64,000 nucleotides of DNA. It comes from Aequoribacter fuscus (lineage in GTDB: Bacteria; Pseudomonadota; Gammaproteobacteria; Pseudomonadales; Halieaceae). The notes under the pieces were generated by a model that was not told the DNA's origin, did not search any database, and saw nothing but the letters and a program-made list of their open reading frames with translations. Where the stretch lies: contig NZ_CP036423.1 of the NCBI RefSeq assembly GCF_009910365.1, forward strand, positions 2,232,001-2,296,000. Reading direction: 5' to 3'. How positions within the stretch are numbered: the stretch's first letter is position 1; the number at the start of each line of letters is the position of its first letter. Shown here in pieces: positions 1 to 64,000 of the stretch. The translations under genes were made by a program, and so were the position numbers.

Positions 1-77
1 AAGCCAATCAGCCCTAAGGCCAGAATAAATAAAGTCACCAAGACTTCAATTAAGGTAAATCCCCGCCGATTCGTCAT
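1..77 (-). CDS. pilV: Type IV pilus minor pilin PilV-like protein, N-terminal fragment
   Basis: Only the first 25 codons lie in the window; the gene runs off the left edge. They read as a class III prepilin start: a short basic leader ending in Gly, then Phe-Thr-Leu-Ile-Glu and a hydrophobic helix. Glu at mature position 5 is the hallmark, and the FTLIEVLV...ALGLIG pattern is that of PilV-type minor pilins, which help prime pilus assembly in the inner membrane. The ATG overlaps the stop of the upstream pilin gene as ATGA, so the two are translationally coupled. PilV rather than another minor pilin is inferred from the helix only. Confidence 0.75.
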   Translation of the reverse strand, partial: MTNRRGFTLIEVLVTLFILALGLIG

Positions 78-523
78 TTCCAGCACCCCGCAGGCGTCAC
101 CACACCAAGATGGTTCAGCGTCATAGTTGCACAACCCGAATCCGCAGACGCTTGAGAACCTTGGGCTGTCGCCACGATCGTGTAAGTATTCGCGGTTTGC
201 GTAGAAAAACTCAGGCGATATGTCGCTTTAGTCGCATAATCCGCAGCCGAGTAATCTTTGGGTAGGTATTCGGGATACAGTTCTGTCGGAGCCAAACCAG
301 AACGCTTGGTGTTTTCGTAAAAAACTGGACCCACATAAGTCAGGTTTTTCCGATAATAAGTTTCTAGTGCGATGGCAAGACTTTGCAAGGCCACTTGTGC
401 TTCCGAACGTTTAGTCTCTGCCACTTGTGATTGATAGCTCGGCAAAGCAACAGCAGCCAAAATAGCCACAATCGCGACCACGATGATGAGCTCTACCAAT
501 GTGAATCCACGCCGAATTAGCAC
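74..523 (-). CDS. pilE: Type IV pilin, PilE-like (149 aa)
   Basis: This is a prepilin that PilD would cleave and methylate before assembly into a type IV pilus. The leader is six residues ending in Gly6. Mature Phe+1 and Glu+5 follow, then a hydrophobic N-terminal helix (about residues 7-32) ending in ALPSYQ, typical of PilE. Two cysteines near the C-terminus (131 and 147) can form the D-region disulfide. Length is normal for a PilE-type pilin. The stop overlaps the start of the next pilin gene by four bases, so this is the first visible gene of a minor-pilin operon continuing off the window. Whether it is a major or minor subunit cannot be told from sequence. Confidence 0.88.
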   Translation of the reverse strand: MLIRRGFTLVELIIVVAIVAILAAVALPSYQSQVAETKRSEAQVALQSLAIALETYYRKNLTYVGPVFYENTKRSGLAPTELYPEYLPKDYSAADYATKATYRLSFSTQTANTYTIVATAQGSQASADSGCATMTLNHLGVVTPAGCWK

Positions 524-669
524 TTACATCCTCTAAATATAAAAATTGCCTAAACTAGGGCAAGCGTGACACTCGCCAACCTATAAATCAAGTCAAAGTG
601 AGACCACGTTCACAAAAAAACTATTGGCAAACAGTAAGTTAGCGAAAGAATTCTTAAGGATGCTTAAGA

Positions 670-1347
670 TTAGTCAAGTTCAATAGCCTGATTCAGCACA
701 TAACCCTGGCGGGTCTTGTTCAAAACCTTGAGCGGCGGCTCGTGTAAACGCAGCAATTTGCTGCGCAACCGACTCACAATCACCTCTAAATACGAACGAC
801 TGTCTTTGCTAGGATCAATAGACAGCGCGTCTATCAGGTCGTCATAGGGCGTAAGCTCGGGATAGTTCAGGGCCAAATTGCACAGCAAGGTGTATTCTTT
901 CTCTGACAAATGCCTTGTTCGATAGCAGCCAATTAAGCGTTTAGCCACTTGATCGAGTTTGATCTTCACGGCCAAATCCATACGCGAGGTAATCGATCGC
1001 AGTACCGCAATGAGCTCCGCAGGCGCGAAAGGTTTAGCCAAGAACAGCACCGCCCCAGCCTCGTAGGTGGCAATGCGATTTTGCTCGGAGCCGTGGGCGC
1101 TTAAAAATACAATCGGCACTGAGGGCATGCTCTGGCGATAACGATTGGCCAAATCGAGGCCGGTTTCGGCGCCCAACTGCAGGTCTAGCAGCAATATATC
1201 GGGCTTTTTCATCGCTAACAGACCATCGAGCTCGCTACCAGAGTGCGCCACCTCGCATAAAAAACCTTCGTCGATGAGCAGTTGTTTTAGCTCACCAGCC
1301 AGCGCAGTATCGTCCTCACACAAGTAAACGGAAATCCTCATGCTCAT
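670..1347 (-). CDS. OmpR-type two-component response regulator (225 aa)
   Basis: A receiver domain (about residues 4-120) carries the acidic pair D12/D13, phospho-acceptor D55 in LLLDLQLG, a Ser/Thr switch at S83 and Lys105 in LAKPF. A C-terminal winged-helix DNA-binding domain (about 135-220) ends in the usual RLRSKL...TRQGYVL pattern. It would be phosphorylated by the kinase encoded just upstream, whose stop overlaps this start as ATGA. Target genes are unknown; a pilin operon lies immediately downstream on the same strand. Confidence 0.92.
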   Translation of the reverse strand: MSMRISVYLCEDDTALAGELKQLLIDEGFLCEVAHSGSELDGLLAMKKPDILLLDLQLGAETGLDLANRYRQSMPSVPIVFLSAHGSEQNRIATYEAGAVLFLAKPFAPAELIAVLRSITSRMDLAVKIKLDQVAKRLIGCYRTRHLSEKEYTLLCNLALNYPELTPYDDLIDALSIDPSKDSRSYLEVIVSRLRSKLLRLHEPPLKVLNKTRQGYVLNQAIELD

Positions 1348-3188
1348 ACCAATTCAACCGTCATTACCACTTGCTGACCCACCCGTTTCGCCATAACTCG
1401 ATATCCCTGCTGTCTCGCTATGTTTTTCACCAACCAAAGGCCCAACCCCATGCCGTGACGATCACTGCTGTGGGTATCTCGCCAATACTTGTTAAACCAA
1501 TCCGTCGGATCTGAAAACTTCACACTCGACGGCACAGTGTTTCGTACGCGAATAAACACTCTTCCATCACGCCGCCAACACCTTAAGCAAACCTTGCTGT
1601 CATCTGTACCGTATTTAAAGGCATTGTCCAGCAAGTTACTCAAAACAGTCGACAAACCAAATCGATGCGTCGTTACCACTGTTCTACCACGCAGAGAATA
1701 GTACAAACGCGTAATTTGCTCATCAGTAAGTTCCAGCTGGCCAACCACGGTCTCGACGAGATCACTCAGCGCCACACGTTCGACGTTCCGTAAATGAGCC
1801 TCTTCCGATTCGCCCGAGGCAGCCACTTGGTCAACCACACGCTGAATACGCTTGAGCTGTGATCGATACTTTGCAGCATCAGGCTGATTACGAGTCATCA
1901 GCAAGAGCGTTGCTAAGGGCGTTTTTATTTCATGTGTCAGTAGCGCAGTAAGTGTATTTTGATCCGCTAGCCTTTGCTCTAGCAAGGTCTTGCGCTGCTT
2001 GATCACATCGGAACGTCGTGCCGCGCGCTCTGCGGCTGTTTGCTCAAGCGCGGACCGGTATAACAAGATGACCCCAAAGACCACGGCCACCAGCACGGAA
2101 TGCAAATACGTCAACGAGAACTGCTTGCCAATACCAACACCGGATATTGTGGTTATGACGACAATCGCCAGCAGCAAGACGTAAAAGAAGCGCGTGCGCT
2201 CTAAAAATAGGCCCGCCAACCCTTTGCTTGCGCGAGCACGTCCTATTGCCACGGCAACGGTGAGTGCTGTTACCGTAACCAACACAACGTTCATGGTCAG
2301 CGCAGGACGGTGCCACCCCAGAATATACAAAACGGCCGCTCCCAGCAGAAGCCAAGGCATGACCGCAACAAATTTTAAGATGGCATGACCCGGTGCAACG
2401 TAACGCAGCATCGCTAAATGCAGCCAGCCACCTACAACCGAGCAAAATATGGCGCCAAAGCCAACCAAATGATGATTCAAGGCTGGACTAATGAGTCCAG
2501 AAACGGGCAGTAAATTGGACAAAGACAGCAAAAATAGTGTCCAACTTATTTGATAGGCGCCAAATAACAAAAGCATTTTGTCCCGACGCACGACACCATA
2601 GGCCAGCCCTAAAACGCCGCTTAACACGATGAATACGATAATCGAAACGCGAATTGCAATATTGCGAACCAAAGAGGACTGCAATTCGTCGACTGAGCTC
2701 AACGATATCGATCCGCGCAGACCGCCCACGGAGCGAATACTCAGTAAAACACGAGTTGCCGTATCGGGAACTTGTAACGTCGTTTGTTCAATGTCATAGG
2801 CCGATACAACCTCACCTATTTGCGTGTCGCCACGCACAGTAACGCCAATGAGCTCATCGGCGGCGGAGTAAAACTCCGCTTTTATGTAATCATGATACGA
2901 GGGAGACACACTTAAAAAGGTTGATGGATGGTCAATATCGGACATACGCACATCAAACTGCAAGGTGCCACTGTTGTAGCCCGCGTTGGCATCTCCTCCG
3001 GCCAACCACGGGGCATCACAGAGTGCTGTATCAGCAGGACACAGCCGCCATCGCACCTCATCGACACGGTGACCGGGATCCGAGAACGGTATCGACACCG
3101 CAAAGGCAGCCGCAAAAATTAAGACCCACTGCGCAACGGATAAGCCCTGTTTAGATCTGAGCGAATCGAACAACCTCGCAAGCCTCAT
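1344..3188 (-). CDS. Membrane sensor histidine kinase with 7TM (7TMR-DISM-like) module (614 aa)
   Basis: An N-terminal membrane anchor (about 17-35) is followed by an extracytoplasmic beta-rich region (about 40-165), a block of about seven membrane helices (about 175-378), a short linker, a HisKA domain with H419 in LLTHEIKTPL, and an HATPase domain with N522 in DNAFKYG and the glycine-rich loop near residues 579-583. The layout resembles 7TMR-DISM receptors, which sense extracytoplasmic ligands. It is translationally coupled on both sides: its start overlaps the stop of the glycosyltransferase-like gene (ATGA) and its stop overlaps the response regulator start (ATGA). The ligand is unknown. 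Confidence 0.9.
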   Translation of the reverse strand: MRLARLFDSLRSKQGLSVAQWVLIFAAAFAVSIPFSDPGHRVDEVRWRLCPADTALCDAPWLAGGDANAGYNSGTLQFDVRMSDIDHPSTFLSVSPSYHDYIKAEFYSAADELIGVTVRGDTQIGEVVSAYDIEQTTLQVPDTATRVLLSIRSVGGLRGSISLSSVDELQSSLVRNIAIRVSIIVFIVLSGVLGLAYGVVRRDKMLLLFGAYQISWTLFLLSLSNLLPVSGLISPALNHHLVGFGAIFCSVVGGWLHLAMLRYVAPGHAILKFVAVMPWLLLGAAVLYILGWHRPALTMNVVLVTVTALTVAVAIGRARASKGLAGLFLERTRFFYVLLLAIVVITTISGVGIGKQFSLTYLHSVLVAVVFGVILLYRSALEQTAAERAARRSDVIKQRKTLLEQRLADQNTLTALLTHEIKTPLATLLLMTRNQPDAAKYRSQLKRIQRVVDQVAASGESEEAHLRNVERVALSDLVETVVGQLELTDEQITRLYYSLRGRTVVTTHRFGLSTVLSNLLDNAFKYGTDDSKVCLRCWRRDGRVFIRVRNTVPSSVKFSDPTDWFNKYWRDTHSSDRHGMGLGLWLVKNIARQQGYRVMAKRVGQQVVMTVELV

Positions 3189-4003
3189 TTAAACAACACT
3201 CCCTCACCTAAAACATCGCACAGAATCACGATCTTGCGAGCATCAAGCCCCGCAGCTTCGATGCATGACGCACTGAGATTCAGAGCCAGTGGCATTTGCA
3301 CCGATCGTCGCTGAAACAAAGCGATTACCCGCTCAAAAGCATGCTTCGTCAAGTGTTCATACTCGACAGGCTCTAACACGCCTTCACGCCGCAGGAGAGC
3401 TGCCGCCAACAAGGGGCTCAACATTCCGGCGTTTTCGTTAACGGGCAAACCAACCACGTTATGTATCGCGGTTAACAACTTAGGGCCAATAAACTGATTC
3501 GGGACGCCGCCCGTGTTCTTATTCAGAAACTGCTCTGCAGTCTCTATGTAAAAGTCTAAAAATGTATTGCCGCGGTCGAATTGCAGGTAGGCGTTATGAA
3601 CTTTCTTAAACGCTTTCAGCTCGCCCGTGCCTCTCTGATCAATCCAGACTTCCCGACCTAAAGCATAAGTCGATCGCAGGGGCTGAAAACGCTCAACATC
3701 CATAACAAGCCAGTCGGCATCGCACCAAATCACCCGCTCATACTCAACAAGCAGTGCCCGCAACCAGCGCAAGCGCGCTAGATCAGACGCTACTACTGCG
3801 TTGTATTGTTGCAACAGGTAGCGCGTGGGCAGGTAGTCAAAGAGACCATCATCTAAAAACTGATAGTCAAAACGATGAATGTCAGCCCAAAGGCGAACCG
3901 AGTTTTGGCAGAGCTCGATCCATTCATTCAACGAACGACTGCGGTGAGATTGCACAACGATGGTTTTCAAAACAGCTCTTATGCTTTTTCGGAGTTCGAC
4001 CAC
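3185..4003 (-). CDS. Putative glycosyltransferase-like protein with DxD motif (272 aa)
   Basis: The N-terminal region has the feel of a nucleotide-sugar glycosyltransferase: a short beta strand TIVVQSHR, then a helix, then an arginine-rich helix leading to VIWCDADWLVMD near residues 94-105. Its DAD triad looks like the DxD metal/nucleotide-sugar motif of GT-A folds (GT8/GT32-like). No signal peptide or membrane helix is seen. The given start is GTG; a TTG 12 codons in, read as MKTIVVQSHR, is an attractive alternative. It is the first gene of a three-gene operon with the kinase and regulator (ATGA overlap at 3185-3188). Family assignment is inference; it could be an uncharacterised protein. 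Confidence 0.5.
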   Translation of the reverse strand: MVELRKSIRAVLKTIVVQSHRSRSLNEWIELCQNSVRLWADIHRFDYQFLDDGLFDYLPTRYLLQQYNAVVASDLARLRWLRALLVEYERVIWCDADWLVMDVERFQPLRSTYALGREVWIDQRGTGELKAFKKVHNAYLQFDRGNTFLDFYIETAEQFLNKNTGGVPNQFIGPKLLTAIHNVVGLPVNENAGMLSPLLAAALLRREGVLEPVEYEHLTKHAFERVIALFQRRSVQMPLALNLSASCIEAAGLDARKIVILCDVLGEGVLFK

Positions 4004-4112
4004 ACCTATAGTCGCACAAATACCGAAATTAGAGCCAGAAACTGTATTTCACAGAGCAGAAAAAAAATTGCGGGATTGGTATCATCCAGCCTTTTGATCC
4101 GAGGCCTACTCA

Positions 4113-6566
4113 ATGCGCACCTTCTTCATGAGTTTCATTTTGAGCTTTGTCGCAATCCCAACCGCTTGGGCAAACGATCCAAGCGGCGCCGCGGCATTTA
4201 ACCAGCTCGGACAAACACTACCGACGCCCAACGTCTATCGCACGGCTTCGGGCGCCCCGGGCGAGCGCTACTGGCAACAAGAGGCTGACTATGTCATTAA
4301 CGCGACTTTGGACGAGACTCAACGCCGAATCACTGCAAATTCTAAAATTCACTACACCAACCACTCGCCCGACACATTGCGCTACTTATGGCTGCAAATG
4401 GATCAGAACCGTTTCAAGAATGACTCACTGGACCGCCGGTCGCGCACCGTAACAGGCGAGGATCGCGTGAGCTACTCGGATTTGCGCCTGCAGCAAAGCT
4501 CAGCTGATACCGAACACGGCTATCAGGATGTCGCCGTTCTGAACGCCAAAGGCCAAGCTCTGCCATTCACCATCGTTGACACCATGATGCGCATCGACCT
4601 CCCGCAGCCTCTCAACTCGGGAGAATCCATTGACTTTGAGATTCAGTGGGCCTTTAACATCATCAATGAAGAGGCCCTAGGCGGTCGCGGCGGCTACGAA
4701 TATTTCGAGAAAAACGATACCGAGCTCTTCTTTTTAGCGCAGTGGTTTCCGCGCATGGCCGCATACAGTGACTATGATGGCTGGCACAATAAAGCATTTT
4801 TGGGTCGCGGTGAATTCACGCTCGAATTCGGCGACTACGAGGTCTACCTGACCGTACCCAACAACCATATCGTATCGGCGACCGGCGAGCTGCAAAACCC
4901 CAAACAAGTATTGACCAAAACTCAACAGCAGCGCCTAGCACAGGCGTCTAGCGACAAACCGCGATTCATTGTGACGCCCGAAGAAGCCAAAACCAACGAG
5001 CAAACTGCGGCAACCGGCACCAAGACTTGGCATTTTAAAGCCGACAGGGTGCGCGATTTTGCCTGGGCCAGTTCCAGCAAATTCATTTGGGATGCAATGA
5101 TCCACGAGCAACCCGAGGCAGAGCAAAAGCAAGTGCTCGCAATGTCGTTCTACCCGAACGAAGCAGAGCCCATTTGGTCACACTATTCGACTCACGCGGT
5201 CGTCCACACGATGGAAGTGTACAACCGCTTTTCGTTTGCGTATCCCTACCCCACTGCTCAATCAGTCAACACGTGGGAACGTGGCGGGATGGAATATCCC
5301 ATGATCACCTTCAATGGTTATCGACCTGAGCCCTGGGAAAAAGCAAAAAGCGCAACCACAAAGTGGGATGATGACAGCATCACAGAACCACCTATTACCT
5401 ACTCGCGCCGCGTCAAATACGGTTTGATTGGTGTCATCATCCACGAAATTGGGCACATTTACTTCCCGATGATCGTGAACTCCGACGAACGCCAATGGAC
5501 CTGGATGGACGAAGGATTGAATAGCTTTTTAGAATATGTTGCTGAACTTGAATGGGAAGAAAACTACCCAGCCTACCGTGACGACGCCAACATTCTGGAT
5601 TACATCCCAGCTTACATGACGTCGGCGAATCAGGTTCCAATCATGACTCAGTCTGACTCGATTTTACAGTTTGGACCAAATGCTTACAGCAAGCCCGCTG
5701 CAGCCTTAACCGTGTTGCGCGAGACAGTCATGGGCAGAGAACTGTTCGATTTCGCATTTAAGGAATACGCGCAGCGCTGGAAGTTCAAGCGCCCCACGCC
5801 GGCCGACTTTTTCCGAACCATGGAAGACGCTTCCGGTATTGATTTAGATTGGTTCTGGCGCGCGTGGTTCTACACCACGGATCATGTCGATATCGCGATC
5901 AGTGACATCCGCTCTTATCAACTCAAAACCGGCAACCCTGAGATTGATTTCCCCTTAGATCGTGCCGAGACTCAGCGCGACAAACCCGCACCCATTAGCG
6001 AACAATTTAATCGTGAGCAAGGTATTACTTTGCGCATAGATCGCTACCCAGAGCTCAACGACTTCTATAACGAGAACGATCGATTCACAGTGTCCAATAA
6101 AGATCGTAACGATTATAAAAAAGATCGCGACAAGCTAGAACCTTGGCAGCAGCGCGCCCTCGATCGCGCAATTTCAGAAAACAAACACTATTACTTTGTC
6201 GATTTCGAGAACATCGGCGGCATTCCCTCGCCCTTGCTATTAGATTTTCACTACGCCGACGGCGACAGCAAACGCGTGGTGCTCCCCCCAGAGATCTGGC
6301 GCCGCAACAACCATAAAGTGACCCACGTATTCGTAGAGGACAAACCGCTGGAATATATCGAGCACGATCGCGAGCACCGTACCGCCGACGCAGATTATCG
6401 CAACAATCGCTTTCCGCCCATCGTGCACCAATCGCGCCTTGAAGCCTACAAATCTAAATCGACAACACGTAACTTAATGGCGGATATGCTCGAAAAGCTC
6501 AAAAAAGAAGATAAAGACCAGCCCGAAGAATCGGCGGCGGTTGAACTGAGCGACGAAGGCAACTAA
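4113..6566 (+). CDS. Exported M1-family zinc metallopeptidase (817 aa)
   Basis: The protein starts with a signal peptide (about residues 1-20). It has an N-terminal beta domain, a GGMEY motif near 391-395 standing in for the GxMEN exopeptidase motif, and the zinc site HEIGH at 444-448 followed by E467 (HExxH-x18-E), diagnostic of gluzincin M1 peptidases. The C-terminal 200 residues are charged and rich in Asp, Lys and Glu. It probably trims peptides in the periplasm or at the cell surface. The small DUF6702-like gene starts three bases after its stop, suggesting an operon. The altered GxMEN motif leaves aminopeptidase specificity uncertain. Confidence 0.9.
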   Translation: MRTFFMSFILSFVAIPTAWANDPSGAAAFNQLGQTLPTPNVYRTASGAPGERYWQQEADYVINATLDETQRRITANSKIHYTNHSPDTLRYLWLQMDQNRFKNDSLDRRSRTVTGEDRVSYSDLRLQQSSADTEHGYQDVAVLNAKGQALPFTIVDTMMRIDLPQPLNSGESIDFEIQWAFNIINEEALGGRGGYEYFEKNDTELFFLAQWFPRMAAYSDYDGWHNKAFLGRGEFTLEFGDYEVYLTVPNNHIVSATGELQNPKQVLTKTQQQRLAQASSDKPRFIVTPEEAKTNEQTAATGTKTWHFKADRVRDFAWASSSKFIWDAMIHEQPEAEQKQVLAMSFYPNEAEPIWSHYSTHAVVHTMEVYNRFSFAYPYPTAQSVNTWERGGMEYPMITFNGYRPEPWEKAKSATTKWDDDSITEPPITYSRRVKYGLIGVIIHEIGHIYFPMIVNSDERQWTWMDEGLNSFLEYVAELEWEENYPAYRDDANILDYIPAYMTSANQVPIMTQSDSILQFGPNAYSKPAAALTVLRETVMGRELFDFAFKEYAQRWKFKRPTPADFFRTMEDASGIDLDWFWRAWFYTTDHVDIAISDIRSYQLKTGNPEIDFPLDRAETQRDKPAPISEQFNREQGITLRIDRYPELNDFYNENDRFTVSNKDRNDYKKDRDKLEPWQQRALDRAISENKHYYFVDFENIGGIPSPLLLDFHYADGDSKRVVLPPEIWRRNNHKVTHVFVEDKPLEYIEHDREHRTADADYRNNRFPPIVHQSRLEAYKSKSTTRNLMADMLEKLKKEDKDQPEESAAVELSDEGN

Positions 6567-6569
6567 CAC

Positions 6570-7094
6570 GTGAGAATACTATTGAGTATCCTGCTTTGCG
6601 CCACAACACTCGTGGCGCACGCTCACCGGCAACATCATGTCTGGACCGAGGTCGAACGCAACCCGAATACGGGACTTGTTGAGATTTCGCACCGTATGCA
6701 CATGCAAGACGCACTATCGGTGCTGCAACTCGCAGGAGAGGATAAAACCTCTTTACCGGTTGAGTCGGTCGAGGCTTTGGCCGAGATTGCTTTATACGTA
6801 GACCGACGGTTTGCCGTGTGGCCGCGCTGTCAAGACACGAAAGTTCAGAGCCTAGAGCTGGTAGGCGCGGGCATCGATGATGATTTTATCTACGTGTTCC
6901 AAGAAATGCAGTTAACCGGGCAGTTACACGAACTGGTTTTCACCAGCACCTTACTTCAAGACATAGAGCCCTATGCCGCATCTTTTGTGAATTTGCTAAC
7001 GCCTGCCGGTCAATTCACCTATCAGTTTGCGCAAGAATCACCGAACCAACAGCCCGAAGTTGTTCATTGCGTCAACACACAGTTGACGCATTGA
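6570..7094 (+). CDS. Exported DUF6702-like protein (174 aa)
   Basis: A GTG start three bases after the metallopeptidase stop gives a protein with a clear signal peptide ending near AHAH. The mature start (His-rich, then WTEVERNP..GLVEISHRMHMQDA) matches the pattern of the DUF6702 family, small exported proteins of unknown role frequently encoded directly after an M1-type peptidase in marine gammaproteobacteria and bacteroidetes. Two cysteines (in RCQD and HCVN) could form a disulfide. The immediate spacing to the peptidase suggests a joint role, perhaps as a chaperone or cofactor, but this is not shown. Confidence 0.72.
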   Translation: MRILLSILLCATTLVAHAHRQHHVWTEVERNPNTGLVEISHRMHMQDALSVLQLAGEDKTSLPVESVEALAEIALYVDRRFAVWPRCQDTKVQSLELVGAGIDDDFIYVFQEMQLTGQLHELVFTSTLLQDIEPYAASFVNLLTPAGQFTYQFAQESPNQQPEVVHCVNTQLTH

Positions 7095-7111
7095 CTCACG
7101 CTATCGCCTTC

Positions 7112-8923
7112 TTAGTTCACCCAAATTGGTGAACTGTAGGCGCGTTCTTGAATCGTTTTGGCAAAGCGCTCAGGCAGTTCTTCTTGCAGGGCAACAGCAT
7201 CGAGCAAAGAATGTCGCGGGGTTGCCGCTTCCAGAACCCGCACGTAGTAGACCGCCGACTGCCCGGGGATGTAATCAGGGTCTTGCCACAAGACCCTGAG
7301 CTCAGAGGCACCCTGCGAGCGGTCGTACTCAGCTGTGTTTAAATTCACTGTGTTTGGTAGAGGCTCAAACCGTCCATCGTCGAGACGCGCACGATCCTCG
7401 CCCCCAGCCAAATCGTAGATACGGTCTTCAGCTTCGCCTTTGTCATTTACAAAACCCTTGATCATTTGGATTCGATCAAGTCCTGCGCTCATAACGTCAC
7501 GCGAGGCATGAATCATGAACCTAGGCGCCTCATCCGTTAATGTCAGCGCACCACCCATTGGTACGCCACGCGCATACCCTCTAGCCACCATATCGCTTGC
7601 CTCTAAGTCTGCACCTTCAAAGTCAGTGCCAGCAAATACGCGCAAGCCAATTCGAGTGCCCGTTGTCGCATAAACCTCTTTGCGCTTGAACGCAGCGACA
7701 ATGGCCTCGCGGGTGTTCTCTTCCGCCCAGACAGCGGCCACACCTGAAGCAGCCATGTCCCAACCAACCCGTCCGGCGCGCTCAAGCATTTTGCGCTCGG
7801 GCGTGGAATCGGTCACTTGCTTACCGTGGAAGTTGTTTTCTTCTGAACTTGAAAGTGCCGTATGCGAATCGGTCGAACCAATCATGCCAAATGCGAAGGG
7901 GTTGACCCCCAATTCTTGCTTTAATTTTAACCCGTTCAACAGAGCAGGACGTGCGTAATTGCCGCTCAAATCGGCCTGTTGTTCCGACTGAAGCCCACCA
8001 ATCAAAAATTCATACGTCTCAAAATTGGCAAATTCGTCGTTGGGAGAAATCATCGGGTGCGTTTCTGAGTCACCTTTAGTTTGTGTTACCTCAGCAACGG
8101 TCTCCCAGCGCGCACGCTGCATCGCGTACTCGGGTGTCATTGGCGAACCATCAAATTGGGTCAGCTCAAAGCTACGCCCCTTCGATAAATTCATGTTGTG
8201 GGGAATAGACACAAACTCCGCCCCTACCTTGGGTTGAGTCTCGTCTAGCCAAGCCCAGAGGTCTTCGGGGTTCATACTATCGGTCGAGCTGAAAGGTAAG
8301 AACTGCTCTGCTCGAGAAGCATCACCATCCATAAACACAATGCGATGCAAATTTGCCCCACCGGGTAGCGACGACCATTCCCAACCGATAATGGCGCTAA
8401 ATATACCCGGCTGATTATAGCGATCGGCAATTTCCGCTGTTTGACGCCAAGGTGTACGGCGAATGCTCTCGCTTTGCAGCTCATCGACCATAGCAGATTC
8501 CCCCGCTGCGGCCCCGTGAACGAGCATACTAAATACTTCAGCCCCTTTACCCTCTTTCATCTTGGCAAGCGCAAATTGGCCAAACTCGGTCGCACTAACC
8601 TCGGGATCTCCCTGCGACAAGCGCAAGGGGATCGAAGTAAGCTCTGCGTGGTCTGAGACCACCAAAAAATCGAGGGGGCGATGGCGCTGCACGCGTGCTT
8701 TGTAAAACGGATGAATAACAGGCAAGCCCATAGCATACCGATAGGCTGTCTCTGGATCGGTGCTACGGTTTTGAAACAGGAAGGCATCAAACGAATAGGC
8801 GGTATGAAGGTGAGTGTCGCCCCACAATAAGGTGCGTTGTTTCTCATCTTGGGCAAGAGCACCCAACGGAATATTGGAACAAAGAGCGGCCATCACGGCA
8901 GCATAGATAAAGGGGGTACGCAT
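7112..8923 (-). CDS. Exported DUF3604 family protein, PHP-like (603 aa)
   Basis: An N-terminal signal peptide (about 1-25) is followed by LLWGDTHLHTAYSFDAF, with H38 and H40 forming a PHP-like metal motif, and later VVSDHAEL, IPHNMNLS and GSTDSHT, all potential metal ligands. This is the characteristic arrangement of DUF3604 proteins, uncharacterised PHP-domain-related hydrolases abundant in marine heterotrophs. Length is typical. It faces the DUF6702 gene convergently and is divergent from avtA. A stem-loop of eight base pairs (7114-7135) sits over its last codons and stop. Substrate unknown; metal-dependent hydrolase activity is inferred. Confidence 0.85.
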   Translation of the reverse strand: MRTPFIYAAVMAALCSNIPLGALAQDEKQRTLLWGDTHLHTAYSFDAFLFQNRSTDPETAYRYAMGLPVIHPFYKARVQRHRPLDFLVVSDHAELTSIPLRLSQGDPEVSATEFGQFALAKMKEGKGAEVFSMLVHGAAAGESAMVDELQSESIRRTPWRQTAEIADRYNQPGIFSAIIGWEWSSLPGGANLHRIVFMDGDASRAEQFLPFSSTDSMNPEDLWAWLDETQPKVGAEFVSIPHNMNLSKGRSFELTQFDGSPMTPEYAMQRARWETVAEVTQTKGDSETHPMISPNDEFANFETYEFLIGGLQSEQQADLSGNYARPALLNGLKLKQELGVNPFAFGMIGSTDSHTALSSSEENNFHGKQVTDSTPERKMLERAGRVGWDMAASGVAAVWAEENTREAIVAAFKRKEVYATTGTRIGLRVFAGTDFEGADLEASDMVARGYARGVPMGGALTLTDEAPRFMIHASRDVMSAGLDRIQMIKGFVNDKGEAEDRIYDLAGGEDRARLDDGRFEPLPNTVNLNTAEYDRSQGASELRVLWQDPDYIPGQSAVYYVRVLEAATPRHSLLDAVALQEELPERFAKTIQERAYSSPIWVN

Positions 8924-9208
8924 CTAATTATCATCCTTCGTATTCTTATTAAAAGTATAGGTCAGCGAACAGGCCCTGCCTATGGTCTGAATAAGGTCTG
9001 ATGCGGACATTACAAGCAAATAGACTAATTCAAACACTTTCGCTCTACCGAACTCTCGGGCAATCTCATTTGATGCACTCAATAAGGTGGCGACCCCCAA
9101 CTCAGCGCAAGAGAATATGCAAGGTGCTCGCACCAAGAAAATAGAATCTGGCGTTTAAGCTCAGCAACAGCAAGCGTATAATCGCGTATTTGGACTTAGA
9201 GACGGTCT

Positions 9209-10456
9209 ATGCAGTTTTCTGAATTTGGCAAAAAGTTTACCGGCCAATCAGGCATCGTCGAGTTAATGGAAGACTTGGGTGAAGCACTGACCATTAATCC
9301 CGACATGATTTTCATGGGTGGCGGAAATCCGGCGCGCATTCCCGCTGCCGAAGCCCTATTTCAGTCACACTTCAAGAAAATAGTCGCTGATCCTGTTGAA
9401 TTCAATCGCCTCATCGGTATCTATCAGTCCCCCAAAGGTGATCCGAGTTTTTGCCAAGATTTAGCAGACTACTTAAATCGATCGCAGGGCTGGAAGTTAA
9501 GCGCAAACAACATAGCAATTGCCAACGGCAGTCAATCGGCCTTTTTTATTGTTGCAAACATGCTCGCTGGTCGCTCTGAACAAGGTAATACAACCTTACA
9601 CCTACCGCTATCGCCCGAATACTTGGGTTACGCTGATAGCGGATTAAGCCAAACTTTTTTCACCGCGACCAAGCCAAGCATCGAGCTACTTGAAGGGCAG
9701 CTGTTCAAATACCACGTGGACTTCAATCATCTCAATCTACCCGAGACAACCAACGCCCTGTGTGTATCGCGCCCCACCAACCCCACAGGCAACGTCTTAA
9801 GCGATGAGGAACTCGAGCATCTCAGTGACATCGCAGTAAGCCACAGTATCCCTTTTATTATCGATGGGGCCTATGGCGTTCCCTTCCCAGATATTAATTT
9901 TGTGGCGGCGACACCTCGTTGGGACAACAACACGATTTTGATGTTAAGCCTCTCAAAGCTGGGCCTGCCGGGCATTCGCGGGGGCATCGTCATTGCCAAC
10001 GAAGCATTTATTCAAGCCTTCACCAACGCAAACACCATCATCAGCCTAGCCTGCAGTACGGTTGGCCCCCTGCTGGCGCAATCGCTGATCCGTTCAGGCG
10101 ACTTAGAGCACCTTACTCAGAACATCGTAAAACCCTATTATCAAGATAGTGCCGCACACATCACTGCGACACTGCACCGCGAACTCAAGGGCCTGCCGTA
10201 TCGTATTCACAAACCCGAGGGCGCGATTTTTGTTTGGGTCTGGTTCGAAGATCTACCCATAACTAGCCGTGAATTGTACGAGCGTTGCAAGGCACAGGGC
10301 CTGTTGGTCGTACCGGGCGAAAATTTCTTTATCGGCATTGAGGATGACTGGGCACACAAGCACCAGTGCTTACGCATATCTCACGCGCAAAGCAAGTCAG
10401 TCATCGATCAAGGTATTGCGATTCTGGCCAAAGAAGCCCGCGCCCTTTACCAGTAG
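9209..10456 (+). CDS. avtA: Valine-pyruvate aminotransferase (415 aa)
   Basis: This PLP enzyme swaps amino groups between valine (or alanine) and 2-oxo acids, in branched-chain amino acid and alanine metabolism in the cytoplasm. It aligns by eye along its length with E. coli AvtA: FxLFGxKFTxxSGIxxLMEDL at the start, MGGGNPA, LTNGSQSAFF, SRPTNPTGNV (N191), IIDGAYGVPFP (D219), and MLSLSKLGLPG with PLP lysine K250, then HKPEGAIFVWVWF. Length is the family norm. It stands alone, divergent from the DUF3604 gene. Confidence 0.94.
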   Translation: MQFSEFGKKFTGQSGIVELMEDLGEALTINPDMIFMGGGNPARIPAAEALFQSHFKKIVADPVEFNRLIGIYQSPKGDPSFCQDLADYLNRSQGWKLSANNIAIANGSQSAFFIVANMLAGRSEQGNTTLHLPLSPEYLGYADSGLSQTFFTATKPSIELLEGQLFKYHVDFNHLNLPETTNALCVSRPTNPTGNVLSDEELEHLSDIAVSHSIPFIIDGAYGVPFPDINFVAATPRWDNNTILMLSLSKLGLPGIRGGIVIANEAFIQAFTNANTIISLACSTVGPLLAQSLIRSGDLEHLTQNIVKPYYQDSAAHITATLHRELKGLPYRIHKPEGAIFVWVWFEDLPITSRELYERCKAQGLLVVPGENFFIGIEDDWAHKHQCLRISHAQSKSVIDQGIAILAKEARALYQ

Positions 10457-10646
10457 TTTTGGGCGACATTGACCTAACCAAGGAGCCCCAGCGCGCTCTC
10501 TGAGAATGCTAATGCGCGCTAGACTTGGCGTCAAAAATAGGAATGTTTGATGGCAATATGTTCACAGCACCATCGACAACCGCTACACTCCGACTCAGGC
10601 AGTCGGACTCGTTGCCGTTTCTAACAACACTAACAAAGGAAGCTTT

Positions 10647-11027
10647 ATGTTCAGTCACATCATGGTCGGTGCGAATAACATCGAAGAATCAAAGAAGTTT
10701 TACGATGCCGCTCTAGGAGCTTTGGGCTATGGCCCCGGCGTTGTTGACCCCAAAGGGCGTTGCTTTTACTTCACCGATACCGGTGTATTCGCGATTTCAG
10801 TGCCCATCGACGGCAATCCAGCCTGCCACGGCAACGGCTCGACCATTGGTTTCGCGGTAGAGAGCCCTGAACAAGGTGACGCTTGGCACGCAGCCGGTGT
10901 TGCGAATGGCGGCACGACTTGTGAGGATCCTCCAGGTATCCGCGAAGGTGAAATGGGTAGCATGTACTTGGCTTATATGCGCGATCCCGCCGGCAACAAA
11001 ATCTGCGCCCTAAAACGCATGGGCTAA
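10647..11027 (+). CDS. VOC (glyoxalase/dioxygenase-fold) family protein (126 aa)
   Basis: A single vicinal-oxygen-chelate domain: SHIMVGANNIEESKKFYDAAL at the N-terminus, a central VFAISVPIDG strand, and the C-terminal YLAYMRDPAGNKICAL pattern usual for the Glo_EDI_BRP family. Such proteins of about 125 residues act as dimers in metal-dependent isomerisation, oxygenation or drug binding. The substrate cannot be read from sequence. A GGAAG ribosome site precedes the ATG. A GC-rich stem-loop follows the stop. Confidence 0.85.
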   Translation: MFSHIMVGANNIEESKKFYDAALGALGYGPGVVDPKGRCFYFTDTGVFAISVPIDGNPACHGNGSTIGFAVESPEQGDAWHAAGVANGGTTCEDPPGIREGEMGSMYLAYMRDPAGNKICALKRMG

Positions 11028-11037
11028 GGTTTAATAA

Positions 11038-11060
11038 GCCCCTCGTGATAACCGAGGGGC
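11038..11060. terminator. Stem-loop between VOC and bicupin genes
   Basis: Arms GCCCCTCG (11038-11045) and CGAGGGGC (11053-11060) form a perfect 8-bp stem with a 7-nt loop just after the VOC stop. There is no T tract behind it, so it may be a weak terminator or an mRNA-stabilising hairpin. Confidence 0.45.
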
Positions 11061-11117
11061 ACTCTCCCGTAACCGTCACATTCATCTACTACTGACGATG
11101 AATACTTCACAGCCATT

Positions 11118-11774
11118 ATGAGACTCAACGCCGATTTTGAATCACGGGTCGTCATTTACCCAAAGGATTACCGCTGGACCGCGTCTCCTATGCCCGGTGT
11201 CGATAGAATGATGTTGGACAGAGTAGGCGACGAAGTCGCGCGAGCCACCAGCCTGGTTCGCTACGCCCCCGGTAGTACATTTTCGCCACACACACATGCC
11301 GGTGGTGAAGAGATCTTGGTCCTTGAGGGCACGTTTGGTGACGAGCATGGGCTTTATCCCGCGGGCACTTACATTCGCAACCCAATCGGGAGCTCGCATA
11401 CACCCCACGTGGGGGCTAGAGGCGCACTCATTTTTGTCAAGTTGCATCAGTTCAATCCAGAGGATACCGAGCAATTCACTCTGAACACTCAGACCGAACA
11501 CTGGCGACCAGGACTGGTAGCGGGTTTAAGCGTTATGCCCCTGCACCAGCATCAACACGAAAACGTGGCCCTCGTTCGGTGGGCACCTAACACGCAATTT
11601 CAGCCCCATCGACATTGGGGTGGAGAAGAAATTTACGTGCTAGACGGGGTTTTTCACGATGAGCACGGCGAATACCCCAAGGGGACGTGGATTCGCTCTC
11701 CGCACATGAGCCAGCATACGCCGTTTACAGGCGAAGAGGGAGCTCTGATATACGTAAAGACAGGACATTTGTAG
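11118..11774 (+). CDS. Bicupin protein of ChrR-cupin type (218 aa)
   Basis: Two tandem cupin domains are visible. The first (about residues 30-110) has FSPHTHAGGEEILVLEG and the second (about 130-215) FQPHRHWGGEEIYVLDG, each with the His-x-His-x(4)-Glu metal motif and a downstream His (SSHTP, SQHTP). The DEHG.YP.GT(Y/W)IR loop in each copy is typical of the ChrR cupin-like family, which includes anti-sigma partners and stand-alone metal-binding enzymes. No zinc-binding anti-sigma domain is present here, so a stand-alone enzyme or sensor is more likely. Function unknown. Confidence 0.82.
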   Translation: MRLNADFESRVVIYPKDYRWTASPMPGVDRMMLDRVGDEVARATSLVRYAPGSTFSPHTHAGGEEILVLEGTFGDEHGLYPAGTYIRNPIGSSHTPHVGARGALIFVKLHQFNPEDTEQFTLNTQTEHWRPGLVAGLSVMPLHQHQHENVALVRWAPNTQFQPHRHWGGEEIYVLDGVFHDEHGEYPKGTWIRSPHMSQHTPFTGEEGALIYVKTGHL

Positions 11775-11824
11775 AACGGAAGTAAGCCCATAAACTGAGC
11801 AGCGGACGAATCGATCGCACATCT

Positions 11825-13408
11825 CTACTTACCCATGAGAATCACTTCAGCCGCGTTTTTTCCAGGAAGTCCCGTCACACCTCCGCCGGGATGCGCGCCT
11901 GAACCGCAGTGATAAAGGCCACGAATGGGTCCACGATAGTCGCCGTAATCAAAAACTGGCCTTGCCGCCCACAATTGATCGAGCGTCATCGCACCATGAA
12001 AAATATCACCCCCCGTCAAGCCCAGCTCGCGCTCAAGGTCCAAAGGAGATAACACCCGCATCCCAAGGATCGACGCTTTAAAATTGGGCGCATGCGAAGA
12101 AACGACAGATACGATTGCCTCTACCGCTTTGGGTTTCAGATCATCCCAACTTTGCCCCGCGCTCAGAGTCGGCGCAAACTGCTGACAAAATAACGAGCAC
12201 ACATGCTGACCCGCGGGTGCCAAGGAATCATCTACCGTCGAGGGAATAAGCATTTCCACAATGGGCTTGTTGGCCCAGCCCTGTTGCTTTGCATCCATAA
12301 AGGCGCGATCCATGTACTCTAGCGTCGGAGCCATGATAATGCCCGACTGGTGATGCTCCTGCAGATCAGTGCCCGGCAAGCAGGTGAAATCGGGCAGTTC
12401 ACTCAGTGCCACGTTTAAACGAAACGTACCGGAGCCGTAGCGCGTGGACGCGATTTTTTGAGCAAAATCATTTGGCACATCCTCAGGCGAGATCAGCTGT
12501 TGATAGAGCATCTTGGGCGTCACGTTCGCGGCGACACTGTGAGCTGTTATGAGCTCACCGCTGGTTAGGACAACGCCCATTACGGCCTTATCCTTTATCG
12601 TGATACTTGCAACTTCGGCATCCGTGCGAATTTCCACTCCGTGCTCTGAACAGGCCTGCGCCATCGTTTGGGTGATCGCCCCCATGCCCCCGACGGCATG
12701 ACCCCAGGCGCCCTTTTCGCCATCCAACTCGCCAAATACGTGGTGCAGAAGCACGTAAGCAGAGCCAGGTGTATCGGGGCTGGCGTAATTACCGACTACC
12801 GCATCGAAGCCAAATACGGCCTTGATGTGTTCGTTTTCAAACCAGCCATCCAAAAACGAGCGAGCACTTTTGGTCATCAAGTCGTACAGATCGTTCTGAA
12901 CCTCGAGATCGGCTCTAAGAACATCGCGCACCTGCCACGCCAGTTTCAACAAAGCAGATAAACCGCCAGATATTTTTGGCGGCCTGGTCTCCGCCAATTG
13001 TCGAAGCACGTCGGCCACGGCATCGATTCGTCGGTAATATTCGGGTAAACGTCTAGCATCGTGTTCGGACAGCTGAGCAAAAGCCGCTTGGGTGCGCTCA
13101 AGCCCACCCCCGACTTTTAAATAGTGGTCTTGATCAATGGGCAAAAAGTTAGCAACCGGTCGTTTGATGAATCTCAGCCCACGCTCTTTTAACCCCATGT
13201 CGCGAATGACTTGTGGGTTCAATAAACTGACCGTATAACTTGCCAAGGAATTGCGAAACCCCGGATGAAATTCTTCCGTTACGGCCGCACCACCGACGAC
13301 AGAGCGCCGTTCCAACACGACAACCCTGCGACCCGCTTTCGCCAAGTAAAAAGCGCAGACCAATCCATTGTGGCCACCGCCGATGATTGCCGTATCGTAT
13401 TTGGCCAA
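11825..13408 (-). CDS. CrtI/phytoene-desaturase-like FAD oxidoreductase (527 aa)
   Basis: An N-terminal Rossmann FAD site (IIGGGHNGLVCAFYLAKAG, residues about 8-26) with the ERR acidic end of strand 2, and a C-terminal GLYHCGSGAHPGGGVTGLPG segment match the PYROXD2/CrtI-like branch of the amine-oxidase flavoproteins. Length is typical for that branch. True carotenoid desaturases sit in crt operons, and none is present, so it probably oxidises another hydrophobic or amine substrate. It is convergent with the bicupin gene and lies downstream of a LysR regulator on the same strand, 133 bp away. Confidence 0.85.
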   Translation of the reverse strand: MAKYDTAIIGGGHNGLVCAFYLAKAGRRVVVLERRSVVGGAAVTEEFHPGFRNSLASYTVSLLNPQVIRDMGLKERGLRFIKRPVANFLPIDQDHYLKVGGGLERTQAAFAQLSEHDARRLPEYYRRIDAVADVLRQLAETRPPKISGGLSALLKLAWQVRDVLRADLEVQNDLYDLMTKSARSFLDGWFENEHIKAVFGFDAVVGNYASPDTPGSAYVLLHHVFGELDGEKGAWGHAVGGMGAITQTMAQACSEHGVEIRTDAEVASITIKDKAVMGVVLTSGELITAHSVAANVTPKMLYQQLISPEDVPNDFAQKIASTRYGSGTFRLNVALSELPDFTCLPGTDLQEHHQSGIIMAPTLEYMDRAFMDAKQQGWANKPIVEMLIPSTVDDSLAPAGQHVCSLFCQQFAPTLSAGQSWDDLKPKAVEAIVSVVSSHAPNFKASILGMRVLSPLDLERELGLTGGDIFHGAMTLDQLWAARPVFDYGDYRGPIRGLYHCGSGAHPGGGVTGLPGKNAAEVILMGK

Positions 13409-13541
13409 GACTCACCTCAAGCAATTAAGAAACACGTGGAAGCTTACTTAGATTTGCGGTCGAATACCAAACACAGCGCCCACTCGGCGGCAGAACAATT
13501 GCTCGACACCTCAAAACTAAGCCTTTTGCGCTCGTCGGAGT

Positions 13542-14456
13542 TTACTTTCCAACAACGTCTAGTAACAATTCACGAAACCAACTATGCATCGGATCTTTAT
13601 CTAACACCGAGGGCCAAACGAGCATTCGATTGATTGGCTCCAATTTGCGGGGAAAGGGCTCAACCGCTATGTTGAATCGAGCACTCAAAAAAGGGACTAA
13701 ACCCATCGGCACCGTGCAGAGTGCATCGGTGCTCTCAACGATCAACGCTGCTGCACTGAAACTGGTGACCGTTGCGACAATCTCACGATCAATGTTGTGC
13801 GCAGGAAGCAAAGTGTTTAGCCCGTACGCTGCGTGACGAGGGGACTCCATCACTACGTGTTTTTCACTCAAAAATTCCGCGAGCGTTAGCCCGCTACTTA
13901 GCCTTGGATGTTGCGCCGAGCGCATGACCACCAGTGTTTCTTCACCCAGCACTTGATGACTAACACCGCTCCCGATTGGCAGAGATCGATACAAGGCAAA
14001 GTCGTACTTACCGTAGCGAAAATCGTCAGGTATGCCCTGCTCCGATAAGGGAAACACGCTAACCGATACGGATGGGGCATCGGTTTGCAAGCGCTTTAAC
14101 AGAGGCGCCAAATAAACCGTCTCAAAATAGTCACCCGCGACAACACTAAAGCAACGGGAACTGGTCTGGGGTGACTCAAACTTTGCGGAGAAACTCTCGC
14201 GCAGTTGGTTTAATATCGGAGCAATGTCCTCATACCAAGCTTCGGCTGCGGGAGTAGGTACCATGCCATATTTCGTCCTTACAAAAAGCTCGTCGTCCAG
14301 CATCACGCGCAGGCGCTGCAAAGCCGAACTCATGGCTGGCTGACTTAAACCCAGTTGCGAACCGGCAGCCGAGAGCTGCCCAAATTCCATAATAGCCTCG
14401 AAGACCGTGAGTAAGTTTAAGTCGACACCTCTTAGGTTTTTGAATCGCTTGTTCAT
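13542..14456 (-). CDS. LysR-type transcriptional regulator (304 aa)
   Basis: An N-terminal winged helix-turn-helix (about residues 10-70: LLTVFEAIMEFGQLSAAG, LGLSQPAMSSALQRLR, LFVRTKYGMVPT) is followed by a LysR substrate-binding domain. It is divergent from the class II aldolase gene with 111 bp between starts, the usual LysR arrangement, so it probably controls the aldolase-dioxygenase pair and itself. The intergenic sequence is AT-rich (14470-14525). The co-inducer is unknown. Confidence 0.93.
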   Translation of the reverse strand: MNKRFKNLRGVDLNLLTVFEAIMEFGQLSAAGSQLGLSQPAMSSALQRLRVMLDDELFVRTKYGMVPTPAAEAWYEDIAPILNQLRESFSAKFESPQTSSRCFSVVAGDYFETVYLAPLLKRLQTDAPSVSVSVFPLSEQGIPDDFRYGKYDFALYRSLPIGSGVSHQVLGEETLVVMRSAQHPRLSSGLTLAEFLSEKHVVMESPRHAAYGLNTLLPAHNIDREIVATVTSFSAAALIVESTDALCTVPMGLVPFLSARFNIAVEPFPRKLEPINRMLVWPSVLDKDPMHSWFRELLLDVVGK

Positions 14457-14567
14457 AGGCTCAAGATATACGTATTTTTTATAGTTTACTTTATAAATAT
14501 CAATTTTACGTATTTTTTGTTAAGACTTATGATCAAACGTGTAGAGCCAACAATAAGGAGCACATAA

Positions 14568-15338
14568 ATGGATCGATACTATGGCCTAAACCAATCCATG
14601 GTTGATCAATACGCACCCCGCCCCGGAGAACGTGAGCTGATCCCGGATTTATCAGATAAGGCCAAAGTCGCCTTGATGTGTCGCATGCTCTTTAAAGAAG
14701 GTTGGAACGAACACATCGCGGGCCACATCACCTACCGGCTACCCAATGGCAATGTCCTGACAAACCCGTGGGAACTCGCGTGGGATGAGCTGCGAGCGAG
14801 TGATATTGTGACGTTAGATCATCAGGGCAATATTCTCGACAGTCAATGGAACACAACCCCGGCTCTAGGACTGCATATGCAATTGCATAACGCTCGGCCC
14901 GATGTGAACGTGGTTATTCATAACCATGCCCATTGGAGCGGCATTTGGGCTAATCTTCACGAGATTCCTCCGGTATACGATCAAGCAGGCGCCTACTGCG
15001 GCAATGACCTTCCTCTTTACAATGAGTACCAAGGCACCTTTGAAGACTCGGGTAAAACGCAAAGTGCCGTCGAGGCGCTGGGCGACGCCAAATGGGCCTT
15101 ACTGGCCAACCACGGCTCGCTGGTCGTTGGCCGAGATTTACGCCAGGCACATCTTCGCGCCATTACACTAGAATGGCGTAGCAAGCGCGCCTATGAGGTT
15201 CGCCTAGCCGGAGGCGGCCAGCCTATGCCCGAGAGCGTAATTGAAGCTCTGACGGTCAGCGACATCAATGGATTCCCGTTCTGCTGGGAGGCAATGGCCC
15301 GCCGCGAACTTAGACTTGACCCCAGCATTTTAGATTAG
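14568..15338 (+). CDS. Class II aldolase/adducin family protein (256 aa)
   Basis: The fold is recognisable from GWNEHIAGHITYRLP, the zinc histidines H118 and H120 in VVIHNHAHW, and H182 in LLANHGSLVVG. Such enzymes cleave or decarboxylate small sugar-acid or keto-acid substrates. The position usually holding a catalytic Glu/Ser before the zinc pair reads TTPALGLHMQLH, so it may not be a classical fuculose-phosphate aldolase. A GGAG ribosome site precedes the ATG. The TauD-like dioxygenase follows after 8 bp, so the two form an operon controlled by the divergent LysR protein. Confidence 0.88.
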   Translation: MDRYYGLNQSMVDQYAPRPGERELIPDLSDKAKVALMCRMLFKEGWNEHIAGHITYRLPNGNVLTNPWELAWDELRASDIVTLDHQGNILDSQWNTTPALGLHMQLHNARPDVNVVIHNHAHWSGIWANLHEIPPVYDQAGAYCGNDLPLYNEYQGTFEDSGKTQSAVEALGDAKWALLANHGSLVVGRDLRQAHLRAITLEWRSKRAYEVRLAGGGQPMPESVIEALTVSDINGFPFCWEAMARRELRLDPSILD

Positions 15339-15346
15339 GAGACACT

Positions 15347-16264
15347 ATGAGCCTGCAAGTTACCCCTCTGAATAATGTCGGTGTCGAAATGTCTGGTTTC
15401 GATATCTGCGACCCCATTACTCCTGAGCTCAGCCGAGAACTTAACGACCTATGGAATGAGCACGCCATCTTGCTTTTTCGAAATCAAGACATCACTCCCG
15501 AGCGCCAAATAGAATTCAGTCGAACCTTCGGTTCGCTCGCCTTGCATCCATTAAAGGCCACACGATCCGAAGCAAACCCTGAGCTATTTGTGCTTGAGAA
15601 CGGCGGCCCGAATGATCGCTTTCAAACGGCGCATTACAAGGGCGAAACAGTGGTTGGGCGCCTGGACTGGCACATGGATTTGCATTACACCGGCCGCCCT
15701 AACCGAGGCGCGCTATTGCGAGCCATAGAACTACCGAGCAGCGATGGTCTTACTGGCTTTGGCGACTTGGCGAAGGCTTACGATGCGCTGGATGACGAGA
15801 CCAAAGCACTACTGGAAAAAATCGAGCTGGCCTATGCCTTCTGTATGCAGCGTCGACACATGCGCTACGTGGACCTAGAGGGCTACGAGCCCGGCGAATT
15901 CAGCCCGAAAAAACCCTCGGACATGAACTTCCCTGACTTTCCGGATGTCGCTTATCCCGGCGCCTACGCCCACCCGATCAGTGGACGAAAGATTCTGGGG
16001 GTTGTCGAGCAATTCCTAGACCGAGTCATCAAACCCCACGATGCTGGCTTGTGCAACGACGAAGCCATCGAGCTACTCGAGCGTCTAGTCGCACACACCA
16101 AAAAGCCCGAATTCACCTACTTTCACGAATGGAAACAAGGCGACATGGTGTTGTGGGACAATTGGCGTGCCATGCATTGCACTACAGGCACGGCACCCGG
16201 TGTGCGGCGACTGATCAATCGCACGACAATCGAAGGTGATGTGACCTTGGGGCGAGTGATTTAG
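15347..16264 (+). CDS. TauD/TfdA-type Fe(II)/2-oxoglutarate dioxygenase (305 aa)
   Basis: The iron-binding facial triad is visible as H109-x-D111 in LDWHMDLHY and H277 in DNWRAMHCTTG, with 2-oxoglutarate-binding arginines near 287-292 (GVRRLINRT). The N-terminal half has the usual LFRNQDITPERQIEFSRTFG. Family members hydroxylate taurine, aryloxyacids, carnitine precursors and similar compounds. Paired with a class II aldolase, it probably oxidises a small organic acid whose product the aldolase then cleaves; the substrate is not evident. Confidence 0.9.
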   Translation: MSLQVTPLNNVGVEMSGFDICDPITPELSRELNDLWNEHAILLFRNQDITPERQIEFSRTFGSLALHPLKATRSEANPELFVLENGGPNDRFQTAHYKGETVVGRLDWHMDLHYTGRPNRGALLRAIELPSSDGLTGFGDLAKAYDALDDETKALLEKIELAYAFCMQRRHMRYVDLEGYEPGEFSPKKPSDMNFPDFPDVAYPGAYAHPISGRKILGVVEQFLDRVIKPHDAGLCNDEAIELLERLVAHTKKPEFTYFHEWKQGDMVLWDNWRAMHCTTGTAPGVRRLINRTTIEGDVTLGRVI

Positions 16265-16442
16265 CTCGCCACCAGCGGGTCTTAGTTGCAAAGCATAGAT
16301 GCGCCTCAGGTCTAAGGTCTGGGCTGTGCTATACAAAAACAGACTTCATTTGACGAACACCCTTGGTTGTAAATAATTCTAACATTGCAGGAAGACCAAC
16401 ACTGAGAAGCATCACCAAAGCACAAAGACGGAGCCTATAATA

Positions 16443-17249
16443 ATGACCAAACGCATCCTCATCACCGGCGCGTCATCGGGCTTCGGTCAATCCATCGCAA
16501 CGCATCTTAGCAAACAAGGTCACAGCGTATTTGGCACCTCACGTGACGTCGCAGACAGGGTGACCTCAGATTCCGTTCACATGCTGAGTATGGATGTTAA
16601 CAACTCCAGTTCTATTGATATGGCGATTGCCTCAATGCTTAAGTCAAGTGGTGGCATTGATGTACTGATCAATAACGCCGGATTCGGGCTTTGCGGCGCG
16701 CTGGAAGACTGCAGTATCGATGAGGCCCGAAGTCAAATGGAAACGAACTTCTTCGGCCAAATCGCTGTTATCCAAAAAGTGTTGCCGCACATGCGTGCTC
16801 AAGGACATGGTCGCATCATCAACATAGGTTCCTTGGCGGGTGATATCGGCCTACCCTACCAATCGATGTACTCGGCCAGTAAGGCAGCAATGCAACGTAT
16901 AACCGAAGCCTTACGCCTGGAGCTTAAGGGCACGGGCATCGATTTAACGATTATCGCGCCGGGAGATTTCAGAACCGGATTCACGGCCAGCCGCGTCTTT
17001 GCAGAGAACGCTCTAAACTCGGAACAAACGTCAAAGATGCGTTCAGTGGTCCAGCAATACGAACGCGATGAGCAAAGTGGTTCGGACCCAGCGTTAGTTG
17101 CTCAGCTGGTCGATAAGCTCATCAATAAAAAAGCACTGAGAGTACTTTACAGGGTCGGACGCGCAGATCAGCGGTTGGCTCACCGACTCAAGCATTGGCT
17201 GCCAAGCGCATGGTTTGAGCGAGTGCTAGCGACTATTTATGGGATATGA
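16443..17249 (+). CDS. Short-chain dehydrogenase/reductase (268 aa)
   Basis: Classical SDR motifs: cofactor loop TGASSGFG (8-15), NNAG near 77-80, catalytic S130 and Y143-x3-K147 (YSASK), and a PG motif (APGDFRTGF) after the active site. SRD near 33-35 suggests NADP preference. The C-terminus carries a hydrophobic tail (HWLPSAWFERVLATIYGI), as in SDRs acting on lipophilic substrates. It starts 178 bp after the dioxygenase and is probably a separate transcript. Substrate unknown. Confidence 0.9.
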   Translation: MTKRILITGASSGFGQSIATHLSKQGHSVFGTSRDVADRVTSDSVHMLSMDVNNSSSIDMAIASMLKSSGGIDVLINNAGFGLCGALEDCSIDEARSQMETNFFGQIAVIQKVLPHMRAQGHGRIINIGSLAGDIGLPYQSMYSASKAAMQRITEALRLELKGTGIDLTIIAPGDFRTGFTASRVFAENALNSEQTSKMRSVVQQYERDEQSGSDPALVAQLVDKLINKKALRVLYRVGRADQRLAHRLKHWLPSAWFERVLATIYGI

Positions 17250-17283
17250 AATCTAGCACCCAACCCACTCTATAGTTGCGACC

Positions 17284-18552
17284 TCAGAGCTTAGCCTTGG
17301 ACTCATTAGAAGCGGAGCCAAATATTCCTTTGGCCATCAGCGAGGTCTCTTGACTCCTGCGCGCCTGATAGACCTCAGCTCGAAGCTCGTGAACTCGCAA
17401 GTCGTCGGGTGCGGCCTGTGCGGCCAGCTCGACCAAATGACACGCCAAACGTGGGTCATCGTCTTTAAGTTCGGCTGCACGCTCCGCCAAGCGTAGCGCA
17501 CCTCCTGCCAGCGCCGATAATTCAGCCGCCAGAGATGAATCCAAAGCAGGTTTCAGATTAGCCGGGTTGCCGTCGTACCACCCCCCATACAGACGCCAGA
17601 TATTCTGCACGACAAATTCTGGCTCATCATAGGTCGGCGCTAACCACGGCTTATCCAGTGTGCCCGCCGGAAGCTTGACGCTGTGAACAATGTCATTTAA
17701 GCGAGCGCCCTCATTCATCATGCGAACGGTTTGCTCCACCAGTGATTCCAGCGCTGACGCCGCATCGTCTAACACTTGAGCAATCCGCTGCTGACCATGG
17801 ATCGGAAGCCCGTGCGCTGGCAAGAATAACTCCGCCCCCAGTGAGGCCATTTCTCGCATAGCCGCGGCCCATTCCCGCGGGTAGCGTTGCGCTTTCTGAG
17901 GGTTACCGGCGTTAGGGAATGCCCAAATAAAAAAATCACCCGCGCAAATCGCTTTGTGTCTAGGCACCCAAGCCCACGTATGGTCATCGGTTTCACCGCG
18001 TGCATGATGCAACTGAAAATCGGTTCCACCTACCGACAAGTCAAGACAATCGCTATAGGTTGTATCAGGTGCTGGAGTATCGATTGGTAAAAACTGTGAT
18101 TCTCCCGCGAGGTCATAGCCGCGACGACGGAACTGGCCAAACTGGCGTTCGTTAATTACCTTATTGTAGCCGTTAGTGTAACGATAGCGTTCAAAGCGTT
18201 TTGCTACATTCTCGTGTCCAACAATTCGCGGGTGTGGACCATCCGCCACAAAAGCGCCGCACCCGCCAACGTGATCGATATGTCCATGGGTAAACACCAC
18301 GGTGTTGAAAGGATCTTTGCTCCAACCCCGAATAGCCTCAACGCACTTACTGCCACCTTGCTCGTTAGAGGTATCGAAAGTGACCAAGCCATCATCGGTG
18401 GTAAACACAAGGCAATGCGAAAAAGCTTCGACAACCGCTAAGTCCTTGTTTAATTCGGAGAGCTGGTGATTGATTCGGTTGAGCGGCCCAGTCTGCTCGA
18501 GACTGGCTTTACCATCAATGATGTCCGCGGAAAGTCTTAGTAGGTCAGCCAT
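17284..18552 (-). CDS. Metallo-beta-lactamase-fold, alkylsulfatase-like hydrolase (422 aa)
   Basis: The metal motif THGHIDH (H89, H91, D93, H94) is followed by HHARGETDDHTWAW and LPAHGLPI, giving the remaining ligands. The order and the helical region after residue 240 match the alkyl sulfatase (BDS1/SdsA1) branch with its dimerisation domain. It lacks the exported N-terminus and the SCP2-like C-terminal domain of full-length alkylsulfatases (about 650 residues), so it is a short cytoplasmic version. Substrate could be a sulfate ester or another ester. Convergent with the SDR gene. Confidence 0.8.
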   Translation of the reverse strand: MADLLRLSADIIDGKASLEQTGPLNRINHQLSELNKDLAVVEAFSHCLVFTTDDGLVTFDTSNEQGGSKCVEAIRGWSKDPFNTVVFTHGHIDHVGGCGAFVADGPHPRIVGHENVAKRFERYRYTNGYNKVINERQFGQFRRRGYDLAGESQFLPIDTPAPDTTYSDCLDLSVGGTDFQLHHARGETDDHTWAWVPRHKAICAGDFFIWAFPNAGNPQKAQRYPREWAAAMREMASLGAELFLPAHGLPIHGQQRIAQVLDDAASALESLVEQTVRMMNEGARLNDIVHSVKLPAGTLDKPWLAPTYDEPEFVVQNIWRLYGGWYDGNPANLKPALDSSLAAELSALAGGALRLAERAAELKDDDPRLACHLVELAAQAAPDDLRVHELRAEVYQARRSQETSLMAKGIFGSASNESKAKL

Positions 18553-18733
18553 GGGGTTATCCTTGGTTTTATTATTTGGGCACTATAACTGCAAGCATGA
18601 TGGAGAGTAAAACAAGCAACTTAATAGAATGGGAGCTACCAATCGCTGCTAGAGACCTGACTGGTAAAGACATGAAATGAACGCTAATGAGAGAAAGCAC
18701 TGCTACTCGAGGATTGGCATCGAATTATCGTAA

Positions 18734-18755
18734 GTATATACTCCCTCGTATATAC
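18734..18755 (+). promoter_or_regulatory. Probable VapBC operator, two GTATATAC palindromes
   Basis: The 8-bp palindrome GTATATAC occurs twice (18734-18741 and 18748-18755), starts 14 bp apart, 17 bp before the vapB ATG and overlapping TATA-rich -10-like sequence. VapB-VapC complexes normally repress their own promoter by binding such paired inverted repeats. Confidence 0.65.
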
Positions 18756-18772
18756 ATCGTAAAGGTAATCTC

Positions 18773-19000
18773 ATGGACGCAAAGATCTTTAAATCTGGCA
18801 ACAGCCAAGCTGTCCGAATCCCCAAGGAATTTCGCTTCGATGTAAATGAGGTCGAGATATTCAAACGAGGTGAAGAATTGATTTTAAGGCCCAAAGCAAA
18901 AAACCTCAGTGTCGCGTTTGATCTCTTCAGCGAAATGCCTGACGATTTTATGGTCGACGGACGACAGGACGATAAGCCCCAAGAACGTGAGGGGCTCTAA
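18773..19000 (+). CDS. vapB: VapB-type antitoxin, AbrB/SpoVT fold (75 aa)
   Basis: The N-terminal swapped-hairpin DNA-binding motif is clear: AKIFKSGNSQAVRIPKEFRF and EVEIFKRGEELILRPK, typical of VapB/AbrB antitoxins. The acidic C-terminus (about 50-75, DLFSEMPDDFMVDGRQDD) would wrap the toxin. An AAAGG ribosome site lies eight bases before the ATG. The toxin gene begins two bases after the stop. Confidence 0.92.
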   Translation: MDAKIFKSGNSQAVRIPKEFRFDVNEVEIFKRGEELILRPKAKNLSVAFDLFSEMPDDFMVDGRQDDKPQEREGL

Positions 19001-19002
19001 AC

Positions 19003-19398
19003 GTGTATATGCTAGATACAAACATCTGCATTTACCTAATAAAACAACAGCCTGAAAGCGTACGAAAGAAATTTGAGTCTCTCGCCATCGGCTCTGTCAG
19101 TATGTCGCTCATCACATATGGCGAACTGAAATATGGAGCATTTCGGAGCAATAGTTCTTCAAAAGCGATTGCCGTGCTAGATCGATTGACAAGCTACATT
19201 CCGGTGCTATCAATGCATCAAGATGTGGCACTAGAATACGCAGAGATTAGAGCAGACTTAGCGAGTAAAGGAACGCCGATAGGCAATAACGACCTATGGA
19301 TCGCCGCCCACGCGCGCAGTTCACGTCACACACTGGTTACTAACAATCTAAAAGAGTTCAAGCGCGTAACGGGGCTTGAGGTCGAAAACTGGGTTTGA
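19003..19398 (+). CDS. vapC: VapC-type PIN-domain ribonuclease toxin (131 aa)
   Basis: A complete PIN domain with acidic residues D5 (MLDTNICIY), E41 (YGELKYGA), D97 (IGNNDLWIAAHA) and a TNNLKEF end. VapC toxins cleave tRNA or rRNA when VapB is degraded. The start is GTG two bases after vapB; an ATG two codons in would serve equally. No truncation is seen, so the module looks functional. Confidence 0.92.
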   Translation: MYMLDTNICIYLIKQQPESVRKKFESLAIGSVSMSLITYGELKYGAFRSNSSSKAIAVLDRLTSYIPVLSMHQDVALEYAEIRADLASKGTPIGNNDLWIAAHARSSRHTLVTNNLKEFKRVTGLEVENWV

Positions 19399-19444
19399 TA
19401 GAAACAGGCATATAAACCACCATTCCTAATTAACGATGTAGAGC

Positions 19445-19520
19445 AATCCAAGAACGTCCAAGACCTTTAAAAGCAAAAACCGCCAGAAGGCGGTTTTTGT
19501 GAATTTGGTCGGGACGGCAG
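19445..19520. repeat. Displaced partial copy of the tRNA-Pro repeat unit with terminator hairpin
   Basis: About 76 bp match the unit repeated at 20685-21642: the AACGTCCAAGACCT stretch, the hairpin with arms AAAAACCGCC and GGCGGTTTTT (19475-19498), and a TTGGTCGGGACGGCAG segment (19505-19520) identical to the 3' end of tRNA-Pro read on this strand. It lies 1.2 kb from the array, separated by the BrnT pair and a transposase remnant. Confidence 0.85.
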
Positions 19521-19600
19521 ATCATCACCAAACGGACATATGATCAGTTTTTCGCCCCCTAAGCCTCGCTCGCGATCGGCTCAATTGAGTCAAGAAGATC

Positions 19601-19936
19601 TCAATGCAAGGCCGTTAATGCAACTTCGGGAGCTTGATCCAAAACTTTTAAAAGGGCCTTTGCAGCGCCCGTCGGGCAGCGTTTTCCTTGCTCCCAATTG
19701 CGAATTGTTTCAAGTGATACATTTATCCGCTTAGCGAACTCTACCTGGCTAAACCCCAATTTTTTACGAACACGACGCGCAAATTTTGCAGCATCAAGCA
19801 TAGCCTCAGCCTCGTCTTGTAATTGCTGAGTTAGGATGTCTGCTTCGCAAGTCATATCGACGCGCTCAAAATCTATACGTCCAACCTGACTGGGCCGAGA
19901 TTTATCTAAATCAATCGTCATTTTTGCGCTCTTCAT
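19601..19936 (-). CDS. HTH (XRE/Cro-type) antitoxin partner of BrnT (111 aa)
   Basis: The C-terminal half holds a helix-turn-helix: FARRVRKKLGFSQVEFAKRINVSLETIRNWEQGKRCPTGAAKALLKVL (about residues 52-100), a Cro/XRE motif commonly found in antitoxins. The N-terminal 50 residues are acidic and probably contact the toxin. It overlaps the 3' end of the BrnT-like gene (starts at 19936, or at 19921 with MTIDLD), so the pair is translationally coupled. Classical BrnA antitoxins carry a ribbon-helix-helix domain; the HTH version is a known variant partner. Confidence 0.85.
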   Translation of the reverse strand: MKSAKMTIDLDKSRPSQVGRIDFERVDMTCEADILTQQLQDEAEAMLDAAKFARRVRKKLGFSQVEFAKRINVSLETIRNWEQGKRCPTGAAKALLKVLDQAPEVALTALH

Positions 19937-20192
19937 AGCGTTTAACCTCTTTTTGATTCGCCTTTCGTGCCGAAATCAGTCTTATCGATTGACCTCGGGG
20001 AGTGAACACCACAACAAATAATCGACCTTCTATGCAACCAATCACTTCATACCGCTCTTCACCGTAATTAAATCGCTCATCTTTTTGAACGATTCGATCA
20101 GAGTCGGCGAAAACATATGCGGCATACGCGAAGTCAAAGCCTCGCTCGATGAAACATTTATCGCTTTTGCGCTTGTCCCACTGGAATTCCAT
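19911..20192 (-). CDS. brnT: BrnT-family ribonuclease toxin (93 aa)
   Basis: The sequence follows the BrnT pattern: MEFQWDKRKSDKCFIERGFDF at the start, VFADSDRI, the Tyr/Glu-rich NYGEERYEVIG and the ending VVFTPRGQSIRLISARKANQKEVKRYEE. BrnT toxins are RelE-fold ribonucleases. The ATG at 20192 fits the family start; an in-frame TTG six codons upstream is less likely. The toxin precedes the antitoxin, as is usual for brnTA. Confidence 0.9.
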   Translation of the reverse strand: MEFQWDKRKSDKCFIERGFDFAYAAYVFADSDRIVQKDERFNYGEERYEVIGCIEGRLFVVVFTPRGQSIRLISARKANQKEVKRYEERKNDD

Positions 20193-20287
20193 TGACAAAG
20201 AGTAGTTCAATGGCCTACTTTATGCAAGTTTTGATTGGCGCACTCGCTCACTGCGGGTTGGATGGTATGATCAATCGAGCTTTTTGA

Positions 20288-20677
20288 ATGCCATCCCCCG
20301 TTAATGGTGTAGAGCCGTTCGATTCCCTCATTGAAGAATACAACAATGAGCGCCCCCATGAAGCGCTCAGCATGCGTTATCCAGGCGAGCTGTACACACC
20401 CTCGCCTCGAGTTTATCGACCACCTGAGCAGCCTTAATACCCATTTCACGATCGAACCGTTCAGGTCACTTATTGTGGGCGCATCTGTATCGGGGGCAGA
20501 AAAATCAACCTAACTCGCGCTTTGGCCGGACAATTTGTGGGAATTCGTGAGGTTGCTGACAAAATATGGCTAGTCAGCTTCATGGATTATGACTTAGGAT
20601 TCTTTGATGAGGAGCAGGTGCGGCTAGAGCCAGCACCTAATCCTTTCGAGACAAAAGTGTTACCCATGTGTCCGGTA
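20288..20677 (+). pseudogene. IS481-type transposase, C-terminal remnant
   Basis: In one reading frame the DNA encodes the typical end of an IS481-family DDE transposase: EYNNERPHEALSMRYPGELY, then PSPRVYRPPEQP, an in-frame TAA at 20435-20437, then YPFHDRTVQV, GGRKINLTRALAGQFVG, WLVSFMDYDLGFFDE and a terminal PMCPV. The catalytic core and N-terminal HTH are absent (frame stops at 20285) and the natural stop is lost into the adjacent repeat array. It is a decayed, immobile fragment showing that this spot has taken insertions. Confidence 0.82.
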
Positions 20678-20684
20678 TGCACCT

Positions 20685-21642
20685 TTGTGAATATGGTAGG
20701 GACGGCAGGGTGAACTGGGGTTTCGAGCCGCAACGCGGCGAGCCAGTGAACGCCCGAAAGCTATGCTTGAGGGCCGGGAATCCAACGTCCAAGACCTGTA
20801 AAAGCAAAAACCGCCAGAAGGCGGTTTTTGTGAATAGGGTCGGGAGGGCAGGGTGAACTGGGGTTTCGAGCCGCAACGCGGCGAGCCAGTGAACGCCCGA
20901 AAGCTATGCTTGAGGGCCGGGAATCCAACGTCCAAGACCTGTAAAAGCAAAAACCGCCAGAAGGCGGTTTTTGTGAATAGGGTCGGGAGGGCAGGGTGAA
21001 CTGGGGTTTCGAGCCGCAACGCGGCGAGCCAGTGAACGCCCGAAAGCTATGCTTGAGGGCCGGGAATCCAACGTCCAAGACCTGTAAAAGCAAAAACCGC
21101 CAGAAGGCGGTTTTTGCTGAATATGGTCGGGACGGCAGGGTGAACTGGGGTTTCGAGCCGCAAAGCGGCGAGCCAGTGAACGCCCGAAAGCTATGCTTGA
21201 GGGCCGGGAATCCAACGTCCAAGACCTGTAAAAGCAAAAACCGCCAGAAGGCGGTTTTTGCGAATATGGTCGGGACGGCAGGGTGAACTGGGGTTTCGAG
21301 CCGCAACGCGGCGAGCCAGTGAACGCCCGAAAGCTATGCTTGAGGGCCGGGAATCCAACGTCCAAGACCTGTAAAAGCAAAAACCGCCAAAAGGCGGTTT
21401 TTGCTGAATATGGTCGGGACGGCAGGGTGAACTGGGGTTTCGAGCCGCAACGCGGCGAGCCAGTGAACGCCCGAAAGCTATGCTTGAGGGCCGGGAATCC
21501 AACGTCCAAGACCTGTAAAAGCAAAAACCGCCAAAAGGCGGTTTTTGCTGAATATGGTCGGGACGGCAGGGTGAACTGGGGTTTCGAGCCGCAACGCGGC
21601 GAGCCAGTGAACGCCCGAAAGCTATGCTTGAGGGCCGGGAAT
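20685..21642. repeat. Tandem array of seven 143/144-bp units downstream of tRNA-Pro
   Basis: Using TGAACTGGGG as a marker, units begin at 20711, 20854, 20997, 21141, 21284, 21428 and 21572; spacing is 143 or 144 bp and units are nearly identical. Read on the minus strand, each unit has a copy of the tRNA-Pro 3' end (CTGCCGTCCCGACC), a bidirectional hairpin (arms AAAAACCGCC/GGCGGTTTTT; left arms start at 20806, 20949, 21092, 21236, 21379, 21523), and an 80-bp GC-rich structured segment. The last unit, next to the tRNA, lacks the hairpin. The tRNA-like segment is best preserved in the tRNA-proximal copies and altered in distal ones (TAGGGACGG, CGGGAGGG). It resembles the E. coli tyrT/rtT repeat arrangement. 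Open frames running through it on both strands are by-products of repetition. Confidence 0.93.
20711..20777 (+). ncRNA. Structured element inside the repeat unit (representative first copy)
   Basis: Nested stems: outer ACTGG (20714-20718) with CCAGT (20743-20747), inner GCCGC (20727-20731) with GCGGC (20735-20739), then a second hairpin GCCC-GA-AAGC-TAT-GCTT-GA-GGGC (20752-20774) whose internal loop is a tandem GA/GA on this strand. A relative beside tRNA-Asn (34246-34320) keeps the stems with compensatory changes. Whether it acts as RNA or as a DNA repeat is unknown. Confidence 0.5.
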
Positions 21643-21675
21643 CGTGCCGCACTCAGTGGTCCGGCATTGTGAAAT

Positions 21676-21755
<80 letters not shown>

Positions 21756-21761
21756 TTTTGC

Positions 21762-21820
21762 GCCTGCACACCACAATGTGGTGCGACTTTTTACAACAAC
21801 CAGGGCTGCGCCACGCCCCG
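21762..21820 (-). pseudogene. Decayed partial tRNA-Pro copy in the leader of tRNA-Pro
   Basis: On the minus strand, 21820 downward reads CGGGGCGTGGCGCAGCC then CTGGT, matching the first 22 nt of the intact tRNA-Pro (CGGGGCGTAGCGCAGCC, TGGT). After an unrelated 14-nt stretch it continues GCACCACATTGTGGTG, like the anticodon arm but lacking the anticodon loop. It is not functional and sits where a tRNA would start relative to the promoter, suggesting an old tandem duplication. Confidence 0.7.
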
Positions 21821-21830
21821 TGAGGCCGCG

Positions 21831-21836
21831 ATTATA
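21831..21836 (-). promoter_or_regulatory. -10 box of the tRNA-Pro promoter
   Basis: The minus strand has a perfect TATAAT followed by a GC-rich stretch (CGCGGCC), the discriminator type seen in stringently controlled stable-RNA promoters. The -35 region is poor (CTGGTA-like). It lies 10 bp before the decayed tRNA copy. Confidence 0.6.
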
Positions 21837-21860
21837 CGCAATCAAAAAAAATTTACCAGC

Positions 21861-22223
21861 CTAATTGTCGGCTTCCAGCAGATCCAATACGTCTTCAAGA
21901 GAGACGATTAATTCTCGCAACTCGTCAGCCGTCATGACACCGAGCTGATCCTCGGTTGATTCGGTAATGCGCTGACGTGCTCCACCAATTGTGTACCCTT
22001 GCTCGTAAAGCAACGAGCGAATCTGACGAATCAACACGACATCGGCATGCTGATAGTATCGACGATTTCCACGACGCTTTACTGGCGCTAACGTTGGGAA
22101 CTCCTGCTCCCAGTAGCGCAGCACGTGTGGTTTAACCAGGCATAAATCAGAGACTTCGCCGATCGTGAAATAGCGTTTGCTGGGGATGGGTGGCAATTCG
22201 CCGTTGTTACTCGGTTCCAGCAT
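21861..22223 (-). CDS. MerR-family transcriptional regulator next to ihfA (120 aa)
   Basis: MerR helix-turn-helix: [42 protein letters not shown] (about 16-58), followed by a dimerisation helix and acidic C-terminus. No effector-binding domain or metal cysteines are present. A MerR gene of this size directly after ihfA is a conserved arrangement in many gammaproteobacteria. The ATG at 22223 gives MLEPSNN and lies 17 bases inside the 3' end of ihfA; a GTG four codons upstream is possible. It is the last gene of the translation operon. Confidence 0.9.
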
Positions 22224-22506
22224 ACTTCTCCACACGTGCCTTCAATTTCTGCCCTGGCTTGAACGTCACTACCCTGCGAGGCGAGATTGGGATCTCTTCA
22301 CCCGTTTTGGGATTGCGTCCTGGGCGCTCGCCCTTATCTCTCAATTCAAAATTACCAAAGCCCGACAGTTTAACCTGTTCATTGCTTTCTAAACTTGCGC
22401 GGATCTCCTCGAAGAACATCTCGACGATCTCTTTGGCCTCGCGCTTGTTCAGGCCAAGCTCTTCAAACAACATATCGGCCATGTCAGATTTAGTTAAGGC
22501 TGTCAT
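22207..22506 (-). CDS. ihfA: Integration host factor subunit alpha (99 aa)
   Basis: IHF is a DNA-bending heterodimer used in recombination, replication and transcription. The protein has the family start [38 protein letters not shown], the core [14 protein letters not shown] and the DNA-intercalating arm [27 protein letters not shown] with the key Pro. Length matches IhfA. It follows pheT by 13 bp, as in E. coli. Confidence 0.97.
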
Positions 22507-22519
22507 TCAGTTCTACGCT

Positions 22520-24889
22520 CTAACGCAGTTCAGCTTGGTAAGTTTCTTTCAATGATTCAACAACTTGCGCCATTGCATCATTAACGTCGGAATCGCTTAG
22601 GGTGCGTGATTGATCACCCAAAGTCAAACCCATTGCGACACTTTTTTGACCTTCGGGTACACCCTGCCCTTGATAAATATCAAACACAAAAACCTCTTTA
22701 CCCAACATGCCTAGCGCAGCTTTGGCGGAAGCCGTTAAGTCACCCACTTTCACAGCGGCATCAACGACTACCGCCAAGTCACGGCGCACCTCAGGGAATT
22801 TTGAGACGGACGCAAATTGAGCGATATCAGCGTTGGATAAGACATCTCGATCCAATTCAGCAACATAAACGGCTTGCGACAATCCCAATATCTTTTGAGT
22901 CTGTGGATGAATCTTTCCGACGTAGCCTACGATCGCGCCATCCACCAATACGTCAGCAGTTTGGCCTGGATGTAGGCCTTGATGCTCGGCGGGCAGGTAG
23001 GTCGCATGCCTAATACCCAATTGATTCAACAGGGCTTCTACCTCACCTTTCAGGTCGTAGAAGTCAATATTCCCCGATCGGTTACCCATACGTTCCAATT
23101 CGGCTTTACCGCTCAGCAAAATGGCGACTTTGGCTTTCTGGGGATAACCCTCACCCGCAGTGAAGGTTAGACCTTGCTCGAAGATCCGCACGCGGCTTTG
23201 TTGACGATTGATGTTGGTGATTGCTGTCGCAACCAGACTTGGCACCAGACTTGGGCGCATAACCGACAAATCTTCGCTGATTGGATTCTTCAGCGTAACG
23301 CATTGCTTGATGTCAGCAAATTGCGCAGCGAGTTTGGGGTCAACAAAGCTATACGTGATCACTTCGCGCAAATCGCGCGACGCAAGATAACGACGAATCC
23401 GTGACGGCGACACCGCTTTTTCGGGACGCACGGGCATCTCAAGACTTGCCACAATCTTACTGACTGGAAGCTTGTTGTAGCCATAGACGCGGGCAACCTC
23501 CTCGACCAAATCGGCTTCGATACTGATATCAAAACGCCAAGATGGCACCGAGCAAGACCAACCGTCGCTGGTTTCGTTAACACCAAAACCCAAACCACTC
23601 AGAATGTGGCTGACTTCGGCCTTTGGAATTTCAAGACCAAGCGCTCGACTCAGGCTCGCCTGCGATAGCGACACATCGCTGCGATCGGGCAAATCGCTCT
23701 GGGACCGGACCATGGTCACAGGTCCAGCGTGACCACCCGCAATTTCAACAATTAACTGCGTGGCACGATCCAAAGCCAGTTCCGCCAATTCAAAATCAAC
23801 ACCGCGCTCATAGCGGTGGGAGGCGTCTGTATGCATACCCTGCTTACGTGCCTGGCCAGCCAGCGCGCGCGGCGTAAAAAAGGCAGATTCTAGAACCACG
23901 GCGCGAGTCTCGCTGCTCACCGCACTTCGCTGGCCGCCCATGACGCCCGCAAAAGCAATGGGGCCAGCTTGATCAGTAATTAACAGTGCATCCTCAGGCA
24001 GACTGATCTCTTTACCATCCAGCAACATCATAGACTCTTGTGGCTGAGCCATGCGTACGACGATTGGACCATTCAGCTTGTCAGCATCAAAGGCGTGCAT
24101 CGGCTGACCTAATTCCAACATCACAAAATTAGTCACATCCACCAAAGGGTCTTTAGAGCGCAAACCGCAGCGACGCAGTCGCTCCTGCAGCCATAAGGGT
24201 GATTCAAGGGTATTATCAACCCCTTCTATAACACGAGCGGCATACACGGGGCAGGCCTCAGTCGCTACCACGTCAACACCGATTTGAGTTGAAGCTTCGG
24301 TGCTGACCGATGCCCAGGTTGGTTCTTGCAGTTCGACACCGGTCAATACGGAGACTTCGCGAGCAATACCGCGAACACTTAAGCAATCGGCTCTGTTGGG
24401 CGTTAACCCGATTTCGATGCTGTTGTCGTCTAAGCCTAGGTAATCCCGTAAATCAGTGCCTACCGGCGCGTCTTCGGGTAACTCCATTAAACCATCAGAT
24501 GCTTCGGAGAGTTCTAACTCAGCCTCGGCACACAACATTCCAAAGGATTCGACACCGCGAAGCTTACTTTTTCTAATTTTAAAGTCGCCTGGGAGGACCG
24601 CTCCAACCAAAGCAACAGGCGCTTTTAGCCCCACTCGAGCGTTTGGCGCCCCGCACACAATTTGTAAGGGCTCAGCCTCACCTACATTCACCTTGCAAAC
24701 ACGCAGCTTATCGGCATCGGGATGTTGCTGCGCGTCAACAATCTCGCCAACAACTACCGATGAAAACGCACCCGCTACAGGCTCGATCGCATCCACCTCA
24801 AGGCCAGCCATCGTAATTTGATGCGCTAAATCTTCCGTCGCCAGGGTGTGAGGCACCCATTCTTTAAGCCACTGTTCACTAATTTTCAT
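22520..24889 (-). CDS. pheT: Phenylalanyl-tRNA synthetase beta subunit (789 aa)
   Basis: PheT pairs with PheS in the (alpha-beta)2 enzyme that charges tRNA-Phe. Domains in order: N-terminal EMAP/tRNA-binding domain (about 39-150), B3/B4 editing domain (about 210-370), B5 domain (about 400-470), catalytic-like core and C-terminal ferredoxin-fold anticodon-binding domain (about 695-788: SKFPEVRRDLAVVVD at its start). Length is normal. It follows pheS by 11 bp with an AAGGAGATACCCC ribosome site. Confidence 0.98.
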   Translation of the reverse strand: MKISEQWLKEWVPHTLATEDLAHQITMAGLEVDAIEPVAGAFSSVVVGEIVDAQQHPDADKLRVCKVNVGEAEPLQIVCGAPNARVGLKAPVALVGAVLPGDFKIRKSKLRGVESFGMLCAEAELELSEASDGLMELPEDAPVGTDLRDYLGLDDNSIEIGLTPNRADCLSVRGIAREVSVLTGVELQEPTWASVSTEASTQIGVDVVATEACPVYAARVIEGVDNTLESPLWLQERLRRCGLRSKDPLVDVTNFVMLELGQPMHAFDADKLNGPIVVRMAQPQESMMLLDGKEISLPEDALLITDQAGPIAFAGVMGGQRSAVSSETRAVVLESAFFTPRALAGQARKQGMHTDASHRYERGVDFELAELALDRATQLIVEIAGGHAGPVTMVRSQSDLPDRSDVSLSQASLSRALGLEIPKAEVSHILSGLGFGVNETSDGWSCSVPSWRFDISIEADLVEEVARVYGYNKLPVSKIVASLEMPVRPEKAVSPSRIRRYLASRDLREVITYSFVDPKLAAQFADIKQCVTLKNPISEDLSVMRPSLVPSLVATAITNINRQQSRVRIFEQGLTFTAGEGYPQKAKVAILLSGKAELERMGNRSGNIDFYDLKGEVEALLNQLGIRHATYLPAEHQGLHPGQTADVLVDGAIVGYVGKIHPQTQKILGLSQAVYVAELDRDVLSNADIAQFASVSKFPEVRRDLAVVVDAAVKVGDLTASAKAALGMLGKEVFVFDIYQGQGVPEGQKSVAMGLTLGDQSRTLSDSDVNDAMAQVVESLKETYQAELR

Positions 24890-24900
24890 GGGGTATCTCC

Positions 24901-25917
<1,017 letters not shown>

Positions 25918-25973
25918 TTAATTTTCATTCCCCGATTGCCACACCCAGCCGGTGAGGCAAACATTTAACGCAA

Positions 25974-26005
25974 TAAAAAGGGGAAAGAGTCTGACCCTTT
26001 CCCCT
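25974..26005 (-). terminator. Intrinsic terminator or attenuator between rplT and pheS
   Basis: On the minus strand, arms AGGGGAAAG and CTTTCCCCT (25979-25987 and 25997-26005) form a 9-bp stem with a 9-nt loop, followed directly by TTTTT. A second hairpin, TGCCGC/GCGGCA, precedes it in the same leader. In E. coli pheST is preceded by a terminator controlled by the Phe-rich pheL leader peptide; no Phe-rich leader peptide is visible here. Confidence 0.8.
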
Positions 26006-26044
26006 CTCGTTGCCGCACACAGGCGGCACGGGCCCTGTGGGCGC

Positions 26045-26401
26045 TTAGGCTAAGGCAGACTTTGCTTGCTCAACCACAGCGGCAAAACCCGCTTTGTCAT
26101 GCACGGCCAAATCGGCGAGTACACGACGATCTAAACCGATATTTGCTTTCTTCAAGCCGTTGATCAGCTGGCTGTAAGTCACACCATTAGCACGTGATTG
26201 TGCATTGATACGAGTAATCCACAAAGCGCGGAACTGACGCTTACGCTGACGACGGTCACGGTAAGCGTACTGACCTGCTTTGATAACAGCCTGTTTAGCA
26301 ACACGGAAAATACGACTACGAGCGCCGTAGTAACCTTTTGCTTGCTTCAAGATTTTCTTGTGACGACGGTGTGCGGTCACACCTCTTTTTACACGTGGCA
26401 T
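26045..26401 (-). CDS. rplT: 50S ribosomal protein L20 (118 aa)
   Basis: A highly basic protein with the universal L20 sequence: [24 protein letters not shown], then [12 protein letters not shown] and [22 protein letters not shown]. It binds 23S rRNA early in 50S assembly and in many bacteria represses the rpmI-rplT mRNA. It follows rpmI by 19 bp. Confidence 0.98.
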
Positions 26402-26420
26402 TGATTAATCCTCCTATGAC

Positions 26421-26615
26421 CTAGTTAGCACGCAACATTTTATCCACTAGGGCTTTATCGGCCTTGTGGATCATGGACGTACCACGCAGCTGACGCTTAC
26501 GCTTTGTGGTCATTTTGGTGAGGATGTGGCTTTTATAAGCGCTTTTACGCTTGTAACCACCCGCTGTTTTCTTGAACCGCTTAGCGGCACCACTGTGAAT
26601 TTTTACCTTAGGCAT
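26421..26615 (-). CDS. rpmI: 50S ribosomal protein L35 (64 aa)
   Basis: L35 begins [20 protein letters not shown] and ends in [12 protein letters not shown], the family norm of about 64 residues. A longer reading frame upstream (to 26648) exists, but the ATG at 26615 matches the conserved start and has a GGAG ribosome site. It sits between infC and rplT. Confidence 0.97.
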
Positions 26616-26670
26616 ATTGTGATCTCCACATTGCTCATACAAAGACAAGAGTTAGGGCATTCACGGGCCA

Positions 26671-27207
26671 CTAACCCCGTTTCTTGGGCGCCAGCACCAT
26701 AGTTAACTGACGACCTTCCATCTTGGGGAACTGTTCTACGCTTCCCCACTCGGCCAAATCTGCTTCGATACGACGAAGTAATTCAATACCGATTTCCTGG
26801 TGAGCCATTTCACGACCACGAAAACGTAGCGTTACCTTGGCTTTATCACCGTTTTCCAAAAAGCGCACCAGAGCTTTTAACTTGATCTGGTAATCGCCTA
26901 TGTCCGTGCCCGGACGAAACTTCATTTCTTTGACTTGAGTACGCTTCTGTTTCTTACGCTGCGCCGCTTTCTGCTTCTTGGCTTCGAAAACGTGCTTCCC
27001 GTAATCCATGATCTTACAGACCGCTGGATCAGAGTCGGCAATTTGAACCAAATCCAAAGTCGCCGCTTCGGCCGCTGCTAGAGCTTCTGCTAAGGTTACG
27101 ATACCGACTTGCGAACCATCTGCCCCAATCAGTCGAACAGGGTCTGCCGTAATTTGATCGTTTGTGAGCGCTTTTTTCGACTTGCGCTTTTCGTTTTCGT
27201 TGTTAAT
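26671..27207 (-). CDS. infC: Translation initiation factor IF-3 (178 aa), AUU start
   Basis: IF-3 binds the 30S subunit and checks start-codon/initiator-tRNA pairing. The N-domain ([23 protein letters not shown]) and C-domain ([45 protein letters not shown]) are complete. No ATG fits the conserved N-terminus. The start is ATT at 27205-27207 (minus), giving [12 protein letters not shown], with GGAG seven bases upstream. A rare AUU start is the known device by which IF-3 represses its own translation in E. coli. The ATT is one base after the thrS TAG stop. Confidence 0.93.
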
Positions 27208-27208
27208 C

Positions 27209-29134
27209 CTATTTCTCCAATGCAAAAAAACCGCGACTGCCCACGTCCTGCCGCAAATACTCGGCGAAGTCTGCAAGAGTCATCGTTCCGAGGTCTTTGC
27301 CGTCCCGTGTGCGCACGGCTACTGACTGCGTTTCCACCTCTTTATCGCCCACCACCAGCAAGTAAGGAATCTTAGCTAGAGTGCGCTCGCGGATTTTAAA
27401 GCCGATCTTCTCGTTTCTCAAGTCCGCAATAGCGCGAAAACCCGAGTTATTCAGGTAATCCACCACATTTTGTGTAAATTCACCCTGCTTGTCGGTAATA
27501 TTCATCACCGCCACTTGCTCCGGCGCCAACCATGTCGGAAAACGCCCTTCAAAATGTTCGATCAAAATACCGATAAAACGCTCAAAGCTTCCCAAGATTG
27601 CCCGATGCAACATGACCGGTGTTTTACGCGCACCATCTTCGGCTACGTATTGGGCATCCAGACGTCCTGGCATCGAGAAGTCCACTTGAATGGTACCCAA
27701 CTGCCAGACTCGACCAATACAGTCTTTCAGTGAAAATTCAATCTTTGGCCCGTAAAAGGCACCCTCGCCGGGCAGCAATTCCCAGGGAAGATTGTGCGCA
27801 TCCAAAGCATCCGCGAGAGCTTTCTCGGCACGATCCCAATCTTCTTCACTACCTACGCGCTTTTCAGGGCGTGTGGATAAGCGATAGATAACCTCGTTGA
27901 AACCAAAGTCTTCGTATACCCCATGTAGGAAGTCGATGAAGCGCGATACTTCGGGCTGAATTTGATCTTCGGTACAGAAAATATGCGCATCGTCCTGGGT
28001 AAATCCGCGCACGCGCATAATGCCGTGTAGTGAACCCGAGGGCTCATTACGGTGACAGCTACCAAATTCCGCCAATCGAAGAGGCAAATCGCGGTACGAT
28101 TTTAAACCTTGGTTAAACACCTGCACGTGACAAGGGCAGTTCATGGGTTTTACCGCGAACTCACGATCTTCGGCCTTAAGCATGAACATATCGTCGCCAA
28201 ACTTATCGGCGTGACCCGACTTGTGCCACAGGGTCATGTCGACGACTTGTGGCGTCTTAATTTCCTTGTAGCCCTCTTGCCGCTGGCGATTGCGCATATA
28301 CTGCTCGATCACCTGATACACGGTCCAGCCTTTAGGGTGCCAGAACACCATGCCTGGCGCTTCTTCTTGGGTGTGGAACAAATCCAACTGCTTGCCAATT
28401 CGGCGGTGATCGCGTTTCTCTGCCTCGGCAATACGGTTCAAGTATTGCTTTAACTGTTTTTTATTGGCCCAAGCGGTGCCGTACACGCGCTGCAGCATTT
28501 CATTTTTGGAATCGCCCCGCCAGTATGCACCCGCAACCTTGGTCAATTTAAAGGCTTGCAGTTTGCCGGTCGATGGCACGTGAGGGCCGCGACACAGGTC
28601 CATCCAAGGCCCCTGTTTGTAGACCGAAATAATCTCGCCAGCCGGCAAATCTTCGATGATTTGGACCTTATAGTTCTCGCCCATGTTGCGGAATTCTTCA
28701 ATGGCGTGCTCGCGACTGACTTCTAGCCGCTCTACGGTCAAATCACGATCGGCAATTTCGGCCATACGCACTTCGATTTTTTCAAGATCCTCAGTGGTAA
28801 ATCTGTGGCCAGTAGCAAAGTCATAGTAAAACCCATCTTCAATCGTTGGCCCAATCGTCACCTGAGTACCGGGATACAATTCTTGCACCGCCATCGCCAG
28901 CAGGTGCGCAGTCGAATGACGAATAATTTCGATACCGGCGTCATCGCGATCCGTAATGATTGCGAGCGATGCGTCGTTTTCAATCACGAAAGAAGTGTCG
29001 ACTTCTTTGCCATCGACAACACCCGCTAGGGCAGCTTTGGCAAGGCCTGGACCAATCGCTAATGCGACGTCGTAAACAGAAGGGGGAGCATCAAAGGTCT
29101 TTTGGTTGCCATCGGGCAGAGTAATAACAGGCAT
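27209..29134 (-). CDS. thrS: Threonyl-tRNA synthetase (641 aa)
   Basis: Class II synthetase charging tRNA-Thr. Domains: N-terminal TGS (1-62), editing domain with HSTAHLLA (about 73) and the [10 protein letters not shown] zinc-like motif, catalytic core with [10 protein letters not shown], motif 2 [31 protein letters not shown] and motif 3 [17 protein letters not shown], and the anticodon-binding C-terminus. Length is normal. First gene of the thrS-infC-rpmI-rplT-pheST-ihfA operon. Confidence 0.98.
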
Positions 29135-29220
29135 AGTCTCTCTCGTCAGTGGTGACCCCTACTAAAGGCCACGTGGCGTTACTGCGCTAGGCGCGAAAAT
29201 TCAAAGGCGCGAAGTGTAGC

Positions 29221-29264
29221 AAAAAAACGCCCACCTTGCCCAATTTATATCGGTCGAGTGGGCG
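29221..29264 (-). terminator. Intrinsic terminator after the monooxygenase gene
   Basis: On the minus strand, CGCCCAC (29258-29264) pairs with GTGGGCG (29228-29234) across a 23-nt loop and is followed by TTTTTTT. It ends the monooxygenase transcript and overlaps the likely promoter region of thrS. Confidence 0.75.
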
Positions 29265-29275
29265 AGGACGAGTGT

Positions 29276-30730
29276 TCAACGTAAATCAATATCTGCCCAG
29301 ACAGGATTGGCCATCGCTGCTTCAAAGTCTTTAAACGCCCAAGGCCAGCTCGCAGGAATACCTGCCGCATTCAGGTACCAGCTGTTACAACCCCCGGTAT
29401 ACCAAACTGTTTTGCGAGCAGCCTCTTCTCGCCGCGCCTCGTAGGTGATCATACCCTCTGCCGTGCAGCAAACCTCAGAGGCAGCCCCCGACAATACAGG
29501 TTCCAGCAATTGCTCCACCCACCCCCACTGATTCTCGGCAATCTCAACCAAAGAGAAATTACCCACGGGGCCGTTGGGGCCATTAAGCATGAAGAAGTTG
29601 GGGAAATCGGGCACCGATAAAGCCAAATACGCCTTAGGGTAATCGGCCCACAAGGTATTCAAGCTCAAACCATTTCGCCCTATCACATCCATAGGACGGA
29701 CAAACCGGTCCGCTTGAAAACCTGTTGCGTAGACAATAATGTCCAACTCATAAAGTTCACCGTCTTCGGTCTCGATACCGTTTTCCACAATCCGCTTGAT
29801 GCCACTTCGCACCAGACGGGTGTTGGGGCGCTGAATCGCTTGGTAGTAATCAGGCGAGAAAATCAGGCGCTTACACATCGCCTTGTGGTCTGGTCGCAAG
29901 GCTTCTTTTAACTCAGGGTCTTGAACTGACTGCTCCAAGTTCATTAGACACGCGCCCGCCATTTGCTGAGCCATCTCGGACTGATCGTCCAACAAAGCCT
30001 CGGTATAGGCATTTACCGCCGCGCTATAGCCCTCAAAGTCCATCGCCTCAGCTAAGACGTCAGGGTCCTGAAACGATGCTATTTGCTCAGCGGTAAAGGG
30101 CGCGTTATCGACAGGCATAATCCATTGCGGTGTGCGCACAAAGTGCTCGAACTGAGCCACTTTACCGGCGAGAGCCGAGCAGATTTGCACCCCCGTTGAC
30201 CCGCTACCAATGACTGCAATGCGCTTATTCTCGAGGGGGATTGAGTGATCCCAACGCGAGCTGTGAAACAGCGCACCTTTAAAATCCGAGGCCCCTTCAA
30301 TATTGGGCATATTCGGATGATGTAATACACCTGTCGCCGCGATAAGTATCTCGGCACTATCCTTGCGGCCACTGGCGAACTCTAGCTCCCATTTGCCTTC
30401 TCGGAACTCAGCCTTGATGCATTCTTCACCAAAATGCGTCAGTGGATACACACCAAAACGCTCAGCCACATCCTCAAAATAGGACTGAATCTCGGGGCCA
30501 GGGGGTAAATAGCGCGACCAATTAGGGTTGCGCGCAAACGAATAGGTGTAATGATGCGAAGGGGTATCGCAAGTCAAACCGGGGTAAGTATTTTCACGCC
30601 AAGTGCCACCCACTCGATCCGACTTTTCGTAAACGACCACATCAACATTGGGCGTCTCACGCAACTTAATCGCCGCCAATATTCCCGCCATACCGGCGCC
30701 CAATACGACTGCACGTTTGGTCTCACTCAT
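29276..30730 (-). CDS. Flavin-containing monooxygenase, Baeyer-Villiger type (484 aa)
   Basis: Two Rossmann sites are present: FAD at VVLGAGMAGILAAIKL (about 9-24) and NADPH at IAVIGSGSTGVQI (about 170-182). The Baeyer-Villiger fingerprint F-x-G-x3-H-x3-W is seen as FKGALFHSSRW near residues 149-159. Such enzymes convert ketones to esters or lactones, or oxidise amines or sulfides, using NADPH and O2. The gene is divergent from an AraC-type regulator, which probably controls it, as in many steroid or cyclic-ketone catabolic loci. Confidence 0.9.
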   Translation of the reverse strand: MSETKRAVVLGAGMAGILAAIKLRETPNVDVVVYEKSDRVGGTWRENTYPGLTCDTPSHHYTYSFARNPNWSRYLPPGPEIQSYFEDVAERFGVYPLTHFGEECIKAEFREGKWELEFASGRKDSAEILIAATGVLHHPNMPNIEGASDFKGALFHSSRWDHSIPLENKRIAVIGSGSTGVQICSALAGKVAQFEHFVRTPQWIMPVDNAPFTAEQIASFQDPDVLAEAMDFEGYSAAVNAYTEALLDDQSEMAQQMAGACLMNLEQSVQDPELKEALRPDHKAMCKRLIFSPDYYQAIQRPNTRLVRSGIKRIVENGIETEDGELYELDIIVYATGFQADRFVRPMDVIGRNGLSLNTLWADYPKAYLALSVPDFPNFFMLNGPNGPVGNFSLVEIAENQWGWVEQLLEPVLSGAASEVCCTAEGMITYEARREEAARKTVWYTGGCNSWYLNAAGIPASWPWAFKDFEAAMANPVWADIDLR

Positions 30731-30748
30731 TGGTCAACTTCCTGATTA

Positions 30749-31828
30749 TTGTTTGACTCTAGGTTAGCGCTAACAACGCGCTTGATAGGTGACAAAATCC
30801 GTCAAATAGTGATACTTTTTTGTCAAATAGATCGTGGATGCCTGACAATTAAAGCCCAACTCCAACAATTTGAACCGCTCATTACACTGATACAGGTTGA
30901 ACTCGCTCACATTGGGACACACTTATCGCGTCCAAGTATCCAAACGAGTCAGGCTTTCTCGGAATGGTACTTAGAGGCGACGCAACGCCTCTCGAGCCAC
31001 TGTGCAAATAATTCTGTTCGGGCCATTTCCCGCAGAGAAGTTGAGTTAATGTGCCGCTGCGGCATGAGTGCCATCAACTTAAGGCACGCCATCGAAATCG
31101 TAGCTGACTACTGCGCTGCACTCGAGCCTCGGGGAGGACAATTAAGACTCATCGAAACCAGCAAGTGCGCGCGCATCACACTAAACTCGCTGCGCACTGA
31201 GACTACGACGACCTCATTACTCGTGGATGTTATCGGTCTGTTTTCGTTCTATCAGCTATTTCAATGGCTCATTGGCGTGCCTATTCCTGTACAGCAACTC
31301 TTGTTGGGCAAAGTGCAACGCGAGCATACCCTACCGTTCCTGGTTTTGTTCGGTGCACCGATGCTAACCACCCAAGAGGACTTTTCGTTCGACTTCCCCA
31401 CCCACTTCCTCGATATGCCAATGGTTCGCCGACCCAATGAATTCGAAGAATTTTTTAGGGTCCACCCTTGTGGCATTTTTGATCGCAGCCAAACACCACT
31501 GGGGCATCAAGTCGAATCGCTACTGGTGGCATCATATCAACTGGGGCAACCCGCACCGACCCAAGAAGACCTGGCTGCCACTTTTGGCCTGTCCCTATCG
31601 ACCTTTCGACGCAAATTAGACAATCACAACCAGGATTTCCTGAGTATTCGCAACCGTGCGAAGCTCACGGTAGCTAAAGACAAACTTGCCAACAGCCAGG
31701 CACCGATCAGCGAGATCAGCTCGTCTTTGGGCTTCAGTGACGCCAGCGCATTCAGACGCTACTTCAAGCATATGACAAGTAGAACGCCCAGCGACTGGCG
31801 TCTGAACGTCAGTGCAACAGGTCTATGA
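30749..31828 (+). CDS. AraC-family transcriptional regulator with arabinose-binding-like N-domain (up to 359 aa)
   Basis: The C-terminus is an AraC double helix-turn-helix: [26 protein letters not shown] and [34 protein letters not shown] (about residues 270-352). The N-terminal two thirds resemble the Arabinose_bd domain of regulators controlling lipid and steroid-type catabolism ([20 protein letters not shown]-like strands). The start is uncertain: the frame opens with TTG at 30749, but in-frame GTG 30809 or a later rare codon is possible, because putative operator repeats lie in this stretch. It overlaps the uvrB stop by 6 bp. Confidence 0.85.
30763..30830 (+). promoter_or_regulatory. Candidate operator region between monooxygenase and AraC-type genes
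   Basis: A perfect 12-bp palindrome GTTAGCGCTAAC lies at 30763-30774, and GTCAAATAG is directly repeated at 30801-30809 and 30822-30830, exactly 21 bp (two helical turns) apart. AraC-family proteins usually bind direct repeats so spaced. The repeats overlap the 5' end of the longest AraC reading frame. Confidence 0.5.
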
Positions 31829-33847
31829 GGCCATAAAGGCGAACTGCTTGTACTCAGTAATTTGATCGCGAACCGCCGCCGCTTTCTCAAACTCAAGATT
31901 TTTGGCGTGTTCCATCATCTCGGTTTCTAACTGTTTGATCTTGCGGCTAAGCGCTGCGGGAGTCAGGCTTGCCATATCTTGTGCGTAAGCAGCCCGCACC
32001 TCAGCGACTTTGCGCTCGCCTTTAGCGTTGCGCTTGGTCGACATGCGCCGCGCCCCTTCCATGATGTCTTGCACAGACTTGGTAATCCCCACGGGTTTAA
32101 TGCCGTGCTCTTCATTGTGCGCAAGCTGCTTGGTTCGGCGCCGTTCCGTCTCGTCGATCGCCCGCTGCATCGAGCCTGTCACTTTGTCAGCATAGAGAAT
32201 GGCTCGACCTTGCAGATTGCGGGCCGCACGACCAATGGTCTGTATCAACGACCGATCAGAGCGCAAAAAGCCCTCTTTATCCGCGTCTAATATGGCGACC
32301 AGAGCGACCTCGGGCATATCCAAACCTTCACGCAATAAGTTAATACCAACCAAGACATCGAATTCACCTAACCGCAGATCGCGGATGATCTCGACTCGCT
32401 CAACCGTGTCGATATCTGAGTGAAGATAACGCACTTTAATACCGTGCTCGGCCAGGTACTCAGTTAAATCCTCGGCCATCCGCTTCGTTAGTGTCGTCAC
32501 CAGGACTCGCTGACCGGTCGCTCTTACCGTATGGATCTCTTGCAGAAGATCGTCGACTTGCGTTGAAGCAGGCCGGATGTCGATCGTGGGGTCGACCAAA
32601 CCTGTGGGACGCACGACCTGCTCGACGACTCGACCAGCGTGTTGCTCCTCGTAATTACCCGGGGTCGCCGATACGAAGATCGCCTGCGGCACCAAGCGCT
32701 CCCACTCTTCGAACTTCAGTGGCCTGTTATCCAAGGCCGAAGGCAAACGAAATCCGTACTCCACCAGGGTCTCTTTTCGTGACCGGTCACCACGATACAT
32801 GCCGCCAATCTGTGGAATCGTCACGTGTGACTCATCGATAATGACCAAGGCGTTGTCGGGTAAGTATTCAAATAGCGTTGGCGGGGGATCCCCCGGTCCA
32901 CGTCCCGACAAATAGCGAGAATAGTTTTCTACGCCCTGGCAGTAGCCCAGTTCACGAATCATCTCGATGTCATAGCGTGTGCGTTGCTGCAAACGCTGCG
33001 CCTCAACCAACTTGTTCAAGTCATTGAGCTGTTTTAAGCGCTGCTCCAGCTCGATTTCAATTTCATCGATCGCTTTGAGCATAATGTCGCGCGAAGTCAC
33101 GTAATGCGATTTGGGGAAAATCGTAATCCGCGGCACCTTGGCTTCTATGGCACCGGTTAAAGGGTCGAACAACACGATATTGTCGACCTCCTCATCAAAC
33201 AGCTCGATGCGCACCGCTTCTTTTTCCGAATCGGCAGGAAAGATATCGATCACATCACCACGCACCCTGTATGTGCCGCGCGAGAAGGCAATATCGTTGC
33301 GGGTGTATTGCAATTCAGCCAACTGATGCAGCAGCTCGCGCTGATTGATAATTTCACCGCGCGACACATGCAGCACCATCTTGAAATAGGACTTGGGATC
33401 ACCCAAACCATAAATGGCCGAAACGGTCGCAACCACCAGACAATCTTGGCGCTCCATCAGCGCCTTGGTGGCGGACAGGCGCATTTGCTCGATGTGGTCA
33501 TTCACCGAGGCATCTTTTTCTATAAAGGTGTCAGACGAAGGCACGTAGGCCTCTGGCTGGTAGTAATCGTAGTAAGAAACGAAATACTCAACCGCGTTGT
33601 TTGGGAAAAACTCCTTAAACTCCCCGTACAGCTGCGCAGCCAAGGTTTTGTTGTGAGCCATAACAATCGTGGGACGCTGCAGACGTTCGACCACATGCGC
33701 CATGGTAAAGGTCTTACCCGAACCCGTCACGCCCAACAGCGTCTGAGACGCTAAGCCCGCCTGTACACCCTCGACGAGTTTTTCGATGGCTTGGGGCTGG
33801 TCGCCCGCAGGCTTGTATTTAGATTCGACTTTAAAGGGTTTGGCCAC
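31823..33847 (-). CDS. uvrB: Excinuclease ABC subunit B (674 aa)
   Basis: UvrB is the damage-verifying helicase-like subunit of nucleotide excision repair. Features: P-loop GVTGSGKT (39-46), the beta-hairpin [18 protein letters not shown] Walker B, helicase motifs through QTIGRAARN, and a C-terminal UVR motif ([24 protein letters not shown]) that binds UvrC. I place the start at GTG 33847 ([20 protein letters not shown]) because it matches the family N-terminus and has GAGGA upstream; the open frame extends 30 codons further to 33937. No convincing LexA box is seen. Confidence 0.96.
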
Positions 33848-34040
33848 AGGTTCCTCGAGCTCGTTTATGCCCAGCACAACAACATGGGAATCCGTCGAGT
33901 ATAAAGGACTTTGCCCCAAACCGCAGTTGCGGATCATAGGATATGGTCCAATCAGAGTGCGATTTGTTTGTGCTTAGCGCGCAAATACAAACAGATAAAA
34001 AAATCCCCAAAATTTGCCTACTTTCCGCGCCACTTAGGGG

Positions 34041-34076
34041 TTGACCAAGCCCTTAGGCCTATATATTATGCGCGCC
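34041..34076 (+). promoter_or_regulatory. Promoter of tRNA-Asn
   Basis: TTGACC (34041-34046), a 17-bp spacer and TATTAT (34064-34069), followed by the GC-rich discriminator GCGCGCC, 23 bp before the tRNA. This is a sigma-70 stable-RNA promoter of the stringently controlled type. Confidence 0.8.
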
Positions 34077-34091
34077 TCAGTTGAGTTTCAT

Positions 34092-34167
34092 TCCGCCTTA
34101 GCTCAGTTGGTAGAGCAAATGACTGTTAATCATTGGGTCGCTGGTTCGAGCCCAGCAGGCGGAGCCA
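34092..34167 (+). tRNA. tRNA-Asn (anticodon GTT)
   Basis: A complete 76-nt cloverleaf: acceptor TCCGCCT/AGGCGGA, D-arm GCTC-AGTTGGTA-GAGC, anticodon arm with loop CTGTTAA (anticodon GTT), T-arm CTGG-TTCGAGC-CCAG, discriminator G and encoded CCA (34165-34167). Confidence 0.98.
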
Positions 34168-34170
34168 AAT

Positions 34171-34203
34171 AAAAAAGGGTCGTCCATTGGACGGCCCTTT
34201 TTT
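34171..34203 (+). terminator. Intrinsic terminator of tRNA-Asn
   Basis: Nine-base-pair stem GGGTCGTCC/GGACGGCCC with a 3-nt loop, flanked by A6 on the left and T6 on the right, starting four bases after the tRNA CCA end. The A/T symmetry would let it work in both directions. Confidence 0.92.
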
Positions 34204-34245
34204 GTTTCAGCGCCACGCGCTGTGCTGGGCGAGAAGAGCCCAGTT

Positions 34246-34320
34246 GGGTGAATCGGGGTTTCGAGCCGCACTGCGGCGAGCCGATGAACGACGAAAATCT
34301 CTGATTTTCGGCCGGAGGGG
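34246..34320 (+). repeat. Structured element related to the tRNA-Pro repeat unit
   Basis: About 75 bp closely match the core of the tRNA-Pro units (GGGTGAA.. GGGGTTTCGAGCCGC.. GCGGCGAGCC..TGAACG). Outer stem ATCGG (34252-34256)/CCGAT (34281-34285) replaces ACTGG/CCAGT, and the second hairpin is CGAAAATC-TCT-GATTTTCG (34292-34310). It is on the same strand as tRNA-Asn, whereas the tRNA-Pro copies are opposite to their tRNA. Confidence 0.75.
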
Positions 34321-34355
34321 CCAAACATACCCTGCAGCAAGCACCTATCAGAAAC

Positions 34356-34411
34356 AAAAAGGGCCACACACTGTGCAGCCCTCTCAAAAAATACCCTCGA
34401 GTCATCGAGGG
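34356..34411 (-). terminator. Double terminator after the TonB receptor gene
   Basis: On the minus strand the first hairpin is CCCTCGA-TGAC-TCGAGGG (34394-34411) followed by TATTTTTTG; a second, GGGC...GCCC (about 34361-34380), is followed by TTTTTG. Both lie within 70 bp of the receptor stop. Confidence 0.8.
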
Positions 34412-34425
34412 AATTCGGAAACAAC

Positions 34426-36921
34426 CTAGAACGTGTACTCTACGCCAATCGTGTAGTTCTTGCCGTAGATGTCGTACTGCGACAGCTGACCTTTGTTACC
34501 CCAATAGTAGTACTCGGGACGGTTGTTCAAGTTCGCAGCTTCAAAGCGAGCGGTTAAGTTCTCGTTCACTTTGTATTTCGCCACCAAGTCAAACTGCATG
34601 AACGGTGCCACCCAACGGGTGTTATTCTTACTGACGTTACCGATGTCACCGTCTTCGTCTGCCAACCAATCGATGTATTCGCTACGATAGTTGCCGGCCA
34701 AGCGCACATCCCATGGGCCTTTGTCATACCCGACGCTAATGTTCGCCGCTTTTTCGGCCAGCTTGCGGAACGGTGTTTTGAACACAGAGTTGTCTTCAAA
34801 CTTGAACTCGCTTTCGCTTTCGGTAAAGGTCACGTTCGCCGCAACGTAGAAGCCATTGTCCCAGCCGTATTGACCGTTCAACTCCAAGCCATTGATATAC
34901 GAATCACCTGAGTTGATCCAAGTTTCGACACCATCATTGAAGGCAATGCCGTTAATCGTCGCGACTTTTTGAACCGTCGGATAAATCGCGTTCTTGATAT
35001 CTTTTCTAAAAATACCGATCGCCGCGTAGGTCATATCCTCGCCATAGTACTCCAGACTCAAGTCAAAGTTAGTCGCTTCGTAAGGCTTAAGGTCGGGGTT
35101 ACCGACACTACCGCTGACATCACCAGCCGTACCATAATTTACCGAGGTAATCGGTGCCGTCTGAGTGAAGCCAGGACGACTCAATCCACGCCAGATCGCC
35201 GCACGCAACTGCACTTGGTCGTTAATAAAGTATTTTACAGTCACACTTGGAGACAAGAAGCCATAGCTCTTATCCGACGAAGTGCGGTTACCGTCTTGAT
35301 CGTAGGCTTTGCTATCAGTCTTGGTCCGCTCGTAGCGCACACCTGCGATCAAGACTGCGTTTTCAAGCTCAATGGTGTCTTGAACGTAGACGGCATTGAT
35401 GTTTTCGTCAGTCGTAAAGTCACGACTGATCGCATCTTCAAAATCCACATCCATCTGGGCGACTTGGTTGCGCATGGCGTAAGCCGTAGCGCCGCTGACG
35501 TGATTACCAAACACTTGGTTGGCAAAGAACCAGTCGTTAACAGTGCCCGAATCCCAGTCTGCCATCGTCGCACCATCCCAGGTGTAACCGATGATGTAGT
35601 CATTGACATCTTTAGTGCGCGAACGAGTTTTAAAGCCCGCTTTCACCACACCGATTGACGTTTCGTTTTCAGCGTTAAACTCGAAGCTCAACTCTTCGTC
35701 GTCGCTGATATTCGCCCACATCTCAAACGCGTCAAACTCTAAGTTCGCAGGATCACGCAAGGTTGGGTCGTAGGCGACCAAATATGGACGCTTGGGGTTT
35801 GACCAATAAATTTCACCGCCAAAAGTCTTGTCGTCATTTCGGAAAGTAACATCCGCGTTGTCGCTATCGTCTTCTTGAGCCCAGCTGTAGCTGACTTTGG
35901 CATCGATCGCCCAGTCGTTCAGGTTTGTCTCTAACCCGAAGTTAACCGCGCCTATTTCGCGGGTTTCGTAACGCTGACGCGTCTCAGCATCATGACGGAT
36001 GCGGTCTGTAACCATGCCTTTGCCGTTATCGAGACTTGAAACAAAACCGAGCTTGCCGTACTCGTCTTTAAAACGCGTTTCGGTTTCGTCGTACTTGTTG
36101 TACATCGCGTTAGCGAACAGCACCGTGCCACTGTCAAGAATCGTGTTGATGTCGTAGCTTAATCCATAACGTTCACGTTCCAGCTCATACCAGCGCATCT
36201 CCCAGTCGTCATTCATGAAGCCGTCTTCCCAACCAAAGCCCGTTTCGTTGTTGAAAGATTCGATCTTCTTGCTGGAGTAAGTGAAGCTAACGATGTGAGC
36301 AGTGCTGTCACTCAAACGATCACCATAAGTCAATGAGGCGTTAGGTGCACTGCTGTAATCGGTGTATTCAGCCATTTTTGTTGAAAGCTTTACCTTCAAC
36401 AAGGTGTCTTTTAAATCGGTGGGCTTTTTCGTGTTGAAATCGACTCGCCCACCGATGCTGTCTGCATCCATTTCAGGCGTCAAGGTTTTCGATACAGAGA
36501 TACTATCCATCAATTCCGTAGGGATACCATCCATGATCACAGAACGACCATTCTCTGGGGCAACCATCGACGCGCCGTTGACGGCAACGCTGTTCAAGTC
36601 AGAGCTCAAACCACGAATCGTCACATAGCGGCCTTCGCCTTGATCGTTTTCAACCGCAATACCGCTCAAGCGACGCATAGCATCAGCAGCAGTAGAATCT
36701 GGGAAATTACCTAATGCATCAGAATCCACAACACTGATAATATTTTGAGCATCGCGCTGCTGATCAACTGCATTTTTTAAAGTCGCGCGCGTACCAACAA
36801 CCAGAACTTCTTCCATGCTGGCCGCTGCGTCACTGTCCTGCGCGTCTTGCGCGTACGCCAGGTTGGCAGAATAGATTGCCATAACCATTGGCGCGAGAGC
36901 CCATCGGTTAGTGTGTTTCAT
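34426..36921 (-). CDS. TonB-dependent outer-membrane receptor, Caulobacter-type (831 aa)
   Basis: ATG at 36921 with a GGGGA ribosome site gives a signal peptide (about 1-25), a TonB-box-like MEEVLVVGTRA, a plug domain (GNFPDSTAADAMRRLSGIAVENDQGEGRYVTIRG, then ISVSKTLTPEMDADSIGGRVDF) and a 22-strand barrel ending in aromatic F. The plug pattern matches the TonB receptor subfamily often linked to carbohydrate or phosphorus-compound uptake. The frame remains open upstream to 37038, but the downstream ATG gives the natural signal peptide. It is divergent from a metallophosphoesterase-like gene, hinting at uptake of a phosphorylated ligand. Confidence 0.93.
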   Translation of the reverse strand: MKHTNRWALAPMVMAIYSANLAYAQDAQDSDAAASMEEVLVVGTRATLKNAVDQQRDAQNIISVVDSDALGNFPDSTAADAMRRLSGIAVENDQGEGRYVTIRGLSSDLNSVAVNGASMVAPENGRSVIMDGIPTELMDSISVSKTLTPEMDADSIGGRVDFNTKKPTDLKDTLLKVKLSTKMAEYTDYSSAPNASLTYGDRLSDSTAHIVSFTYSSKKIESFNNETGFGWEDGFMNDDWEMRWYELERERYGLSYDINTILDSGTVLFANAMYNKYDETETRFKDEYGKLGFVSSLDNGKGMVTDRIRHDAETRQRYETREIGAVNFGLETNLNDWAIDAKVSYSWAQEDDSDNADVTFRNDDKTFGGEIYWSNPKRPYLVAYDPTLRDPANLEFDAFEMWANISDDEELSFEFNAENETSIGVVKAGFKTRSRTKDVNDYIIGYTWDGATMADWDSGTVNDWFFANQVFGNHVSGATAYAMRNQVAQMDVDFEDAISRDFTTDENINAVYVQDTIELENAVLIAGVRYERTKTDSKAYDQDGNRTSSDKSYGFLSPSVTVKYFINDQVQLRAAIWRGLSRPGFTQTAPITSVNYGTAGDVSGSVGNPDLKPYEATNFDLSLEYYGEDMTYAAIGIFRKDIKNAIYPTVQKVATINGIAFNDGVETWINSGDSYINGLELNGQYGWDNGFYVAANVTFTESESEFKFEDNSVFKTPFRKLAEKAANISVGYDKGPWDVRLAGNYRSEYIDWLADEDGDIGNVSKNNTRWVAPFMQFDLVAKYKVNENLTARFEAANLNNRPEYYYWGNKGQLSQYDIYGKNYTIGVEYTF

Positions 36922-37238
36922 CTTGAATCCCCTATTTTTGATAAAATCGTAGTGCGAGTTTCCGACTCGACGCGCGGTAGTATCGATTGGGATTATTGAG
37001 TTTTTATGAAAGTAGTATGAAGAGATTGTGACAGACAAGCTCGGATTGTGAGGCGTCCTAAGTCAGCGCCATCAAGTCCAGCAGAAACTCAGGATAAAGT
37101 AACAAGCCGGCGAACTCAGCGTCATGGCAATTTCATAATTTGATTCTATACTTGACCGTGTTAGGTAGCTGGCGTTGGCAAATCTCGTCAAAAGCCAAGG
37201 CCGCAAAAACCAAGTTTATAAGATTAGGAGTCACTTAA
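36922..37238. other. Divergent intergenic region, TonB receptor / metallophosphoesterase
   Basis: About 317 bp with no gene I can support. It must hold both divergent promoters. A TATACT hexamer at 37147-37152 is a possible -10 box for the rightward gene, which also has an AGGAG ribosome site at about 37226. I see no convincing Pho box. Confidence 0.5.
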
Positions 37239-38306
37239 GTGCTGTGTGCCCGCCCCCCCTCAGCAAGCGTCAAGACCCTGTGCTTTATTGCTAGCCTCCT
37301 TGGGCTTAGCCTGGTCACACAAAACTCAACGGCAGATCCTAACCATGAATCGGGCAGTTTCACGGTAGCGCTGTGGGGTGACCAATTCTACAGCGGCGAT
37401 GACGAACTGAGAGCGCGACGAACGCAGCAAACTATCGACTCGATGAACGCGCACGATCTGGCCTTCACTCTGTACACTGGCGACACAAAAGCCGGCCATT
37501 CTGAGTGTACCGATCAGGCAATCGGCACCGATATCCAAAAGGTTTTTAATGCTCTAACAGCCCCCACTATTTATTCATTAGGTGATAACGAATGGACGGA
37601 CTGCCACCGCACGTCCAACGGCAGCTATGACCCTTTGGAGCGGCTGGCGTATTTGCGAACCTTCTTTTTCTCAACCGACAAAAGCCAAGGAAAGTCACCA
37701 CTGCACCTTACACGACAAACAAAGGATGGCGGCACCTACAGCGAGAACAGCCGTTTTGTAAAAAACGGGGTGCTATTTGTATCGCTCTCTATCCCCGGCA
37801 GCAACAACAATTTAGTGGTCACGAAAAAGCAATGCAGCAAAGAGTCAGAACGCACGTCTGACGACTGCGAAGCCGCGACTGACGAATACAAAGGGCGTAA
37901 TGCCGCCAATCTCGAGTGGCTGACAACGGCATTTGAGGAAGCTCGGACCAATAACTACCAAGGCCTGGTGGTGGTCATTCAAGCGGACATCTTCTTCCCT
38001 TTCGAGCTGTCCGACGGCGGGTTTGAAGACGACTTTATCCCCAGCCTGACTGAAGACAACGGGCATGCAGATTTCTACAAAACACTCGAACGTCAAACCA
38101 AAAGCTTCGAAGGCGAGGTACTGCTGGTGCATGGAGACTCGCATTACTTCAAGATCGATAAACCGATGTACGCGCAGGATGGACGTTTGCAACACAATTT
38201 CACACGGGTTCAGGTCTTTGGAGACAAAGACAACAGCTGGGTTAAGCTGACAGTATCCCCCAGTGGCGACAGTCGTTTTGTGCTTACGCCCATCGTACTT
38301 CGCTAA
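37239..38306 (+). CDS. Exported metallophosphoesterase-like protein (355 aa)
   Basis: A GTG start with AGGAG upstream is followed by a basic region and a hydrophobic signal segment (about 12-32). The mature protein shows calcineurin-like motifs in order: VALWGDQFYS (Asp), LYTGDTKAG (GD), YSLGDNEWTDC (GDN) and LVHGDSHYF (GDxH). The standard GDxHD first motif is altered to WGDQF, so classification is tentative. Likely a periplasmic phosphatase or diesterase. Its partner may be the divergent TonB receptor. Confidence 0.7.
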   Translation: MLCARPPSASVKTLCFIASLLGLSLVTQNSTADPNHESGSFTVALWGDQFYSGDDELRARRTQQTIDSMNAHDLAFTLYTGDTKAGHSECTDQAIGTDIQKVFNALTAPTIYSLGDNEWTDCHRTSNGSYDPLERLAYLRTFFFSTDKSQGKSPLHLTRQTKDGGTYSENSRFVKNGVLFVSLSIPGSNNNLVVTKKQCSKESERTSDDCEAATDEYKGRNAANLEWLTTAFEEARTNNYQGLVVVIQADIFFPFELSDGGFEDDFIPSLTEDNGHADFYKTLERQTKSFEGEVLLVHGDSHYFKIDKPMYAQDGRLQHNFTRVQVFGDKDNSWVKLTVSPSGDSRFVLTPIVLR

Positions 38307-38348
38307 CGCTTGCATCGATACCGGCATTAGTGAATGCCGGTGAGCGTT
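38305..38348 (+). terminator. Stem-loop after the metallophosphoesterase-like gene
   Basis: A perfect 9-bp stem ACCGGCATT/AATGCCGGT (38320-38341, loop AGTG) is enclosed by a second pairing, AACGCT/AGCGTT (38305-38310, 38343-38348). There is no T tract, so it may terminate only weakly or protect the mRNA end. Confidence 0.45.
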
Positions 38349-38428
38349 TAAAGACATCGTCCCAGTGCAATCTGGGTTGTACGGTCTACACGAGCGACAG
38401 GCCCATCCGCCTGCCACGCATCGCCAGC

Positions 38429-39082
38429 CTACTTAGGCTGTTTGGTGGTGCGAAGATAAGGTAGTTTGATATCAATCTCGCCAAACTTCTCTTTAGCCGC
38501 AGCATCATCCAGCGACAAAGCCACAATCACATCTTGACCTTGAACCCAGTTCGCGGGGGTCGCAATGGGTACTCCGTAGGTCGCTTGCAAAGCATCCAAA
38601 GCCCGCAATACTTCTGCAAAATTACGCCCTACTGACATGGGGTAGCTCATTGATAATTGCAGCTTTTTATCTGGACTGATAATAAAGACGACACGCACGC
38701 TGGCAGAATCGGCTGCTGTACGCCCATCGGGTAAGTAAGCATTGGCGGGCAACATATCCAGAGCTTTCGATACCGCTAGAGATTCATCGGCAATAATAGG
38801 AAAGGTCGCAGGTGCCTGGGCATAGTGCTCGATATCCACTTTCCATTCTTTGTGCTCGTCCACGCCATCAACGGACAGGCCAATGACTTTGGTATTACGC
38901 TTAGCCCATTCATCGGCGAGCTGCGCAACTGCACCAAATTCGGTGGTGCAAACAGGCGTAAAATCTTTCGGGTGGCTAAATAAAATTGCCCAGCTATCCC
39001 CAATCCAGTCGTGCAGCATAAATGTGCCCTGATCTGTTTCCAGCTCCAGGTTCGGCATGACTTCGTTTATACGTATTCCCAT
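38429..39082 (-). CDS. 1-Cys peroxiredoxin, Prx6 type (217 aa)
   Basis: Reduces peroxides through peroxidatic C45 in HPKDFTPVCTTE. The rest is Prx6-like: VIGLSVDGVDEHKEWKVDIEHY, FPIIADESLAVSKALDML, and a long C-terminal domain (VGRNFAEVLRALDALQ, TPANWVQGQDVIV). No resolving Cys of the 2-Cys type is seen. The ATG at 39082 gives MGIRINEVMPN, the family start, with a GAGGTAA ribosome site. Cytoplasmic; monocistronic by position. Confidence 0.95.
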   Translation of the reverse strand: MGIRINEVMPNLELETDQGTFMLHDWIGDSWAILFSHPKDFTPVCTTEFGAVAQLADEWAKRNTKVIGLSVDGVDEHKEWKVDIEHYAQAPATFPIIADESLAVSKALDMLPANAYLPDGRTAADSASVRVVFIISPDKKLQLSMSYPMSVGRNFAEVLRALDALQATYGVPIATPANWVQGQDVIVALSLDDAAAKEKFGEIDIKLPYLRTTKQPK

Positions 39083-39247
39083 ACTATTTACCTCTTGAGT
39101 GAATCGCACAACGGCCAATCCATTGCACTGGTGTTAGTATGTAGTCTACGCGCACGTTTTTATATTAAATAAAACTAATGTATTTGATCGATTAAACCGA
39201 TGACGAATGATCGCCGAGACTAAACGCCCACTATTTGCAGAACAGCC

Positions 39248-39841
39248 ATGAACTACCTCGCACACACCGCACTGAGTAAGGCGACCCCGATGTCACTGAT
39301 TGGCAACCTGTTAGGTGACTTCATGAAGGGAGTCGAACTTCACACTCTCTACCCCGAAATACGAGAAGGGCTGGACAACCACCGCAAAGTCGACGCGTTA
39401 ACCGACCAGCACCCAGAGGTTGTCAACCTGAAGCCCTTGTTCCAAGCCCATACCCGCAGGTTTGCGGGCGTTGCCATCGATATCTACTTTGATTACCTAC
39501 TGTGCAAACACTGGGACAGCTTCTATGAGCGACCTCTCGCCGAATTTATTAAGCAGACCTATGCATTGCTCGACAATTCCCGACACCTTGTGCCGGGCGA
39601 AACCATGCGATTTGCGCTCAGACGCATGACGACACAAGATTGGTTTAGCGCTTACCGCGACGAAGACATCATATTCAAAGTCATTGAACGCGCCGTCAGT
39701 CGGATCCGGTACAGAAACCAATTTATTGATTCAATCAGAGATATTGAACAAAATCGTTTGGTCATTGAAGACGCGTTCTTGGCCCTTTACCCAGCGCTGA
39801 TGACACTCGCTGAGCAGAACCCTCGCCACGCTTGCGCGTAA
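39248..39841 (+). CDS. acpH: Acyl-carrier-protein phosphodiesterase (197 aa)
   Basis: AcpH removes the phosphopantetheine arm from holo-ACP. The protein has the family signature MNYLAHTALSKATPMSLIGNLLGDFMKG, then EGLDNHRKVDALTDQHP and AGVAIDIYFDYLLCKHW, containing the HD-like metal residues. Length is the same as E. coli AcpH. It stands alone between the peroxiredoxin (divergent) and the FG-GAP protein gene. Confidence 0.93.
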   Translation: MNYLAHTALSKATPMSLIGNLLGDFMKGVELHTLYPEIREGLDNHRKVDALTDQHPEVVNLKPLFQAHTRRFAGVAIDIYFDYLLCKHWDSFYERPLAEFIKQTYALLDNSRHLVPGETMRFALRRMTTQDWFSAYRDEDIIFKVIERAVSRIRYRNQFIDSIRDIEQNRLVIEDAFLALYPALMTLAEQNPRHACA

Positions 39842-39879
39842 GCTTTAGGTAGACGATATAACTTGCGGAGCAAACAATC

Positions 39880-41466
39880 ATGCGAACCCCACTACAACCC
39901 GCTTATCCAGTAATCGCAGCACTTTTGGTCCTTGCTCCACCGATAATTTCCGCTGATGAGAACCAACTGTCTCTAGCAACACAACTCACTCGGGTGACAG
40001 AATCTGGATATTACATCGGCTGGCAAGAACACCGCATCGATGACGAGCTCATCAATGGCGGGGAACCGATTCGTGGCGGTGATGGTCTGGCAATGGCTGA
40101 CTTTGATAACGATGGGCAGCTCGATATTGTTTCAGTACACGAGGATTCGCACCACTTACGCATCGCCTTTAATCAGGGCTCAGCAGACGCGTGGTTTAAC
40201 ATCACCGTTGCCCAGGGCACATTGGTTGGCGCCATAGAGGACGTCGCCCTTGGCGATATCAATAACGATGGCTGGGTCGACATGGTGGTTGCGTGCGAAG
40301 ATGCGCACCTTGTTTATTTTCAAAATCCAGGCCCTGAAGCGCGCTCGCAACGTTGGCCGCACCTTATTCCGTCAGCCACTCAACATCGGGGGTCTTGGAT
40401 TCAAACCGCGCTAGCCGACCTAAACGGCGACGGCCAACTGGAAATATTGGGGGCCAACAAAGGACATGCGGATGTCGTAGATGCAAAGGATACCCACACG
40501 ACAGACCGCACCACATCCGCCTTCTATCTGCGGGGTGACCCGCTAAAAGACGAATCCTGGCAAGAGCAAATACTCTTCGCCGGTGGTGTTCCAAACCAGG
40601 TCATTCCGGTCGATATAGATAACGATGACGATATCGATGTGCTGGTGGCTAAACGAGTACAACACCAGATGTACATCATTGAAAACTTGGGTACTGACGA
40701 TAATGGCCACATGCAACATCGCTCGATTCCCATTCAAATCCAAGCATCATTTGACACTCTCGAGCATTGGCAAGGGCGATCACAAGCGTTCAATGCAGAG
40801 TTTACGGATATCGACAACGATGGCCGCTTAGACCTGATCACTAACGTACTCGAATTCGAGGGATCACGTCAGTGGAGGCACGCCGGACTTGGTTGGCTAA
40901 AACAGCCAGACAACCTTGCACAACCCTGGCTGTACAGCAGAATCGGTAACACCTTGCCGGATTGGATTATCGGAGTAGGCATTGGGGATATCGATGGTGA
41001 CGGCGATATTGACGCTATCACCGGAGGATACTCAGGCCTTAATATCCTTAGAGGCGGCTATTCAGGCGACTCTCGAAATCAAGACGACCCGCGAGTCACG
41101 CGCAATTCCTCCGTCGCACGAATAGCATGGTTTGAGAACCCAGGAGATCTGAGCAAATCGTGGACCCGCCACGACGTGTCCCGACGCGTTCGAGGCATGT
41201 ATGACCAATACATTTCCCATGACCTAGACGGCGATGGAGACATCGATCTCATCGCGACTCGAGGCAACAGCGGTGAGCATGATGGCGTATTTTGGTTGGA
41301 GCAAATTCGATCAACACAACCCGCTCCGGTATTTACTCCGTCACGAACCGCTGATAGCCAGCAGCTGCCTCTGCCCTCTTCTGAGTGGAGAAGGTACTAC
41401 ACCGACCGATTCACTACCGTGCCTTCCAATAAAAAAGAGCAACTCGAGGCGTTAAAGGGTCACTGA
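39880..41466 (+). CDS. Exported FG-GAP/VCBS beta-propeller repeat protein (528 aa)
   Basis: A signal peptide (about 1-24) precedes repeated calcium-binding blades: MADFDNDGQLDIV, LGDINNDGWVDMV, LADLNGDGQLEIL, PVDIDNDDDIDVL, FTDIDNDGRLDLI, IGDIDGDGDIDAI and HDLDGDGDIDLI. These D-x-D-x-D-G-x-x-D loops mark FG-GAP propellers, here about seven blades. Several blades end in WFENPG-like strands. Such proteins lie in the periplasm or on the surface and bind ligands or matrix; the role here is unknown. It is 38 bp after acpH. Confidence 0.88.
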   Translation: MRTPLQPAYPVIAALLVLAPPIISADENQLSLATQLTRVTESGYYIGWQEHRIDDELINGGEPIRGGDGLAMADFDNDGQLDIVSVHEDSHHLRIAFNQGSADAWFNITVAQGTLVGAIEDVALGDINNDGWVDMVVACEDAHLVYFQNPGPEARSQRWPHLIPSATQHRGSWIQTALADLNGDGQLEILGANKGHADVVDAKDTHTTDRTTSAFYLRGDPLKDESWQEQILFAGGVPNQVIPVDIDNDDDIDVLVAKRVQHQMYIIENLGTDDNGHMQHRSIPIQIQASFDTLEHWQGRSQAFNAEFTDIDNDGRLDLITNVLEFEGSRQWRHAGLGWLKQPDNLAQPWLYSRIGNTLPDWIIGVGIGDIDGDGDIDAITGGYSGLNILRGGYSGDSRNQDDPRVTRNSSVARIAWFENPGDLSKSWTRHDVSRRVRGMYDQYISHDLDGDGDIDLIATRGNSGEHDGVFWLEQIRSTQPAPVFTPSRTADSQQLPLPSSEWRRYYTDRFTTVPSNKKEQLEALKGH

Positions 41467-41485
41467 GGCCCAATAACACTGGCAT

Positions 41486-42532
41486 TTAAAGCGTTGCCAT
41501 GTCGATGACGAATCGATAGTGAACGTCGTTTTTCTCAAGGCGTTCGTAGGCCTCGTTAATGTAATCCATCGCGATCATTTCCACTTCGCATGTGACACCT
41601 GACTCGGCACAGAAATCCAGCATTTGCTGTGTTTCAGCAATACCGCCAATGGCAGAGCCCGATACTGCTTTACGCCCCATCATCAGCAATCCATTGTTTA
41701 ATGGCGGCTCTTGTAAACCAATGGGGCCCGTCATCACCAAGTTGCCGTTGCGGCGCAAACAGCGGATGTAGCCACCCAAATCGTGAGGCACTGGAACGGT
41801 ATCAACAATCAAATCGAGCGTATTGAAGGTCGCTTTCATTTCGGCACGCTCAGTTGATAACACGACATGGTGCGCACCGAGTCGTGCGGCTTCTTCACGC
41901 TTTGACTCGGAGGTTGTGAACATGGTTACTTCAGCCCCCATGGCCACGGCAAACTTAAGCGCCATGTGGCCTAATCCGCCCAAGCCGATCACGCCCACTT
42001 TCATCCCCGGACCGACCTTGTGAAAGTTTAGAGGCGAATACGAGGTGATGCCCGCACAGAGTAAGGGGGCTGCCGACGCGGGATCGAGCCCCTCTGGCAC
42101 GCGCAGTACAAAATCCTCAACGACGACGATTTTCTGAGAGTAGCCACCTTGCGTGGGCTTGCCATCACGTCCAACGGCACCATAAGTGCCGATAGAGCCC
42201 CGTTCACAGTACTGCTCTTCACCCTCGTGGCAAGAGCCACATTGACCACAGCTGTCCACCAAACAACCCACAGCTACCCAGTCACCCACTTTGTGTTTGG
42301 TAACGTCACTGCCCACCTCGGAAACGACGCCAACGATTTCATGGCCTGGCACTAAGGGGTAGTGGGTACTCCCCCAGTGGTTTTTGGCAGAGTGCAAGTC
42401 GCTGTGACAAACGCCGCAGTAACGGATCTCGATGGCGACATCCTTCGGTTCGGTGACTCTGCGCTCTAGATCCCAAGCTCCCAATGATGATTCAGGATCA
42501 AAGGCAGCGTAGCTTTTTACAGTTGTCGTCAT
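41486..42532 (-). CDS. Zinc-dependent NADP alcohol dehydrogenase, CAD/YahK type (348 aa)
   Basis: Medium-chain dehydrogenase with catalytic zinc ligands C39 (CGVCHSDLH) and H64 (VPGHEIVG), structural zinc cysteines C95, C98, C101 and C109 (CGQCGSCHEGEEQYC), and Rossmann motif GVIGLGGLGHMALKFA. The pattern matches broad-range aldehyde reductases such as YahK and cinnamyl alcohol dehydrogenases. It reduces aldehydes to alcohols in the cytoplasm. Convergent with the FG-GAP gene. Confidence 0.94.
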   Translation of the reverse strand: MTTTVKSYAAFDPESSLGAWDLERRVTEPKDVAIEIRYCGVCHSDLHSAKNHWGSTHYPLVPGHEIVGVVSEVGSDVTKHKVGDWVAVGCLVDSCGQCGSCHEGEEQYCERGSIGTYGAVGRDGKPTQGGYSQKIVVVEDFVLRVPEGLDPASAAPLLCAGITSYSPLNFHKVGPGMKVGVIGLGGLGHMALKFAVAMGAEVTMFTTSESKREEAARLGAHHVVLSTERAEMKATFNTLDLIVDTVPVPHDLGGYIRCLRRNGNLVMTGPIGLQEPPLNNGLLMMGRKAVSGSAIGGIAETQQMLDFCAESGVTCEVEMIAMDYINEAYERLEKNDVHYRFVIDMATL

Positions 42533-42767
42533 GGTAGTTCTCTCTTATTCATTTTAGTCGCACCAACATACGGCATACGCCAAAGGCGCTCAAGTAAAGA
42601 AGCTGCAAAAATGACAGAGACATAGCGCCCGGACAAAATGATCTAGTTTCTTACCTCATTTGACGTATTGACCACCCTGATTGGTCTGCTAACCTGACCA
42701 CGCGTTGGGCGTCGAATCCAACGCTGTAAGCAGTACTAATCATAAGAAACGACGAGTGGAGCAAAAC

Positions 42768-45197
42768 ATGAAATACACTGGTACTAGATCAGCTTTAGCG
42801 CTGGCGGTTTTTGCCGCCATTAGCATGGAGGCAGCACCCGCCTTAGCACAGGCCGGCGCACTAGAAGAGATAGTGGTCACAGCCCGAAAGCGCAGCGAGA
42901 ACTTACAAGACGTCCCGATGTCTATTTCGGCATTTTCAAGCAAAGACTTACAAAACGCGCAAATCGACAACTTGGTTGAAGTGGGTCGCATGAGCCCCAA
43001 CGTCCAGGTCAATGAAACCAGTGGTCTCGTAGCGGGTGGTATCAGCGTCTTCATGCGTGGAATCGGTAACAACCCCGGATACGACCAAGGTATCGGTATT
43101 TACATCGATGACGTGTACTCCGAACGCACCACAGGAGGCATGCTAGAACTTTTGGATGTGGAGCGAATCGAAATTCTGAAAGGCCCTCAGGGGCACCTGT
43201 ACGGCCGCAATACGATTGGCGGCGCCATTCGATACATCACGCGTGACCCCAGTAATGAGCCCACTGGCTCGGTCGAAGTAAAGTTTGGCTCTGATTCGTA
43301 CAATCGCATCAAAGCAAGCTTCTCGGGCCCATTAAGCGATAACTTAAGCGGCTCTTTCGCCGTAACCAACGTCCAGCGCGATGGCTGGCAGAAAAACACC
43401 GTAGACGACCGTGAATTTTGGGACAAAGACATGCAGGCGGCACGCGGCGCCTTGCTATGGAAAGCGTCAGATGCAGTGACCGTCAAACTGAATGCGTCCT
43501 ACGTCAAAGACAGCTCTATGCCCGTACTGCCTAATCGTATCGCATTTGATCCCGCGTCAATTGGTGGTTTGACCGCGATCGCGTATACCGCCGACGCGTT
43601 TTTCTCAAGCTTTGGCTTGACCGGCGTCTCGCCCGGGCTGCCATTGGGTCCTCACAACACGTCAATACCGACTGATGTTGATAGTGTTTCAACCGCGTAT
43701 GAAGACTTCGATAAATACGGCTTCGAACAAACCAATGTCGATCTAAAAGTTGAATGGGAACTAAGCGATTCACTCTCATTAAAATCTATTACAGCACTGC
43801 GCGACATGGATTCAACGCAAGTCTACGATTTCGATACGAGCGAACAGCTGTGGATTCAGACGCTGCGCGATGGCTTGAACACCAACGATGTTAGCCAAGA
43901 ACTTCAGCTGAACTACAGCAGTGATAACATCCAAGCGGTAGCTGGCCTTTATTATTTGGACGGCGAGTTCGATCAAGACGGTGGCGGCACACCGCAAACA
44001 CCGTACCTGCGCGGCGTGTTAAATCAAACGGGCGAAAGCCTGCGAGACAGCCGTGACGTAACGTCTAAATCTATCTACGGCAACGTGGATTGGGATGTTT
44101 CAGAGGACTGGCAAGTCTCCATCGGCGCGCGCTGGACGGAAGATGAGAAAACGCAAGATTCATTGACACGTTACCAGCGTGATTACTACGCCCTTGTGGT
44201 TTCAAGTCTGGTCGCTGGTGGCCGCCTCCCTATGGCAATTAAGCCAGGAATGGAAGGAGCCGTCGCAGCAGCAATGGCTCAGATGAACGCTTTCTTCGCG
44301 ACTCAGGGCAATGGAGATTTTGTGGCGTTTGTCCCTGGCGCATCGCAAGCGGTATCAGTGACCACAGACGAAGCGTTGTATGCAACGGACAGCTGGACCG
44401 AGTTTACGCCAAGCGCTCGCATTAAATATTCGCTTAATGAAAACACAATGGTCTACGCTGGCTACTCGCAGGGCTTTAAAGCTGGGGGCTTTAACGCCAA
44501 CACAACCAATAACGAGTCTTACGACCCTGAGACGGTTGCTACCATCAGTGTGGGTATAAAATCGACGCTTGCTGATGGCGCTATTCGGTTCAATGCTGAG
44601 TACTTCTCTAACGATTACGAAGACAAGCAGATGCAAACCATCATCTTAACCCAAGGTGACTTGGTGGCGTTAACGCGTAACGTAGGTAAAGTGACATCTC
44701 AAGGGTTCGAGGCCGACCTAACCTGGCAAACTCCCGTCGAGGGGCTTTTGATCAACGCAAACGTCGGCTACTTGGACCAAAGCGTTGACGAGTTCCCCGA
44801 GCAGCAAGCAGACGGTAGCTTTATCAACAAAGCCTCAACGACCGAACTGGGATATGCGCCAGAGTGGACCGGACAGATCCGCGCGTTGTATCGCACGGAA
44901 ATGGCGGGCGGTAACTTAACGATCTCGGGCGATGCCAGCTTCCAAGACGAGATGTACTTAAACTCGCCCATCGATTTGACCAAAGCGATCAAAACAGCGC
45001 AAAAAGGTGACGATTACTGGACTTACAACGCCATGGCTGCGTACACCACAGCCGATGAAAAATGGCGCTTTGCAGTAGAAGGTAAAAACCTTTCTGATGA
45101 ACGCCAGCTAATCAATACGTTTGATATATCGGTCATGGCCAACGGTGGTTATACGGCGCCCCGCACATGGGCAATCTCGGCCGAGTACTCTTTCTAA
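42768..45197 (+). CDS. TonB-dependent outer-membrane receptor, FyuA/IroN-like type (809 aa)
   Basis: ATG at 42768 with GTGGAG upstream gives a signal peptide (about 1-27), the TonB box region LEEIVVTARKRSENLQDVPMSISAF, a plug with RGIGNNPGYDQGIGIYIDDVY and ERIEILKGPQGHLYGRNTIGGAI, and a barrel ending in SAEYSF. The plug start is that of the large sphingomonad/marine group of receptors used for siderophores, vitamins or complex organic ligands. The ligand is unknown. An intrinsic terminator follows. Confidence 0.93.
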   Translation: MKYTGTRSALALAVFAAISMEAAPALAQAGALEEIVVTARKRSENLQDVPMSISAFSSKDLQNAQIDNLVEVGRMSPNVQVNETSGLVAGGISVFMRGIGNNPGYDQGIGIYIDDVYSERTTGGMLELLDVERIEILKGPQGHLYGRNTIGGAIRYITRDPSNEPTGSVEVKFGSDSYNRIKASFSGPLSDNLSGSFAVTNVQRDGWQKNTVDDREFWDKDMQAARGALLWKASDAVTVKLNASYVKDSSMPVLPNRIAFDPASIGGLTAIAYTADAFFSSFGLTGVSPGLPLGPHNTSIPTDVDSVSTAYEDFDKYGFEQTNVDLKVEWELSDSLSLKSITALRDMDSTQVYDFDTSEQLWIQTLRDGLNTNDVSQELQLNYSSDNIQAVAGLYYLDGEFDQDGGGTPQTPYLRGVLNQTGESLRDSRDVTSKSIYGNVDWDVSEDWQVSIGARWTEDEKTQDSLTRYQRDYYALVVSSLVAGGRLPMAIKPGMEGAVAAAMAQMNAFFATQGNGDFVAFVPGASQAVSVTTDEALYATDSWTEFTPSARIKYSLNENTMVYAGYSQGFKAGGFNANTTNNESYDPETVATISVGIKSTLADGAIRFNAEYFSNDYEDKQMQTIILTQGDLVALTRNVGKVTSQGFEADLTWQTPVEGLLINANVGYLDQSVDEFPEQQADGSFINKASTTELGYAPEWTGQIRALYRTEMAGGNLTISGDASFQDEMYLNSPIDLTKAIKTAQKGDDYWTYNAMAAYTTADEKWRFAVEGKNLSDERQLINTFDISVMANGGYTAPRTWAISAEYSF

Positions 45198-45219
45198 GAG
45201 CTACGTAGCAAGTCGATCA

Positions 45220-45246
45220 AAGGCTCCCTTCTGGGGGCCTTTTTTC
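45220..45246 (+). terminator. Intrinsic terminator after the second TonB receptor
   Basis: Stem AAGGCTCCC (45220-45228) with GGGGGCCTT (45233-45241), loop TTCT, followed by a run of T residues to 45245, 23 bp after the receptor stop. Confidence 0.88.
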
Positions 45247-45265
45247 GTTAGAGAGGGAGTAAAGT

Positions 45266-45958
45266 TTAGGGATTTAGCGTGACCTGCTCTGGCCCCATGA
45301 TGTAAGCGTAATCTCTTCGCATAGCCTCGATATCGCGGAAGTAAATCTTGGCGTATTGCACCTCAACATAACCTCGCTCAACCATAATTTGCAGCGTTTT
45401 ATTAATCGTTTGGCGACTCGAGCCCAGCAATCTTGCCAGCTCATCTTGGGACATCGAGATATACGATTGATCCTCAGAATTTATCACACCTTTACTGTGG
45501 GCTAACCGCACCAGAGTCAGGGCTAAACGCTCTTCTAAAGAAGCGTAACCGTTGCCTTCGACCGTTTGCCAGTAGGCGTAGCGCAAACGCTGACACATCC
45601 CCAGCAAGAGCGTTTGCGCAAACTCGGGGTATTGCTTGAGCAATCGATCAAACGCAGATTTGGGCAAAACGCGTACGCGAGTCGCCTGCACCGTTCGCGC
45701 ATGGCTCACTCGGGGCTGACCGTCAATCAAGCCCATCTCACCAAAGCAATCACCGGCCAAAAAGTGGCTGGTCAAAATTTCTTTACCATTCACAGAATAA
45801 TTATACAGGCCAACACCACCACTTAAGACTTGGAACATCTCGGTCGGCGCATCGCCCTGACAGTAAATAGTGGCGCCAGCAGCGTACGACCGCTCGTGGC
45901 TATATTGGTGAAACGCATCGATCGCCGCCTGGGGCAATCCTGCAATAAAATCGTGCAT
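45266..45958 (-). CDS. Crp/Fnr-family transcriptional regulator (230 aa)
   Basis: A cyclic-nucleotide-binding-type sensor domain (about 15-130: YCQGDAPTEMFQVLSGGVGLY, GDCFGEMGLIDGQPRVSHARTVQ) is joined by a dimer helix to a winged helix-turn-helix (ISMSQDELARLLGSSRQTINKTLQIM, about 175-200). There is no N-terminal Cys cluster, so it is not an oxygen-sensing FNR. The ATG at 45958 with AGAGAAG upstream is preferred; the frame is open to 46024. It is divergent from the MATE gene and 2.2 kb from the redox cluster, which it could regulate. Confidence 0.88.
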   Translation of the reverse strand: MHDFIAGLPQAAIDAFHQYSHERSYAAGATIYCQGDAPTEMFQVLSGGVGLYNYSVNGKEILTSHFLAGDCFGEMGLIDGQPRVSHARTVQATRVRVLPKSAFDRLLKQYPEFAQTLLLGMCQRLRYAYWQTVEGNGYASLEERLALTLVRLAHSKGVINSEDQSYISMSQDELARLLGSSRQTINKTLQIMVERGYVEVQYAKIYFRDIEAMRRDYAYIMGPEQVTLNP

Positions 45959-46133
45959 GATTCTTTTCTTCTCTTTCGGTGCTGACCCGAGGATAGAGGA
46001 CCCACGCGCTTCAAGCAACGGCATCGAAGGCAGAACCTCATTTGACCCAATTCGCTGTCGGGTCGATAATCGAGTCCCTAAGACACTTGGGCGCCGTGCT
46101 TATCTATCCGAAAAGCGCACAAAAGGGCATACG

Positions 46134-47525
46134 ATGACCACTCAAAATGCGTATTTAATCGGCTCGACTCGTCAAGTGTTCATTAAAACTGCCCTACCCA
46201 TTATTTTTATGATGCTGGTGAATGGCTCGTTCAATCTCATTGACGCTTATTTCCTAGGCGTTTTTGTGGGCGCAGAGGCACTCGCCGCTGTGACGGCAAC
46301 CTTTCCCGCCACCATATTTTTTGTTGCACTATCCACTTTGGTCGCGAATGGCTTTGCCAGCATCATGGCTAGAGCTCTGGGCGCCAAAGATTATACATAC
46401 GCTCGCGAGGCGTACGCTCAAGCTCTCTCACTGTCGCTGCTGGTCAGTGCTGTCCTCATGGCGTTCTTTTTACACTTCGGACAAACCTTGGCACTGGCAA
46501 TCAACCAATGGCAAAGCGAGCTCGCTACCCTAAGCCATGATTACTTACTGATTATGGCCTGTGCCACCCCCGTCTCATTTGCACTGGCGGTTAATGGCGA
46601 TTCCTTGAGATGCGAGGGCAATATCCGTTTTATGACCACCGTGTCGTTGGCGACGGTGTGCCTCAACGCGGTCTTAAATTATGTCTTCATCGTACAGCTT
46701 AACTTGGGGGTGGCGGGCTCTGCCTACGGTACAGTATGCGCCCAACTCATCGGGCTGTTGGCCCTTGCCAACTTCAGGTTACGCCAGCGCAGTGAACTCA
46801 ATCTTCCGTTTATAAAACTAAGCTCTCGCGTTGATTTTTGGGGCCGTTTTATCAGCCTTGGAGCCCCTTCAAGCCTGCGCTACATCGGCTTGGCTTTATC
46901 TTCAGGCGCGATTTTATACAGCCTGCAGGCATTGCCGCCGGAGCAGTATGGCGTAACGGTAAGTGCCTATGGAATCATTAACAGGGTAATGACCTTTGTA
47001 TTCTTGCCGCTCTTGGGTCTTAGCCTTGCGTTTCAAAGTATTGTGGGCAACACCTACGGTGCCAAACAATTTGATCGCGCCAACGATGCGATCAAAACGG
47101 CCTTATGGGGCTCTCTGCTTTACGGATTCATCATTCAAGGTTTCATCTTATATTTAAGTGCGAGCATTGGCTCGTGGTTCGTAAACGCGCCCGAGGTTAT
47201 CACGAGAGTGGATGATATTCTGCCGATCTGGACAGCCGCTTTGTCGCTTATGGGGCCGTTAATGATCGTTGGTATGCTATTTCAGAGTATTGGCGATGCT
47301 AAACGCGCAGCTCTGATGAGTATCGTAAAAACCTATTGTTTTTCGATTCCGCTCGTTTTCTTACTCAGTCACTACTTGGGCGTGCAAACCGTCTGGTATT
47401 CAGCGCCCACTGCTGAGGTGCTCGCATTACTGGTCGCGCTCGCTGTGCTTTACCAGCGCTCGAACATTGACTCATTCAAGTACGGGCTATTTTTCCGGAC
47501 TTCCCAGAATCATAAAACGTCATAG
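46134..47525 (+). CDS. MATE-family multidrug/cation antiporter (463 aa)
   Basis: An inner-membrane transporter of about 12 helices in two homologous halves. Typical features: ALPIIFMMLVNGSFNLIDAYFLG in helix 1, ANGFASIMARALGA, and GLSLAFQSIVGNTYGAK in helix 7-8. MATE proteins export drugs or metabolites in exchange for Na+ or H+. The ATG at 46134 with AAAAGGG upstream is chosen; the frame extends to 45957 without a membrane-like N-terminus. Substrate not predictable. Confidence 0.92.
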   Translation: MTTQNAYLIGSTRQVFIKTALPIIFMMLVNGSFNLIDAYFLGVFVGAEALAAVTATFPATIFFVALSTLVANGFASIMARALGAKDYTYAREAYAQALSLSLLVSAVLMAFFLHFGQTLALAINQWQSELATLSHDYLLIMACATPVSFALAVNGDSLRCEGNIRFMTTVSLATVCLNAVLNYVFIVQLNLGVAGSAYGTVCAQLIGLLALANFRLRQRSELNLPFIKLSSRVDFWGRFISLGAPSSLRYIGLALSSGAILYSLQALPPEQYGVTVSAYGIINRVMTFVFLPLLGLSLAFQSIVGNTYGAKQFDRANDAIKTALWGSLLYGFIIQGFILYLSASIGSWFVNAPEVITRVDDILPIWTAALSLMGPLMIVGMLFQSIGDAKRAALMSIVKTYCFSIPLVFLLSHYLGVQTVWYSAPTAEVLALLVALAVLYQRSNIDSFKYGLFFRTSQNHKTS

Positions 47526-47588
47526 TTTGCTTCAATGGTACAAGCGTTACAAAAAGTTGACGTCTTTAGTTGGGCAGCTCTAACCCCG

Positions 47589-48128
47589 TCAAAACGGATT
47601 CAAGGTATATCCCTGTTGCTGCAAGACCGCGTGGGCTGTCATTGCTGACAATGCTAGCTGCACCTCGGGTAAAAAATCTGTTTTCGCCATGCCATAAAAC
47701 GCCGCACTTTGACCACAGACTATAAATTGCACGCCTTTATCAGCCAGGGCCTTGACCAAGGGGGCGTTGGCATTTTTGTGCATGGTCTTTTCTTCGTAGT
47801 ACGCATCATTACCGACATCATCCCCACCACTGCCATGCACGACGACTACAACTTGGATATTTTCTGGAGCGAAACCTGCATCGACGTGCATGTTTATAAA
47901 ACGAGCGGCAGCTAAGATCGTTTTGTTAATCTCGCCCGGTGCCGCCGCCTTAGCCAAGTCGAAGACCACCTTGAATTCAGTATCTCGAGACACGCGCCAG
48001 TCTTCCTGGACGCGTACAAAGGGGCCGTAACCTTTTATGTAGCCCTCTTTTTGCATATTGGCAGGCAGAGCACCCAAGGCACTGGCTGAGAGGAAGACGA
48101 GTGAAACTATTACCACAAAACGTATCAT
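47589..48128 (-). CDS. Exported DsrE-like sulfur-relay-fold protein (179 aa)
   Basis: The ATG at 48128 (GGGAGT ribosome site) starts a signal peptide (about 1-22). The mature domain has the DsrE/F fold: TEFKVVFDLAKAA, IQVVVVVHGSGGDD and LADKGVQFIVCGQSAAFYGM with a single Cys in the usual C-terminal-half position. Exported DsrE-like proteins are found with redox and sulfur genes; function is unknown. It lies 75 bp after the ankyrin gene on the same strand and may belong to the same operon. Confidence 0.8.
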   Translation of the reverse strand: MIRFVVIVSLVFLSASALGALPANMQKEGYIKGYGPFVRVQEDWRVSRDTEFKVVFDLAKAAAPGEINKTILAAARFINMHVDAGFAPENIQVVVVVHGSGGDDVGNDAYYEEKTMHKNANAPLVKALADKGVQFIVCGQSAAFYGMAKTDFLPEVQLALSAMTAHAVLQQQGYTLNPF

Positions 48129-48203
48129 TTGATTTACTCCCAAAATTCAGCCCCAAGAGTACCTCAGAGCCGAATTCAAATCGATACGTTCGCTTTCTAA
48201 TCG

Positions 48204-50093
48204 TCAGCGCCGCAGAAGATGTTTTAGATCGGCGCGCCCCGATGCCTCGATACGCTCGATTACCGATACCCCAAATTTGTCGCGCCGATTACGATTAGCA
48301 CCCGCATTCACGAGTGAATCCACAACCTCCTTATCGGCGGTGTCAATCGCTAACATCAAGGGCGTTAAGCTTTCTTCATTGCGAATCTCGATGTCACAAG
48401 CGGCTTGTAAAAGTGCTTCGACTGCAGAGGCATTGCTCGCCAAGACCGCAGAATGTAGTGCGGTATTACCCGACTTATTCTGGGCGTTAACCTCGGAAAT
48501 GGGGGCCAAGAGCCGAATGACGTCTACGTTACCTGCCGAGCTAGCCGCGATTAGAGGCGTATCGAGTTCGGTGTCAATCCAATTATCTAAAGCACTCATA
48601 TGCAACAGATCTGAAGGCATATTCCACCCGTATTTCAGGGCGTCAAATAATACGCGCTGTTGTATTTTGGGTACTGAAAACTCAAAAAGTTGGCGTGTCA
48701 ATGCCTCGTTGTTTTGTTGCGCAACACGCTTGAGAGTGGTCCCGTTCACTCGCCGATTACCCGTTTCATTCGCAAGTAAAGCCCCTAATTCATCAAAAAA
48801 CCTTGCCTCCACAGCCAAATATAACAATGCGTTAAACTCATTGTCGTCCATCGATCTCGTATCAAAACCTCTTGCAGTTTGCTCGAATTCCAACGCCCAT
48901 CTGTGTTTAGCAAAGCACCGCAGTAGCTCGACACTCTGGCGAGCAGGCATCGTTTGATCATTAAGTGCCTTTTGCAGAATCCGATAGATCGAATAATTTC
49001 CCGCGCAAGCGGCTCTCATCAGCGGCGTGTAGCCTTCAGGATCGGTGTTCATCAAGTTAGCAGCAGCTACCAATTTCTCAACCACCTCCTCTTTACCTAG
49101 CCAAGCTGCAACATGAATCGGTGGCCATCCTGCGAAAATACCCGAGTCAAGGGGTTCCGAAGACTTCAATATCATGGGGTTATTACGCTGCCTATCAGGC
49201 TTTTTAGTCGACCTTGCTCCGCGACTCAGGGCGTAATCTCGAATGTCATTGCCCCCTGCCATTTCGAGCGGAACTCGGCCAGCATCGTTAGTAATAGACC
49301 AATCGGACGTGTGTTGTAACAAGAGATCAATACTGGCCCTATCTTCTAGCGCCATAGCCAAATGCAAAGGCGTGTTGCCACGATCATCAGCAACATCGGC
49401 CTCCACACCGTTGTGCAAAAGCCATTCCAATGTAGAGTATGTTTTCGCACCGACAGCAACATGTAAACCCGTTTGACCCCAACGATTTCGCCACTGTAAT
49501 CCCCACTCTTCACTCCGCCAAATCTGCAGAGCTCTTAAATTGCCCGCAGCAACTGCGCAAAAAAAAGCGCGCTGTTTTGTGCGGTCAGACCATTGATCCG
49601 TGGGTAACAACACGCCATCGCGCTGGTAATCAATCAGGGCACAGGCATCCCAATCTTCCATATCAAAAAAATCGGATTGGGCGCGTAACAGTTGAGTGTC
49701 AGCCAGTTGATACCCCAACTGTGTCGCTTTCGACAATAACTCGCGGCCACGAGCAACATCTTGGGGGACTTCCACACCGACCAGATACACAACCCCTAAT
49801 CTGTGCATAGCCTTCGCGTACTGTAGCTCCGCCGCTTTCTCAAACTCGATCAAAGGCCTGGCTATTTCCTCTCTGCCATGGCCCTGCAACCAATACAGCG
49901 ATCCGAGGAGATAATGCGACTCTCCGGTACCTTGCGAGGCGTCATGTAAGACCTCTAATACATGAATAGCATCATCGAACCGCTTAGCTCGAATCAATTG
50001 TTTTGCATCCTCTAAGGTGTTTGCACCCGCCGTATGACAAACCATACCCGAGCACACGAGGAGCAATAGGGTTAAACATCTAAGGCGTCCCAT
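48204..50093 (-). CDS. Exported protein with Sel1-like N-terminus and ankyrin repeats (629 aa)
   Basis: A signal peptide (about 1-24) is followed by TPR/Sel1-like helices (about 25-125: AKRFDDAIHVLEVLHDAS, YAKAMHRLGVVYLVG) and two blocks of ankyrin repeats (about 195-290 and 315-629), with clear units such as GNTPLHLAMALEDRASIDLLL, GYTPLMRAACAGN and GNTALHSAVLASNASAVEALL. It is probably a periplasmic scaffold. Its ATG lies inside the 3' end of the flavoprotein gene (14-bp overlap), so the two are coupled, tying it to the redox cluster. Confidence 0.87.
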   Translation of the reverse strand: MGRLRCLTLLLLVCSGMVCHTAGANTLEDAKQLIRAKRFDDAIHVLEVLHDASQGTGESHYLLGSLYWLQGHGREEIARPLIEFEKAAELQYAKAMHRLGVVYLVGVEVPQDVARGRELLSKATQLGYQLADTQLLRAQSDFFDMEDWDACALIDYQRDGVLLPTDQWSDRTKQRAFFCAVAAGNLRALQIWRSEEWGLQWRNRWGQTGLHVAVGAKTYSTLEWLLHNGVEADVADDRGNTPLHLAMALEDRASIDLLLQHTSDWSITNDAGRVPLEMAGGNDIRDYALSRGARSTKKPDRQRNNPMILKSSEPLDSGIFAGWPPIHVAAWLGKEEVVEKLVAAANLMNTDPEGYTPLMRAACAGNYSIYRILQKALNDQTMPARQSVELLRCFAKHRWALEFEQTARGFDTRSMDDNEFNALLYLAVEARFFDELGALLANETGNRRVNGTTLKRVAQQNNEALTRQLFEFSVPKIQQRVLFDALKYGWNMPSDLLHMSALDNWIDTELDTPLIAASSAGNVDVIRLLAPISEVNAQNKSGNTALHSAVLASNASAVEALLQAACDIEIRNEESLTPLMLAIDTADKEVVDSLVNAGANRNRRDKFGVSVIERIEASGRADLKHLLRR

Positions 50094-51396
50094 ATTTTAC
50101 ATCCATAGAAACACCAATTTTTTCGAGCAGTGCATTGGGTAACACACCACCCGCACAAATCAGTACGGCGTCGTTGGCCACTTCCTCTTCGACATTTTCG
50201 GTCTGAAGGGTGACGCTATCGTCCGAAATCTTTATCACATTGGACCCCAACATGACCCGCAAACGACCTGATGCCTCGAGCGCATCCACACGCTTGCGGT
50301 TCTTTAGCTTTGCTCGTGCGAATCCCTCGCCTCGATAAGACAGAGCGACATTCGGTGTAGCCTGAGCTTCAGCTATTTCACATGCAGCCTCAATGGCAGA
50401 ATCACCTCCCCCAACAACCAAAACACGCTGATCAGCGTATTGCTCGGGATCGGCTAGACGGTAAACCACTTTCGACAAATGCTCTCCAGGAACATCGAGC
50501 TTTCTGGGTGTTCCCCGCCGCCCCAACGCTAAAATCACACTTCGAGCGCAAAATTCTGCCTCCGTGGTCTGCACACGAAAATGGGGCGCAGTGCCCTCGA
50601 CACTCACCATTTGAATACCAAATCGAATATCGGGTTTGTGCTCGTTTATGACCCCCGTCCAAAAATCTAATAGAGCTTCTTTTGAGGTCTCTCGAAACTT
50701 CAACTTTCCAACGAGAGGGAGCTCTACGGGCGCCGTCATCACGAGTTTATTCTTCGGGAAATTAGCGACCGTCCCGCCCAAATCTTCAGACTGTTCGATC
50801 ACTGTAGCGGCTAACCCAAGTGCTTTGGCTTGCAGTGCCGCCGCAATGCCCGCAGGACCAGCGCCTATGATTAACAAGTCCCTATCCTCTGTTTTAGGTA
50901 CCTGCTTCAAAAATGAAGCGGCACTGATCACGGCCTGTGAACCTTGCATGATTGCATTCCGGATCAAACCCATCCCACCGAGCTCGCCCGCCACAAAGAC
51001 ACCACTCAAGGTACTTTCAAAATCAGGGGATAACACCGGAATAGACACGCCGCGCTTGGCCGTACCGAACACCAAGTCGATCGCATCAAAGGGACACGCC
51101 GCTTTGCAGGCCCCATGACCAATGCAATTGGCACCGTTGATCAACACCGACTTACCACCAATCAGTCCCAACACGTCACCTTCAGGGCAAGCGTTGACGC
51201 AAGCACCGCATCCCAGACATTTTGAAGGATCGATAATCGGATGTAAGGTCGGGGGCTCGGTCATGTGCGACTGCACCGCATCATCCAAACGACGCTTAGC
51301 CGCTTTTTCTGACCAAGCTCGAACCCACTGATATATCAACAAGAAGACGGCAAAAGGCAGAATGTAAAGTAACAGCAAGGGTTCTAACGTAAACAC
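50080..51396 (-). CDS. Membrane-anchored NAD(P)H flavoprotein with two ferredoxin-type Fe-S motifs (438 aa)
   Basis: One N-terminal membrane helix (about 5-25) leads to a ferredoxin domain with C60-x2-C63-x2-C66-x3-C70-P and C91-x2-H94-x2-C97-x3-C101-P. A thioredoxin-reductase-like module follows, with FAD site IIGAGPAGIAAALQA (about 176-190), NAD(P) site VLVVGGGDSAIEAACEIA (about 325-342) and an end motif AVLICAGGVLPNALLEKIG. No redox CxxC of true thioredoxin reductase is seen, so electrons probably pass from NAD(P)H through FAD to the Fe-S clusters. The His in the second motif replaces the second Cys. It is divergent from the cytochrome operon and is the likely electron entry point. Confidence 0.85.
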   Translation of the reverse strand: MFTLEPLLLLYILPFAVFLLIYQWVRAWSEKAAKRRLDDAVQSHMTEPPTLHPIIDPSKCLGCGACVNACPEGDVLGLIGGKSVLINGANCIGHGACKAACPFDAIDLVFGTAKRGVSIPVLSPDFESTLSGVFVAGELGGMGLIRNAIMQGSQAVISAASFLKQVPKTEDRDLLIIGAGPAGIAAALQAKALGLAATVIEQSEDLGGTVANFPKNKLVMTAPVELPLVGKLKFRETSKEALLDFWTGVINEHKPDIRFGIQMVSVEGTAPHFRVQTTEAEFCARSVILALGRRGTPRKLDVPGEHLSKVVYRLADPEQYADQRVLVVGGGDSAIEAACEIAEAQATPNVALSYRGEGFARAKLKNRKRVDALEASGRLRVMLGSNVIKISDDSVTLQTENVEEEVANDAVLICAGGVLPNALLEKIGVSMDVKYGTP

Positions 51397-51494
51397 CTAA
51401 AACTCATCTCTTCAAAAAGAACTTCTATAAACGACTGACGGAAATATCGACACAGATCTAACGTTCCGAAAACGAACGCATAAGTGAGCCTACC

Positions 51495-51526
51495 TGCGAA
51501 AGATTAATGCTTACTTAAGTTTCGCA
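51495..51526. promoter_or_regulatory. Inverted repeat upstream of the multiheme operon
   Basis: TGCGAAA (51495-51501) and TTTCGCA (51520-51526) form a perfect 7-bp inverted repeat with 18 bp between the arms, in the divergent intergenic region 41 bp before the TPR gene start. It could be an operator for either transcript. It does not match the Crp or Fnr consensus. Confidence 0.4.
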
Positions 51527-51566
51527 CTTTAGGGTGTTCAGTCAGTGTGGATGGAGTACGAAGGTC

Positions 51567-51935
51567 ATGCCCAAATACAAATCTTTATACCTACTTGCCG
51601 TGGGACTTTGTTTATCTCTGAGTGCATCAGGCTCTTTCGCTCAATCAGCACCCTCCGTGGCTGAGTTGGTGACGGGATTAGAGCAGAGACTTCTCGACAA
51701 TCCTAACGACATGCAAGGGTGGATTCTGCTCGGCAAGTCCTATCATCATTTACAAAACTGGAATAAAGCGACCGAGGCGTTTGAGCAAGCCAAAAAGTTG
51801 GGCTATCAGGGATCGGTACCCACTTTACCGAGCACCACACGCCCACCCGTTAAGACCCACCCACTCTTGCGTCGAAAAGAAGAAACGCTTGAACTTCTCC
51901 GCCCTCTGACGAAAAAATTTGCGAACGGGCCCTAG
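51567..51935 (+). CDS. Exported TPR protein, CcmI/NrfG-like (122 aa)
   Basis: The ATG at 51567 (GAAGGTC upstream) starts a signal peptide ending near SFAQ. The mature part holds one clear TPR with its capping helix: VAELVTGLEQRLLDNPNDMQGWILLGKSYHHLQNWNKATEAFEQAKKLG, which is the pattern of the C-terminal TPR of CcmI/CcmH and NrfG, proteins that hold apocytochrome during heme attachment. As first gene of the multiheme operon it may help mature the cytochromes. The C-terminal 40 residues are basic. Confidence 0.8.
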   Translation: MPKYKSLYLLAVGLCLSLSASGSFAQSAPSVAELVTGLEQRLLDNPNDMQGWILLGKSYHHLQNWNKATEAFEQAKKLGYQGSVPTLPSTTRPPVKTHPLLRRKEETLELLRPLTKKFANGP

Positions 51936-51938
51936 CCG

Positions 51939-52832
51939 ATGAATAGCATCGCGAATATCAATCACAACACGCAGCTTGAACGCCCTGTGACACGCCCAAG
52001 CAAGACGACATTTTGGACAGCGGCCGTCGCTATTTCATGTGTGGTTGCGATCGTCGCTGGGTGGCAAATTCGTGATGAATACCTGATCAATGCGGAGCGA
52101 GGTATAGGCTATGCATTGGGTATTATCGGCGGCAGCTTCATGCTAGCACTTCTTATTTACCCCATTCGAAAACGCTACCCAGTGGCCCCGGCCTTTGTTC
52201 TGTCGACACCCACGTGGTTTAAATTGCATATGTTATTGGGGCTCATTGGGCCGATTTTGATCTTGTATCACTCCAATTTCGGCCTCGGTTCAACCAACGC
52301 TAACATCGCCTTATTTTGTATGCTGTTAATGGTTACTAGCGGGCTAATTGGGCGTTTCATCTATTCCAAAATCCATATGGGCCTATACGGCTCGAAGGCG
52401 CATTTGGCTTCTTTGATAAAAGACCAAGACCAATTAAGCGAAGCATTATTAGATTTAAGTCTTGCAATTAATAGTCGCGAATTGGGAAGTTCAATAAAGG
52501 AACACCTCGAAAGCGTAAGGGCCACGCTAGTACAACAAAACGTCTCTAATAATCCCTTAGTGGTTGCGACTCGCAATGCTCAGCTAACAAGATCACAAAG
52601 AGTGCTTACCAAAAAAATCAAGTTGTTAAGACGTGACCAGGCTGGTGAGATCGAAACAAGCCTTGAGTTAGTTCAAAATTACGTATCGGAGTTTTTTTAC
52701 ACATCGCGCAAGATAAACGGGCTGGCGTTTTACGACCGACTATTCTCGATTTGGCACATGCTTCATTTGCCCATTTTTTTCATGCTCATAATAGCCGGGT
52801 TTGTGCATGTTTATGCCGTTCATACGTATTAG
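51939..52832 (+). CDS. Inner-membrane protein with paired histidines, putative diheme cytochrome b (297 aa)
   Basis: Four or five membrane helices: about 25-42, 55-75, 93-112, 120-140 and 270-295. Two helices carry His pairs 14 residues apart, H97/H111 (KLHMLLG...LYHSNF) and H276/H290 (LHLPIFFM...GFVHVY), the spacing used to bind two b-hemes across a membrane. A soluble helical region (about 150-265) with basic and acidic residues separates the last helix. No CXXCH. It resembles ferric-reductase or cytochrome b561-like quinol or flavoprotein partners. It starts 3 bp after the TPR gene and overlaps the next gene by 20 bp. Confidence 0.7.
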   Translation: MNSIANINHNTQLERPVTRPSKTTFWTAAVAISCVVAIVAGWQIRDEYLINAERGIGYALGIIGGSFMLALLIYPIRKRYPVAPAFVLSTPTWFKLHMLLGLIGPILILYHSNFGLGSTNANIALFCMLLMVTSGLIGRFIYSKIHMGLYGSKAHLASLIKDQDQLSEALLDLSLAINSRELGSSIKEHLESVRATLVQQNVSNNPLVVATRNAQLTRSQRVLTKKIKLLRRDQAGEIETSLELVQNYVSEFFYTSRKINGLAFYDRLFSIWHMLHLPIFFMLIIAGFVHVYAVHTY

Positions 52833-54393
52833 CGGTTTACTGATGATGATATTAATCAGCCAAACTACCCTAGCACAAAGTGAAGCCGGCGCTAATGGCG
52901 TCAATCTAAAAACCTTGATCATGCCTGGCGAACTGATACAAGGCCATGAAAAATACGAAGCCGATTGTGCCAACTGCCATTCTGATCAAGGCAAGTCCAA
53001 GCAATCGAGCTTGTGCTTAGAGTGCCATGAAGACATCAAGACCGATGTCGCGGAAAATAAGGGCTTTCATGGCCTAAGTACCGATGTCGATGCTAAAGAA
53101 TGCTTTCAATGCCACACAGATCACAAAGGTCGTGACTTCGAGCCTGTCGTCTTAGACCGCAATCATTTTAATCACGACAACACAGATTTCGCGCTCGTTG
53201 GGCAACATAAGTTTTCGCATTGTTCAGAATGTCACCAGCAGAACACCGCCTTTCGCGAGGCCCCAGGCGACTGCAAAGGTTGCCATGAAAATGACAGCCC
53301 CCACGCGAGCAATGTGACTCAAGAGTGTGATCAGTGTCATGAGCCCACAGGTTGGAAAGCGGCAGAGTTTGATCATTCGTCAACCCAGTTTCTACTCGAC
53401 AATAAGCACGCTGATGTGGCCTGTGCAAGTTGTCATATTAACTCTGAATTCGCGGAAATTACGGTCGAATGCGCGGGCTGTCACGCGCTGGATGATGTCC
53501 ATTTGGGCATTAACGGCAGAGAATGTAACGATTGCCATACCTCAAAATCTTGGGACACAACCACCTTCGATCACGATATTGACACCGACTTCAAACTGAA
53601 AGGTCAACATGCCGACACGAAATGCGAATCGTGCCACATAAAGCCAGCGTTCGAAGTAGAGCTAAGTAGCGAATGCGAAAGCTGCCATCAAAAGGCGGAC
53701 ATCCACCTAGGTGCCTATGGCAACAAATGCTCAGACTGCCACACAGAGAACCGCTGGCAGAATGCGAGGTTCGATCACAACAAAACACTATTCAGCCTGA
53801 GAGGCGAGCACGCTCAGATTGACTGCGAGCAATGTCATCAGGTCTGGCGTGATCGCATCAGCGACAACACACGGTGCATCGACTGCCATCGCAAAGATGA
53901 CCCCCACCTTGGAGGTTTAGGTGGCGAATGCCAAGATTGTCACACCAACGAGTCGTGGTCATCGCAAGTTCGCTTTAATCATGATTTCACGGCTATGCCG
54001 CTCGTTGGAATGCATGCCTTGGTCACCTGTGACGAATGCCACAGTCAGGGCCATTATCAGGGCGTTTCTAATGAATGCAGTGATTGCCACGGTCGAGATG
54101 ACCCGCACAACGGATCGTTAGGTGGCCAGTGTGAATCTTGTCACAACCCTAACGACTGGGGCTTGTGGGTTTTTGATCACAGCACGCAAACCGATTTCGA
54201 ACTTACGGGCGCGCACGAAGAGCTCTCCTGCAGTCAATGTCACACCGAACAGTTCACAAAAACCCAAGACCTAGGCACCGAATGCGCTGATTGCCATTTA
54301 GATGACGATGCTCATCGCCGCCGCTTTGGTCTTGATTGTGCCCGCTGTCACGTAACCGACAGCTTCAGCAACATACAGATACAACCGCAATGA
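52813..54393 (+). CDS. Exported multiheme cytochrome c, 21 CXXCH motifs (526 aa)
   Basis: A signal peptide (about 1-22) is followed by 21 CXXCH motifs, the first at about residue 52 and the last near the C-terminus, one heme per 24 residues. Modules look like C-x2-CH, FDH, LxGxH and DDxHxG, so each heme has nearby His residues for bis-His ligation. This matches c3/c7-like multiheme electron carriers. There is no lipobox. It overlaps the cytochrome b-like gene by 20 bp and its stop overlaps the next start as ATGA. Likely periplasmic, carrying electrons from the membrane to the outer membrane. Start choice among TTG/ATG codons 52801-52813 is based on the signal peptide. Confidence 0.9.
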   Translation: MPFIRISGLLMMILISQTTLAQSEAGANGVNLKTLIMPGELIQGHEKYEADCANCHSDQGKSKQSSLCLECHEDIKTDVAENKGFHGLSTDVDAKECFQCHTDHKGRDFEPVVLDRNHFNHDNTDFALVGQHKFSHCSECHQQNTAFREAPGDCKGCHENDSPHASNVTQECDQCHEPTGWKAAEFDHSSTQFLLDNKHADVACASCHINSEFAEITVECAGCHALDDVHLGINGRECNDCHTSKSWDTTTFDHDIDTDFKLKGQHADTKCESCHIKPAFEVELSSECESCHQKADIHLGAYGNKCSDCHTENRWQNARFDHNKTLFSLRGEHAQIDCEQCHQVWRDRISDNTRCIDCHRKDDPHLGGLGGECQDCHTNESWSSQVRFNHDFTAMPLVGMHALVTCDECHSQGHYQGVSNECSDCHGRDDPHNGSLGGQCESCHNPNDWGLWVFDHSTQTDFELTGAHEELSCSQCHTEQFTKTQDLGTECADCHLDDDAHRRRFGLDCARCHVTDSFSNIQIQPQ

Positions 54394-56966
54394 CTACCAT
54401 AACCACCCGAGCAAGATCGTTCTTCTGGGCTAGCAAATACGTTCTGATAGCAGCGGTGTTTACCATTGCGAGCACCCTTGGGATTGCGGTCTCCGCGCAA
54501 GACGTTGACTTACAAACTTTTGATCACAGCACGACGGGCTTTCCTCTCGATGGCCCGCACCAAGGTGTCGAATGCGATAGTTGTCACACGAGGGGCATTT
54601 TCCAAGGCACACCAAGAACGTGCGTCCAATGCCACGGAAGTAACGCACAGAGCGCGTCCAGTATCATCCCTCTGACACACATCAAGGTCACCAACGATTG
54701 TGAAAGTTGCCACACTGGCGAGCACTGGGACACTGTAACGCGCATTGATCACAGTGCCGTCGTTGGCAGCTGTCAGTCGTGTCACAACGGTACGACAGCG
54801 CAAGGCAAGTCCACGCCGCATCCAAAATCGTCGAACAACTGTGTGGACTGTCACAATACCAACGCCTGGAGTGACGCCCAGTTCGACCATTCATCAATCA
54901 GTGGCAATTGCGCTTCTTGCCACAATGGGGTCGATGCCACAGGCAAGAATACCACGCACATCAATACCACCAATAGTTGCGAGGATTGCCACACCACCTC
55001 AAGTTTTCAATCGATTACTCGGGTAGATCACAATGCTGTTTTGGGCACTTGTAGCTCTTGCCATAACGGCTCAATCGCGCAAGGCAAAAACAGCAATCAC
55101 ATACCCAGCGCAGACACTTGCGACGACTGCCATAATACCAATGATTGGAGTGGAGCCACCTTTGACCACAGCAATACCACTGGTAGCTGTTCATCGTGCC
55201 ACAACGGTGTTAACGCAACGGGTAAAAACACGACCCACATCAACAGTACTAACAGCTGCGAAGATTGCCACTCTACAGCAAGTTTCCAAGCAGTTACCAG
55301 AGTTGATCACAACTCTGTACTGGGCACCTGCAGCTCCTGCCACAATGGCACTTTGGCCGAGGGCAAATCAGCCAACCACCTCCCCACCAGCAACTCGTGT
55401 GAAGATTGCCATACAACCAATTCTTGGGCTGATGCGACCTTCGATCACGCCAACATCAGCGGTAATTGTTCTTCTTGCCATAACGGTGTAGACGCCACTG
55501 GCAAAAATACCACGCACATTAACACCACAAATGTCTGCGAAGATTGTCACACGACCTCGACATTCCAAAATGTGACGCGGGTTGATCACAACTCTGTACT
55601 GGGCACCTGTAGCTCCTGTCACAATGGATCTATTGCTGAGGGAAAAACCGCCACGCACATACAAAGTTCGGACACTTGCGACGACTGCCACAACACCAAC
55701 TCGTGGAGCGATGCCCAGTTCGATCACAGTGCAGTAACCGGCAACTGTTCGTCATGTCACAATGGTGTGAACGCCACCGGCAAAAATACCACGCACATTA
55801 ACACCACGAATGTCTGCGAAGATTGTCACACGACCTCGACATTCCAAAATGTGACGCGGGTTGATCACAACTCTGTACTGGGCACCTGCAGCTCCTGCCA
55901 CAATGGATCTATTGCTGAGGGAAAAACCGCCACGCACATACAAAGTTCGGACACTTGCGACGACTGCCACAACACCAACTCGTGGAGCGATGCCCAGTTC
56001 GATCACAGTGCAGTAACCGGCAACTGTTCGTCATGTCACAATGGTGTGAACGCCACCGGCAAAAATACCACGCACATTAACACCACAAATGTCTGCGAAG
56101 ATTGTCACACGACCTCGACATTCCAAAATGTGACGCGGGTTGATCACAACTCTGTACTGGGCACCTGTAGCTCCTGTCACAATGGCACAATCGCAGAGGG
56201 CAAGTCGGCAAACCACATCGCCAGCAGTAATACCTGTGAAGACTGCCACAACACTAACTCTTGGGATGATGCCAAGTTCGACCACGCTTCCGTCACTGGC
56301 AATTGCTCCTCATGTCACAACGGCGTCGATGCAACGGGTAAAAACGCCACCCATATTAATACCACCAACGTTTGTGAGGATTGTCATACAACATCGAGCT
56401 TCCAGAATGTCATGCGAGTCGACCACAATGCCGTGCTGGGAACCTGTAGCTCTTGCCACAATGGCACTACTGCCGAGGGTAAGCCAGCAACACATATCCA
56501 AAGTGGTGACACCTGCGACGACTGCCACGTACCGAATTCGTGGAGTGATGTTCGGATGGATCATTCATCCATTACTGGTAGCTGTTCATCGTGCCATAAC
56601 GGCACAACCGCAACAGGCAAGAACGCAACACACGTGCAAACTGCTGCTGATTGCGATAGCTGTCACTCAACCTTGGCATGGACTCCCGCTAACTTTGACC
56701 ACAGCGCGGTCAGTGGTTCCTGCTCGACCTGCCACAATGGCGTGACGGCCGAGGGCAAATCCGCTAATCACGTGCTGTCTACGAATCAGTGTGATGACTG
56801 CCACCGCACCAGTAGTTGGAGTCGAGTCAATTTTGATCATGACGCGGTACTCGGATCGTGCTCTTCGTGTCATACGCGTCCACGTAATGATCATCCAAAT
56901 ACGTCACAGGAGTGCAACGTTTGCCACACCACCAAAGATTGGGATGACGGTGTGGATGACGACTAA
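54390..56966 (+). CDS. Exported giant multiheme cytochrome c, 35 CXXCH motifs (858 aa)
   Basis: After a signal peptide (about 1-36), 35 CXXCH motifs run from residue 62 to near the end. From about residue 110 the protein is a tandem repeat of a 46-47-residue module: CSSCHNG, about 10 residues, a His in GKxxxH, six or seven residues, C(E/D)DCH, about 11 residues, DH. Each module thus supplies two hemes and two extra histidines, enough for bis-His ligation throughout. The sequence is rich in Ser, Thr, Asn and Asp with very few hydrophobics. At DNA level two 279-bp units are nearly identical. The start is coupled to the preceding cytochrome gene by ATGA. It is probably a long electron wire, periplasmic or surface exposed. 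Confidence 0.92.
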   Translation: MTTITTRARSFFWASKYVLIAAVFTIASTLGIAVSAQDVDLQTFDHSTTGFPLDGPHQGVECDSCHTRGIFQGTPRTCVQCHGSNAQSASSIIPLTHIKVTNDCESCHTGEHWDTVTRIDHSAVVGSCQSCHNGTTAQGKSTPHPKSSNNCVDCHNTNAWSDAQFDHSSISGNCASCHNGVDATGKNTTHINTTNSCEDCHTTSSFQSITRVDHNAVLGTCSSCHNGSIAQGKNSNHIPSADTCDDCHNTNDWSGATFDHSNTTGSCSSCHNGVNATGKNTTHINSTNSCEDCHSTASFQAVTRVDHNSVLGTCSSCHNGTLAEGKSANHLPTSNSCEDCHTTNSWADATFDHANISGNCSSCHNGVDATGKNTTHINTTNVCEDCHTTSTFQNVTRVDHNSVLGTCSSCHNGSIAEGKTATHIQSSDTCDDCHNTNSWSDAQFDHSAVTGNCSSCHNGVNATGKNTTHINTTNVCEDCHTTSTFQNVTRVDHNSVLGTCSSCHNGSIAEGKTATHIQSSDTCDDCHNTNSWSDAQFDHSAVTGNCSSCHNGVNATGKNTTHINTTNVCEDCHTTSTFQNVTRVDHNSVLGTCSSCHNGTIAEGKSANHIASSNTCEDCHNTNSWDDAKFDHASVTGNCSSCHNGVDATGKNATHINTTNVCEDCHTTSSFQNVMRVDHNAVLGTCSSCHNGTTAEGKPATHIQSGDTCDDCHVPNSWSDVRMDHSSITGSCSSCHNGTTATGKNATHVQTAADCDSCHSTLAWTPANFDHSAVSGSCSTCHNGVTAEGKSANHVLSTNQCDDCHRTSSWSRVNFDHDAVLGSCSSCHTRPRNDHPNTSQECNVCHTTKDWDDGVDDD
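55500..56184 (+). repeat. Recent 279-bp tandem duplication inside the 35-heme gene
   Basis: Units 55500-55778 and 55779-56057 differ, by my comparison, at only three bases (for example CCACAAATG vs CCACGAATG), and a third partial copy continues to about 56184. Each unit is 93 codons, two 46-47-residue modules, four hemes, and stays in frame. Confidence 0.93.
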
Positions 56967-56986
56967 TTACAACGATGGGGAAAACA

Positions 56987-59077
56987 ATGAAATCTAAATT
57001 TAGCCAAGGTCTGTGCCTGTTGATGCTGCTATGCCTACCCAGCTTAAGCTGGGCAAGGATTGTAGAAAAAACCAAACTCGATGAGGCAGGAGACGACTAC
57101 CGCATCGAAATCACGTTCGCGACCCCAATGCGATTTTCGAACTTGTCAGACCGGGGTTTTGCACGATCATTTGAGATCCAGTTGCGGCCCGACACTCTGT
57201 TATCAGGTTTGACCATTGACGATTTGGGCGGGCGATACTCGGTCAGTTGGAACCGTAGCCTATGGTCGCCCATCAGCGAGATCACCTATGATGGCGATGA
57301 TCCGGAATTTCCCTATATCACGCTGAGATTCAAAGACCAGGTGAAACTGTCGGTCCGAAACTCCGCAGATTTTATGACTGTAATTGTTGATATCGATGCG
57401 AGCGAAATTACCCGACCGGCTAAAGCACCAAAACTGACCTCGGCTGACCTTCTCAAAGATCTCAGTAGTGACGATGTAAAAATCCAAAACACCATTGACG
57501 AGGCCAGAGCCGCTATTTTTGCGAAAGACTACAACACCGCTATTCGTTTATTCCGCACCTTAAAAGATACAACGACAGGCGTGACACAACGCCGTGCGCA
57601 TGAGCTGTTGGCCATTACTCGCGAATTAAACCAGCAATTAGCACAAGCTAAAGGTGAATACGAAACTTTCATTGATCTTTATGGCGATACTGAGGATGTC
57701 GCGCGTGTGCGCCAACGCTTGGCTGTGCTAGTGACCTCCGACATGAAAGCCAAATCCATTGGCCAGGCAGAGGAGGCTCTCGCGTGGGACTCTGAATTTT
57801 ACGGCAGCTTCGGGCAACGTTACTATCGTGATGACAATTACCCTGAGGCGGGTGGCTCAACCATCCTACGTGACCAGCTCACCTCCGACTTAGATTTCGT
57901 GCACCGCGTAAGCAACGGAATTTGGGATATTAAAACCCAGTTCATCGGGTCCTATCGCAAAGACTTCGAGGACGACGCCGACTCCGAATTTCGACCAAAC
58001 GTTGGGTCTGTGGAAATCGAGAATTCCAACTGGGGCGCTATCGCTAAACTTGGTCGTCAATCGCGAAATACCGATGGTATTCTCGGACGTTTTGATGGCT
58101 TATACGCCAGCTACGAAGTCTCAACTGATGTTATCGTAAATGCCTCATTTGGCTACCCAGTGGATATCAGCCGTCGCGATACGATCAATACCGATGTCGA
58201 ATTCTATGGTACGAGTGTCGACTTCCTGAATGTCGCAGATAACTGGAACCTCAGCGCCTACTACATTAAGCAAACCAACTTTAGTCTCACCGACCGCGAA
58301 GCACTTGGCGCCGAAGCACGTTACTCAACCAGAGCTTCATCAATCTATGCGACCTTCGACTACGACATCTACTTCGAAGAACTGAACTCAGCACTGTTTC
58401 TGGGGAACTGGAGTTTGAGTGAAGCAACTCGTTTGAACGTCTCTATTGACTATCGCTACAGCCCAACACTGACCAAGCTGAACGCAATTCAGGGGCAGGG
58501 GGTGACAAGTTTTGATGCCCTGTTCCCGCTTTACAGCGACGATGAGCTCAAACAACTGGCCTTAGACCGAAGTGCTCGCTCGACCACAATGACAACCAGT
58601 CTTACACATACCCTTAATGAAAAATGGCAAGTCATTGGGGACGTGACGGCCACGGAATTTGGTGCTACCGAGACTTCGGCTGGCGTTGAAGGCACCGACG
58701 CGACGGGGACAGACTTGTATTATTCGGTGCAGTTCGTAGGCACCAACATCTTGCAAGTAAACGATGTGGCGATCTGGGGCCTGCGCATGAGCGATACAGA
58801 CAGTGCTAGCACCTACACCCTAACGGGCAATTGGCGCTTTTCGCCCAACCGCAAGTTCAAAATCAATCCACGCATTCGTGTTGACTACCGAAGTAATAAT
58901 AACGACAGCGGTGACCGCTGGGTTACCCGTCCTTCGGTCCGTTTAGATTATAAGATCAACAAACAAGCACGTATCGAGTTCGAAGCGGGATACGAGTGGT
59001 ATGACGAAACTTACGCCGTAGGTGCTTACAAAAATGAAACCAGCTTCGTTACCTTGGGGTATCGCATCGACTTTTAA
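56987..59077 (+). CDS. Outer-membrane beta-barrel protein with helical N-domain (696 aa)
   Basis: ATG at 56987 with GGGGAAAA upstream gives a signal peptide (about 1-23). Next is a beta domain (about 25-140), a helical TPR-like stretch (about 155-255: IQNTIDEARAAIFAKDYNTAIRLFRTLK) and a region of alternating amphipathic strands (about 270-696) with aromatic girdles, ending in YRIDF, the C-terminal Phe recognised by the BAM machinery. It is 20 bp after the 35-heme gene. In known porin-cytochrome conduits a barrel of similar size holds a multiheme cytochrome across the outer membrane; this protein would fill that role. No similarity to MtrB-type CXXC N-terminus is seen. Confidence 0.82.
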   Translation: MKSKFSQGLCLLMLLCLPSLSWARIVEKTKLDEAGDDYRIEITFATPMRFSNLSDRGFARSFEIQLRPDTLLSGLTIDDLGGRYSVSWNRSLWSPISEITYDGDDPEFPYITLRFKDQVKLSVRNSADFMTVIVDIDASEITRPAKAPKLTSADLLKDLSSDDVKIQNTIDEARAAIFAKDYNTAIRLFRTLKDTTTGVTQRRAHELLAITRELNQQLAQAKGEYETFIDLYGDTEDVARVRQRLAVLVTSDMKAKSIGQAEEALAWDSEFYGSFGQRYYRDDNYPEAGGSTILRDQLTSDLDFVHRVSNGIWDIKTQFIGSYRKDFEDDADSEFRPNVGSVEIENSNWGAIAKLGRQSRNTDGILGRFDGLYASYEVSTDVIVNASFGYPVDISRRDTINTDVEFYGTSVDFLNVADNWNLSAYYIKQTNFSLTDREALGAEARYSTRASSIYATFDYDIYFEELNSALFLGNWSLSEATRLNVSIDYRYSPTLTKLNAIQGQGVTSFDALFPLYSDDELKQLALDRSARSTTMTTSLTHTLNEKWQVIGDVTATEFGATETSAGVEGTDATGTDLYYSVQFVGTNILQVNDVAIWGLRMSDTDSASTYTLTGNWRFSPNRKFKINPRIRVDYRSNNNDSGDRWVTRPSVRLDYKINKQARIEFEAGYEWYDETYAVGAYKNETSFVTLGYRIDF

Positions 59078-59116
59078 CAATGCCTCGCCGCGTGGTGCTC
59101 ATCCGCTACGCGGCAT

Positions 59117-60412
59117 TCAATGGGCAATCGTGTAAATCTCTCCGCCCTTTATTACCATAGCGGGTGAAAGCAAGACTCTCACATCCTCAGTTGGGTCGCC
59201 AACAACCGCCACGAGGTCGGCCAGTTTCCCCCGCTCTACGGAACCCATTATAGTATCTTGACCTAGCAGAGTCGCCGCATTCATGGTCGCTGACTTAATC
59301 GCATCCATAACGGACATCCCCGCTTCCACCATGTACACGAACTCATCGGCATTACGCCCATGGGGTGCAACACCAGCGTCAGTACCAAAAGCGATTTTGA
59401 CACCCTCAGCATAAGCTCGGGCAAACGTATCTTGAATCAAAGGTCCCACGGCAGCCGCTTTAGGGCGCACCACAGCAGGCAGTTTGTCGTCTTGCTCGGC
59501 TAGCTCCGCAACCCATTTCCCAGCCGAAATTGTCGGCACATACCACGTGCCATGTGCTTTCATGAGCGCCATAGTCTCGTCATCCATGTAAGTGCCATGC
59601 TCAACCGAGTCTACCCCGGCTTTCACCGCTCGCTTCATACCTTCGGCGCCATGCGCATGAACCGCCACCTTAAAATTGTAGTCTTTCGCAGCAGCCACCA
59701 CCGCTTGCAGCTCATCGACGGTGAACTGCGGGTTATCACCACTTTTCGCTAAAGACAACACGCCTCCGGTAACCGTCAATTTAATCACATCGCTACCATC
59801 TTTGTAGCGTTGTCGAACGGCTTTATAAGCCTCATCAGCACTATTAATAACCCCTTCTTTGGGACCTGGGTCTTGTCGCAAGTCGCTTCGTATACCGTTA
59901 GTAGGATCGGCGTGCCCACCCGTTGTCGCAATGGCTTTACCCGCCATATAGATTCGAGGGCCTTCAACCAGGCCACTGTTGATCGCTGTTCGCAGCGCTC
60001 TTATCGCATCGACATCACTGGTACCCAAATCACGCACTGTGGTGAAGCCCGCTCGCAAGGTTCGGCTCGCGTACACGGTCGCTCTTAATGCCAAATCCGC
60101 AGAATTCATGTAGAAGCCTTCGCTGTAACTTCCCGGTGGATCAAGCTCCCCATCTAAATGCACATGCATATCAATAAAGCCCGGCATTACCGTGTGATTG
60201 GTCAAGTCAACAACCGTCTCACCTTGGGACGCAGCTATCCAGCCTTCCTCGACTGAATCGATCCGATCGCCGCTGAGTACAATAGAAACATCCGTTCGCA
60301 CCGAATTCGATACACCATCGATAAGTTTACCTGCGTGAATAATCGTATCAGCCCCGTGTGTCTCGCCGGAAAGAACAAGTGCCAAAACGCTGAACTTGAT
60401 GAGCTGTTTCAT
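59117..60412 (-). CDS. Exported amidohydrolase family protein (431 aa)
   Basis: A signal peptide (about 1-20) precedes a TIM-barrel metallohydrolase: H83/H85 in [32 protein letters not shown] and AFGTDAGV with the catalytic Asp. The order matches the imidazolonepropionase/Xaa-Pro dipeptidase branch (PepQ-like amidohydrolases), which hydrolyse peptides or organophosphate-like esters. Lysine in [10 protein letters not shown] may be the carboxylated metal bridge. Convergent with the barrel gene; not obviously part of the redox cluster. Confidence 0.9.
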
Positions 60413-60606
60413 TTTATAGTCTCTTTGTTAGTCACCGAGGTCTCAAGCACGTCCACGCGAATATACCTTGTGGATTGCCGAATCGCTTGATGTATCAATT
60501 GTTACCTTTTGGCCAGTCTACTGTCTACTGTGCCTCAACAAGATTTGCGATTCCTGGCGCGGAAAAAATCGTTATACTCACGTTTTAACCGATTGACGAC
60601 CTTCAG

Positions 60607-61032
60607 ATGCAGACACCCTTTCAACGACTCGGTGAAGATAAAATTCGTGAACTGTGCGACGCATTTTATCACGCCATGGATACCCTACCTGAGGCCGCTG
60701 GCATTCGGGCCATGCATGCCAAAGACCTAGGCCCCATCAGTAACACCCTAGCCGAGTATCTCATTGGCTGGATGGGCGGCCCGCCGCTCTACCATGATAA
60801 GAAGGGCACTGTCTGCCTGACCGATCCGCATGCACCTTACCATATAGGTCCCAAAGAAACCGGGCAATGGTTGCTGTGCTTTGATGCTGCGTTAAAGGCA
60901 ATTAACGCATCCGATGACGTCAAAGCGATGCTTCACGGTCCGATTAGACAAGTTGCTGCCGCGGTGCAAAACAGAGATCATTCAAACGCCGCCGAAAAAG
61001 ACCCTAACATCATAGCGGTTGGCCGAACATAG
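60607..61032 (+). CDS. Group II truncated hemoglobin (141 aa)
   Basis: A 2-over-2 globin: distal Tyr21 in DAFYHAMD (B10), the group II LIGWMGGPPLY segment, proximal His75 in DPHAPYHIG, and Trp88 in GQWLLCFDAAL (G8). Such proteins bind O2 or NO and may detoxify NO or peroxide in the cytoplasm. The long ending (about 120-141) is polar. It is divergent from the amidohydrolase and 34 bp upstream of the BASS transporter, perhaps co-transcribed. Confidence 0.93.
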   Translation: MQTPFQRLGEDKIRELCDAFYHAMDTLPEAAGIRAMHAKDLGPISNTLAEYLIGWMGGPPLYHDKKGTVCLTDPHAPYHIGPKETGQWLLCFDAALKAINASDDVKAMLHGPIRQVAAAVQNRDHSNAAEKDPNIIAVGRT

Positions 61033-61066
61033 ACCGACACCCTATCACCAGATCGAGATAACAATA

Positions 61067-61927
61067 ATGGATCTACTCGCGAGCCTGTCGCAATTTATAC
61101 CCATTGGGTTAATCATTATCATGTTTGGTATGGGGCTGTCGTTGACCGTAGCCGATTTTAAACGTGTTATTACCCAACCCGCCGCGTCGTTAGCGGGACT
61201 CGGGGGCCAGATGATTGCCTTGCCTCTCATCGGCTGGTTAACCGCAATGGTGTTTCAACTCGAGGCACAAACAGCGGTCGGAGTCATTATTTTGGTGTGT
61301 TGCGCCGGTGGGGCCACCTCGAACTTATTCTCGTATCTAGCCAAGGCCGATACTGCCCTATCCGTGACGCTGACCGCAGCAAGCAGCTGTATCACCATCG
61401 TCACACTTCCCTTTATCGTGAATTTGGCGTTAGGCCATTTCATGAGCACCGAAGCGGAACTATCACTGCCTGTCGGTCAAACGATAAAGACACTGGCAAC
61501 CATGACGGTCATACCGGTTATTGTGGGTATGATCCTCTTCGCCCGTTTTCCAAAGCAGGTGACACAACTCGAGCCTTGGGTTCGCAAACTATCTTTGATC
61601 GTACTGGGATTAATTGTTTTACCGACCCTAATCAACGCGCCGAGCACCGTTGCTGGGCATCTTACGACACTGGTACCCGCACTATTTTTCTTGAATATTG
61701 GGAGCATGCTCTGTGGCCACGTCATTGCGAAAACCATGTCCTTGAATCGGGCCCAAAGGGGCACACTGACCATCGAAGTCGGCGTACAAAATGTGGTTAC
61801 CGCGTTCTTTGTGGCCGCCAACTTAATTGGCGATGTGTCGCTCTCGGTACCGGCAGCGGTCTATGCGATACCAATGGTGCTGAATGTTGTGCTGTATATT
61901 TTGTGGGCGCGCCGCGCTCGTCGTTAA
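61067..61927 (+). CDS. Bile acid:sodium symporter (BASS) family transporter (286 aa)
   Basis: About nine or ten membrane helices: PIGLIIIMFGMGLSLTVADFKRV at the start, then the CCAGGATSNLFSYLAKADTALSVTLTAASS crossover region and VGVQNVVTAFFVAANLI near the end, all BASS signatures. These carry organic anions (keto acids, pantoate, bile-acid-like compounds) with sodium. The ATG at 61067 is preferred; the frame is open to 61019 but upstream residues are not membrane-like. Confidence 0.92.
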   Translation: MDLLASLSQFIPIGLIIIMFGMGLSLTVADFKRVITQPAASLAGLGGQMIALPLIGWLTAMVFQLEAQTAVGVIILVCCAGGATSNLFSYLAKADTALSVTLTAASSCITIVTLPFIVNLALGHFMSTEAELSLPVGQTIKTLATMTVIPVIVGMILFARFPKQVTQLEPWVRKLSLIVLGLIVLPTLINAPSTVAGHLTTLVPALFFLNIGSMLCGHVIAKTMSLNRAQRGTLTIEVGVQNVVTAFFVAANLIGDVSLSVPAAVYAIPMVLNVVLYILWARRARR

Positions 61928-62042
61928 TACTAGATGCCCACAACATGCGTCATAACAAACTTTGGCCGATAGCGTCCAAACTGCGGCCCTTCGTTTCTGG
62001 CATAAACGTCAGAAAACGAGCTCTGAAAATCACTCCGCCCAG

Positions 62043-62810
62043 CTACTTAAAACCCAACACTTTTCTAGCGACCCACTCGCGGCCAGCTTCGGGCAACCAT
62101 CGATCCAGCAAGCCCCATATTTTCGACCCTGTGCCAATAACATGACTCGTCCCGCCCCGGTGGATCGCCTTTTCGATAGTTTCCGCCACGACAATAGGCT
62201 CAAGCTTAGGAACGGGCGTATCGGACAAGTACATACCGGCGGCTGCACCCATCTGCGTATTAATAATCGGGGGTTTGACACAGGTGACATGAATGCCATG
62301 GCGTTCCCATTCCAAGGCAAGCGCCTCAGTGAAGCCATTAACAAAAAACTTACTTGCAGAATAAATCGCCAGCGTCGGCACACCGTGAATACTGGAGACC
62401 GAACATAAGTTCACGAGGGTTGATCCGGGCGTGTCACTCAACAACGGAAACGCAGCATGGGCCATGCGCATAACGCCCAAGACATTCACCTCGATCATTT
62501 TATTCTGTTCTTTGAGGTCTAGCTCTTCGAAATATCCCGCCGACAACACCCCCGCGTTGTTCACCAGCACATCCATTACATCATGAGTTTGCTCAGCAAA
62601 ATGCTGCAAGGCATAAGTCACTGACTCATCATCGGTCACATCGCAGACACCCCCAAAGCAGCGCCCAAACTCGGGCTGCTGCAGTACTTCTGCAATAGCT
62701 TCAGAATCACGATCATACAGACCCACGCGCCAGCCCTTTTCGGCAAAGTATCGCGCAGTGGTCAAGCCGATACCCCGAGCCGCACCCGTAATCATCATCG
62801 TTCTGGACAT
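62043..62810 (-). CDS. Short-chain dehydrogenase/reductase (255 aa)
   Basis: SDR motifs: TGAARGIG (8-15), DRD after strand 2, CDVTD, NNAG (84-87), a Ser near 139 in LCSVSSIHG and Y150-x3-K154 (YSASK), and PPIINTQM after the active site. A C-terminal region with GSKIWGLLDRWLPEAGREW suits a lipophilic substrate. Asp33 suggests NAD preference. It follows the sulfotransferase-like gene by 37 bp on the same strand. Confidence 0.92.
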   Translation of the reverse strand: MSRTMMITGAARGIGLTTARYFAEKGWRVGLYDRDSEAIAEVLQQPEFGRCFGGVCDVTDDESVTYALQHFAEQTHDVMDVLVNNAGVLSAGYFEELDLKEQNKMIEVNVLGVMRMAHAAFPLLSDTPGSTLVNLCSVSSIHGVPTLAIYSASKFFVNGFTEALALEWERHGIHVTCVKPPIINTQMGAAAGMYLSDTPVPKLEPIVVAETIEKAIHRGGTSHVIGTGSKIWGLLDRWLPEAGREWVARKVLGFK

Positions 62811-62847
62811 ACGCTACCCTGTTGTTATTGTTTTTTTTCGCTCATTA

Positions 62848-63576
62848 TCATACTCGTAAGCGACGTTCATACAAGTGCTGATAGTAGGGGCGCGCTTGAT
62901 CCGCCAATCTTTGCAGCGCTGGGCTTAACTGGGGCTTCGTTCCACGAAGCTTAGCAAACCCCGTAGAGTCCCAAACAGATGCGTACCAATGCGGAGCCCA
63001 TACACCGTCGCTCTCTCGTGGCCCGGCAGGCCAACGCAGCATCCGCTCGAAAAACTCAACACCTAAGGCCGAGCACCACGCGCGCAACATTGCCTCGGGT
63101 TTGGCTAAAAACTCAGCGCTGTCGATCACCACCGGGTTCGGATCCCAATGCTGACGCACATAATCGTAAAGCTCGGATTGTTGCTTAAAACCAATATCGT
63201 TAAGCGTAGGGGTTTCGCGAACTCTAGCGTAAGAGTTCACTACCGATTCCGGATCGCGGATGAGAAAGCAATGGGTAAGATTCGACATCCACCCCCGATC
63301 GACCTCTTCAAGCACATGAAAACTCATCTGCTTTTGGTAAAAAATCTCCGCATGATTTGGGGTCTCTCCTTGGCACAAAGCAGCCACCTTGCGCCAATCG
63401 GTGCTTTGTGAGGCCATAACCTCGTCTGCGGCAGGGTGATCTAACCCAGTCTGTTTGAGGTAATAGGCGTAGAAAGGTTCGTCTACAACCTCACAGTCGT
63501 CGCGGTTTTCCCAGGCGCGCATCATAGCGGTCGAGATATTTCTGGGTCCCGACCAAACGGCGAGACGTAGCGTCAT
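62848..63576 (-). CDS. Sulfotransferase-like protein linked to an aminotransferase (242 aa)
   Basis: The N-terminus RLAVWSGPRNISTAMMRAWENR resembles a 5'-phosphosulfate-binding loop, followed by VVDEPFYAYYL and the LIRDPESVVNSYARVRE segment, which looks like the 3'-phosphate-binding region of P-loop sulfotransferases. Related proteins are often annotated loosely and are frequently encoded next to branched-chain aminotransferases in marine bacteria. The ATG overlaps the aminotransferase stop as ATGA. The actual substrate is unknown. Confidence 0.72.
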   Translation of the reverse strand: MTLRLAVWSGPRNISTAMMRAWENRDDCEVVDEPFYAYYLKQTGLDHPAADEVMASQSTDWRKVAALCQGETPNHAEIFYQKQMSFHVLEEVDRGWMSNLTHCFLIRDPESVVNSYARVRETPTLNDIGFKQQSELYDYVRQHWDPNPVVIDSAEFLAKPEAMLRAWCSALGVEFFERMLRWPAGPRESDGVWAPHWYASVWDSTGFAKLRGTKPQLSPALQRLADQARPYYQHLYERRLRV

Positions 63577-64000
63577 GCTATAGATTCCCGGTCAATCATC
63601 TCTAGGTAAGCCAATTGCAGACGCTGTACCATGGCACCGCGTTCACCTGAACCGATGGTGCGTCCATCGACTTCTCGTACGGGACACAAGCCGGCAAAGG
63701 TGCCCGTCACAAAGGCCTCATCGGCGCCGTAGACATCGGTCAGACTAAAGTTTTTTTGATAAACCGGAATATCTAATTCGCGACATAAGCGGATCACATT
63801 GCCTCGTGTGATTCCCCCGAGGCAGAAGTCTCCCGATGAGGTCCAAACTTCACCCTTTCGTACAATGAAAAAGTGGGTCGAATTGCAGGTCGCAACGAAA
63901 CCATGTGGGTCGAGCATCAAGGCCTCATCTGCACCGGCTTTAGCGGCCTGGATGCAAGCGGTAATACAGTTGATCTTAGAGTGTGAATTGAGCTTTTGAT
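63573..64000 (-). CDS. Branched-chain aminotransferase (class IV), C-terminal part
   Basis: The coding region is open to the right edge, so the N-terminus is missing. The visible 141 residues begin QKLNSHSKINCITACIQAAKAGADEALMLD and continue GFVATCNSTHFFIV, GGITRGNVIRLCRELDIPV and DEAFVTGTFAGLCPV, all class IV (IlvE/DAAA) signatures around the PLP phosphate site. The PLP lysine lies off the window. Coupled by ATGA to the sulfotransferase-like gene. Confidence 0.88.
   Translation of the reverse strand, partial: QKLNSHSKINCITACIQAAKAGADEALMLDPHGFVATCNSTHFFIVRKGEVWTSSGDFCLGGITRGNVIRLCRELDIPVYQKNFSLTDVYGADEAFVTGTFAGLCPVREVDGRTIGSGERGAMVQRLQLAYLEMIDRESIA

Follow-up and report, generated by a model that had tools for sequence, protein, structure and literature searches.

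The closest described counterpart of the locus analysed here is PCC3, a published porin-cytochrome conduit family whose function is only putative (He et al. 2017, PMC5566968). As described in that paper, PCC3 consists of four parts: an outer membrane barrel, a periplasmic and an extracellular giant cytochrome, and an inner membrane protein (IMP). The IMP is defined by a length of about 300 aa, two WX3HX13H motifs and an SGXXG motif, with five transmembrane (TM) helices and the motifs placed on TM3, TM4 and TM5, and the repeat-built cytochromes have medians of 21 and 34 hemes, at 22-39 residues per heme (PMC5566968). In strain ES-1, PCC3 loci have been named at Slit_0867-0870 and Slit_1446-1449 (PMC8788666).

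Within the window, that is, the whole stretch of 64,000 nucleotides of Aequoribacter fuscus DNA that was analysed, the sequence and the list of open reading frames (ORFs) place a redox cluster of seven genes at 48204-59077, each at the position claimed by an earlier reading made without database searches (hereafter the sequence-only reading; Table 1). The minus strand encodes an anchored FAD/Fe-S oxidoreductase (the flavoprotein) and a presumably exported ankyrin protein, and the plus strand encodes a CcmI-like TPR protein, a putative b-type diheme membrane protein (the IMP), two cytochromes with 21 and 35 CXXCH motifs, and a predicted outer membrane barrel. Genes, motifs and barrel prediction agree with that reading, and its CXXCH counts for two exported cytochromes were reproduced exactly. 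The tight packing that it described was likewise recovered: the TPR and IMP genes are 3 bp apart, the IMP gene overlaps the 21-heme gene, which overlaps the 35-heme gene as ATGA at 54390, and the flavoprotein and ankyrin genes share 14 bp. Co-expression of the cluster genes may fairly be expected from this packing. The raw ORF list starts too early for the TPR, 21-heme and 35-heme genes, for which the likely ATGs are 51567, 52807 or 52813, and 54390, respectively. Scans for promoter-like and terminator-like sites gave counts no higher than those in shuffled sequence, and none of the candidate promoter, FNR or CRP sites in the divergent intergenic region was convincing (best FNR match with 3 mismatches, best CRP match with 4).

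Table 1. Features of the cluster, in coordinates of the window.
Feature	Position	Strand	Basis
Sel1/ankyrin-repeat protein, N-terminal signal-like segment, presumably exported	48204..50093	-	Pfam
Membrane-anchored flavoprotein	50080..51396	-	Pfam/NCBIfam, solved relatives, motif conservation, cysteine positions
Divergent intergenic region, presumed shared promoter region	51397..51566	.	Gene layout
Short CcmI/CycH-like TPR protein	51567..51935 (raw ORF from 51534)	+	TPR_CcmH_CycH match
PCC3-type IMP, two b hemes predicted (H97/H276, H111/H290)	51939..52832	+	Motifs, His conservation, model
Exported cytochrome with 21 CXXCH, built of triheme repeats; presumed periplasmic wire	52813..54393 (ATG 52807 also possible)	+	CXXCH count and spacing; Cytochrome_C7
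Exported 35-CXXCH cytochrome, presumed extracellular wire	54390..56966	+	CXXCH count; Pfam
Outer membrane protein; a predicted 22-strand barrel follows an N-terminal region with beta structure and helical repeats	56975..59077	+	Model, Foldseek

Judged by its sequence features, the cluster fits PCC3: the IMP has the expected size and motifs, a barrel gene lies beside two giant cytochrome genes encoding 21 and 35 hemes, and both cytochromes have about 25 residues per heme, the named PCC3 loci being compared by description. The core shows no difference from the PCC3 core as described, whereas the flavoprotein, often the ankyrin protein and sometimes the CcmI-like TPR protein are additional here. 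The suggestion that the cluster could not be matched to a named system, and might be a new type of conduit, is therefore withdrawn. The IMP has 297 aa, with WX3HX13H at 93-111 and 272-290 and SGXXG at 134, and its four histidines are invariant in all 46 aligned rows (46 of the 54 IMPs; fragments, near-duplicates and overlapping ORFs were excluded). Its structure model (pLDDT 86.6) has helices at all five expected TM places, and a hydropathy scan (threshold 1.6) returned four segments, missing the helix that holds 93-111. The loop charges place H97/H276 near the cytoplasm, and the conserved histidines suggest that the protein binds heme b. At E 0.01 the IMP matched no Pfam family, including the ferric reductase/NADPH oxidase transmembrane domain, and fold searches returned unrelated helical proteins; cytochrome b561 was among these matches but aligned to a helical insert (157-262), not to the heme helices.

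The two cytochromes carry N-terminal signal-like segments and have 25.2 (21-heme) and 25.0 (35-heme) residues per heme, calculated on the raw ORFs. The 35-heme gene contains a 279-bp tandem array of 5.8 copies at 54921-56550. The sequence-only reading had called these proteins unusually heme-dense and repeat-built; in PCC3, given the published medians, such proteins are the rule. The first cytochrome has 21 CXXCH motifs in 40 of 48 complete loci, and the second ranges from 15 to 67 hemes across 35 loci (out of 54 in each case, the others being absent or cut by a contig end). A phmmer search for solved relatives of the 21-heme protein gave no match. The model of the barrel protein has 22 strands from residue 272 (pLDDT 84.4, pTM 0.58), and outer membrane barrels or ushers make up nearly all of the best 50 Foldseek matches listed; the protein has no confident Pfam family.

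The flavoprotein has a single N-terminal hydrophobic segment, followed by a ferredoxin-type region (residues 52-106) and a YpdA/TrxR-like FAD-NAD(P) domain (approximately 173-435), as assigned by Pfam and NCBIfam. The ferredoxin-type region holds two cluster motifs, CxxCxxCxxxCP and CxxHxxCxxxCP, the second with an invariant histidine at a ligand position. The FAD and NAD(P) motifs are invariant in all 36 aligned rows (36 of 45 located copies, with the same exclusions as for the IMP), which suggests NAD(P)H as the donor. The C-side of the anchor is the more positive in all 39 flavoproteins tested; the other six of the 45 deviate from the first-cluster pattern, the second cysteine being replaced by serine in four of the five readable copies and by threonine in one, and the sixth being cut. 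Solved relatives include Bdr/YpdA and ferredoxin-NADP reductases. The TrxR-like ferredoxin-NADP reductases and YpdA/Bdr share the fold family of the catalytic domain, whereas here this domain is one part of a fusion that also includes a two-cluster ferredoxin region and a membrane anchor. It is not an equivalog of YpdA bacillithiol disulfide reductase (141.9 bits against an NCBIfam cut-off of 339.9), nor is it a thioredoxin reductase, as the redox-active CxxC pair was not found in the catalytic domain; beyond the ferredoxin region its only cysteines are 283, 339 and 414.

The flavoprotein accompanies the PCC3 IMP almost without exception, and this is the new observation of the present study. 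In a 369-genome class sample it was present in 41 of 42 IMP-positive genomes, the exception being G285, where none was detected; in a 398-genome phylum sample, strong IMP matches and strong flavoprotein matches fell in the identical 6 genomes. Each of the five genomes with two IMPs has two flavoproteins and, within the samples searched, the flavoprotein hardly ever occurred without a PCC3 IMP. The search thresholds (E 1e-20 and E 1e-60) were our own choice, and the Fisher test ignores the kinship of the genomes. In 45 of the 54 loci the sequence retrieved includes the flavoprotein gene, which is divergent in 44 and at most 1.7 kb from the IMP in 42. Pairwise distances of the flavoprotein, IMP and first cytochrome correlate at r 0.69-0.77 over 39 loci, a value uncorrected for species relatedness and not used as evidence. 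Since the layout recurs in many genomes, the association of the cluster genes is not due to chance; they are conserved neighbours, not the rarely adjacent homologues that would have spoken against the sequence-only reading. A flavoprotein entry, which that reading used to set the cluster apart from known systems, accompanies nearly every PCC3 IMP examined. The flavoprotein is not mentioned in the main text of those PCC3 papers that were searched by term, although their figures or supplements may draw or list it. A plasmid-borne system was rejected: 72,556 plasmid records gave one weak IMP match (Emticicia) and no flavoprotein at E 1e-60.

Other neighbours recur less regularly. In 30 of 45 loci the flavoprotein gene is followed immediately, on its own strand, by the ankyrin gene. 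The TPR protein matches TPR_CcmH_CycH at E 3.1e-10 (40.5 bits, slightly below the cut-off of 42), and a relative at locus L016 also has a CycH Ig-like domain (E 5.8e-26); a TPR match was found in just 14 of the 54 loci. An ORF that, from its sequence, we read as a CcmA-like ABC protein recurs in 4 of 54, and no further family was found in more than five. The profiles of a DsrE-like gene (47589-48143) and a CRP/FNR-type regulator (45266-46024) matched only the window's own copies among the 54 loci, which places both outside the conserved set.

We propose that the cluster encodes a PCC3-type porin-cytochrome conduit with a constant flavoprotein partner, through which NAD(P)H electrons flow outward, and assign this reading a probability of roughly 0.57. 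The anchored flavoprotein would pass electrons from cytoplasmic NAD(P)H via FAD and two Fe-S clusters to the IMP, whose two b hemes would relay them through the inner membrane. The periplasm would be spanned by the 21-heme cytochrome, which would meet the 35-heme cytochrome through the barrel; the 35-heme cytochrome, presumed to be extracellular, would then reduce external acceptors. Maturation of the cytochromes may be aided by the CcmI-like TPR protein, and assembly by the ankyrin protein. The PCC3 signature, the co-occurrence of the flavoprotein, the invariant FAD/NAD(P) motifs and IMP histidines, and the loop and anchor charges argue for this proposal. The sequence-only reading, partly supported overall, had likewise suggested a trans-envelope conduit with a flavoprotein entry, which the conserved neighbourhood favours. 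The published PCC3 model instead runs electrons to quinone (PMC5566968), and in such an inward conduit the surface cytochromes would take electrons from a solid donor or from Fe(II) or Mn(II), the IMP would feed quinone and the flavoprotein would be a side branch. PCC3 is indeed frequent in iron-oxidising Gallionellaceae (PMC10734462) and in the Leptothrix group (PMC13386937), and in Sideroxydans CL21 one PCC3 IMP (copy 2) is up with iron-oxidising ability (PMC12442390). We counted the Gallionellaceae and CL21 reports against outward flow, together with the missing flavoprotein of G285, the lack of a Pfam match and of informative fold matches for the IMP, and the dependence of NAD(P)H binding on motifs. 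However, both ES-1 clusters are lowered on Fe(II) (PMC8788666), the genome has no match to the RuBisCO large chain or to the MtrB/PioB family, and no ion-pump gene that could drive reverse flow recurs near the 54 loci. Quinone reduction needs no near-constant flavoprotein of the NAD(P)H type, and the constancy of this protein beside a transmembrane diheme favours outward over inward flow; we therefore regard the inward conduit as unlikely.

The YpdA/TrxR-like domain, the CcmI/CycH-like TPR protein adjoining the IMP in some loci and the occasional CcmA-like ORF could also indicate that flavoprotein and TPR protein supply reductant for maturation of the giant cytochromes, outside the conduit. 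This is improbable, as the catalytic domain lacks a CxxC pair yet the protein has two Fe-S clusters, and the TPR protein is rare compared with the near-constant flavoprotein. The 56 hemes might act as an electron capacitor, a role proposed for PCC3 (PMC10734462), with surface contact secondary; but the set includes a dedicated outer membrane barrel, and a near-fixed 21-heme protein beside a second cytochrome of very variable length matches electron storage less well than it matches a span with an extension of free length, which makes a periplasmic redox buffer very improbable. Lowest in our estimation, and hardly credible, is a trans-envelope NAD(P)H oxidase that reduces O2 at the surface to extracellular superoxide: the two HX13H motifs of the IMP also occur in ferric reductase/NADPH oxidase transmembrane domains (PMC5566968), but neither Pfam nor fold searches link the IMP to them, and O2 reduction does not require long wires. 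Extending the outward reading, we suggest tentatively, at somewhat less than even odds, that PCC3 is a quinone-independent, NAD(P)H-fuelled trans-envelope oxidoreductase to extracellular acceptors across Proteobacteria, and not an iron-oxidase pathway. PCC3 clusters are counted among the putative iron-oxidation genes, and the flavoprotein supplies a concrete electron entry that speaks against this default direction. If the flavoprotein oxidises NAD(P)H and reduces the IMP, disposal of NAD(P)H electrons outside the cell, bypassing quinone, would be within reach of many bacteria not considered electroactive.

MtrCAB and MtoAB share with the cluster a barrel and periplasmic and, in Mtr, surface multiheme cytochromes, but these have 10 hemes, as against 21 and 35 here, and the inner membrane entry differs. 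An MtrAB/MtoAB/PioAB system was rejected, since the MtrB/PioB-family barrel (PF11854) had no match in the whole genome and the DmsE/MtrA decaheme model TIGR03508 scored the 35-heme protein at 170.6 bits, below its cut-off of 192.2. Links to phototrophy were likewise rejected, there being no reaction-centre match, and so was Calvin-cycle autotrophy, as the genome gave no match to the RuBisCO large chain. Other modules that combine an IMP with multiheme cytochromes but no PCC3 barrel exist (PMC5566968, under 'Other multiheme cytochrome c'). At all five weak-hit loci examined (L143-L147), a flavoprotein-profile match of 825-892 aa, an IMP-profile match and a decaheme ORF adjoin. These modules differ from PCC3 in having a decaheme instead of a 21-heme protein, no PCC3-type barrel match in those stretches and a larger fused flavoprotein, which at L144, the only one scanned, comprises FAD/NAD(P), cNMP-binding and Fer4 domains.

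The genome around the window is a single 3.1-Mb contig, and its redox cluster consists of two divergent gene sets separated by a short gap (see table). Gene layout and motif counts bear out the coordinates and counts of the sequence-only reading, and the likely starts of three genes lie downstream of the raw-ORF starts. Maturation of c-type cytochromes is likely, since the genome contains a CcmF match; it held no match to RuBisCO large chain, a reaction centre or MtrB/PioB. An exported DsrE/DsrF-like protein is encoded after the ankyrin gene and a CRP/FNR-type regulator approximately 2 kb outside the cluster; profile searches found no relative of either in the other 53 loci compared.

Positions of features in the window and in three other fetched loci
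Sequence	Position	Strand	Feature
Window	48204-59077		Divergent cluster
Window	50080-51396	-	Anchored FAD/Fe-S flavoprotein with ferredoxin-like region
Window	48204-50093	-	Exported Sel1/ankyrin protein
Window		+	Short CcmI/CycH-like TPR protein
Window		+	297-aa membrane protein (IMP)
Window		+	Exported cytochrome, 21 CXXCH
Window		+	Exported cytochrome, 35 CXXCH
Window		+	Large outer-membrane protein (last gene)
Window	54921-56550		279-bp tandem array in 35-heme gene, 5.8 copies, 78% matches
Window	47589-48143	-	DsrE/DsrF-like exported protein
Window	45266-46024		CRP/FNR-type regulator
L048	~10407-12000		Flavoprotein in two ORFs, TGA inside match
L067	from 12022		Very large cytochrome ORF, 81 CXXCH in 2,493 aa, running past stretch end
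L074	from 2970		Very large cytochrome ORF, 67 CXXCH in 1,687 aa

The cluster fits PCC3, a porin-cytochrome complex family already in print (He et al. 2017, PMC5566968), the comparison being with the published family description. Published medians are 34 and 21 heme sites at 26 residues per heme (PMC5566968); the window cytochromes carry 35 and 21 sites at 25.0 and 25.2 residues per heme. The window IMP, the predicted b-type diheme inner-membrane protein of the family, contains SGXXG and the two WX3HX13H motifs; of its five expected helices a hydropathy scan marks four, and a structure model shows a helix at each of the five positions. For the last gene product, modelling predicts a 22-strand barrel (pLDDT 84.4, pTM 0.58), and outer-membrane barrels or ushers make up nearly all of the 50 Foldseek rows listed for it. 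Heme-site numbers, residues per heme, IMP motifs and barrel supply the match to a named system that the sequence-only reading could not make, and as a clear PCC3 member the cluster is ordinary.

The cluster merits attention for revealing a near-constant PCC3 partner, the flavoprotein, which alters where electrons probably enter and which way they probably flow. An IMP profile built from 8 rows matched 42 of 369 class genomes (threshold E 1e-20), the positive genomes representing 36 genera. The flavoprotein profile, run on the same genomes at E 1e-60, matched 45, of which 41 are among the 42 with an IMP match and 4 are not (Fisher p 1.2e-48, kinship ignored). Two IMP matches are accompanied by two flavoprotein matches in each of five genomes (G128, G131, G196, G394, G411), and the two flavoprotein matches of G129 are halves of one interrupted gene. 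This split gene, in locus L048 of a one-contig genome, is either decayed or a sequencing error; L048 also carries 21-, 23- and 69-CXXCH ORFs. As for the four genomes without an IMP match, in G272 the flavoprotein gene sits at a contig end next to an ankyrin gene, a PCC3 barrel match and an ORF with 11 hemes, in G193 and G395 it lies on short contigs (in G193 with 3- and 4-heme ORFs), and the match in G234 is a different protein of 777 aa. A second sample, of 398 genomes from the phylum, shares some members with the class sample; six of its genomes match the IMP strongly (E below 1e-80) and the same six match the flavoprotein (E below 1e-190), one of them (G589) outside the class; four weaker IMP and two weaker flavoprotein matches proved to be other proteins. 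Among 8 further hand-chosen genomes the flavoprotein is found in 7; G285, the IMP-positive class genome with no flavoprotein match, again yielded none.

We compared 54 loci, comprising 46 non-own IMP places (with flanks of up to about 10 kb each side), 4 strong family-and-order relatives, 3 titled loci, including one from Paraglaciecola sp. MB-3u-78, and the window. The conserved co-occurrence that the sequence-only reading proposed to look for was found: the whole window layout recurs in L016, and in L017 as far as the contig end, and a flavoprotein homologue lies within the stretch in 45 of the 54 loci, 44 of them with it divergent to the IMP. It is less than 1.7 kb from the IMP in 42 of these 45 and approximately 4.6, 6.3 and 8 kb away in the remaining three; in L088 the two genes are co-directional. 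Nine loci lack it in the stretch, and in three of them (L075, L091, L096) the available sequence upstream of the IMP is shorter than 1.5 kb. In the genomes of these three and of L018, L064, L068, L077 and L081 the gene lies elsewhere or on another contig, approximately 11 kb downstream for L068 and adjoining a barrel and 12-heme ORF at a contig end for L064; profile searches of G285, the genome of L093, found none. In 30 of 45 loci the next gene downstream of the flavoprotein, on its strand, encodes an ankyrin protein. Ankyrin matches occur anywhere in the stretch in 44 of 54 loci and TPR matches in 14, associations that are weaker because both repeat types are common. A family resembling, by its sequence, the heme-exporter ATPase CcmA lies near PCC3 in four of the 54 loci (L066, L069, L072, L079).

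Across 36 aligned flavoproteins there is no variation in GxGPxG (FAD motif), GGGxxA (NAD(P) motif), Arg355 or His94. All 45 located copies have His94, which replaces the second Cys of the second ferredoxin-type cluster, CxxHxxCxxxCP, an exchange that may mean unusual ligation or a 3Fe-4S cluster. In 4 of 36 aligned copies the corresponding residue of the first cluster is Ser or Thr. The catalytic part of the window protein contains no CxxC pair, and among the solved relatives of this protein are ferredoxin-NADP reductases as well as Bdr/YpdA. In all 39 proteins tested the C-terminal side of the anchor carries more positive charge, from which we place the redox portion in the cytoplasm. All 46 aligned IMPs retain the four histidines. 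Judged by mean loop charges, H97/H276 lie close to the cytoplasmic side and H111/H290 close to the periplasmic side, with the 146-262 insert on the inside; our guess is that the flavoprotein may dock on this insert.

With an NAD(P)H-type flavoprotein inside and transmembrane hemes, redox and membrane potential both favour outward flow, and reverse flow to NAD(P)+ would be uphill without a coupling pump; no coupling-pump gene recurs near the PCC3 loci. The published model instead has electrons run inward to quinone (PMC5566968). Both PCC3 clusters of ES-1 are lowered on Fe(II) (PMC8788666), in favour of the outward direction. Against it, PCC3 is frequent among iron oxidisers (PMC10734462, PMC13386937), the copy-2 IMP of Sideroxydans CL21 rises with iron-oxidising ability (PMC12442390), and the literature consulted demonstrates no PCC3 function. 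We consider outward flow through PCC3 slightly more likely than not.

Term searches of the following main texts found no mention of the flavoprotein or ankyrin partner. That of PMC5566968 has no occurrence of flavo, FAD, pyridine, ferredoxin, thioredoxin or ankyrin, and one of NADPH; those of PMC13386937, PMC12016527 and PMC10734462 have none of ankyrin or flavoprotein, those of PMC12442390 and PMC8788666 none of ankyrin, flavoprotein, thioredoxin, FAD or NADPH, and the survey PMC11475568 none of PCC3, ankyrin or flavo. No paper among the matches listed ties PCC3 or porin-cytochrome to ankyrin, flavoprotein or NADPH.

The PCC3 system is patchy, perhaps through horizontal exchange. None of four congeners examined has the IMP. 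Counting the window's own genome, 11 of 97 genomes gave a match in a family-and-order search at E 0.001; six of these matches are weak, and most of the six adjoin ORFs with 3 to 7 hemes that belong to another module type. A related module is seen in five loci with weak matches (L143-L147), where a flavoprotein-profile match of 825-892 aa, an IMP-profile match and a decaheme ORF adjoin in every case, the large protein of L144 also having cNMP-binding and Fer4 domains.

Counted over 48 complete loci, the CXXCH number of the first downstream cytochrome is 21 in 40, 24 in six and 18 in two, always a multiple of three; that of the second ranges from 15 to 67 over 35 loci. Because the first count is near-fixed and in threes and the second varies widely, the first cytochrome may be a near-fixed, periplasm-spanning ruler of triheme units and the second an extension at the surface whose length is free. 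With approximately 8 angstrom per heme, 21 hemes would span about 170 angstrom, near the periplasm width. The tandem array of the 35-heme gene, with a unit of 93 aa and four hemes, suggests growth and shrinkage through recombination. In L076 an 18-CXXCH ORF stands before the 21-CXXCH ORF, and in L087 the strand with the flavoprotein also carries a 41-CXXCH ORF and a barrel.
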